DNA of 32,321 nt from Phycisphaeraceae bacterium (lineage in GTDB: Bacteria > Planctomycetota > Phycisphaerae > Phycisphaerales > Phycisphaeraceae), in the NCBI GenBank assembly GCA_020831765.1, contig JAFIFY010000061.1:1-32321 (forward strand). Reading direction: 5' to 3'. A program made the position numbers and the translations under genes. Each line of letters begins with the position of its first letter. Position 1 is the first letter of the stretch. Positions 1 through 32,321 of this stretch are shown here, in pieces. The notes under the pieces are model-generated. The model was not told the DNA's origin and searched no databases. It was given only the letters and a program-made list of their open reading frames with translations.

Positions 1-695
1 CACCAGAGCACGGTCAGCAGGTACGCGGCGGCAAGCATCGCCATGAAGAGGCGCGTGGCGCGATGGAGTCCGATCCTCACCGAAAGCGTGCCGAGCCGGT
101 CACGGATGTCCCTTTCATAATCGCGTAATTCGTTGGCCAGCAGCAAGAGCGCTGTGAGCAGGCTGATCGGCAGGGAGAGCAGCACAAGTTCGACCAGATG
201 AAAATTCACCGGCGCTCCCATGGCGATGGCCGCCCCGCAGATCATCAGGACGCCCATGAACAGGAACACCAGCGGCACCCCAAGGCCGCGTCGCTTGTAG
301 TGGATCGGCTCGGCGGTGTAGAACCAGGCACCCAGAAAGCCGACGATCAAGAGTACAGCCAACGGCCAGCCGCGCATGGCCACCAGCAGCAGGGCAATGG
401 CCAGAGCCCCGGCGAAACAGGCCAGCCCGATCTTGAACTGCCGGGCGATCGCTTCGCGCTCCAGAGCCGAAAGCTCAAGGTTCTCAACGTCAAGGTCCGC
501 CCGGTTGTTGACCAGGTTCACCCCCATCTGCAACAGCACGCCGGCGAAGATGATGATCACGAGCAGCCACGGCGAGCCATGCTCCCAGCGCAGCGCCCAC
601 ATGCCTCCCAGGGCACAGGCACCGAGGGCCACGCTGTAGGAAAACGGCCGTATGGCCACTTCCAGACGATACTTGGGAGCGATCCGGGTTTCCAT
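1..695 (-). CDS. MenA/UbiA-family prenyltransferase, partial (3' end off window)
   Basis: About 231 codons are present; the gene continues past the left edge. It starts at the ATG at 695-693 (METRIAPKYR). The product is a multi-pass membrane protein with several hydrophobic segments, for example residues 43-58, 92-107, 111-124 and 140-160. Features of the UbiA superfamily, especially 1,4-dihydroxy-2-naphthoate polyprenyltransferase, are visible: an Asn/Asp-rich first motif (NNRADLDVE, 63-71), YTAEPIHYKRRGLG near 126-139 and a second Asp-rich motif NELRDYERDIRD (188-199) followed by TLSVRIG. By family knowledge such enzymes transfer a polyprenyl chain to an aromatic ring in menaquinone synthesis. 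The first motif departs from the usual NDxxD spacing, so another UbiA-type substrate is possible. It is divergent from the regulator at 874. Confidence 0.85.
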   Translation of the reverse strand, partial: METRIAPKYRLEVAIRPFSYSVALGACALGGMWALRWEHGSPWLLVIIIFAGVLLQMGVNLVNNRADLDVENLELSALEREAIARQFKIGLACFAGALAIALLLVAMRGWPLAVLLIVGFLGAWFYTAEPIHYKRRGLGVPLVFLFMGVLMICGAAIAMGAPVNFHLVELVLLSLPISLLTALLLLANELRDYERDIRDRLGTLSVRIGLHRATRLFMAMLAAAYLLTVLW

Positions 696-873
696 GGCGG
701 CCGGTGATGATAGCGACCGGCGTTCAAGCGGCCGTCGGCGCACCAGCGCCCCCATCGGCCCGGTCCAATGCCGCCCAGACTCGACGGCTTGGCGAAAATG
801 GTGTAAAAATTGGTCGCATCGTTCGCCTCGGCATGCCGCCGGGACCGCGAACCGTATCGAAGGCAAGGCTCAC

Positions 874-2034
874 ATGATCAATCGTCCCATTCTGCTGGTC
901 CCCTTTCCCTCTGAACACGATTACCTGCGCGAAGCGATGATCGGCATCGGAGAATTCGTCCGGCAACACACCGACTGGGCCCTTCGCCGGGTGGATGTGG
1001 ACAGGGACCTGCCGCTGATCCTTCGCGATTCGGGAACGCTGGAACGCTTGATCGGTGTGATCGCCTTTGCGGCGCTCAAACGCCTGGAAACGCGACTCAA
1101 GCCGCTCAAGGTCCCGCAGGTGAACATTTCGGCAAGGCGGGCCACCACCGAAATGTACCGGGTGATGCCAGACAGCTTCCGCGTAGGGGAATCGGGCGCT
1201 GAACACCTGCTTGGAGCCGGCTTGACGCAACTGGGCTATGTTGGCAATTCAAAGCTGTTCTACTCCAACGAACGGGGTCGCGGATTCACGGCCGGAGCCG
1301 AAGCGGCGGACGTCAGGGTGCTGCGCCACAACTTTTCCGATGACGAGACGTTGGAGCAGTGGCTGCTGGACTGCCCCAAGCCCATCGGCGTGATGTGCTG
1401 CAATGACAGCATTGCCAGCTATGTTGTCGATGCGGCTTTCTCGGCGGGGCTTGATGTGCCCCGTGATGTCGCCGTGCTGGGCGCTGACGATTCATTGGTC
1501 TGGTGTGCCACAGCGCGGGTGGCGCTTTCCAGCGTTCCCACCGAAGGCCGGCGTGTGGGCTTTACCGCGGCGAAGCTGATTCAATCGCTCAACCAGGGTC
1601 AGCCGCCGCCGACCGAGGCGATCCTGATCGCGCCCCACCGCGTTGCCGCGCGGGAATCGACGGACTACATCCCGATCGAAGACCAACGGGTGGTCGACGC
1701 CCTGCGCTATCTGCGAACCACCGCCTATCAGGGCTTGACGGTCGGCAAGATCGTGAAGCAAATGGGGTTGACCCGCCGGACGTTCGATCGCCAGGTCACC
1801 ACCGCGCTGGGCCGAACCCCCCACGATGAGCTCGAACGGCTCCGCATGGAACGCGCCCTGGAACTGCTGATCGAGAGCACACTGAGCAACAGCGAAATCG
1901 CCAAACGATCCGGGTTCAACCAGCCCGGCTATTTCATGCGGGTTTTCCGCCGTGCGACCGGCATGACCCCCAGCCAGTATCGCAAGAAATACCGCGACAT
2001 CAGCCCCAACGGCCGGCGCTCGGACGGCGATTAG
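874..2034 (+). CDS. XylR-like AraC-family regulator with sugar-binding domain
   Basis: The protein has 386 residues from the ATG at 874. The open frame extends upstream to 652, but that part overlaps the divergent prenyltransferase and is low-complexity. The N-terminal ~255 residues look like a LacI/periplasmic-binding-protein type 1 fold: FRVGESGAEHLLGAGLTQLGY, then NERGRGF, GVMCCNDSIASYVVDAAF, VPRDVAVLGADD and ALSSVPT. The C-terminal residues ~271-373 are a double AraC-type helix-turn-helix (GLTVGKIVKQMGLTRRTFDR and SNSEIAKRSGFNQPGYFMRVFRRATGMTPSQYR). Length and order match E. coli XylR (about 390 residues). By analogy it would bind a sugar or similar ligand and activate transcription. No sugar-utilisation gene is in the window, so the ligand is unknown. 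Confidence 0.88.
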   Translation: MINRPILLVPFPSEHDYLREAMIGIGEFVRQHTDWALRRVDVDRDLPLILRDSGTLERLIGVIAFAALKRLETRLKPLKVPQVNISARRATTEMYRVMPDSFRVGESGAEHLLGAGLTQLGYVGNSKLFYSNERGRGFTAGAEAADVRVLRHNFSDDETLEQWLLDCPKPIGVMCCNDSIASYVVDAAFSAGLDVPRDVAVLGADDSLVWCATARVALSSVPTEGRRVGFTAAKLIQSLNQGQPPPTEAILIAPHRVAARESTDYIPIEDQRVVDALRYLRTTAYQGLTVGKIVKQMGLTRRTFDRQVTTALGRTPHDELERLRMERALELLIESTLSNSEIAKRSGFNQPGYFMRVFRRATGMTPSQYRKKYRDISPNGRRSDGD

Positions 2035-2149
2035 CGATCCAGGCTGGCCTCAACCAGACCCTCCACCGCGCCCAACATTCGTGGGGAAGTCCAAACGCTG
2101 GCGTGGCGATTAATCGCACGGACTCTGCCACCGCTCGGTTTGTTGCATG

Positions 2150-2737
2150 TCACCTTGGCTCTTGCCGAAGCAATCGCATCATCTCGAACAGAGCCGAGGT
2201 CAGCGGACCGCGGATGAGTTGCGCATCAATTCCATGGGCGACGCACTCGAATGTGGAGTCGTGAAACGCAAATACGAAGTGTCTTTTGTGCTCCAGGAAT
2301 CGCTCTCGATTGTGATACGGGTGGACCGAGTTCATCCTCTCAAGGCCTCGTATCCACGACGAGTGGTGGACTTCGGCCACCGTATACGGGTTAAGGCCCC
2401 TGTCGGCCAACGGATGGCCGGAGAATGCCTCATCATTCGGAGGACCGAACATGTGAACTGTCGGAGCCTTGAAGCGCACCACTGCCATCAGGCCATGCGA
2501 CTCCGCGGTGGCCATCGTGACGTAGGTTCCGTCCCAATCGGGATCGGGCTCAGACACGCGATATGTGAGCAGCAACCGATGCTCGTCGGCAAGGATGATC
2601 GGCAGGGGTGCGCCAACGTCCGGGCCAGGGACATTTGCTCTCTCGATCACCGTGTCTTGTCCATCGACTGAGTACATCTGGGACCTCATTGGCTGAACCA
2701 TCGCCCGCAGAAGCGGGCACCGAACCGGCGATCGCAT
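2150..2737 (-). CDS. Conserved-looking protein of unknown function
   Basis: This 195-residue frame has no domain I can name. It is rich in His and aromatic residues, with segments such as GPPNDEAFSGHPLADRGL, VAEVHHSSWIRGLERMNSVH and HFVFAFHDSTFECVA, which look like a structured soluble protein rather than a chance frame. The start is uncertain. The ATG at 2737 has a GGGGA-like ribosome-binding site; ATGs at 2701, 2689 and 2677 are also possible, and a GCCCGC-TTCT-GCGGGC hairpin lies within the first codons of the long version, favouring a shorter form. It stands alone between the XylR-like gene and the four-helix-bundle gene. No signal peptide or membrane segment is seen. Confidence 0.6.
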   Translation of the reverse strand: MRSPVRCPLLRAMVQPMRSQMYSVDGQDTVIERANVPGPDVGAPLPIILADEHRLLLTYRVSEPDPDWDGTYVTMATAESHGLMAVVRFKAPTVHMFGPPNDEAFSGHPLADRGLNPYTVAEVHHSSWIRGLERMNSVHPYHNRERFLEHKRHFVFAFHDSTFECVAHGIDAQLIRGPLTSALFEMMRLLRQEPR

Positions 2738-2893
2738 TGTTCCCCACTGTTCGGGCTGCGGTCATCCTGAACAGAAACGCCGCTTTCCTCGCCGGAAACC
2801 GTCAGTTGTGAACCATGAGCGGCGCCAGGAATTTTAAGTGAGCTCAAAGTCCAGTCACCTCCGCCGCACTCTTGGCTCTTTGGGGTTCTGTTG

Positions 2894-3256
2894 TCAGGCT
2901 TCGCGCTTGTCCAGTCCGTTGATCAGACCTGAGAGCATCTTGGCGATTTCTTCAAGGTCGGCTTTGAGTTGTTCATGTCGATCGGGCTTCAACAATCTCT
3001 GCCTTGCTGCCAACTCAAGAAGTGGCACGCACTCCTGCACACTGCCACGGGCGATACCGAAGAAATTGCGCCGGTCGGCCGTTGTGAAGCGCCCGTTGCC
3101 TTCGGCGATGTTGGTGGCGATGGACAGTGCAGCGCGGTTGAGTTGATCGACAAGGAAGTAATAGCCACGCGGGAATTCGCGGGTCAGGTTGCAGACGGCG
3201 TCGGCGAAGTTAATGGCCTTCTGATAGACGTGCAGCTTCTCGAAGGCGAAGGACAT
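2894..3256 (-). CDS. S23-type four-helix-bundle protein
   Basis: The protein has 120 residues. FEKLHVYQKAINFADAVCNL at the N terminus, then FPRGYYFLVDQLNRAALSIA, NIAEGNGRFT, and a final amphipathic helix with LEEIAKMLSGLINGL are the hallmarks of the four-helix-bundle family first described in intervening sequences of 23S rRNA genes (S23/IVP, TIGR02436-like). Length is standard for the family. Members are widespread as free-standing chromosomal genes in Planctomycetota and Bacteroidota and have no proven biochemical role; they form small oligomers. No rRNA sequence flanks it here. The upstream side is a purine/pyrimidine-biased stretch with an imperfect inverted repeat (3274-3385). Confidence 0.88.
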   Translation of the reverse strand: MSFAFEKLHVYQKAINFADAVCNLTREFPRGYYFLVDQLNRAALSIATNIAEGNGRFTTADRRNFFGIARGSVQECVPLLELAARQRLLKPDRHEQLKADLEEIAKMLSGLINGLDKREA

Positions 3257-3497
3257 GGCGGCGAGTTTACCGGAAGAAAGGAGAGAGTAGAAAGTAGACC
3301 GCAGGAGAGATCGCTAGGCCAGCGCCCCGCCAACGGACGGCGCTGAGTCCGTCTGGTTTCTCTCCTCCCTATTCTCTCCTTTCTCCTGCTCTATTCGCGG
3401 CTTTGCCGCGAATCGGGGCGACTGTCGGAACCTTGAACCGGCCGACGGCATTGGGCCGTATGTCCAGGCGTTTCTCCAGCCGCCAGACCCGCATATC
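3257..3497. other. Intergenic stretch with polypurine/polypyrimidine inverted repeat
   Basis: No gene is seen. On the plus strand a purine run (about 3273-3294, GAAAGGAGAGAGTAGAAAG) is mirrored by a pyrimidine run (3358-3387) that carries CTCTCCTTTC, its reverse complement. Between them ACGGAC and GTCCGT can form a 6-bp hairpin with an 8-nt loop. A separate 9-bp hairpin lies at 3393-3413. The stretch separates the four-helix-bundle gene from the 3' end of the response-regulator operon. Confidence 0.5.
3393..3413 (-). terminator. Hairpin downstream of the response-regulator operon
   Basis: A perfect 9-bp stem, ATTCGCGGC / GCCGCGAAT, with a 3-nt loop (TTT on plus, AAA on minus) lies about 85 nt beyond the stop codon of the response regulator. 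There is no T-run after it on either strand, so a classical intrinsic terminator is not proven; it could be an RNA-stabilising or repetitive palindrome. Confidence 0.35.
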
Positions 3498-4655
3498 CTA
3501 CGCGCCGAGAGCATCTTGCGCCAATGTGCCTGAGCACGCTATCCGCCAGTGACCGGTCTTGGGCGGGCCGGTGAACTCGATGAGCCCGCGCTGGCGGAGG
3601 TCGGTCAGGTCCCGCTTCGCCGTCACCTTGGAGCACTTGTGCTGGTCGGCGATGTCGCCGACGCGAACCGGCTTGCCCGCACGCATCTGGCCGAGCGCCC
3701 ATTGCTGCCGTTCGCTGAGGTCGCCGTCTGATGCGTGGTCACCTTCGAGGCCGTTTACGGGATCATGCCGCCCGTTTACAGGATCATCTGCCGGGCTTTC
3801 GGGATCATTTACGGGATCACCATCGCCGTTTGCAGGATCATCATTGGCGTCCCGAACGCTGATCTTCTCGGTGAAACGGTAGCCGCGTCCGCCGCTCTGG
3901 ATGATGTCGCGCGGGCCGCACTGGATGCGTGCCTCTTCGAGCAGCAGCTCGGCCGTCTTCTTGCGGAACTCGCGGACAGCGCCGGCCACGCCGTTCTGGC
4001 CTGCCGGGCACTTCACCCGCTTGGCCAGCTCGGTGCCGCTGTAGGCGACGAAGGTCCCGCGTGTGTTCACCGGACGCAGCTCGTTTAGGATGCGGCGGAT
4101 CATCCCGCACTCCGGCCCGCCGCAGATCTTCACCTCGCACAGATCGACGCGATCGTCGGAGAAGACCATCTCCCCGCACTCAAACTCCTGGACGGGCTGC
4201 GTCTTGGACGCCTTCGACAGGTGGTTGGCCCCCGGACGGGAGCGGCCGCTGGCGTCCAAGGCATCCTGCACCGCCTTCTCCAGCGTGTGGCCCTTGTCCG
4301 GAAAGGGCTTCTTCACGTAGTCGATGGCCCCATTGCCTCGCAGCACCTCGATTGCCAAGTCCGGGCTGTCGTGGCCATGCGACGTCATCACGATGATCGG
4401 GATGTGCTCGTAGCCCTTCATCGCGCGAATCTCTCGCAGCAGGTTCTGCCCGTTGGCGATGCGCGACGGCCGGCCGTAGCGGACAGGAATTTCCAGATCG
4501 AGCAGGATGTAGGAGTAGCTGTTCTTGGCCAGGTGGTCGCGGGAGCACTGAAGGCAGGTGACGCAGTCGCACGAATGGCCGAGGGATTCGAGCCGGTCCT
4601 TCACGTCATCCAGCACGTCGGGATTGTCGTCAACGACGAGCGCGTGGTACTTCAT
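3498..4655 (-). CDS. Response regulator with REC domain and C-terminal winged HTH
   Basis: The protein has 385 residues. Residues 1-130 form a receiver domain: acidic pair D9/D10 (VVDDNPD), phospho-acceptor D53 (LLDLEIP), switch T91 (VMTSHG) and conserved K116 (KKPF). Residues ~157-268 form a second globular domain with many cysteines and an OmpR-like flavour (VREFRKKTAELLLEEA, GGRGYRF). Residues 271-306 are an Asp/Pro/Asn linker with repeated DPVNG. Residues ~313-371 are a DeoR/MarR-like winged HTH (VGDIADQHKCSKVTAKRDL, then LRQRGLIEF). Its ATG overlaps the stop of the histidine kinase (ATGA), so it is the cognate partner. It is the last gene of the restriction operon. I infer it controls transcription of the operon or other targets in response to the kinase; the signal is unknown. 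Confidence 0.9.
   Translation of the reverse strand: MKYHALVVDDNPDVLDDVKDRLESLGHSCDCVTCLQCSRDHLAKNSYSYILLDLEIPVRYGRPSRIANGQNLLREIRAMKGYEHIPIIVMTSHGHDSPDLAIEVLRGNGAIDYVKKPFPDKGHTLEKAVQDALDASGRSRPGANHLSKASKTQPVQEFECGEMVFSDDRVDLCEVKICGGPECGMIRRILNELRPVNTRGTFVAYSGTELAKRVKCPAGQNGVAGAVREFRKKTAELLLEEARIQCGPRDIIQSGGRGYRFTEKISVRDANDDPANGDGDPVNDPESPADDPVNGRHDPVNGLEGDHASDGDLSERQQWALGQMRAGKPVRVGDIADQHKCSKVTAKRDLTDLRQRGLIEFTGPPKTGHWRIACSGTLAQDALGA
3752..3842 (-). repeat. DPVNG-type short repeat in the regulator linker
   Basis: Five degenerate copies of a GTTTACGGGATCAT-like unit (plus-strand reading) lie in this stretch, mostly about 21 nt apart. They encode the DPVN/DPAN/DPES linker of the response regulator. 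In-frame repeat changes here would alter linker length without breaking the frame. Confidence 0.7.
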
Positions 4656-5812
4656 TCACCGCCTCCCCCAGCGTCCACCGGCAAGGTAATCGTGACCCTG
4701 GTGCCTTTGTCTTCTTCGCTGTCGATGGCCAGCAAGCCGCCGTGATCCTCAATTTTCCGCTTGGCGATCGGCAGGCCGAAGCCCGTGCCATGCGTCTTCT
4801 TCGAGGTGCCGCCTGGCACAAACCGCCTGACCTCTTCCAGTTCATCGGCCGAGAGGCCCATGCCGTTGTCCACGACAACGACCTCGACGCGCTCGCCGTT
4901 GACCGACCTGGCGGTCAGGCACACCTCGCCGGTGGCGAAGGTCTGCGGATCGTTGGCGAAGGCCTCGTAAGCGTTCTTCAGGACGTTGCAGACCGCTCGC
5001 ACGATCTGGTGCCGCGACATCTCGGCCGTCAGGTTCTCCGGAACGTCGATTCTGGCGCGGACTCGGCTCGGATCGCGGCCCGTGGCGTGGAACGCGTCCA
5101 GGACGATGCCGTGGGCCTCTTTGACCACATCGACAAGCCGCTCGCGGCGACGATCCGACGGCGTCGGCTGCGAGTACGCCCGCATGTCCTCCAGCAATCG
5201 CTCCAGCATTTCCGCCTGGTGCCCCATCTTCGTCAGGCTCTTCTCGAACAGCTTCGCGTCCACGCCGTTGTCTCCGAGATGGCCGAGCAGCGCCGCGATG
5301 CCCGATTTCAGGGGGCCAAGGATGTTCCGCATGTCGTGGACGGTCGCGCCCACCAGCACGTCATACAGCCGCTCGGCCATTTGACGCGCCTTCTCGGCCG
5401 CGATGGTGCCGTGCATCTTCTCGATGTTGGCGTACTGGTCCTGGACCTGATCCAGGCCGCGCCGCTTCTTCTGGGCCGTCTGCTGTCCGCGACGGCGGCG
5501 ATCCAGCGCCCGCTCCGTCGCCTTCAGCACGAACAAGTTGGAGTCTTGGGACAGCTTGGCGGCCAGGCGAGGGAAGTCATCGTCCGGCACGAGCACCAGG
5601 CAGTCCGCCACGTCCTTGCGGACCTCCCACTTCGGATCTTCGGCCAGGACAAGCAGCAGCGACAGCGCCGCCTCCGTCGGGCCGACCCGCGACAGGTGAT
5701 CGGCAACCACCTTGACCAGCGCGCGTCGCTCTGGCCAGTCCAGGGCCTCGCGGTCCTGCTGGAGTTGGCTCATTACTTGAGCCATGTCAAGCTGTGCCGG
5801 CTGGTCCGTCAT
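4652..5812 (-). CDS. Cytoplasmic sensor histidine kinase with HEAT-like N terminus
   Basis: The protein has 386 residues. Residues ~25-108 are helical repeats of HEAT type (WEVRKDVADCLVLVPDDDFP, then SNLFVLKATERAL), followed by a coiled segment (110-150). The dimerisation/phospho-acceptor helix has H159 in VHDMRNILGPL. The ATPase half shows the N box (NVLKNAYEAF, 276-285), the D box DNGMGLS (315-321) and the G box GTGFGLPIAK (342-351). No membrane segment or signal peptide is visible, so it senses something inside the cell, perhaps through a protein contact of the HEAT part. It starts 1 nt after the ATPase stop codon and overlaps the response regulator by 4 nt, so its expression is coupled to the restriction genes. 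Confidence 0.92.
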   Translation of the reverse strand: MTDQPAQLDMAQVMSQLQQDREALDWPERRALVKVVADHLSRVGPTEAALSLLLVLAEDPKWEVRKDVADCLVLVPDDDFPRLAAKLSQDSNLFVLKATERALDRRRRGQQTAQKKRRGLDQVQDQYANIEKMHGTIAAEKARQMAERLYDVLVGATVHDMRNILGPLKSGIAALLGHLGDNGVDAKLFEKSLTKMGHQAEMLERLLEDMRAYSQPTPSDRRRERLVDVVKEAHGIVLDAFHATGRDPSRVRARIDVPENLTAEMSRHQIVRAVCNVLKNAYEAFANDPQTFATGEVCLTARSVNGERVEVVVVDNGMGLSADELEEVRRFVPGGTSKKTHGTGFGLPIAKRKIEDHGGLLAIDSEEDKGTRVTITLPVDAGGGGE

Positions 5813-5813
5813 G

Positions 5814-7703
5814 TCAGTACGAGTATCGGGCCTTTCTGCGCTTGAAGGCGTCCTCGCCGCCCTCGAGCAACGTCACGATGTTGTCCTTGCAGTGGTCCAC
5901 GGTCCCCTCGTTGACCTTGCGGGCCGTGGTGCCGTCGGAGTCCAGCACGAAGACCTTGTCGGCGTCTCCGAGAACCGGGATGTTCGGGTTGTGCGTCACG
6001 AAGATCAACTGCCGACGCCGCTTGATCTTGCCGATGCTCTCGACGATGGTCTCAAACACGAACCGGTTGTCCAGGTTGTCCTCGGGCTGGTCGATCAGCA
6101 GCGGGTTCTCGCTGTCCATCAGCAGAATCGGCAGGATGGTCGTGCACTTCTGGCCGGTCGAAAGCGCCCCGGTCTCCTTGAGCGTGCCGTTGTCGTTCAG
6201 CTCGATCTTCGGCAGGTCAATGAGTTCGACCGTCTCCAGGTCGAACAGCACCTGGGAGCCGACCATCGCCGCCATCACCTTGTCCGCCTGGTCGGCGTTC
6301 AACTCGGCCTTGTCAATCAGGGCCTGCGTGTCTCGCTGCTTGATTGCCTCGGCAAGTTCCGCCGGCCAGAATGCGTTGGCAACCTTGCCCGCCACGACGT
6401 TGCGGCGGAGGCGGTTGTCCTTCAGGGCCTCCTCCAGCAACGCACGGTACTCCTCGGGGTTGCCGAACTGGATGATGGACGCCTTGATCGACGGCGAAAG
6501 CGCCGCGTTGATCCGATCCACAATGGTCTGGCGAACGCCGAACCGCTCGTCGCGCAGCTCGGAAAGCTGCCGCAGCAGGCGCGTCCGCTCCTCGCGCAGG
6601 GCCTTCAGTTGCTCAAGCAGTTGATCCCGTTCGCGCTGCTTGGCCAGCAGGTCGTTGCGGAGTTTCTCCAGACGATGACGCTCGGCTGCCTTGCCCTGGG
6701 CCTCCTTGTGCTTCTCGATCAGTTCCTGGAACTTCAGGTCCTGCTGCTTGTGGGCCAGGTCGAGTTTGCCCGACTTGGCCGCGACAGTCTCGCCCTCGGC
6801 CTGAATCCGCTCCAGGGCGTCACGGAGCAGGCGATCCACGTCGTCGGAGCAGGTCTGGAGGCCTAGGCGCATCTCCTCGACCAGCGAACCGTTGGGGCCT
6901 TTGAGCATGTCATCAGTGAAGATCGTCGCCAGCCGCTGGCCGATATGCCCGACGTTGGCCGCGATGGCCCGGTAGAGCTCGGCCAGCAGGTCGTTCGTCG
7001 CGCCGACCGCCCTGCGCTCCCGGTCGCGGAGGGCCTTGAGTCCGTGAGCCTGGTTGATGGCGTCGGCATCGTCCCCGCCCTCCGTCTTGAACGCCTTGAG
7101 CTTCTCGTTGACGTTGCCCAGGGCGTTGAGTTCGTCGCCGATCGCGTCGGCCTTCTGCTGGAGCGGCGTGATCTTGCTGGCGTTGGCGGCCAGGTCCGCC
7201 TTGAGCGTCCGGATGCGATGCTCGATGTCGGCGATCCGGTCGGCTTCGAAGTTGTCGATCAGGTCGAGCTGCGAGCTGGCCTGGTCGGCGATGGCCTCGA
7301 CCTCGTTCTGGCTGAAGATGTCCACCTTGAACAGCCCGCCGCTGCGCAGGCTGATGTCGGTCGGATTTCGGTGTTCGTCCAGCACGACCGGCTCGTCGCC
7401 CGCCGAGCGGCTGACGACATACGACAGGCCGTCCTTCGTCCGGACAGCCACCTCGATGCGCCCGCCAGCCAGGTTCTGCTCCACCAGGGACTCCACGCGC
7501 CTACGGGCAGCGCCGTCCGCGGGCAGCGCATCCATGGCGTACCGCACGAACTCCAGCACGGTCGTCTTGCCGGTGCCGCGCGCCCCGATGACGCAGTTCA
7601 GCCCGTCGGACAGATCGAAACGCTGCCCGTCGAGGAAGCCACCTACGACCGACACCGACTGAAGCCGGTGAAAGGTGTCCTTGCTCGCTGATTTATCAAC
7701 CAC
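5814..7703 (-). CDS. SMC/ABC-like AAA ATPase of the restriction operon
   Basis: I place the start at the GTG at 7703, which has an ideal AAGGAGG six bases upstream and overlaps the 3' end of hsdM by 8 nt; the longer frame to 7787 lies inside hsdM. The product has 629 residues: Walker A GARGTGKT (40-47), a long helical/coiled-coil middle (about 130-410, e.g. LRNDLLAKQRERDQLLEQL), ABC signature LSTGQ (514-518), Walker B LLIDQPED (535-542) and H-loop VTHN (near 569-572). This is the layout of SMC/RecF-like or TrlF-like ATPases that act on DNA or couple to nucleases. No nuclease or PHP domain is seen. I infer it works with the HsdRM complex or the kinase downstream; the exact role is unknown. Confidence 0.88.
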   Translation of the reverse strand: MVDKSASKDTFHRLQSVSVVGGFLDGQRFDLSDGLNCVIGARGTGKTTVLEFVRYAMDALPADGAARRRVESLVEQNLAGGRIEVAVRTKDGLSYVVSRSAGDEPVVLDEHRNPTDISLRSGGLFKVDIFSQNEVEAIADQASSQLDLIDNFEADRIADIEHRIRTLKADLAANASKITPLQQKADAIGDELNALGNVNEKLKAFKTEGGDDADAINQAHGLKALRDRERRAVGATNDLLAELYRAIAANVGHIGQRLATIFTDDMLKGPNGSLVEEMRLGLQTCSDDVDRLLRDALERIQAEGETVAAKSGKLDLAHKQQDLKFQELIEKHKEAQGKAAERHRLEKLRNDLLAKQRERDQLLEQLKALREERTRLLRQLSELRDERFGVRQTIVDRINAALSPSIKASIIQFGNPEEYRALLEEALKDNRLRRNVVAGKVANAFWPAELAEAIKQRDTQALIDKAELNADQADKVMAAMVGSQVLFDLETVELIDLPKIELNDNGTLKETGALSTGQKCTTILPILLMDSENPLLIDQPEDNLDNRFVFETIVESIGKIKRRRQLIFVTHNPNIPVLGDADKVFVLDSDGTTARKVNEGTVDHCKDNIVTLLEGGEDAFKRRKARYSY

Positions 7704-9834
7704 GTACTGCCTCCTTGGCTGTTCCGTTGTGCATTGCCTCAAGCTGTTCGTGCAGGAATGCCTCCCGACGCATCGCGTCGAGGGCACGCTCAGCGCTTGT
7801 CGCGATGCCCCCAGATCGTCTCCGAATACTCTCCAGCCTGCGGCAAAGGGCGGCGAATCGCACCTGCAGGTCGATATCCTCCGGGACTGGGATCGGGATT
7901 CCGGCCAACTGCCTATAGTACAGGCGGAACCGCACGCTTCCCTTTGTCTTCAGGTTGATCTGGTGACGCCCAGCCTCGCTTCGAAGATAGTGATAGACGT
8001 ACTCGGGCAACACGCCATTCCTGCACCGAAAGACAACGTAGTCGGGGCTCGTAATGCCCTCATCCGCGACATCCACCGCTACGCCGATGGAGCCGATGTT
8101 GATGCGCATCGGGTTGTACGCCAGGTAGCCCTCCCGGATGATCTTGTACCTCTCCGGATGCTTGCCGATGCGCCCCTTCGGGTCGCAGAACCCGTCGACG
8201 TTTGACACCCCCAGCAGCCGCGCCTCCTCGGAGTAGGCTTCACCAACCCGCTCGTCGCTTTCCTCAGTGAGATCACCCAGGACTGCGGTCGGCGCGGCAT
8301 GGAGGGCCTCGGCCAAGGCAGCCAGCTCCGAACGAACCTTCCGCGCCTCATCTGCGAGGGACTCGCACTTCTCCGCGAGGCCCTCGAGGGCCGCGTCGGC
8401 AGAGCCCATTTCGGCGAGACTGATCTGCGGATTCTTGAGATCGAGGTTCAGGCCGGGATCAAGGTCCGTAACGGCGACGGTCCAGCAGTGCTCGCTGGCC
8501 GTGCCCGAACGGACGACGTCGATGAAGGGCTCAATGGCCTCGAACCGCAGCGGCTTCGTCTTGCTGAGGCTTTGGCCCTCGGGCAGTGGTGGCTCGCAGT
8601 ACAGAATGCTTTCGGTTGGCCCGGAGCGATCAAAGAACAGCAGGTTTGTCCGGATGTCCGTGTACGGCGCGAAGACGTTGTGCGGCAATCGCACAATCGC
8701 CAGGATTCGGAAATCCCGCAGCAGTTCTGATCGGACTCGGCTGGCAACGCCCGGTGCGGAAAGGGTGCCATTCGGCACAACGACGGCCGCACGGCCTGGC
8801 TTGGGTGCTCGCTTGAGCTTCCGCATGATCAGTTGTAGGAACAGGATCGCCGTTTCGGCGGTCTGCTTGTCCTCCGGAAAGTTGCTGAGAATGCCACGCT
8901 CTTCCTCGCCGCCGAACGGCGGATTGGTGAGGATGACGTCCACGCGGTCCCTCTCGCCGATCTCGTTGAGCGGGAAACGCAGGCTGTTTTCCGGATCGAT
9001 CTGTGGGGCTTCCAGGCCGTGCAGCAGCAGGTTCATCTGGGCGAGCAGGTACGGCAGTGGCTTGGCCTCGCCGCCGAGGATCGACGCCGTCTGGAGCAAC
9101 TTGCGGTCCTCGACGGTCTTGACCTGCTTGGCCAGGTGGTTGTACGCCTCGACGAGGAACCCGCCCGTGCCACAGGCTGGGTCCAGCACCGTCTCGCCGA
9201 GATGCGGATCGAGGGCCTCGACCATGAAACGGACGACTGGGCGCGGCGTGTAAAACTCGCCAGAGTCGCCGGCGGCATCCCGCATTTCCCGCAGCATCGA
9301 CTCGTAGAGGTGCCCGAGCGTGAACAGCTCGTCCTGTGATTCGAAGTGGATCGCGCTGACATGGTTGATCACGTCGCGGAGCAGGTAGCCTGACTGCATG
9401 CGGCAGGTCTGGCCACTGAAGACCGTGGCCACGACCTGCTTGCGGCTGCCGCGACCGTTCTGGAGGCCCCGCAGGTACGCGAACAGGCCGGGGCCTTTGG
9501 TGCCGTCGGGACGAACGGCCTCCTCCTGCATGATGAAGGCGATGAGTTCCGGGCCGGTGATGCCGCTTTCCTGGGCGGCCCAGTCCCGCCAGCGGTACGG
9601 GGCGTCGATGGTCGGGCGGTACTTCTGACGGCGGACCTTGGCGCGGGATTCCTCGATCTGCTCCATGTCGTCGAGAAACTTCAGGAACATCACCCACGTC
9701 AGCAGGGGCAAGCGGTCGAGGTCGCCCGACAGGCCCTTGTCCTTCCGCATGATCTTGCGGCAGGACTTGATGACGTTGCCGAGGCGCTCGGCAGTGGTCG
9801 TCGGTTCCTTCGTCTTCGTCTGTTGTTTCGCCAT
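7696..9834 (-). CDS. Type I-like methyltransferase fused to a single specificity domain (HsdM-S)
   Basis: The protein has 712 residues. Residues ~10-150 match the HsdM N-terminal helical domain. The N6-adenine methyltransferase core has motif I DPACGTGGF (218-226) and catalytic NPPF (304-307), with YTPRPVVRFMVEALDP ahead of it. After residue ~475 comes a coiled coil (478-512), then one target-recognition domain (about 517-655: LLGVSNVDGFCDPKGR, AYNPMRINIGSIG, FRLYYRQLAGIPIPVP) and a closing helix. The enzyme would methylate adenine in host DNA at its target, protecting it from HsdR. Standard HsdS proteins have two such domains; with only one, I expect a homodimer and a symmetric bipartite site. 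The start ATG follows the HsdR stop by 9 nt with a TGGAG ribosome-binding site. No separate hsdS is in the window. Confidence 0.93.
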   Translation of the reverse strand: MAKQQTKTKEPTTTAERLGNVIKSCRKIMRKDKGLSGDLDRLPLLTWVMFLKFLDDMEQIEESRAKVRRQKYRPTIDAPYRWRDWAAQESGITGPELIAFIMQEEAVRPDGTKGPGLFAYLRGLQNGRGSRKQVVATVFSGQTCRMQSGYLLRDVINHVSAIHFESQDELFTLGHLYESMLREMRDAAGDSGEFYTPRPVVRFMVEALDPHLGETVLDPACGTGGFLVEAYNHLAKQVKTVEDRKLLQTASILGGEAKPLPYLLAQMNLLLHGLEAPQIDPENSLRFPLNEIGERDRVDVILTNPPFGGEEERGILSNFPEDKQTAETAILFLQLIMRKLKRAPKPGRAAVVVPNGTLSAPGVASRVRSELLRDFRILAIVRLPHNVFAPYTDIRTNLLFFDRSGPTESILYCEPPLPEGQSLSKTKPLRFEAIEPFIDVVRSGTASEHCWTVAVTDLDPGLNLDLKNPQISLAEMGSADAALEGLAEKCESLADEARKVRSELAALAEALHAAPTAVLGDLTEESDERVGEAYSEEARLLGVSNVDGFCDPKGRIGKHPERYKIIREGYLAYNPMRINIGSIGVAVDVADEGITSPDYVVFRCRNGVLPEYVYHYLRSEAGRHQINLKTKGSVRFRLYYRQLAGIPIPVPEDIDLQVRFAALCRRLESIRRRSGGIATSAERALDAMRREAFLHEQLEAMHNGTAKEAVRG

Positions 9835-9843
9835 GGTGCTCCA

Positions 9844-12216
9844 TCACGCGGCGTATAGCAGCGTCTGCAATCGGTGAACGGCCTCGACCAGCCGAGCCTC
9901 CCCGCCGAAGTGGCGGGCGATGTCGATGACGGTCCCGTGCTCGCTCAGCGGCGGAACCTCCAGGACATCGGGGATCACGAACTGGGCCGTGCCGTGTTCG
10001 GTGTACTTGTCCAGCAGCTCATTGAGAATCTGTGTCGCCCCCGGGCCGTACTGGTCGAAGAAGTCCTTTTTCTCCGAGCGGAGGCGATGGGCGCGTTCGC
10101 GCCGCGTCCGCAGCGGCGCGTTGAAGGCGATGTGGCAGATCAGGTCCAGCGGATCGGCGTCGGGCTGCTCGGCGGCCGTCGCCAACTCGTCGAAGTCGAT
10201 GCCGCGCTCGGCCAGCTTGTCGATGATCTCCAGCCGATGGTCGGGGTTCGCCCACTCGGCCCGCAGCTCTGCGGCGTTGGCATACAGCGTGCGGACCTTC
10301 TCGGCCGTGTAGTCGGTGAAGCGGACGACCCGGAGCTGATTGCCCTCGGAATCCAGTTCATAGACCAGGTGGGCGGCGATCTGGACCTGACCGCCGTCAA
10401 AGTAGAACTTGCGGCGTTCGACGGGCGTGTCGTCATCGGGCGGCAACGGATCGACGATGACTTCCTCGCCGGGTTCCGGCTCTTCCTCGGGCGTGACGAC
10501 GGTCTCCTCGTCGGTGGGCTGGCCGTCTTCATCGATGTGCTGCTCGGTCTCGATGGACGGCTCGCCGTCGAAGTCCGGGTCGGCGAACAACCGCGTAGCC
10601 GATCCGGTGTAGTCCAGGATGCTGAAGAACAGCTTGCCGTAGTCGTCCCGCACGCGCGTGCCACGGCCGATGATCTGCTTGAACTCGGTCATAGCGTTGA
10701 TGACACGCACCAGCACGACGTTCTGGACAGTCGGGGCGTCCACGCCGGTGGTCAGCATCTGCGAGGTCGTCAGGATGACCGGCGTCCGCCGCTCCACGTC
10801 CTGGAAGTTGCTCAGGTGCCCGCGCCCGATGCCGCCCTCGTCCGAGGTCACGCGGCAGACGTAGTCGGGGTTCTGGCGGACCAGGTCGGCGTTCAGGTTG
10901 TTCAGCACCCGCCGCATCTCGTCGGCGTGTTCCTGGTCGACGCAGAAGACGATGGTCTTGGCGTAGCGGTCGGTCCGCTTGAGGAACTCCGTCAAGTTGC
11001 GGGCGACAGCCGCCGTGCGGGCGCGCAGGGCCACGCGGCGCTCGAAGTCGTTCGTCTGGTACTCCTCGTCGGGTATCTCCCGGCCGTAGCGGTCGAGCTC
11101 GCCCTGGCTCGGCCGCCAGCCCGCCGCGTCCCAGGTCGTGATCACGCGATGGACGCGGTACGGTGCGAGGAAGCCGTCGTCGATGCCCTGACGCAGGCTG
11201 TACTGGTAGATCGGGTCGCCAAAGTAGCGGTAGGTGTCGGCGTTGTCCTCACGGCGTGGCGTGGCCGTCATGCCGATCTGGAAGGCCGGCTGGAAGTACT
11301 CGAGGATTTCCCGCCAGTTGCTGTCGTCCTTGGCGCTGCCGCGATGGCACTCGTCGACGATGATCAGGTCGAAGAAGTCCGGGGCGTACTCGCGGTACAG
11401 GCCGGGCCGGTTCTCGTCGCGGGCGATGGCCTGGTAGATGGCGAAGTACATCTCGCGGCTCTTGTTGGCCACGCCGCCCTCGATCTTCCAGCGGGCATCG
11501 CCGAAGGGCGTAAACGTCTTGGCCATCGGGTCGTCGATCAGGATGTTCCGGTCGGCCAGGTAGAGGATGCGCGGCCGGCGGTAGTCGCCGGTGCGGTTCC
11601 AGCGAGCCGACCAGAGCTTCCAGCAGATCTGGAAGGCGACGAAGGTCTTGCCCGTGCCGGTCGCCATGGTCAGCAGGATGCGCTGCCTGCCCTGGAGGAC
11701 GGCCTGGACCGCCCGATTGATCGCGATCTCCTGGTAGTACCTGGGCACCTTGCCGCTGAGGCTGTAGCCCGGCGTCAGCAGCCGATCAGCGACCTCGCCC
11801 GTGAGCGATTCGCCGGCCGTGAGCCGCGCCCAAAGCTGGTCGGGCGTGGGGAAGGCGTCGATCTCTCGCTCTTGCCCAGTCAGGTAGTCGAACTCGACGA
11901 TGCCCTCGCCGTTCGTCGCGTAGGCGAACTTCAGGCCGAGGATCTCGGCGTACTCCTTGGCCTGCTGGAGGCCCTGGCCGGGCGTGGCGTAGGTGGGCTT
12001 GGCCTCGACGACGGCGATGGCCATGTCAGGCCGGTAGCGGAGGATGTAGTCGGCCCGCTTGCCGGGCCGGCGCACGCCGCGCCGCCCCGCGACAACGATG
12101 CGGCCGTCCGTGAAGGTGACCTGCTCGTTGATGCGGTGAGGGTCGTTGTCCCAGCCCGCCGTCTGGAGCTTGGGCACGACGTATCTCCTGCATGTGTCCG
12201 CCTCGTTCAGGGGCAT
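9844..12216 (-). CDS. hsdR: Type I-like restriction subunit (HsdR), EcoEI-type helicase-nuclease
   Basis: The protein has 790 residues from the ATG at 12216; a TTG just before it is also open. A PD-(D/E)xK nuclease is N-terminal: D56 (RADYILRYRPD), E71 and K73 (VVEAKP), then QGLQQAKEYAEIL. The SF2 translocase follows: Walker A MATGTGKT (184-191), DECH (288-291), TATP (317-320) and helicase-C motifs TTGVDAPTVQNVVLVR and QIIGRGTRVRDDYG. An acidic linker lies between the helicase and the C-terminal helical domain that contacts the methyltransferase. Expected action: ATP-driven DNA translocation and cleavage of unmodified DNA. The start codon shares its A with the stop of the upstream HTH gene (TGATG), and GAGGA is a good ribosome-binding site. 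Confidence 0.94.
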   Translation of the reverse strand: MPLNEADTCRRYVVPKLQTAGWDNDPHRINEQVTFTDGRIVVAGRRGVRRPGKRADYILRYRPDMAIAVVEAKPTYATPGQGLQQAKEYAEILGLKFAYATNGEGIVEFDYLTGQEREIDAFPTPDQLWARLTAGESLTGEVADRLLTPGYSLSGKVPRYYQEIAINRAVQAVLQGRQRILLTMATGTGKTFVAFQICWKLWSARWNRTGDYRRPRILYLADRNILIDDPMAKTFTPFGDARWKIEGGVANKSREMYFAIYQAIARDENRPGLYREYAPDFFDLIIVDECHRGSAKDDSNWREILEYFQPAFQIGMTATPRREDNADTYRYFGDPIYQYSLRQGIDDGFLAPYRVHRVITTWDAAGWRPSQGELDRYGREIPDEEYQTNDFERRVALRARTAAVARNLTEFLKRTDRYAKTIVFCVDQEHADEMRRVLNNLNADLVRQNPDYVCRVTSDEGGIGRGHLSNFQDVERRTPVILTTSQMLTTGVDAPTVQNVVLVRVINAMTEFKQIIGRGTRVRDDYGKLFFSILDYTGSATRLFADPDFDGEPSIETEQHIDEDGQPTDEETVVTPEEEPEPGEEVIVDPLPPDDDTPVERRKFYFDGGQVQIAAHLVYELDSEGNQLRVVRFTDYTAEKVRTLYANAAELRAEWANPDHRLEIIDKLAERGIDFDELATAAEQPDADPLDLICHIAFNAPLRTRRERAHRLRSEKKDFFDQYGPGATQILNELLDKYTEHGTAQFVIPDVLEVPPLSEHGTVIDIARHFGGEARLVEAVHRLQTLLYAA

Positions 12217-12413
12217 CAAGCGTCCTCACACTTCGCCGTCGGTTGCCGCTTCAGCCATTCGTCCACGGCGTCGAGGTGGAACCGCCAGTGGCGGCCGACC
12301 TTCTGGCCGGGGAGCTTGCCTTCCTGGGCGAGCTTGTAGAGGCTCGACTTCGGGATCTTCAGGTACGCCGACAGATCATCGATGGTCAGCACGTTGTCGG
12401 GCTGCTTGTTCAT
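12216..12413 (-). CDS. Excisionase/MerR-like small HTH protein, likely operon regulator
   Basis: The protein has 65 residues. VLTIDDLSAYLKIPKSSLYK, LAQEGKLPGQKVGRHWRF and LDAVDEWLKR are the standard pattern of the excisionase-family DNA-binding domain (TIGR01764 type). Such small proteins can be phage/integrative-element excision factors or transcription regulators. It is the first gene of the restriction operon, shares one base with hsdR, and sits about 60 nt downstream of an inverted repeat that overlaps the putative promoter. I therefore infer a control-protein-like role for the operon rather than excision, since no integrase is nearby. Confidence 0.88.
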   Translation of the reverse strand: MNKQPDNVLTIDDLSAYLKIPKSSLYKLAQEGKLPGQKVGRHWRFHLDAVDEWLKRQPTAKCEDA

Positions 12414-12470
12414 CCACGCACCTTTGGCCGACGCGGCATCGCTGCGATCTTCGCCGGCAAACCACCGAGT

Positions 12471-12499
12471 ATTTGACAGTTAATTGATTCCGCTGTCAA
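12471..12499 (-). promoter_or_regulatory. Promoter of the restriction operon
   Basis: On the minus strand TTGACA (12499-12494) is followed by a 17-nt spacer and TCAAAT (12476-12471), a consensus -35 and a 4/6 match to the -10. This predicts a leader of about 50 nt before the HTH start codon at 12413. Planctomycete housekeeping promoters are poorly defined, so the exact start is uncertain. Confidence 0.55.
12473..12499. promoter_or_regulatory. Inverted-repeat operator overlapping the promoter
   Basis: TTGACAG (12473-12479) and CTGTCAA (12493-12499) form a perfect 7-bp inverted repeat with a 13-nt centre. One arm covers the -35 box and the other overlaps the -10 box of the minus-strand promoter. 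This is a good candidate binding site for a dimer such as the HTH protein at 12216-12413 or the operon's response regulator; binding there would block RNA polymerase. Confidence 0.55.
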
Positions 12500-12520
12500 T
12501 CACTGAGATTCCTGGACGAA

Positions 12521-12579
12521 AGAAAGCCCCGCCGGAGCGCGGAACTGCCCATGGTCGTGCGGTTCCGATACTAGCGGGG
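12521..12579 (-). terminator. Terminator between the sigma-factor unit and the restriction operon
   Basis: CCCCGC (12527-12532) pairs with GCGGGG (12574-12579), and inside it CGGAAC (12540-12545) pairs with GTTCCG (12562-12567). Read on the minus strand the stem ends in GCGGGG followed by CTTTCTTTC, a T-rich tail. It lies about 60 nt beyond the stop codon of the unknown gene at 12641, so it would end that transcript before the restriction promoter. Confidence 0.55.
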
Positions 12580-12640
12580 GGGACACTGCCAAGCTATCTG
12601 CCCGTGGCCCTCAGCTGGCATCCAGGAAGTCCCCCTGCGG

Positions 12641-13147
12641 TCAGCCGCCACGCATTGACAACGTCCGAATCAAGTCACTTACCCGGCCCGGAAGCCAGCC
12701 AAACGTGAGGCACCGTTGGGCCTCTCGATCTAGGCTTGATTCGTCAAGCGAGGAAACCCCCTCATACCCGGCGAACCGCCCGCGAAGTATCGCCATCACG
12801 TACAGCACCCGCGCAACATCTCGAGGCAAGTCGCCATCCCCGGCCAAGGATGCCTTAGCGTAGTTCTTGATTAGTTCGACAGCATCTTCCGCAGGCATCG
12901 CATCATTAAGGATCGAACCGAAAGTCGATTTTGAGCAACGACTTAGGATTGACGCCATCTGCTCGGCCGACTGACGGTTGGACTCAGCCAAACGATCAGA
13001 CTCCTGTGCAAGGGACACATCCAGCTGGTGCTCCAGAATAGCTCTGAGGTCGCTGGATGACCAAGGAACCGTATCGGGCAAAGCAGGGTCCATGAGCGCC
13101 CTGATTATGTCCTTGCTCTTTCGATTTGCAGTCGCTGGTTTGGCCAT
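12641..13147 (-). CDS. Protein of unknown function downstream of the sigma factor
   Basis: The protein has 168 residues from the ATG at 13147 (MAKPATANRK); a GTG at 13180 would add 11 residues but has no clear ribosome-binding site. I do not recognise a domain. It looks like a soluble, mostly helical protein: WSSSDLRAILEHQLDVSL, a polar helix with repeated Ser/Glu (SDRLAESNRQSAEQMASIL), and LPRDVARVLYVMAILRGRF near the C terminus. It follows the ECF-like sigma factor by 68 nt on the same strand and is closed by a terminator, so the two probably form a bicistronic unit. A regulator or partner of the sigma factor is possible by position, but no anti-sigma motif or membrane segment is visible. 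Confidence 0.7.
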   Translation of the reverse strand: MAKPATANRKSKDIIRALMDPALPDTVPWSSSDLRAILEHQLDVSLAQESDRLAESNRQSAEQMASILSRCSKSTFGSILNDAMPAEDAVELIKNYAKASLAGDGDLPRDVARVLYVMAILRGRFAGYEGVSSLDESSLDREAQRCLTFGWLPGRVSDLIRTLSMRGG

Positions 13148-13215
13148 CACAACACCACGCTCCGAGCACCAACTTTCCACCTGTCAATACACCACGGGCG
13201 GCCGCCTGTTGCGCG

Positions 13216-13935
13216 TCATCGCCCCACGATCTCGCGAAGATCCGCTATCTCTGCGTCAATCTGATCCTCATGCACGTACCGCCCGACTGCAAATCGTAAG
13301 TGCTTATTAAATAATCGTTTAGCGTTGGCCAGCAAGTTCATGGCCTGTCGTGGCGTTTGAATTCCCAGTTGACGCACCACGTCCTCGTAACTCGCCGGCT
13401 CTGCGTCCTGAAGCATTGGATCGGCGACCCTGAGGCAGAACACAGTCCACAAGTCTTTGCGGGAACGATCTCTGCAATCGACCTCCATCAGCCGCATGGC
13501 GTCCTGGACAACCTGCTGCACCCACTCCTGCTCGAAGCGGTCCGAGCCAGGCCGCGTGACATGAGCGGCGAGGGTGGCCCCGTCCAACCCCGCCCCCACG
13601 GCGCGGGTGGCGTACTCCCTCTTGAGCTTGCTGGTCACGAAATTGTTGAGCGATTTCAGGACGAAGTTGCGGAACTTGCCCTTCCCCTGTTCGGCATGGT
13701 GGACCAGTTTTCTGGCCAGGAACTTGTCCGCGATGAAGTCGTGGAGCAGGTCGTCAGCAAGGTCAGGTGAAACGCGGCGGACCTCGACCAGGAAGGATCG
13801 TAGCCCCGGCGTGTACGCCTGAAGCAGCTCGGCAAGCGCTTGTTGGCGCGTCAGTTCATCCGACCCCGAAGCTCGCCCGACCAGCGACCAGCGGGTTTCA
13901 GGAAATCGTGACGGCTTCATCTTCTCCGGCTGCAT
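13216..13935 (-). CDS. ECF-like sigma factor of the FPxTRWSLV type
   Basis: The protein has 239 residues. FPETRWSLVG (11-20) is the N-terminal signature of a group of ECF-related sigma factors that is abundant in Planctomycetota. Region 2 is seen around 35-90 (LADDLLHDFIADKFLARKLV, GKFRNFVLKSLNNFV). A region-4-like helical part is around 165-220 (YEDVVRQLGIQTPRQAMNLL, NAKRLFNKHLR). The expected role is to direct RNA polymerase to a special promoter set. GAGG six bases before the ATG at 13935 supports that start; an ATG five codons later is the alternative. In this phylum such sigma factors often neighbour Ser/Thr kinases; here a kinase lies on the other strand beyond the IS1380 transposase. 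Confidence 0.85.
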   Translation of the reverse strand: MQPEKMKPSRFPETRWSLVGRASGSDELTRQQALAELLQAYTPGLRSFLVEVRRVSPDLADDLLHDFIADKFLARKLVHHAEQGKGKFRNFVLKSLNNFVTSKLKREYATRAVGAGLDGATLAAHVTRPGSDRFEQEWVQQVVQDAMRLMEVDCRDRSRKDLWTVFCLRVADPMLQDAEPASYEDVVRQLGIQTPRQAMNLLANAKRLFNKHLRFAVGRYVHEDQIDAEIADLREIVGR

Positions 13936-13946
13936 TCATTGCCTCG

Positions 13947-14011
13947 CCTGTTTCAGGCCATTCGCAACGCGCCTGGCAACGCCAGAGCGGGCGAATCCTG
14001 ACGGAAACAGG
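13947..14011. repeat. Long imperfect palindrome upstream of the sigma factor
   Basis: CCTGTTTC (13947-13954) pairs with GAAACAGG (14004-14011), then AGG with CCT, ATTCGC with GCGAAT, and at the tip CTGGC with GCCAG around an AAC loop. This makes a stem of about 22 bp broken by small internal loops. It lies immediately upstream of the sigma-factor start on the minus strand. It could be a leader-RNA structure, a REP-like palindrome or a protein site. Confidence 0.6.
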
Positions 14012-14143
14012 GTATCGCCGGCCCGGTCGAGCCGCAACCGAAAACGCGACACGGCAGACCCCTCGCCGGATGCCGGATGAGCCCGGATTTCCTGGATAAC
14101 CGCCTGAATTTGGGCGAACCGACTCGCGTCTGATGCCGTATTT

Positions 14144-14175
14144 CATGGTGTTTCCGGCACCGCAGCCCCACCATG
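14144..14175 (+). promoter_or_regulatory. Hairpin in the transposase leader
   Basis: CATGGTG (14144-14150) and CACCATG (14169-14175) form a 7-bp inverted repeat 14 nt ahead of the transposase start codon. A second small hairpin, CACCC/GGGTG, encloses the ATG at 14189 itself. Such structures can hold down translation of transposase from read-through transcripts. Confidence 0.4.
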
Positions 14176-14188
14176 GAAGGGCCACCCA

Positions 14189-15529
14189 ATGGGTGAAGCA
14201 CGCAAGGAAGCGTTACAGGTCGGTTTCGACGGCTCGGTCCGGCTGGAGTTCCACGGGGCCAAGGTCAGCAGCGACGGCGGGCTTCTGGCCTACCGCGATG
14301 TCGATGAAGCCCTGGACTTGACCGCGCCGGCCGCGGCGGCGTTGACCGAGTGGCGGACCGGCACCAACATCCGCCACTCGATGACGGCGCTGCTGCGGCA
14401 GTCGATCTACAGCCGTCTGGCGGGTTACGACGACCTCAACGACGCCCAGCGCCTGGCCGTGGATCCGGTGCTGCGGCAGGTGGTGGGCGGACGGGCGACG
14501 CAGAAGGAAGCCGCCTCCACCAGCCAGATGGCCCACTTCGAGACCCAGGTTCTGACTCAGGCCCAGAACCTGGCGGCGCTGCTGGACCTGCCGGGGCAGT
14601 GGATCGACCAGGCGCAACGCCGCCGTCCCTTGGATCGTCTCATCCTCGATCTGGACAGTTCGGTCAGCCAGACCCACGGCCGGCAGGAAGGCTCGGCCTA
14701 CAACGGCTACTTTGAGTGCACCTGCTATCACCCGCTGTTCTGCTTCAACCAGCACGGCGATCTGGAACGCGCCCTGCTCAGGAACGGCAACGTGGCCAGC
14801 GCCCACGACTGGCGGGCGGTGCTGGAACCCGTGGTGGCTCGCTACCGCCCCCGGAACATCAAGAAGCTGTTCCGGGGGGATGCGGGCTTCGCCCACCCGG
14901 AGGTCTACACCTTCCTGGAAGCCGAGGGCTACCTCTATGCCATCCGCCTGCCGGCCAATGACGTGTTGCAGCGGGAGATTGGGCACTTGATGACTCGGCC
15001 CATGGGCCGTCCCCCGGCCAAGCCCATCGTGCTCTTCCACGACTTCCACTACCGGGCCGCCAGTTGGGACCAGGCCCGCCGGGTGGTGGCCAAGGTCGAG
15101 TGGCACCAGGACGAGTTGTTCCCGCGCATCGGCTTCATCGTCACCAACCTGGGCGGCGGGGCCGCCCGCATAACCTGGTTCTACAACGGCCGGGGCACGG
15201 CCGAGCAGTGCATCAAGGAAGGCAAGCTGGCCCTGAACTGGACCCGGCTGTCCTGCCACGACTTCGCCGACAACCAGGTGCGACTGCAACTGTTCGCCCT
15301 GGCCTACAACCTGGGCAACTTCCTGCGGCGGCTGGCGCTGCCCACGGCCGTCAAGCACTGGACCCTCACCACGCTGCGCGACAAGCTGATCAAGATCGGG
15401 GCCAAGGTGGTGCACCACGCCCGGCGCGTGGTGTTCCAGTTGGCGGAGGTGGCGATCCCCCGGCCATTGTTCGCCGCCATCCTGCGGCGGATCGAGCGGC
15501 TGCGGCGGCTGGCCCCCGCGCCGACGTGA
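14189..15529 (+). CDS. IS1380-family transposase
   Basis: The protein has 446 residues, full length for the family. The DDE catalytic residues are visible: first Asp in LILDLDSSVSQTHG (D154 or D156), second Asp in FRGDAGFAHPEVY (D231), and the Glu in GTAEQCIKEGK (E339 or E344). Further family landmarks are LLAYRDVDEALDL near the N terminus and QLFALAYNLGNFLRRLALP near the C terminus. It catalyses cut-and-paste movement of its element. GGAAGGG eight bases before the ATG is a good ribosome-binding site. The frame is intact, so the element may be active. It lies between the minus-strand sigma-factor unit and the plus-strand kinase module. Confidence 0.95.
   Translation: MGEARKEALQVGFDGSVRLEFHGAKVSSDGGLLAYRDVDEALDLTAPAAAALTEWRTGTNIRHSMTALLRQSIYSRLAGYDDLNDAQRLAVDPVLRQVVGGRATQKEAASTSQMAHFETQVLTQAQNLAALLDLPGQWIDQAQRRRPLDRLILDLDSSVSQTHGRQEGSAYNGYFECTCYHPLFCFNQHGDLERALLRNGNVASAHDWRAVLEPVVARYRPRNIKKLFRGDAGFAHPEVYTFLEAEGYLYAIRLPANDVLQREIGHLMTRPMGRPPAKPIVLFHDFHYRAASWDQARRVVAKVEWHQDELFPRIGFIVTNLGGGAARITWFYNGRGTAEQCIKEGKLALNWTRLSCHDFADNQVRLQLFALAYNLGNFLRRLALPTAVKHWTLTTLRDKLIKIGAKVVHHARRVVFQLAEVAIPRPLFAAILRRIERLRRLAPAPT
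14189..15529 (+). mobile_element. IS1380-like insertion sequence (core only; ends not found)
   Basis: Only the transposase core is certain. I compared 14012-14188 with the reverse complement of 15530-15760 by eye and found no convincing terminal inverted repeats or target duplication. The real element should extend beyond the gene on both sides, probably within 13936-14188 and 15530-15713. Confidence 0.6.
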
Positions 15530-16140
15530 TCACCCCACCTTCCGACAGCCCGCCGCCGACCAGCCCGAGCGCGATCGGTCTGTCGTCACCGGGCCCGGAA
15601 CGTGGTCCGACAGCCGCCAGGCCCCGTCCCGTCGGCCTGCCGCAGGGGTTCGGGCATCAAAGGGCCAAGATTCTACTTCCCGCGCAGCCCATCATGCGTT
15701 AGAATGCGCGGGAGTTGCCGACGACGTTCGCTGGCCGGAAGCCAACTGGGAAATGTCGGATGAAACGGTTGCCGCTCAGGAATCGCGTGCGAACTTGCCC
15801 GCTCTGGCTACAAGACGGCGCAACACAGTCGCGCCGGTTGAGTAGTCTCTTGCGAAGTGCAAGCCGAACGCCGCACACGGTGTCGACGGACAGTGCTTCG
15901 GTTGCCGGTGGACGTGGCAATCGCAACCGCGTTCACGTTCACGCGCCCCTTGTTTTCGACTTGCGGGAGCGATGGTTGCGGCGATAATGGTCCCGCAGGC
16001 TCAGCCGTCGGGCACGTCCCTCTAAGCAACTGGGCGGGCGACAGCGGGTGTGCCCTGAGCGACACGCCACGGATGGCCTGAACTGCGGATGAAGCCCGGT
16101 GGCTTCTGCGCGAGCGGTGCGACTGGCAGAGGGCTTAAGG
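15530..16140. other. About 610 bp without a convincing gene
   Basis: Short frames exist on both strands (for example 15715-15987 plus, 15699-15926 minus and 15808-16065 minus), but they are Arg/Ser/Thr-rich, mutually overlapping and lack known motifs, so I do not call them. The stretch should hold the right end of the IS element, a hairpin at 15678-15713 and the promoter of the kinase module. A weak candidate is TTGCGG (15961-15966), 16 nt, GATAAT (15983-15988). Confidence 0.5.
15678..15713. terminator. Hairpin downstream of the transposase
   Basis: TCCCGCGCA (15678-15686) and TGCGCGGGA (15705-15713) form a perfect 9-bp inverted repeat around 18 nt. It lies about 150 nt after the transposase stop. 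There is no T-run, so it may be a terminator, a structural palindrome near the element's end, or a protein site. Confidence 0.3.
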
Positions 16141-17316
16141 GTGACGATTCTTTCGCCTGGACAACTCGTGCGAGACACCTACGAGGTCGAGCGACTCCTC
16201 GGCGAAGGCGCGTTCGCCGAGGTCTATCGCGTGAAGCACCGCTTCATGGGCCGCCAAGCCATGAAGGTCTTCAAGGCCACTGGGGCGACACTTGAGGACA
16301 TCGAGCGAGACATCGCCGAGGCACTTCTCCTTTCCGGGATCAAGCATCCGAACATCGTGGAAGTCTATGACGCCAACGTGCTCGAAGCCAAGGCCGAGCA
16401 GTTCGGCTACTTCACGATGACCTACGTGCCGGGCGGTACTTTGGAGCGATACTGGCGGTCTTTCGCCAGCGAACTGATGCCCGTGGAACAGGTCGTCGAG
16501 GTAATGCGCCAGGCATGTCGTGGCCTGGCGGTCGCTCACTCATCCTCCCCTCCCATAGTCCATCGCGACATCAAGCCTCAGAACATCCTCGTCGGGTTCG
16601 GCGCGAGCGGCCTCCATGTCCGGCTCAGCGATTTCGGGCTGGCTAAGGCGGTCAACCCGCTGACCCTGCTGGTCAGCGCCAAGGGCACACTGGGGTTCAA
16701 GCCGCCCGAGTCGCTTGAGAACGTGGATTCCTGCGCCGCCGATGTGTGGGCCGTTGGCACGACCCTTTACCTTCTCCTGACCGACGAGATGCCGTTTCCG
16801 ATGCTCAACGAGCGGGACATTGAGGACGCCAACCGGTTTCTTCGGCCGATCCGTCCGCCGAGTATCTACAACGTCGGCATCGATGCCGGGTTGGAGTCGA
16901 TTATCTTTCGCTGCCTGGCTGCTCGGCCGGCGGACAGGTACGCCAACGCCAATGAACTCCTGCAGGACTTGGAGAAGTGGAGGCCCGGATTCAAGCCGCC
17001 TGGAACGTCGGTCAGCCAGTCGAGGCGCGGCTCGAAGTCGGCCATTGTTGAGCGTTCGCCCCACGATCTGAAGCGCGAGGCCAACAGCGCCCTTCAGGAA
17101 GCGATCCAGATCGCGCAGGATCCCGCGAAGCTTATGTCCGCCGCCGACCTGTTGGAGGAAGCCATATCCAAGGATCCTGCGCTCCGTGATCGGTATGAGT
17201 GGCAGTTGCAGCTCTGGCGCAAGGGCATCATGCATGTTTCGACGGCGGATCTGAGGCAGTTCCCAAAGCGGCTGAGTAGGCCAAACCAGTCTACGGGGGG
17301 CAACCGTGAGCAGTAA
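16141..17316 (+). CDS. Ser/Thr protein kinase
   Basis: The protein has 391 residues from the GTG at 16141, which has GAGG eight bases upstream; a GTG at 16099 is also in frame. It is a Hanks-type kinase: glycine loop GEGAFAEVY (21-29), ATP-binding K42 (QAMKVF), catalytic HRDIKPQNIL (141-150, D143), Mg-binding DFG (164-166), and GTLGFKPPE in the activation/substrate region. A linker and a helical tail (ANSALQEAIQIAQ, AADLLEEAISKDPALRDRYE) of TPR-like type follow. There is no membrane segment, so it is soluble. It is the first gene of a co-directional module with J-domain, GrpE-like, Hsp70-like and FHA proteins. I infer it phosphorylates one or more of them on Thr, giving the FHA protein its ligand. 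Confidence 0.93.
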   Translation: MTILSPGQLVRDTYEVERLLGEGAFAEVYRVKHRFMGRQAMKVFKATGATLEDIERDIAEALLLSGIKHPNIVEVYDANVLEAKAEQFGYFTMTYVPGGTLERYWRSFASELMPVEQVVEVMRQACRGLAVAHSSSPPIVHRDIKPQNILVGFGASGLHVRLSDFGLAKAVNPLTLLVSAKGTLGFKPPESLENVDSCAADVWAVGTTLYLLLTDEMPFPMLNERDIEDANRFLRPIRPPSIYNVGIDAGLESIIFRCLAARPADRYANANELLQDLEKWRPGFKPPGTSVSQSRRGSKSAIVERSPHDLKREANSALQEAIQIAQDPAKLMSAADLLEEAISKDPALRDRYEWQLQLWRKGIMHVSTADLRQFPKRLSRPNQSTGGNREQ

Positions 17317-17458
17317 TCTCGATCTATTCGCCGATCGTCGAACAGGCCCTTTGATTAGCTCGAATGCGGCCGCGCGTCCAGCAAGGTGCTCTCCACGCCG
17401 CGCAACGAATGCAGGGCGACTCGGTAGTATGCCGGGAAAGAACCGAGGATAGCCGACG

Positions 17459-20400
17459 ATGAACCAGACAGCCAACACCGAGCATCGTGCCGACTGCGAG
17501 CAACTCCTAGAGGTTGCGACGCCGCACATCTACCGTCGCAACCTTTTTCGCGTCCTTAACATCCCGGTCAACGCGACCTCAAAGGACGTTCAACGGCAGC
17601 AGACGCGCCGGAAGATGCAGGAGAAGCTTGGCATCGTTTCAGTTGCGCAGCACAACGGCCCACTCACCCTTGATCCACCGCCATCGGAAGAGGACATCCG
17701 CGCGGCGATGGAGCGTCTAAACAGCCCGATTGACCGCCTTCTTGACGAGGTATTCTGGTTCTGGCCGACCAACGGAGACGTCGCCGGCGACGATGCGCTC
17801 AAGGCGTTGGAAGAGGGGAACGTCAAGCGGGCTGCCGAGATATGGATGGGGCTGGCCAAGGTTGCCGGCGATGGCCACATCGCGACGCATAACCTGGCGG
17901 TTCTCGACCACATGGTCGCCCTCGACTACGAGGCCAAGCTGACGTCGTCGGGCCTCAGCAAGAAGGAACAGCAACAGCTTGAGGACCTCTGGGTTCGTGG
18001 CTTCGCCCGGTGGAAGGAAGTGGTGGATGGGGAGGACTTCTGGAGCGTGGTCAAGACTCGCGTTCGGGAGTTGAATGATACCCAACTCACCACCGGTTTC
18101 GTCCGCCGAGCGCGTGGCACGCTGCCGACTGCTTTGCTGCTAATTAGCGCCAAGATCGCCTACGCCGCCGCTGAGCGATCCGATATTGCCACCGCACAGC
18201 GCCACAGCAAGTTGCTCCGCGACGTGAACTTCGGTGACGGGCTTGCTGACGAGGCCATCCGTGAAGCCATCAGACCCATCCGCAACCGGATCAAGACGGC
18301 TGTCGACAAGGCCAAGAGCCGATGGACGAGCAAACCTCACCAAGGGAATCGGCATGTCCGCGAGCTATACGAGCAGAGCAAGGCGATGCTTGCTGTGGTG
18401 GATGCCATCCTCACAACGGAAGACCTAACGCGCGGGGGCATGCACGACACGGTTGCCGAGGCAATGCTTGAAGGCCAGATTGCATTCGGAAACAAGACCA
18501 ACGACTGGCAAGAGTGTATCCAACTCATTGAACTGGCACAGAAGCTCGCGCATGGCGGGACGGTGCAGTCTCGGCTGTCGGAGAACAAGGAGATTCTCAA
18601 GACGAATGCGGAGAGCGGAAATGACTGGTGTGCTCCGGGGTACTGGGACCAACCGGATGCTGTGGTCGCAGTTCTCGAATCGGCGCGTGATCTCGCCAAC
18701 GCGGGCAATTTCGACCGAGCCATTGGCGCATTGGTTGTTCTCGATCCTAAGATCGGCAAGCCGTTGCGGCGCGCCCTTGCATACTGTCTGAGCTTGCACA
18801 GCATCCGCGTTCACAACGAGGCTATGAGCGATTTGAATGTGGAGTCGGGCGTCATCAAGGAGATCATGGGCAGACTCCGGGGCGGCGGCGAGGCCGGCGT
18901 TATGCTGCTTCTCGCTCGTCGCCCCGATCCTAACTCACCAGCTTTCCTGAACCCTCCTTGCTTGTGTTGCGGAAGAACCGGCTATACTAGTTGGGTTAAC
19001 TTCACATATCGTGACATTCCATTGTTTATGTGCAGCACGTGTAGTTCGCGCCATGACCGTGAGCGCGAACAGATGAAGAGCAAGCTACGAGGGCACATGA
19101 GCACAGCCCTTGAGTACCTGCTTCTCGCCAACGAGGTGGACCCAGGCGACGCGGGGATCGTGCGGAATCTGAAGGTCCTCAAGGAAGCCGCCAGCGAGAT
19201 CAATTGCAGCACGCCGAAGACGAAATCACTCAAGGAGCGCCTGGGAGCACAGAAGGTCCGAGGAACGCGGCTGACGTTTGAGGAAGGGCCGCAACCCGAA
19301 ATCTGCCACTTCTGCGGCGAAGCCACAGGCGACAAGTCGTGTCACATCACGGTCCCGATGTGTGGCGATGTCAGGCCGGTCCGATTGCTGTTCAACGACG
19401 GCATCGAGTACCGCTATGCCGACGTCGTCGTTCCTCGCTGCCATCGTTGTCGCGATGAGCACCGCGAGCTGCCGGGCCGCATCGAAGCATGGCATGAAGC
19501 GCGGTTGGCGGCTGCGGACTACGAGCACTTCCCGAAAGAGGCTAACGCAGTAATCGCTGCTAAAGAGGCTGCCTCTGAAGCTGCGGCGTCTGTCGAGAAA
19601 TGTAAGCGATCAGTGGCGGAGGCGCAGACTGCCGTGGACCGGGCCGGTGCCATCGGCGGACAATGCGATCGGTGCAACTCCGACTCCCAATGGGTTGACG
19701 GCCTTTGCCGCCAGTGTGATAGACATGTCTATTGCCTGGGTACGTGGCAGAAGATTGGCGTGGCCGCCGCCGGCATCCTTCTACTCATCGGAGTGTTCGT
19801 CCTTCAACGTGATCTGGGCGTCCTATCTCCCATGGTGAATCTCGTCACCATGATGACCGGCTGGTCCAGCGGACTGGCCACGGCAGTATTCGGCGGAACA
19901 ATACCGTTTCTGGCCGTCGCGGGGCTCACCTGCACGCTGAAGCGTTCACAGTGGCGGCGGCGGCGTGGATTGCGCGAACAGCGGCAGGCGGATATTCGGC
20001 AGCGCCGCAACACGGCGATGGGCGAAGCCCAGAAGCGGCTCGACCAGGCAACATCCGCTTTGAAAACAGCAGAAGAGGCCGCGAAGAAACCGCTTGCCGC
20101 GCATGAGCACGCCCAGCGAAGGCTCCGAGAGGCCAGGGAGCAAGGGGTCCAGGAGTTTGAACGTACCTATCCCGAACCAAAGCTGCCGACCGGGGTCAAA
20201 CCCGAGTCCGCCTATGTTCAGTTCGGCCAGATACACGAATCGCTACAGCGGGGATGGGGCTTTGGGCATGAAGTGGGAGACGAAGGGAAAGCTGCAGCGA
20301 ACCAGCCAGTCAAGGTTGCCGGCCTGGTTGCCCGCGAACCACGCCCGGCCAAAGAACGCATCATTGTCGCCTGCCCAAAGTGCGGCAAGAAGCAGCGCAT

Positions 20401-21082
20401 CCCGAAGCGTGACGACGTAATCACCGTCAAGTGCCCCTGTGGCCAGCATTTCGAGTGCCGAAACGGGAACCCAGAGACTCTCGCGGAGATCATGGCCAGC
20501 AACGTTTACCGCTGGAAGGACAGCGGCGATCCAGAGCGGTGGGTCAAAGCCCAAAAGGGCTCGTGGAGTCATTCCGACTGGCAGAAGCTCTTGGCTACAC
20601 TGAAGCAATCCCAATACTGGCCAATGGGTGAAGATGCAATCGGGCATATCCTGGAGTCCATCAAGAAACGAGGCAAGGCGTCAGGGCGCGACCTAATTCT
20701 TGAGATAGCGCGTCAGGCGAGCGATGACGGTATGGTCTCCTGCCCCGTATGCAACGCCAAGGTCAAGGCCAAGAATCTCGTTCAGCACTACGACAAGAAT
20801 CACAAGGGCGCGGCCGTGCCGAGTACTCCATCCGGCGGGCAGAACACGGCCAAGAGCAGCAAGCCGGTTGGTTCTACAGCCGGGTCGGCCGGGGGCGCGA
20901 GCGCCAAGACAGCCACGTCTGATTCCAAGCCGAAGAATGCAGCAAACCGGCGCACGTCTGGGCGAACCACGTTGGTCGACGGAAATTGTCCGCACTGCGG
21001 CAAGAAGGGCACGTTCAGTCGGCCAGATTCTACTTTCTGGGCGGAATGCCCACTGTGCAAGGAACGGGTCTGGGTCGAGTAG
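17459..21082 (+). CDS. Large divergent J-domain protein with zinc ribbons and membrane segments
   Basis: The protein has 1207 residues; GAGGA nine bases before the ATG supports the start. Residues ~27-102 read NLFRVLNIPVNAT, then RLNSPIDRLLDEVFWFWP. This is the pattern of a divergent J-domain-like family that I associate with Hsp70-like neighbours; no HPD tripeptide is visible. A helical, probably TPR-like, region follows to ~490. Cysteine pairs of zinc-ribbon type occur near 500-530 (CLCC, CSTC), 616-662 (CHFC, CHRC), 735-755 (CDRC, CRQC), 971-993 (CPKCGKK, CPCG) and 1177-1200 (NCPHC, CPLC), plus a C2H2 finger near 1094 (CPVC...H...H). Two hydrophobic segments at about 765-785 and 810-825 anchor it in the membrane, with a coiled coil at 840-900. 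I infer a membrane-bound co-chaperone or scaffold for the Hsp70-like protein. Confidence 0.82.
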   Translation: MNQTANTEHRADCEQLLEVATPHIYRRNLFRVLNIPVNATSKDVQRQQTRRKMQEKLGIVSVAQHNGPLTLDPPPSEEDIRAAMERLNSPIDRLLDEVFWFWPTNGDVAGDDALKALEEGNVKRAAEIWMGLAKVAGDGHIATHNLAVLDHMVALDYEAKLTSSGLSKKEQQQLEDLWVRGFARWKEVVDGEDFWSVVKTRVRELNDTQLTTGFVRRARGTLPTALLLISAKIAYAAAERSDIATAQRHSKLLRDVNFGDGLADEAIREAIRPIRNRIKTAVDKAKSRWTSKPHQGNRHVRELYEQSKAMLAVVDAILTTEDLTRGGMHDTVAEAMLEGQIAFGNKTNDWQECIQLIELAQKLAHGGTVQSRLSENKEILKTNAESGNDWCAPGYWDQPDAVVAVLESARDLANAGNFDRAIGALVVLDPKIGKPLRRALAYCLSLHSIRVHNEAMSDLNVESGVIKEIMGRLRGGGEAGVMLLLARRPDPNSPAFLNPPCLCCGRTGYTSWVNFTYRDIPLFMCSTCSSRHDREREQMKSKLRGHMSTALEYLLLANEVDPGDAGIVRNLKVLKEAASEINCSTPKTKSLKERLGAQKVRGTRLTFEEGPQPEICHFCGEATGDKSCHITVPMCGDVRPVRLLFNDGIEYRYADVVVPRCHRCRDEHRELPGRIEAWHEARLAAADYEHFPKEANAVIAAKEAASEAAASVEKCKRSVAEAQTAVDRAGAIGGQCDRCNSDSQWVDGLCRQCDRHVYCLGTWQKIGVAAAGILLLIGVFVLQRDLGVLSPMVNLVTMMTGWSSGLATAVFGGTIPFLAVAGLTCTLKRSQWRRRRGLREQRQADIRQRRNTAMGEAQKRLDQATSALKTAEEAAKKPLAAHEHAQRRLREAREQGVQEFERTYPEPKLPTGVKPESAYVQFGQIHESLQRGWGFGHEVGDEGKAAANQPVKVAGLVAREPRPAKERIIVACPKCGKKQRIPKRDDVITVKCPCGQHFECRNGNPETLAEIMASNVYRWKDSGDPERWVKAQKGSWSHSDWQKLLATLKQSQYWPMGEDAIGHILESIKKRGKASGRDLILEIARQASDDGMVSCPVCNAKVKAKNLVQHYDKNHKGAAVPSTPSGGQNTAKSSKPVGSTAGSAGGASAKTATSDSKPKNAANRRTSGRTTLVDGNCPHCGKKGTFSRPDSTFWAECPLCKERVWVE

Positions 21083-21183
21083 CGCGAGTGAGGCGCAACA
21101 CGACGAAATGGCAGAGGTAGTAGCAGGCAGCCGACCGGCAGCACAAGAGCATGCAGAATCGGCCTGCAACAGGAACCTGGAAC

Positions 21184-22095
21184 ATGAATGACAAGACACA
21201 AGGTGAAGACGGCATGCCCAACATCCACGGCAGCATCCTGGATGGCATTCGCCAAGTCTGGTTCCCGGCAGAGTTCCGTATCGCAGCACCGGGCCTGCCG
21301 CTGGATATGCTGGAGATCGTTGACGCTGAGGCTCAGGCCGCCCCCTACGCTCAAGCAACAGATGGCGGTGCTGGCATCAATGACTCGATAGTCTCCAACA
21401 AGCTTGCAGCAGAATTCGCAACCTGCCTGTGGTATCTCAAGACGAAGCACTTCAAGCGTGAATGGGATGATGATGAGACGGGTGACGACGATCCTCGTGT
21501 GCGGCGAGCGCTGGGGCGACTTAACAAGAGCATCGAAGCGCTCGGCGAAAGCGGAATCGAAGTCCATGACCCGACAAACAAGCGTTATCCCGCTGGCGGC
21601 GAGGGCATGATGCGGCCGATTCAACTTGTTCCCACTGCGGGCATCACGTTTGAGGTCGTTACGGAGACGGTGGCCCCCATCATCTACCGGGACGACCGGC
21701 TCATCCAACGCGGCGAGGTGTTCGTCGCTGTGCCGAAGGAGGACTCCGTGGCTGCAACCGGTTTTGATACGGCTTCCCCGCCCGCTGCAAAGGCTCCCTC
21801 ACAGGAGCATGATCCCACCGACTCCTCTGCGCCGGCGGCCTCTTCGGCAGAGGCACCATCCGCCCAACATGAGTCAAGAGATGTCCATGGCGACACCTCT
21901 TTGGATGTCGATGGAGCAGTGGGGAACGCGACTGCGCAGACGGACGACGCGCCTCAGCGTGACCACATGGCCAGGGGTTCCGAGGCCAAACAAGCACCGG
22001 TCACCAGCGAGGCTGAATCAACATCGGTGCCAGAGGCAACTGAAGAGCCACAACAGGAACAGCATGACGGCGACTCTACGAAGTCCTGCAACTGA
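21184..22095 (+). CDS. GrpE-like protein with long disordered tail
   Basis: The protein has 303 residues from the ATG at 21184; an in-frame ATG at 21214 is the alternative. Residues ~70-185 resemble a GrpE head: helical LGRLNKSIEALGESGIEVHD, then TNKRYPAGGEGMM, IQLVPTAGITFEVVTETVAP and DRLIQRGEVFVAVP. This follows the GrpE beta-wing pattern in which a conserved P-x-I and a geV-x-V strand close the domain. The last ~115 residues are Ala/Pro/Ser/Glu-rich and probably disordered. GrpE proteins exchange nucleotide on DnaK. Placement directly before the Hsp70-like gene (29-nt gap) fits this role. The similarity is remote and rests on pattern reading, so a different phospho- or adaptor function is possible. 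Confidence 0.6.
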   Translation: MNDKTQGEDGMPNIHGSILDGIRQVWFPAEFRIAAPGLPLDMLEIVDAEAQAAPYAQATDGGAGINDSIVSNKLAAEFATCLWYLKTKHFKREWDDDETGDDDPRVRRALGRLNKSIEALGESGIEVHDPTNKRYPAGGEGMMRPIQLVPTAGITFEVVTETVAPIIYRDDRLIQRGEVFVAVPKEDSVAATGFDTASPPAAKAPSQEHDPTDSSAPAASSAEAPSAQHESRDVHGDTSLDVDGAVGNATAQTDDAPQRDHMARGSEAKQAPVTSEAESTSVPEATEEPQQEQHDGDSTKSCN

Positions 22096-22124
22096 GAACA
22101 ATACCGGCCAGAAAGGGCTTGACG

Positions 22125-24626
22125 ATGCAACGCACGACCATCGATTTTGGCATTGACCTGGGCACGACCAACAGCACCATCGCGGTAATTGACGGCACTG
22201 ACGCAAAGGTGATTCCAAACAAGGGCGGTTCCGTCATTACAGCATCAGCCGTGTGGATCGACAAGCGCGGCAGCATGCATGTTGGCCAAGAGGCCAAACT
22301 GCGCGCTTTGGTCGAGGATCAGGACAATGCCGATCTGGAATTCAAGCTCCGCATGGGTCTGGGCGCTGAAGGAAAGAAGGTATTTGCCCGCAGCGGCCGG
22401 GAGATGCTCCCTGAGGAGTTGTCGGCTGAGGTGCTCAAGTCCTTGAAGATGGACGTGCAGACCAGCATGGGGGAAGAAGTCCGGGCGGCGGTAATCACCG
22501 TGCCTGCGGCCTTCGAGAACCCGTCGACCAATGCCACGATGAAGGCGGCTAAGCTGGCCGGCTTTGCCAAGAGCCCGCTGCTGCTTGAGCCGGTCGCTGC
22601 CTCTCTGGCCTACGGCTTCCAAAGCGAGAACGACAACGTCTACTGGTTCACCTACGACTTCGGCGGCGGCACGTTCGACGCGGCTGTCATGCGCATCCGC
22701 GACGGTTTGATCCAGGTCGTGAACCATGACGGCGACAACTTCCTGGGAGGGAAGCTCATCGACTGGGACATCGTGACGAAAAAGCTTGTCCCGGCGATCA
22801 CCAGCCAGTTCAACCTGCCAGAGTTCCGACGGGGCAACCCGCGATGGAAGGCCGCGATCGGCAAGATGAAGTACTACGCCGAGCTTGCGAAGATCGAGGT
22901 CTGCCGGTCAAAGGCATCGCATGAGGTCTGGATCGAGGGGCTCTGCGAAGATGCCGATGGCAAGGCCGTGGACTTCGCCTACACACTGACCCCAGCGGAC
23001 GTGGAGGACGTGAGCAAGCCCTACATCGAAAAGTCACTGCTTCTTTGCCGCAAGACCTTGGAGCGGTCCGGCCTGACCGGCAAGGACATGGAGCGCATCC
23101 TGATGGTCGGCGGGACAACCTTGAACCCATGGGTGCGAGACGCGGTGCAGTCGGAACTCGGCAGCCAAGTGGAGTTCGGAATCGACCCGGTCACCGTGGT
23201 CGCTCGTGGTGCCGCCATCTTTGCCAGCACGCAATCGTTGCCCAAGGACACTAGCGTCCCCGTGCCAACGGGCACCTGGTCAATTGAGATCGAACACAAA
23301 CCAGTAGGCAATGTGCCCGATCCGGACATCGGCGGACGCGTTATTGCCCCCGATGGCCGGAGTACCGAGAACTTCACGATCGAGCTCGTTGACGGCAAGA
23401 CGCAGTGGAGGTCCGGTCGGATCAGGCTTGATGCGAGTGGCGTGTTCATGACGCAGCTATATGCAGAGAAGCAGCAACGGCACGAATACCGGATCGAGCT
23501 TTGCGATACCCATGGAACTCGCGTGCCCACCTCGCCTGACAGCGTCGCCTATACGCTGGGCGTGATACCCGAGGAAAACCCTCCGGCTGCGATGACAATC
23601 GGCATCGGCCTGGCCAATGGAAGCGTGGCGACCTATGTCAAGAAAGGTACGAAGCTCCCGGCACGCAAGTCGATGGACCACTACACCACGGTTCCACTCG
23701 GGGCCGGCCGCGCCGACGATGTGTTGCGAATTCCGTTGTTGGAGGGCGAGCATCCTCGTGCGGAGCGCAACCACGGAATCGGCGTCATGGAGATTGCCGG
23801 CTCCGACATCCGACGCGATCTACAGACCGGGAGTCAAGTCGAGATTACGCTGATCATGGACACGTCTCAGCAGATTCGCCTTCAGGTCTTCATCCCTTCC
23901 CTCGACGAGGACTTCGAGAAACCGTTCGATCCCCAGATGAAGCATAACTCGCTTGCGGAGCTCCGCCAAGAGGTGCATCAAGAGAAGGCGCGGTTAGCGA
24001 GCGCACGCGAGAAAGCGGAGAAGAACAAGGCATTGAAGGCCGACGCGGCCTTGTCACGTATTCAGGATCAGCAGATGCTCGAGCAGGTTGACGCGTTGAT
24101 CGAAGCGGCGGACAGCGACCGCGACGCGGTCGCCCAACTCGACCGTCGCTTGCGTGAGCTGGCAGCAGCCGTGGACGAGGTTGAGGACTCAGTCGAGTGG
24201 CCGGTTCTCTTGGAGAAGGCTGAGGTGTCCAGGAACGATGCGGAGAAGGTTATCGGCGAATACGGAGATACGAGCGACCGCAACCGTCTTGCCTCACTTA
24301 AGGAAGGGCTTCAGCGTGCGATTGATGCTGGAGACCCGGACGTCGTGCGGAGGTACATCGGCGATCTTGATGGCCTGTACTTTGATGTCATCAACCGGCA
24401 GCCCGGCTTCCACGTGGGTCGGTTCAACTGGCTTGTTGAGCGAGCGCAGTCTATGCGCGACCCAGGCCAAGCGGAACAGATTATCGCCCAGGGACGACGT
24501 GCCATAAACAATAATGACGTCGATGCACTGAAGGCGGCAAATCGTCAACTGATGTCCCTGCTGCCACGTGATGTCCAAGAGGAAGCGAAGCACGCCAATG
24601 TTGGCGGGACGATCACAAGGGAGTGA
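22125..24626 (+). CDS. Hsp70-like (DnaK-family) chaperone with extended C terminus
   Basis: The protein has 833 residues from the ATG at 22125 (AAAGGG about eight bases upstream); a TTG at 22119 is open but less likely. The actin-fold ATPase is clear: phosphate-1 GIDLGTTNSTIAV at the N terminus, VPAAFENPSTNATMKAAKLAG, LLEPVAASLAYG, phosphate-2 YDFGGGTFDAAV, and the adenosine motif ILMVGGTTLNP with GAAIFAS. The usual DnaK substrate-binding sequence is not recognisable; residues ~395-600 look beta-rich but divergent, and a long charged coiled coil (about 615-720) follows. Normal DnaK has about 640 residues, so this is a specialised paralogue. With J-like and GrpE-like genes upstream it forms a private chaperone machine. 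It could remodel or sense a specific client. Confidence 0.92.
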   Translation: MQRTTIDFGIDLGTTNSTIAVIDGTDAKVIPNKGGSVITASAVWIDKRGSMHVGQEAKLRALVEDQDNADLEFKLRMGLGAEGKKVFARSGREMLPEELSAEVLKSLKMDVQTSMGEEVRAAVITVPAAFENPSTNATMKAAKLAGFAKSPLLLEPVAASLAYGFQSENDNVYWFTYDFGGGTFDAAVMRIRDGLIQVVNHDGDNFLGGKLIDWDIVTKKLVPAITSQFNLPEFRRGNPRWKAAIGKMKYYAELAKIEVCRSKASHEVWIEGLCEDADGKAVDFAYTLTPADVEDVSKPYIEKSLLLCRKTLERSGLTGKDMERILMVGGTTLNPWVRDAVQSELGSQVEFGIDPVTVVARGAAIFASTQSLPKDTSVPVPTGTWSIEIEHKPVGNVPDPDIGGRVIAPDGRSTENFTIELVDGKTQWRSGRIRLDASGVFMTQLYAEKQQRHEYRIELCDTHGTRVPTSPDSVAYTLGVIPEENPPAAMTIGIGLANGSVATYVKKGTKLPARKSMDHYTTVPLGAGRADDVLRIPLLEGEHPRAERNHGIGVMEIAGSDIRRDLQTGSQVEITLIMDTSQQIRLQVFIPSLDEDFEKPFDPQMKHNSLAELRQEVHQEKARLASAREKAEKNKALKADAALSRIQDQQMLEQVDALIEAADSDRDAVAQLDRRLRELAAAVDEVEDSVEWPVLLEKAEVSRNDAEKVIGEYGDTSDRNRLASLKEGLQRAIDAGDPDVVRRYIGDLDGLYFDVINRQPGFHVGRFNWLVERAQSMRDPGQAEQIIAQGRRAINNNDVDALKAANRQLMSLLPRDVQEEAKHANVGGTITRE

Positions 24627-24662
24627 GGCTGCGTCAGTATCGAAGTGACTGGAGACACATTG

Positions 24663-25643
24663 ATGGCAAATCTAGGCATGATCGAACAGCTTGAGATTGT
24701 CGCGCGGACTGAGGCCAGCGAGGTACTGCCGGCACGCTTCGGTGTCCATATGGATAAACGTGCATTGGCCGGGAACTTCCTGAAGTATGACGAGGCCGAA
24801 ATTGCTGGCCACGTCGACCGAATCGTGTCATTGGTCTCGAACGACACCATCCTCCAATGCCCCTGCTGCCCGGAGAGTCTTTCGGCGACTTCCTTGAAGG
24901 CCCATTGTGATGAGCACAAGGCTGCGGGACAGTTGAGGCCATTTCTCGGTTTGGCGGCTCAAGGCGCACTGCTGTCAGAGTCGATTGGACGCGGTCCAAC
25001 TATTGGCCAAATCGAGGAACGGATTAGACGAGCTCAGGCCCTGTCCACTTCACCTGAGACTCTGGAACAGGCGATTCACCTCCTTCAGATGGCCGCCAGA
25101 GATTATCCGCCTCACCGACGGAGACTGTCCCGGGCTTTAGAGGAATGGCAGGCACGACTTGCATCCCTTCGACCCAGGCCAGAATCCCCAGGACACGGTC
25201 TCAGCCTGACAACTCCTGTTCTATGCGAATCGTCGGCACGCCTCCACGAGTATCTTGATGCCATCATGTGCCCCTGGGGCGAACCGTGCTACTGGGCTCC
25301 CGCTGCAGTTCATGCTGCGGTGGGTATACACCACACCGAGGAATATGACGTGCGCTGCACTTGCGGGCAGCACAGCTTGCGGCTCTTTGTTGCTATTGGC
25401 AAGACGGAATGCGTCCGGCCGCCAGGAAGCGCCGGGTGGACGCTTGGCAGAGGACTTCCGCTTCACGCCAAGGCTAAGCAGTACCAGGCGTTGGCCTTGT
25501 GGGAGGCAATCTGTTCGGACGGGGGAACGTGCTCCCGCTGTGACCACAAGGGTGAAGCCGATGCGGATTTCCGGGTAAGCCTGGGCCGGGGCGGAATCAG
25601 CGTCCTCTGCCAGCACTGCGGTCATCCGCAGGCATCAGACTAG
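24663..25643 (+). CDS. Zinc-finger/zinc-ribbon protein of unknown function
   Basis: The protein has 326 residues from the ATG at 24663, with GGAG eight bases upstream. I do not recognise the whole family. Residues 66-85 form a C2H2-like finger (CPCC, 11 residues, H81, three residues, H85), which resembles the C2H2 finger at residue ~1094 of the J-domain protein. A helical middle (115-180) carries Leu/Ala-rich segments. The C-terminal third is cysteine-rich, with CTCGQ, CSRCDHKG and CQHCGH likely forming a zinc ribbon. It lies 36 nt after the Hsp70-like gene and 22 nt before the next gene, so it belongs to the module. An adaptor for protein or nucleic-acid contact is a reasonable guess only. 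Confidence 0.8.
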   Translation: MANLGMIEQLEIVARTEASEVLPARFGVHMDKRALAGNFLKYDEAEIAGHVDRIVSLVSNDTILQCPCCPESLSATSLKAHCDEHKAAGQLRPFLGLAAQGALLSESIGRGPTIGQIEERIRRAQALSTSPETLEQAIHLLQMAARDYPPHRRRLSRALEEWQARLASLRPRPESPGHGLSLTTPVLCESSARLHEYLDAIMCPWGEPCYWAPAAVHAAVGIHHTEEYDVRCTCGQHSLRLFVAIGKTECVRPPGSAGWTLGRGLPLHAKAKQYQALALWEAICSDGGTCSRCDHKGEADADFRVSLGRGGISVLCQHCGHPQASD

Positions 25644-25665
25644 ATGGCCTTGGAGGCTCCACACC

Positions 25666-26811
25666 ATGCGACTATGGACAGGATCAACCACTGACTCGGA
25701 TGCGAGCAGACCCCGACACCACAACAGGAACGGCCGGCTGTTCGCCATGGCGACATCTATCGCCCGCAAAGGCCGCTACGCCGAGGCCACCAAGGTTCTG
25801 CGCCGTGCCCTGGAAACTGGCGACTGCTCTGAATCGGAGGCGCTGGATCTTCAGGCGCGCATCTACGCGCAACAGGGGTTATACTTGCAGGCCGAGGCCT
25901 GCTGGCAGCAGGCCAAGCAGTTAGGCGGACCGAGCAGTCTGTACGACGATGCCATTGCCCAATTGAGACGGTCACGTCTGCCAACCGTGCGCGCTCTGCG
26001 AATCTTTATGGGTGGGACGGCGTTGGTCTTCTTAGCCCTACTGCTGTGGCAGGTTCTCGTGGCGACTCCGACCATTTCACGTCAGTTGGAGGACCAGCAA
26101 GCATCGGTCGCCTTGCTTCGGTCCGCATTGGATGAAGCGAGCGAAACTGCCGAGCAGAGAGACCGCGACGTCACCGAGACTATTGCATCCCTTGGGCGCG
26201 ACAGCGTGGCTCGCGATGCCCTGCTTGCCGAGCACGTTGGTTTGCTTGTGACAGCACGGGGGGCGGCCGAGGATCGCGCTGCTGTGCTTGCCGGTTTGGA
26301 GGCGGCGTCCGGAGAACTGCGAAGGGCTGTCGAAGCCGCGGCCGCTGGGCTGGCCTCACAGCAGGGCGAGGCTAACGCCGCGGCGGAGAAGCGACTTGGT
26401 GCCCTCCAAACCGGGGTCGCCGAGTTGTCCAAGGCGCTCGGATCAACCGAGGCATCTCTGCTGAAACACACAGAGGCCACCCAAGGCGCAACGGAGAAGC
26501 GCCTTACTGCCCTCCAGGCCGAGGTCGCCGAAGTGTCCAAGGCTCTCCGATCAACCGAAGCCGCTCTGCTAAAGCGTGCTGAAATGACTGACGCCGCAAT
26601 CACTCACATCAGCGGCGGGATGAAGCGGCTGCCATCGGCGGACACCATCGCTGCTCTCGACAAGCGAGTCACTCAGCTTCAGGAGCAGTTGGCCGGCATC
26701 GCTGCCGCAGTAGAGGCAATGCGGAAGCAGATGCCCGCTGAGAATAAGCCGTCCGGAGACACTGACACGACAACCGCCCCAACGACGCAGGCAACTGGGG
26801 TACTGCCATAG
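25666..26811 (+). CDS. TPR-membrane-coiled-coil protein
   Basis: The protein has 381 residues; GGAGG nine bases before the ATG supports the start. Residues ~25-95 look like two TPR units (GRYAEATKVLRRALETGD, then GLYLQAEACWQQAKQLGG). One membrane helix lies at ~110-133 (IFMGGTALVFLALLLWQVLV). The rest (135-350) is Ala/Glu-rich coiled coil, with a tail of Thr/Pro. Two copies of a 36-residue repeat (from about 240) contain EKRLGALQ/EKRLTALQ and LSKALGSTEASLLK/VSKALRSTEAALLK. It is likely an inner-membrane anchor with TPR on one side and a long rod on the other. In the module it may tether the soluble kinase or Hsp70 to the membrane together with the J-domain protein. Confidence 0.8.
   Translation: MRLWTGSTTDSDASRPRHHNRNGRLFAMATSIARKGRYAEATKVLRRALETGDCSESEALDLQARIYAQQGLYLQAEACWQQAKQLGGPSSLYDDAIAQLRRSRLPTVRALRIFMGGTALVFLALLLWQVLVATPTISRQLEDQQASVALLRSALDEASETAEQRDRDVTETIASLGRDSVARDALLAEHVGLLVTARGAAEDRAAVLAGLEAASGELRRAVEAAAAGLASQQGEANAAAEKRLGALQTGVAELSKALGSTEASLLKHTEATQGATEKRLTALQAEVAEVSKALRSTEAALLKRAEMTDAAITHISGGMKRLPSADTIAALDKRVTQLQEQLAGIAAAVEAMRKQMPAENKPSGDTDTTTAPTTQATGVLP
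26382..26590 (+). repeat. Two-copy 108-bp tandem repeat in the coiled-coil gene
   Basis: GGAGAAGCG at 26385 recurs at 26493, and the following 80 bases match closely (TCCAAGGC, GATCAACCGA, CTCTGCT). The period is 108 bp, or 36 codons, in frame. This indicates rod growth by internal duplication. Confidence 0.75.
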
Positions 26812-26875
26812 CCTGACCGAGATGTCCACACACCATGGCCCATGAACCAATGGTGGCATCAGGGAAGCCAAACCA

Positions 26876-27595
26876 ATGCCATACAATTACGACGTCACAT
26901 GCAATAGGTGCGAGTTCCGGCAGATTCCAGTGTGTGACAACCCCTCTAACCGTGCCCTTCGTGTCCAGTTCCTCAAGGCATTCATCAACTGGACGCTCCA
27001 CCGAACGCTTCCCGGTCGCAGACGGCGTCAGGATGCTGAGAGTCTTAGAGATGCGGTGCTTAGAATGAACGCCGCTTATTGCGCTGATGGCATTTGCGGG
27101 TATTACGTCTGCCACGACGGCACAGAGGTTCCCATACCTGCGCAAACGGCATGGTGTCAACACTGTGGCAAAGTAGTTAGTGCGGAACGATGCCCTGATG
27201 TAGATGAGATAGACAGATGGATTGCAGATGCTCCTCAGTATCGTCATGAGCTTGAGTGTATACGACGATGGCGTCTTCTTCGCAAATCGCCGCCCAGGTG
27301 TCTCATATGTGGCGACACTGCGGTTACGCGATACTCTGATGAGATCGTGTTCATGCCACCTTATCCCTTCCCGACCTCCGACTATTCGATTGCAAGTCTT
27401 GCGTTTCCGGACCACATGCTGGCTGTGCATCCAGGTTGCCAGGGCACGCTGCTGTTTCGCTGTGTGGGGCATGCAAGCAGATTTCGTGATCGTAGCCATA
27501 AGAACTGCTATTCACCCGAGGGAGTTCTGGTGTTGCGAGCCGGACAAGACAGGGCCGATTCGCAAGGGACACCAGGAACCAGGAAGCCTGGATGA
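26876..27595 (+). CDS. Cysteine-rich protein of unknown function
   Basis: The protein has 239 residues. No domain is recognised. Cysteine pairs suggest several zinc sites: CNRC at 9-12, CADGICGYYVC near 69-79, CQHCGK near 94-99 and CLICGD in the middle, plus a later C-H-C rich patch (HPGCQGTLLFRCVGH). The sequence is soluble, without signal peptide or membrane segment. AGGGA lies about 11 bases before the ATG. The local base composition is visibly less GC-rich than in the flanking modules. It is 9 nt upstream of the FHA gene and so is probably co-translated with it. The open plus frame at 27222-27653 is out of frame and not called. Confidence 0.75.
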   Translation: MPYNYDVTCNRCEFRQIPVCDNPSNRALRVQFLKAFINWTLHRTLPGRRRRQDAESLRDAVLRMNAAYCADGICGYYVCHDGTEVPIPAQTAWCQHCGKVVSAERCPDVDEIDRWIADAPQYRHELECIRRWRLLRKSPPRCLICGDTAVTRYSDEIVFMPPYPFPTSDYSIASLAFPDHMLAVHPGCQGTLLFRCVGHASRFRDRSHKNCYSPEGVLVLRAGQDRADSQGTPGTRKPG

Positions 27596-27604
27596 GGTTA
27601 CCTT

Positions 27605-28162
27605 GTGCGAGAGCCGAAGGACCCAGAGCGTATGGAACGAGAGGAACTCATAGGCGTGGCTCTTAAGGCGGATCGGCTCATTCTGGAGTCGCGTCTCCGT
27701 GACATTGCGATCATAGCGCAGGCAGGCCGTAGCGACCGAGTAAGAGCGATTGCGGGTGTCATATCCAAGTTGCGCCCAGGGGCATATCTGATAGGCTGCG
27801 GCCCCTACACCTGCGGGGTTCTGCCGCTCACCGTCGAGGAGGTGGTGCTTGGCCGGCCTCCGTCACCCCTTGAGTCGCTCCCGGATTCGGTGGCCGACTA
27901 CACGCTCAACGACGCCGTGTGGATGTTGCCTCGCGAGGCATCACGAATCCATGCCACGATCATCTGTCGACAGGAGAATGGTGCAAAGACCTACTGGGCC
28001 AGGGACGAGGGAAGCCGAACAGGAACCTATGTCAATTGCCGAAGAGTGGGAGTAAACGAGCACGGCGAGATCACTGGCGAGACGGTGGAGTTGTCGAGTG
28101 AAGATGTAGTCTCACTTGGGCCGTCTGGGGTAAACTGCTACGTGTTTCTCGTGATGCCATGA
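27605..28162 (+). CDS. FHA-domain phosphopeptide-binding protein
   Basis: The protein has 185 residues from the GTG at 27605 (GAGG seven bases upstream); an ATG at 27632 is the alternative. Residues ~75-183 form an FHA domain: VVLGRPP (conserved GR), EASRIHATI (the S-x-x-H pair), WARDEGSRTGTYVN with the conserved Asn, then ETVELSSEDVVSLG and YVFLV as the closing strands. FHA domains bind phosphothreonine. The N-terminal ~70 residues are helical and may hold a partner site. Because the module opens with a Ser/Thr kinase, I infer that this protein reads a mark set by that kinase on a module member. Confidence 0.88.
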   Translation: MREPKDPERMEREELIGVALKADRLILESRLRDIAIIAQAGRSDRVRAIAGVISKLRPGAYLIGCGPYTCGVLPLTVEEVVLGRPPSPLESLPDSVADYTLNDAVWMLPREASRIHATIICRQENGAKTYWARDEGSRTGTYVNCRRVGVNEHGEITGETVELSSEDVVSLGPSGVNCYVFLVMP

Positions 28163-28243
28163 TCAAGGATGGCAATCCGTAGCATGACCACGAGTGCTCA
28201 GTGTCCCAACGTGCCCGCAAGACGTCAGGCAGACAGGTCACCT

Positions 28244-28555
28244 ATGGCAGAGATGAAGCATAGCATCCAGAGGCGGTGTAGAGAGCATTTGGGTCGCTTC
28301 TTCGCCAGCTACCACGACCCGACGATGCAGAAGTCGGCTATGAAGGCATTGCGGTTCCTGACGGCGTGTGACGGTTCGTTGAGCGGCAAGCCGGAGGGAT
28401 GGGCGGCAGGGATCGTGTACTTCATTGCCAACCGCGGCGGACGACCGCGTGGCGTGCCGGGTCTCCTGAACGCCGACTTCGCGCAATTCTTCGGCGTCTC
28501 GATGAGCGTCATCCGGAGGCGGGCCGCGCAGGTCGAGCGGGCGCTGGAGATCTGA
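28244..28555 (+). CDS. Small HTH-like protein, possibly DUF6398-like
   Basis: The protein has 103 residues from the ATG at 28244; the open frame reaches back to 28169. The C-terminal half reads GWAAGIVYFIANR, then LLNADFAQFFGVSMSVIRRR and ERALEI, which looks like a cyclin-like/HTH fold where FGVSMSVIRRRAA is a recognition helix. The pattern resembles a domain I recall as DUF6398; that name is tentative. It follows the FHA gene by 81 nt and may be the last gene of the module or an independent one. Its stop is 2 nt from the stop of the convergent phage-like gene. Confidence 0.65.
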   Translation: MAEMKHSIQRRCREHLGRFFASYHDPTMQKSAMKALRFLTACDGSLSGKPEGWAAGIVYFIANRGGRPRGVPGLLNADFAQFFGVSMSVIRRRAAQVERALEI

Positions 28556-28557
28556 AC

Positions 28558-28914
28558 CTACTGAGGCTGGCGGGCTTTTTCTGCCAGGGCGTCCCAACCG
28601 GGCATCGCGCCATCCGCCTGGTAGCCCTTGCGGGCCTCCCGGATGGCGGCGTGCAGTTCGGGCCACTGCTGGGCCTCGTCCTCGGCCTCGAAGAGATGGC
28701 CGATAGCGCGGAGGCGGCGGGACAGGTTCGGCGGCTCGACGCGGCGGGCGTCGGGTAGGTCGTTCAGTTCGGCCAGCAGGACGTAGGCGGCCCCGAGATG
28801 CTTCTCGACGCACTCGATGCAGCTCGGACGGGCGGGCGTGTATCCCCGGCGCGGCACCACCAGCGGCGGGCAGTTCGTGCAGGTCTTCAGCTTGGGCGTC
28901 AGGGTCTCGGCCAT
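28558..28914 (-). CDS. Small phage-region protein with CxxC motifs
   Basis: The protein has 118 residues. The N-terminal half has CTNCPPL and, after a short gap, SCIECVEKHLGAAYVLLAEL, a CxxC followed by a helix of the C-x-x-C-x-x-KHL type; the four cysteines could bind one zinc. The C-terminal half is helical and charged (LFEAEDEAQQWPELHAAIRE). GAGAGGA eight bases before the ATG supports the start. It lies 21 nt after the gene at 28936 and is the last of the minus-strand phage-like run. No function is recognised; a head- or tail-associated role is inferred from its place. Confidence 0.72.
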   Translation of the reverse strand: MAETLTPKLKTCTNCPPLVVPRRGYTPARPSCIECVEKHLGAAYVLLAELNDLPDARRVEPPNLSRRLRAIGHLFEAEDEAQQWPELHAAIREARKGYQADGAMPGWDALAEKARQPQ

Positions 28915-28935
28915 GGCGGCGTCCTCTCTCGCCGG

Positions 28936-29556
28936 CTACGGGGCGTCGGCGAAGCTCAGGTCGAAGCGATACCACGCCCCGAAGTGGTACAGCGGGTCGT
29001 TCGTCGTGGCGTCGATGAACAACGTGTGCGTGCCCGGCTGGAGCGTCACCTGCTGCGGGGGTGCGGGGTCGCTGACCACCGGGGCCATGCCTCCCTCGCA
29101 GCCCAGCCCGCCGCCGGGGGCGTGGGCCGAGCCGACGAGGTTGCCGTCCACGTACAGGCTCATCAGCTCGTACCAGGGGTCCTGCGTCTCGCCCTCGCCC
29201 GACCACGTGACGGTCATGACCATCGCGCGGGGCACGACGATCTCGCATGTGGCCGTCGCCGACTGGGTGTACGGGTTGTGGCTGCGGCAGTTGTCATCGT
29301 CCTCCCAGTCCAGCCGCAGCGACAGGCCGTTGTTCAGGATCGACCACGGGCTGGCGGGCACGTCGTCGGGGTTGGCGTAGGCCCGATACGCCCCGTCCTG
29401 GCCGCCGTCGATGAAGCCCGTGTCGGTGAACGTCCAGGTCTGCGAGAACGTCACGCAGCAGCATTCCTCGAAGGCCTCCTGATCGATCAGGACTGGGTAG
29501 CCTGACTGGACCGGGAACCATCCTGCGGTCTTGTTCCAGTAGTACGGGCCGGCCAT
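28936..29556 (-). CDS. Phage-like structural protein, beta-rich
   Basis: The protein has 206 residues from the ATG at 29556 (GGGAG six bases upstream), only 2 nt after the stop of the large gene; the longer open frame to 29670 is inside that gene. The sequence begins MAGPYYWNKTAGWFPVQSG and is rich in Tyr, Trp, Gly and Asp, as in beta-structured virion proteins. A three-cysteine run (EECCCVTFSQTWTFTDTGF) and CRSHNPY are notable. The second half (LMSLYVDGNLVGSAH, LQPGTHTLFIDAT) looks like a jelly-roll or carbohydrate-binding-type domain. I infer a tail or tail-tip part. Confidence 0.68.
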   Translation of the reverse strand: MAGPYYWNKTAGWFPVQSGYPVLIDQEAFEECCCVTFSQTWTFTDTGFIDGGQDGAYRAYANPDDVPASPWSILNNGLSLRLDWEDDDNCRSHNPYTQSATATCEIVVPRAMVMTVTWSGEGETQDPWYELMSLYVDGNLVGSAHAPGGGLGCEGGMAPVVSDPAPPQQVTLQPGTHTLFIDATTNDPLYHFGAWYRFDLSFADAP

Positions 29557-29558
29557 GG

Positions 29559-32120
29559 TCAGCTCCCGCTCTCGGGGCACTCGAACTCCTGGACCTGCTG
29601 CCAGTACGGAGCGCCGCCGCTGCTCATCAGCACAAAGTCCCCACCGCTGGGCGCGGCCAGCGTGACCCACTTGGTGCCGTTCCAGTACAGCATGTCACCG
29701 GTGTTCTCGCCCTGGGGCACGGCGACCCACTTGAGGTAGATCGGGTCCAGCGGGACGGGGTCGGGCTGGCGGCCGATCAGGTCGCAGTGGCCCTTGCGAT
29801 CTTCCTTGTGCCGCCAGGTTTCGACCTGAATCCACGCCCAGCCGTCCATCGGCTCGGAGATGTCCAGCGAGACGCCGCCGCCGTGGTCCTCCCACGACAG
29901 CAGCGACTCGACGGTGTGCTCGGTCTGGTCGTTGTCCCAGTCCTTGTGCTCGATCAGGAGCTTGTTGTCGGCCGCGCCGCCGGGCGTGACGGTCTTCTTC
30001 AGCCAGAACGGGGCCTCGTTGCCCGGATCGACGATCAGCTCGTCGTTGAGGAACCCCGGCGTGGTGTCGTCGGCGTCGGTCCTTACCTTGCACGGCAGCT
30101 TGATGTACTTCTTGACCGGCTGCTCTTCGGCCAGCTGCGGCGTCAGCAGGCTGTGGTGCTTGGCGTCGTAGCGGTCGCGGAACTCCTGGTACTCGACGTA
30201 CGGCTCGGTCTGCGGCTGCTCGGCGACGATTTCCGCGCCGTTGGCGGCGGCCATATTGCCCGGCACTGGGTCGGAGAGCTGGAGGTTGGGCTCGTCCCAG
30301 TCGTTGTGCTCGATCAGCAGCTTGTTGTCGGCAGCACCGCCCGGCGTGACTGTCTTGGTGATCCAGTTGTGCCCGCCCGCGGGCGGCAGGACGATGATCT
30401 CGTCGTTCAGGAAGCCCGGCACGGTGTCGTTGCCGTCGGTGAAGACCTTGCCCAGGCCGTTGATGACCAGCTTCCGCGCTCCGACCTTCAGCTTGACCTT
30501 GCTGTGTTTCTTGGCGTCGTACTCGTCCTCATACTCGCTGAAGGTGAACCACGCCGTGCCGGGGCCGGGGTCGACGCCGGCCTCCACCACGGCCACGTTC
30601 GCCCCGGCCGCCCCGAACGAGAACAAGCTGCCGACCTTGTTGGTGTTCAGGGCATCCCAGTCGCCGTGGTAGAGCCGCAGCTTGTGGTCGTTGGCCTCCG
30701 GGCCGGCGGGCTCGTCGTTGACCCGCTTGCGGACCCACGTGTGCGGCTGGCCGGGGTTTTCGCCGACCTGGATTTCGTCGTCGAGGTAGCCGGGCGTGTC
30801 ATCCGTGGCGTCGGTGAAGACCTTGCCGCTGCTGAGCTTGTCGGGGTCCAAGACGAACCACGGTGCCCAGCCTTTGCCCGGGGCGGTGTCCTCCATGAAC
30901 ATCTTGCCGATGACGTGGAAGTGCTTCTCGTTGCCTGGATCGCCCGTGGCGTCCACGGACACCGGCGGCTGCTCGGTGTCCGGGTACAGGGAGTACCCAT
31001 CCGGCGGCAGCCACTCGCGGTAGCTCTTGAAGGCCTCGGTGCGGCTGAAGATGCACCCGCCGTGGCCGCTGGGGGTGGGCTGGGGGAACTTGACGTACAC
31101 GAAGACGGTGCCGGGCTGGAAGTCGGTGTACAGCGGCCGCTTTAGAGCGTTCCGCCAGACCTTGATCGTCTGCGGCTGGCCATCAGCGTCAAGAATCGGG
31201 TTCCCCGCCGCGTCGGTGACGGTCAACTCGATGTCGGCGTCATGCGGCACGTCCACTTCGCCGGCGACGGGCACGCCGAAGCCGATCACCTCGGGCTGCT
31301 CGTACTGGAACAGCCACGCCGGCAGCGGGTCCGGCGCTTCCGGGTCGTAGGCGGGATTCGGGAAGACCTGCACGACCGTCTCGGCCGGGATGTTCTCGAC
31401 GCCGTTGACCTCATAGATCACGCCGTCGTCAGGCCCGGTCAGGCCGTCGGGCTTGGCGGCCCAGGTGAGCTCACCCTCGCCGTCGTCGGTCAGTTCCACT
31501 TCCTGCCAGGACGAATACTCTCCGGCGCTGGCCTCGGTGGAGGTGATCTGAACCCACACACCCGCCGGCGCGGCGTTGCCAAGGCGCACAATGGCCCACA
31601 CGTCGCCGGTCTGCTGCTGGTGCCAGAGCACCGCCGCCGACCCAGCGGGCGCGGGCTCCAGCGCCGCCGCGTCGGCGTCGATGACCTCGGCCGCCTCGAC
31701 CTTCTGGCCCGAGTCCTCGAGCCGCAGGCGCACGACTGTCACGCCCGCCAGGTACGCACGACCGATCGCGCCCGTTGCCAGCGGCTCGGCCAGGATGACG
31801 AACTTGCCCTTGTGCAGCGTCTCGTCGGGCACGTCGCCACGGAAGGCGACGGCGTTCTTGAACTGTTGCTCGGCCGTGTCTCCGGCGTCGGGCAGGATTA
31901 CCGGATCGCCCAGCCCCAGCACGTCGAACCGCTCGCGGGCCGCCCCGGACTCGTTCTTGACCAGGACGATGCCGGCGGAGCGATAGCCGGGCGTGGCTGT
32001 CTGGCCGACGTGGCGGGTCCGCTGCTGGAAGTCCTTGGCCGCGTCGATGAAGGCGTTGTACGCCTGGGCAGGGACCACCAGCGGATCGCCCGACTGGACC
32101 TTCTTCATGTGGTCGCTCAT
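29559..32120 (-). CDS. Large phage-like tail protein with three ~120-residue repeats
   Basis: The protein has 853 residues from the ATG at 32120, which overlaps the stop of the upstream gene (ATGA); the longer frame to 32240 is the shadow of that gene. It starts MSDHMKKVQSGDPLVVPAQA, a form I associate with phage-like minor structural proteins. The C-terminal half holds three degenerate copies of a unit with KVFTDxxDTxPGFLNDE, then WxxKTVTPGGAADNKLLIEH and DWD. The extreme C terminus (MLYWNGTKWVTLAAP, FVLMSSGGAPYWQQV) matches the tips of tail-fibre-like proteins. I infer a tail fibre, baseplate or decorating protein of a prophage or phage-derived particle. Confidence 0.75.
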   Translation of the reverse strand: MSDHMKKVQSGDPLVVPAQAYNAFIDAAKDFQQRTRHVGQTATPGYRSAGIVLVKNESGAARERFDVLGLGDPVILPDAGDTAEQQFKNAVAFRGDVPDETLHKGKFVILAEPLATGAIGRAYLAGVTVVRLRLEDSGQKVEAAEVIDADAAALEPAPAGSAAVLWHQQQTGDVWAIVRLGNAAPAGVWVQITSTEASAGEYSSWQEVELTDDGEGELTWAAKPDGLTGPDDGVIYEVNGVENIPAETVVQVFPNPAYDPEAPDPLPAWLFQYEQPEVIGFGVPVAGEVDVPHDADIELTVTDAAGNPILDADGQPQTIKVWRNALKRPLYTDFQPGTVFVYVKFPQPTPSGHGGCIFSRTEAFKSYREWLPPDGYSLYPDTEQPPVSVDATGDPGNEKHFHVIGKMFMEDTAPGKGWAPWFVLDPDKLSSGKVFTDATDDTPGYLDDEIQVGENPGQPHTWVRKRVNDEPAGPEANDHKLRLYHGDWDALNTNKVGSLFSFGAAGANVAVVEAGVDPGPGTAWFTFSEYEDEYDAKKHSKVKLKVGARKLVINGLGKVFTDGNDTVPGFLNDEIIVLPPAGGHNWITKTVTPGGAADNKLLIEHNDWDEPNLQLSDPVPGNMAAANGAEIVAEQPQTEPYVEYQEFRDRYDAKHHSLLTPQLAEEQPVKKYIKLPCKVRTDADDTTPGFLNDELIVDPGNEAPFWLKKTVTPGGAADNKLLIEHKDWDNDQTEHTVESLLSWEDHGGGVSLDISEPMDGWAWIQVETWRHKEDRKGHCDLIGRQPDPVPLDPIYLKWVAVPQGENTGDMLYWNGTKWVTLAAPSGGDFVLMSSGGAPYWQQVQEFECPESGS
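29920..31000 (-). repeat. Three imperfect repeats of about 360 bp
   Basis: The block around TTGTGCTCGATCAG at 29944 recurs at 30304 with nearly identical sequence over more than 50 bases, and in diverged form at 30664, i.e. a period of 360 bp. The second marker (GACACCGT/GGC... around the KVFTD codons) is 360 bp apart between 30081 and 30441 and 375 bp apart to 30816, so one copy has a 15-bp length change. Confidence 0.8.
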
Positions 32121-32321
32121 GATCCGATCCCCAGGCCCGCGAAGCTGCCATCCTCGTAGACCTTCTCGACGTAGGCAGCCACGGGGCGCTTGACCAGCGC
32201 CTTGGCCGCGCCATCCTCGGCATCCTGGTAACGCACCCACAGGTACTCCCAGCCCTTCTTGTCGATGGGTCCGATGCCACCGACCATCAGACCGGTGGCG
32301 TTGGGCGAGCCGGCGAAGCGG
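32117..32321 (-). CDS. Phage-like protein, partial (5' end off window)
   Basis: Only the last 67 codons are present, in a different frame from the large gene that follows. The sequence has FAGSPNATGLMVGGIGPIDK, then KGWEYLWVRYQDAEDG and ends GSFAGLGIGS. Its TGA overlaps the next ATG (ATGA), as in translationally coupled phage genes. I do not recognise the family; the position suggests another tail or virion-associated gene. Confidence 0.65.
   Translation of the reverse strand, partial: RFAGSPNATGLMVGGIGPIDKKGWEYLWVRYQDAEDGAAKALVKRPVAAYVEKVYEDGSFAGLGIGS

Follow-up and report, generated by a model that had tools for sequence, protein, structure and literature searches.

A kinase-linked gene set with a divergent Hsp70 and candidate J-domain and GrpE partners that appears to lack the standard J-domain/Hsp70 trigger

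Background

The nearest described system to the gene set reported here is the Hsp70 theme of the GAP1-N2 class (Kaur et al. 2020, PMC7159879), with which it was compared by description only. This source describes a predicted conflict operon with a dedicated set of Hsp70, GrpE and J or TPR proteins, and a kinase, PP2C and vWA in another theme of the same class. Its three themes are called non-overlapping, which keeps kinase and Hsp70 apart. The chaperone trio, TPR repeats and membrane features are common to this theme and to the module analyzed here, but GAP1-N2 systems centre on a GAP1 protein and GTPases (PMC7159879), neither of which was found in the module. Membership in this class was rejected because PF20013 (GAP1-N2) had no match in the whole genome of the organism and Pfam detected no GAP1 domain in the module proteins. 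GAP1-N2 was also not annotated in three other plasmid Hsp70 neighbourhoods.

The yegD-yegI-pphC-yegL stretch of E. coli likewise places an Hsp70-fold protein, a kinase and a PP2C side by side. However, YegD has 450 AA and stops after the ATPase domain, whereas the Hsp70 of the module has a region resembling a substrate-binding domain (SBD). The E. coli stretch contains neither a GrpE nor a J gene, and the kinase of the module matches YegI with an E-value of 2.9. The contrast with yegD/yegI that an earlier note on this DNA had drawn was thus upheld, and a YegD/YegI-type membership was discarded on account of the SBD-like region and the kinase comparison. TerY-P systems are characterized by a vWA protein, a PP2C and a kinase. 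As Pfam matched no vWA or PP2C in the module, it was not assigned to this type; the previously claimed absence of both is true of the module itself, but not of a relative (L072), which carries a PP2C gene beside the Hsp70 gene.

CnuD of the CoCoNuT systems is another Hsp70-like protein in defence-type operons. It differs in being linked to McrB/McrC GTPase-nuclease modules and in its ATPase motifs, which are called degenerate there and are retained in the Hsp70 of the module; GrpE and DnaJ have zero occurrences in the main text of this source (PMC11090510).

Layout of the module

The window, i.e. the whole stretch of 32,321 nucleotides of contig JAFIFY010000061.1 from a Phycisphaeraceae bacterium, contains nine co-directional ORFs on the forward strand, here called A to I, where eight or nine had been expected. 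They span 16141-28555, or 16099-28555 if A is read from the GTG that opens its ORF, and the intergenic gaps, starting from 16141, are 142, 68, 23, 18, 22, 64, 9 and 6 bases. Due to the gap of 142 bases between A and B, a single transcript is putative. No promoter-like site was found on the coding strand.

A (16141..17316, 391 AA from GTG 16141) encodes the anticipated Ser/Thr protein kinase (Pkinase, 4e-41), in which K, HRD and DFG are retained. B (17459..21082, 1207 AA) combines a J-like region without HPD at about residues 25-100 with a helical repeat array, CxxC pairs and a predicted TM segment (764-782). C (21151..22095) is a GrpE-like protein with a core at about residues 90-200 and a long polar C-terminal tail, and D (22119..24626, 835 AA, first ATG at 22125) is a divergent Hsp70 (PF00012, 1.3e-68). 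Of the three accessory genes labelled earlier as encoding zinc or membrane proteins, E (24645..25643) and G (26876..27595) have CxxC pairs, and F (25666..26811) encodes a TPR-like protein with one predicted TM segment (110-128) and a coiled-coil-like C-terminal part. Within the window, TM segments were predicted in B and F only. The FHA motif consists of Arg, Ser-x-x-His and Asn, all of which are present in H (27605..28162; PF00498, 4.7e-8), in line with the suggested FHA reader. I (28169..28555) encodes a DUF6398 protein (PF19935, 3.1e-7) and is a doubtful member of the module. The Pfam matches of the module include no nuclease or toxin domain.

The divergent Hsp70 and the missing trigger

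The best PF00012 stretch of D is the ATPase domain (residues 10-370), which is followed by an extra segment at about 372-490, a region matching the DnaK SBD and a C-terminal part. This is in keeping with the earlier description as an enlarged Hsp70-like protein. The genome encodes an ordinary DnaK (C118) and a DnaJ-GrpE pair (C82) separately, so that the module represents a second chaperone set, which agrees with the proposed full private set.

Throughout the D alignment, the phosphate-binding and catalytic motifs of Hsp70 are retained, with the exception of the first motif of L073, where the D ORF begins at the contig end. The known J-domain/Hsp70 trigger comprises HPD, R167 and a linker Asp (PMC7289447). 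The R167 equivalent is missing in 23 of 23 D proteins, and none of the 23 retains the conserved DnaK interdomain linker either. A segment of about 100 residues stands where DnaK has the linker, resulting in an ATPase-to-SBD spacing of 117-129 residues in the D family versus 16-18 in four DnaKs. HPD is absent from the J-like region of all B proteins (13/13). The loss of R167 alone is not special, since it is also absent in YegD and in a Paenarthrobacter plasmid Hsp70; E. coli HscA and HscC retain both the arginine and the short linker. That the standard trigger appears, from sequence comparison, to be absent on both partners is a new observation of this work. It did not require kinase A, since D proteins without the trigger also occur in the 14 of 24 loci that lack the kinase.

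Compared to DnaK-DnaJ-GrpE, the module shares three matching roles and the ATPase residues in D, but it lacks HPD, the NBD arginine and the linker, and it has the interdomain segment, a predicted membrane anchor and a kinase. The TPR-J-GrpE-Hsp70-TPR set on a plasmid of Nostoc sp. UHCC 0302 (L104) is also a private, plasmid-borne chaperone set; its J-domain lacks HPD (FPA by eye) and its Hsp70 has Q for R167. In contrast to the module, its DnaJ and GrpE are recognized by Pfam, the linker is retained, and no kinase is annotated within 7 kb. The loss of HPD and R167 in this set looks like an independent paired loss.

The J-like and GrpE-like partners

At E<=1, Pfam matched neither a J-domain in B nor GrpE in C. 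With hhalign, the J-region of B aligned to the DnaJ of the same genome over nearly the whole J-domain (p 0.00086, probability 23.6%; control p 0.74), and C aligned to its GrpE collinearly but weakly (p 0.0066, probability 5.8%; control p 0.78). Against PDB sequences, J-domains accounted for six of the 14 weak matches of the B profile (E 0.36-1.8), with unrelated matches ranking ahead (0.25-0.27), while the top match of the C-core profile was GrpE (4ani, E 0.1), followed by an unrelated one at 0.14; a longer C profile did not recover GrpE. The AF2 model of B 1-450 shows four helices ordered as in a J-domain and then a helical array. In fold searches with this 450-AA model, no J-domain stands out among the best 50 matches per search; these are almost exclusively proteins with helical repeats or bundles, with Foldseek E-values of 0.07 or worse. 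The model of C (pLDDT 43) was unusable.

The J and GrpE labels are thus supported by individually weak but specific matches. For B, which has a predicted TM segment in 10 of 13 cases, the membrane part of the earlier label "membrane-bound divergent J-domain protein" agrees with the prediction, and the weak matches lean towards the J part; for C, "GrpE-like" is backed by the collinear match but not by Pfam. With the two labels read in this way, the kinase-Hsp70-J-GrpE-FHA gene set proposed in the earlier note was confirmed as a whole.

Conservation of the gene set

Among 24 loci, all of which were found through D, so that kinases of this type without D are invisible, C lies directly upstream of D in 22, B is present in 13 and the kinase in ten. 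Every kinase-bearing locus (10/10) also holds B, C and D, in window order in eight. The hosts of these loci comprise Planctomycetota, Actinocatenispora, a Bacteroidota plasmid and a Methanobrevibacter MAG; A-B-C-D hence recur together across phyla, so that the outcome named in the earlier note as refuting, a lack of joint conservation, did not occur. In the D tree, eight of the ten kinase-linked D proteins form one supported group with that of L073 (96/91). In L006, about 1.9 kb separates B from C. Among 20 ordinary DnaK loci, neither B nor C occurred, and two had a kinase match (1.6e-37 and 3e-40). F was found in seven of the 24 loci, directly after D in six of them, while E lies in between in the window. 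FHA occurs in three loci, with orthologues of H in L069 and L073, and E, G and I are confined to the window (0 matches in the other 23 loci). Five of the kinase-less loci (L071, L073, L075, L077, L078) end close to the set at a contig end. An apparent C-D fusion in L041 was dismissed as an ORF artefact, because D starts independently there and the reading frame of C is broken.

Kinases were counted with a clean eight-kinase profile. Eight of the ten are firm; a profile built without the kinases of L069, L070 and L072 recovered these three with E-values of 1e-130 to 1e-146. The other two are divergent or damaged: in L043 (8e-38), HNE replaces HRD, and in L041 (8.5e-42) a catalytic-loop stretch is absent, with scores similar to those of the two control kinases from the DnaK loci. 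The kinase-like domain of L043 sits in a protein annotated as AAA ATPase that adjoins B-C-D. In L006, the kinase ORF shows no alignment over the glycine loop. One of the linked kinases seems to be inactive. Most linked kinases, including A, have a common C-terminal tail of the type AADLLEEAIxKxPxLRDRYxxQLxLWRKGI. The kinase of L071 was not counted, as it lies about 3 kb off on the opposite strand and its match (3.7e-31) is weaker than those of the controls. ATPases of L044-L046 and L048 were also rejected as kinases, since they were drawn into the profile by iteration, probably through L043.

Members were identified in 12 of 397 genomes, after dropping the two weakest rows (G425, G643), whose match is confined to the part shared with ordinary DnaK. 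In another screen, 40 of 392 genomes matched at E<=0.001, of which only three are members; the other matches (E 6e-7 or weaker) were taken to be ordinary DnaK. These counts are lower bounds, as only four candidates were scored in most genomes. No relatives were found in viral contigs and phage records, and the E. coli genomes yielded nothing close to the Shewanella set. Queries from the C-terminal part of D lacked the necessary sensitivity in tblastn.

Mobility and neighbourhood

GC3 is 0.52-0.78 in the module versus 0.81-0.92 in the flanking genes. Loci of the family occur on plasmids and in Tn7-like elements, and those linked to the kinase range from 35% to 75% GC. The best reading is that the gene set spreads horizontally between distantly related microbes, as this sequence composition and carriage suggest. 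The module had been placed between a transposase and phage-like genes and next to a restriction operon. The transposase (DDE_Tnp_1_4, 3.2e-132) and the operon (type I RM) are real, but the downstream region (29559-32240) had no Pfam or PHROG match, and its phage origin was rejected. The earlier interpretation is partly supported: the co-conservation of A-B-C-D and the yegD/yegI contrast stand, and the phage-like neighbours found no support.

Defence neighbours of family loci include BREX, Zorya and type I RM, and in the Methanobrevibacter locus TIR and ClpB-like genes lie just upstream, with gaps of 3 and 26 bases. A defence role is plausible from these neighbours, which were taken without a frequency control. 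At E<=0.1, PADLOC 2.0.0 assigned no system-specific model beyond generic kinase: A matched kinase models, F (best ZorA, 2e-5) and B (0.052) gave weak matches, and C, D, E, G, H and I gave none.

Discussion

Since the contact points of the trigger are lost, the machine is probably switched in another way, perhaps by phosphorylation. The tentatively preferred explanation, possible but short of probable, is a mobile, membrane-tethered, kinase-linked Hsp70 machine with a phosphorylation-set cycle, used in stress or conflict. B would tether D at the membrane and present clients via its helical array, and C would exchange nucleotide on D. With the HPD-arginine-linker switch lost, kinase A may set the duty cycle by phosphorylating a client or one of B, C and D. 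The phosphorylated complex could, in some members, be gathered by the FHA protein H and reset by a phosphatase. The most likely use would be a response to envelope stress or invasion by DNA or phage, through remodelling or arming an effector protein.

That phosphorylation controls the chaperone is inferred from gene content. The common kinase tail, the FHA proteins and the phosphatase genes of two relatives (PP2C beside D in L072, a calcineurin-like phosphoesterase after F in L040) were counted in favour, and the 14 loci without such a kinase in the stretch covered and the apparently inactive kinase against. These same 14 loci, together with the ATPase genes that follow D in L044-L046 and L048 (assigned to AAA by Pfam in L044 and by annotation in L045), would also fit a kinase that does not regulate the chaperone core, acts on another operon product and stays in place since the operon is mobilized as a whole. 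However, every counted kinase adjoins B, C and D, most share the tail, and even the kinase-like domain of L043 lies beside B-C-D, making this alternative unlikely.

A non-defence envelope or surface machine, in which a membrane-tied Hsp70 aids the assembly or export of surface structures and the kinase is an environmental sensor, is rather unlikely as well. It would agree with the predicted TM segments of B and F and with several neighbours: D is followed by PG_binding_1 proteins in L038 and L044, such proteins are annotated in L045 and L046, an M50 peptidase gene comes after FHA in L069, and in L077 a secretin-domain gene lies upstream of C. Nevertheless, the neighbours scanned include no surface or secretion gene that the kinase-linked loci have in common, and the patchy distribution, the plasmid and Tn7 carriage and the defence neighbours fit a conflict or stress role at least equally. 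Descent from a GTPase-centred GAP1-N2 conflict system of the HSP70/GrpE/DnaJ theme that lost its GTPase would account for the features common to both (PMC7159879), but it is highly improbable given the missing GAP1-N2 and GAP1 matches, with GAP1-N2 Hsp70s known here by description only.

Literature searches, including the HPD and R167 topics, returned no kinase-J-GrpE-Hsp70 operon, in keeping with the earlier suggestion of an undescribed system. A more far-reaching version of the preferred phosphorylation-set machine, namely an undescribed Hsp70 class that dropped the J-domain trigger on both partners, replaced it by phosphorylation from a co-encoded kinase and spread horizontally among bacteria as well as an archaeon, serving as a membrane-bound device in immunity or stress, is rather doubtful.

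Conclusion

If true, a family that retains the ATPase and J-like and GrpE-like partners without the trigger contact would reveal other drivers of the Hsp70 cycle. The module could supply a chaperone set free of cross-talk with the cell's own DnaK. Given its mobility and neighbours, it is also a candidate for chaperone-based immunity, which is timely given that bNACHT25 is described to sense phage in a DnaJ-dependent manner (PMC12169576).

Module layout and genomic context

The window comprises the entire contig C4 of a 4.7 Mb source genome that is 98% complete. The nine ORFs of the module (A to I), counted as eight or nine in the earlier note, are co-directional, lying on one strand from 16099/16141 to 28555 with mostly short intergenic gaps. 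Other contigs of the same genome already encode an ordinary DnaK as well as a paired DnaJ and GrpE, so the module represents a second, private chaperone set. GC3 ranges from 0.52 to 0.78 in the module genes, from 0.81 to 0.92 in the flanking genes and from 0.79 to 0.84 in the genome's own dnaK, dnaJ and groEL.

The module is preceded by a DDE_Tnp_1_4 transposase gene (14189-15529). A type I restriction operon on the minus strand (3498-12219) encodes R and M subunits, the latter matching specificity models in its C-terminal part. It also holds genes for an AAA protein, a response regulator and a histidine kinase with HEAT repeats; this kinase and regulator adjoin the restriction genes in an unusual-looking pairing. 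Two small minus-strand genes between this operon and the transposase (12641-13935) had no significant Pfam or PHROG match. Elsewhere in the window, a regulator at 652-2034 has a periplasmic-binding-like domain fused to an AraC-type HTH, and an 893-aa minus-strand protein at 29559-32240, with segments that appear repeated by eye, gave no match in Pfam and PHROG searches.

Conservation of the gene set

Relatives of the Hsp70 D were drawn from overlapping sets and found in 3 of 392 genomes of the phylum, 12 of 397 of the class (two weak rows dropped) and 4 of 51 of the family. Named genomes contributed four loci, including L039, which is the same place as L006. Among 227 plasmid records with a match, 14 cover at least 80% of the query, and eight of these were analysed. 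This gave 24 loci including the window; in L046, which is nearly identical to L044, D is split into two ORFs. As every search began from D, type-A kinases without D are invisible to this sampling.

In 22 of the 24 loci, the gene immediately upstream of D is the GrpE-like C (20 at E<=1e-10, 10 of these in the profile; L041 and L074 via an iterated profile); it is absent there in L076 and in L073, whose contig begins at D. The J-like gene B is present in 13 loci, ten of them at E<=1e-10 (five in the profile), with L074 at 2.2e-9, L075 at 1.7e-7 and L076 at 1.4e-10. The kinase A is present in ten, always accompanied by B, C and D, in the order A-B-C-D (window, L006, L038, L040, L041, L069, L070, L072) or B-C-D-A (L007, L043). 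At 20 ordinary DnaK loci of the phylum, an equal threshold recovered neither B nor C at any locus and a kinase hit at two (1.6e-37 and 3e-40). The neighbourhood analysis proposed in the earlier note found A, B, C and D together in 10 of 24 loci.

Eight of the ten kinases are firm, and those of L069, L070 and L072 were recovered at 1e-130 to 1e-146 with a profile built without them. The L043 kinase (8e-38, HNE replacing HRD) and the L041 kinase (8.5e-42, catalytic-loop stretch missing) score at about the level of the control kinases. The reading frame of C is broken in L041; in L006, about 1.9 kb separates B from C and the glycine loop of the kinase ORF is not aligned. The accessory gene F is present in seven loci and an FHA gene in three, and E, G and I had no counterpart outside the window among the 24. 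The closest relative, L038, shares 75% (A), 47% (B), 71% (C) and 74% (D) identity over the aligned parts. In L069 (5013-6314), an M50-type peptidase is encoded just after FHA, which could suggest intramembrane proteolysis.

In a tree of 23 D proteins and four DnaKs, eight of the ten kinase-linked D rows and L073 form one supported group (96/91); the placement of L007 and L043 was not settled. In L043, the kinase-like domain lies inside a protein whose annotation is AAA ATPase. With the A and B profiles, neither a type-A kinase nor B was found in the analysed proteobacterial loci. An ATPase gene follows D in L044-L046 and L048, and a second partner family is common to L044, L045, L047, L048 and L049. 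This branch (L044 8618-20247, L046, L045, L048) combines a GrpE-like protein, Hsp70, ATPase and other partners, with peptidoglycan-binding partners in L044-L046.

The GC content of the kinase-linked loci ranges from 35 to 75%, D-family members are carried on plasmids, and Tn7-like tns genes precede the set in L044 (Shewanella) and L046 (Aeromonas). Neighbouring genes include BREX (L043), Zorya (L048) and type I restriction (window). In L040 (Methanobrevibacter MAG, 589-4974), two genes lie directly upstream of the kinase-Hsp70 set, with gaps of 3 and 26 bases: one for a double-TIR protein carrying pectate-lyase-like repeats, the other for a ClpB-like AAA protein. The contig has a GC content of 35%, consistent with a low-GC methanogen, and as a MAG contig its assignment may be wrong. 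These neighbours are suggestive of a link between the module family and defence.

Identity of the encoded proteins

The kinase and enlarged Hsp70 proposed earlier were both confirmed. A keeps K, HRD and DFG and has a C-terminal tail common to its relatives. The ATPase domain of D (best Pfam stretch residues 10-370) identifies it as an Hsp70; in the alignment, 121 residues separate this domain from the substrate-binding domain, versus 16-18 in DnaK. When ordinary DnaKs are compared with the profile of the C-terminal part of D, their matches mostly start near column 110.

No Pfam J-domain match was found in B and no GrpE match in C; the J-domain and GrpE labels come from weak profile matches. 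With hhalign, where the genome's own DnaJ and GrpE are effectively one sequence each, the B J-region profile (13 rows) matched DnaJ over nearly the whole J-domain (p 0.00086, probability 23.6%, control p 0.74), and the C profile (22 rows) matched the C-terminal part of GrpE (p 0.0066, probability 5.8%, control p 0.78). Against PDB sequences, the C-core profile (19 rows) ranked GrpE (4ani) top (E 0.1), ahead of an unrelated chain (0.14); a longer 10-row profile did not find GrpE. For B, J-domains made up 6 of 14 weak matches (E 0.36-1.8), with unrelated matches ahead (0.25-0.27). AF2 modelling of B residues 1-450 (pLDDT 79) placed helices at 29-32, 41-56, 77-87 and 90-98, which is the J-domain order, and a helical array after them; the loop at 61-68 has low confidence. 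A fold search with this model returned helical repeat proteins. On this evidence, B is termed J-like and C GrpE-like rather than members of the J-domain and GrpE families.

Loss of the standard trigger and proposed mechanism

In known Hsp70 machines, the HPD of the J-domain works through an arginine of the ATPase domain (R167 in DnaK), which also pairs with an aspartate in the interdomain linker (PMC7289447). The HPD is missing in 13 of 13 B proteins, the equivalent arginine is missing in all 23 D proteins, and a scan of these 23 detected no linker-like motif. Arginine and a short linker are retained in four DnaKs of the phylum and in E. coli HscA and HscC, and the arginine in a Priestia plasmid Hsp70. 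The arginine is also missing from a Paenarthrobacter plasmid Hsp70 and from YegD, a protein that stops after its ATPase domain, so its loss by itself is not unique to the D family. A plasmid of Nostoc sp. UHCC 0302 carries a private TPR-J-GrpE-Hsp70-TPR set (L104, 5818-8749). Its J-domain, unlike B, is recognised by Pfam, and by eye has FPA in place of HPD; its Hsp70 has Q at the R167 position and, unlike D, keeps the linker. This looks like a separate paired loss of HPD and R167.

As to whether the system had already been described, no published A-B-C-D set was found in the literature covered, which left out most subscription papers and bioRxiv preprints. According to Kaur et al. 2020 (PMC7159879), GAP1-N2 GTPase systems include HSP70, GrpE and DnaJ parts, and kinase and PP2C belong to a separate theme; a search of the module's own genome gave no GAP1-N2 match. 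CoCoNuT CnuD Hsp70-like proteins (PMC11090510) differ from the module in genomic context.

The observed gene set, gene order, motif losses and predicted membrane anchors are compatible with a cycle in which B would keep D at the membrane, C would be its exchange factor and A may govern the Hsp70 cycle through phosphorylation. In loci with an FHA gene, H would read this phosphorylation, and a phosphatase might reset it, such as the PP2C of L072 or the calcineurin-like one of L040. Since the trigger is also missing in kinase-free members, phosphorylation would be at most one of several replacements for the lost switch. The two cases, module family and Nostoc plasmid, raise the idea that private Hsp70 sets tend to abandon the standard switch. 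That the family is a categorically new kind of Hsp70 machine is a possible but less probable reading.
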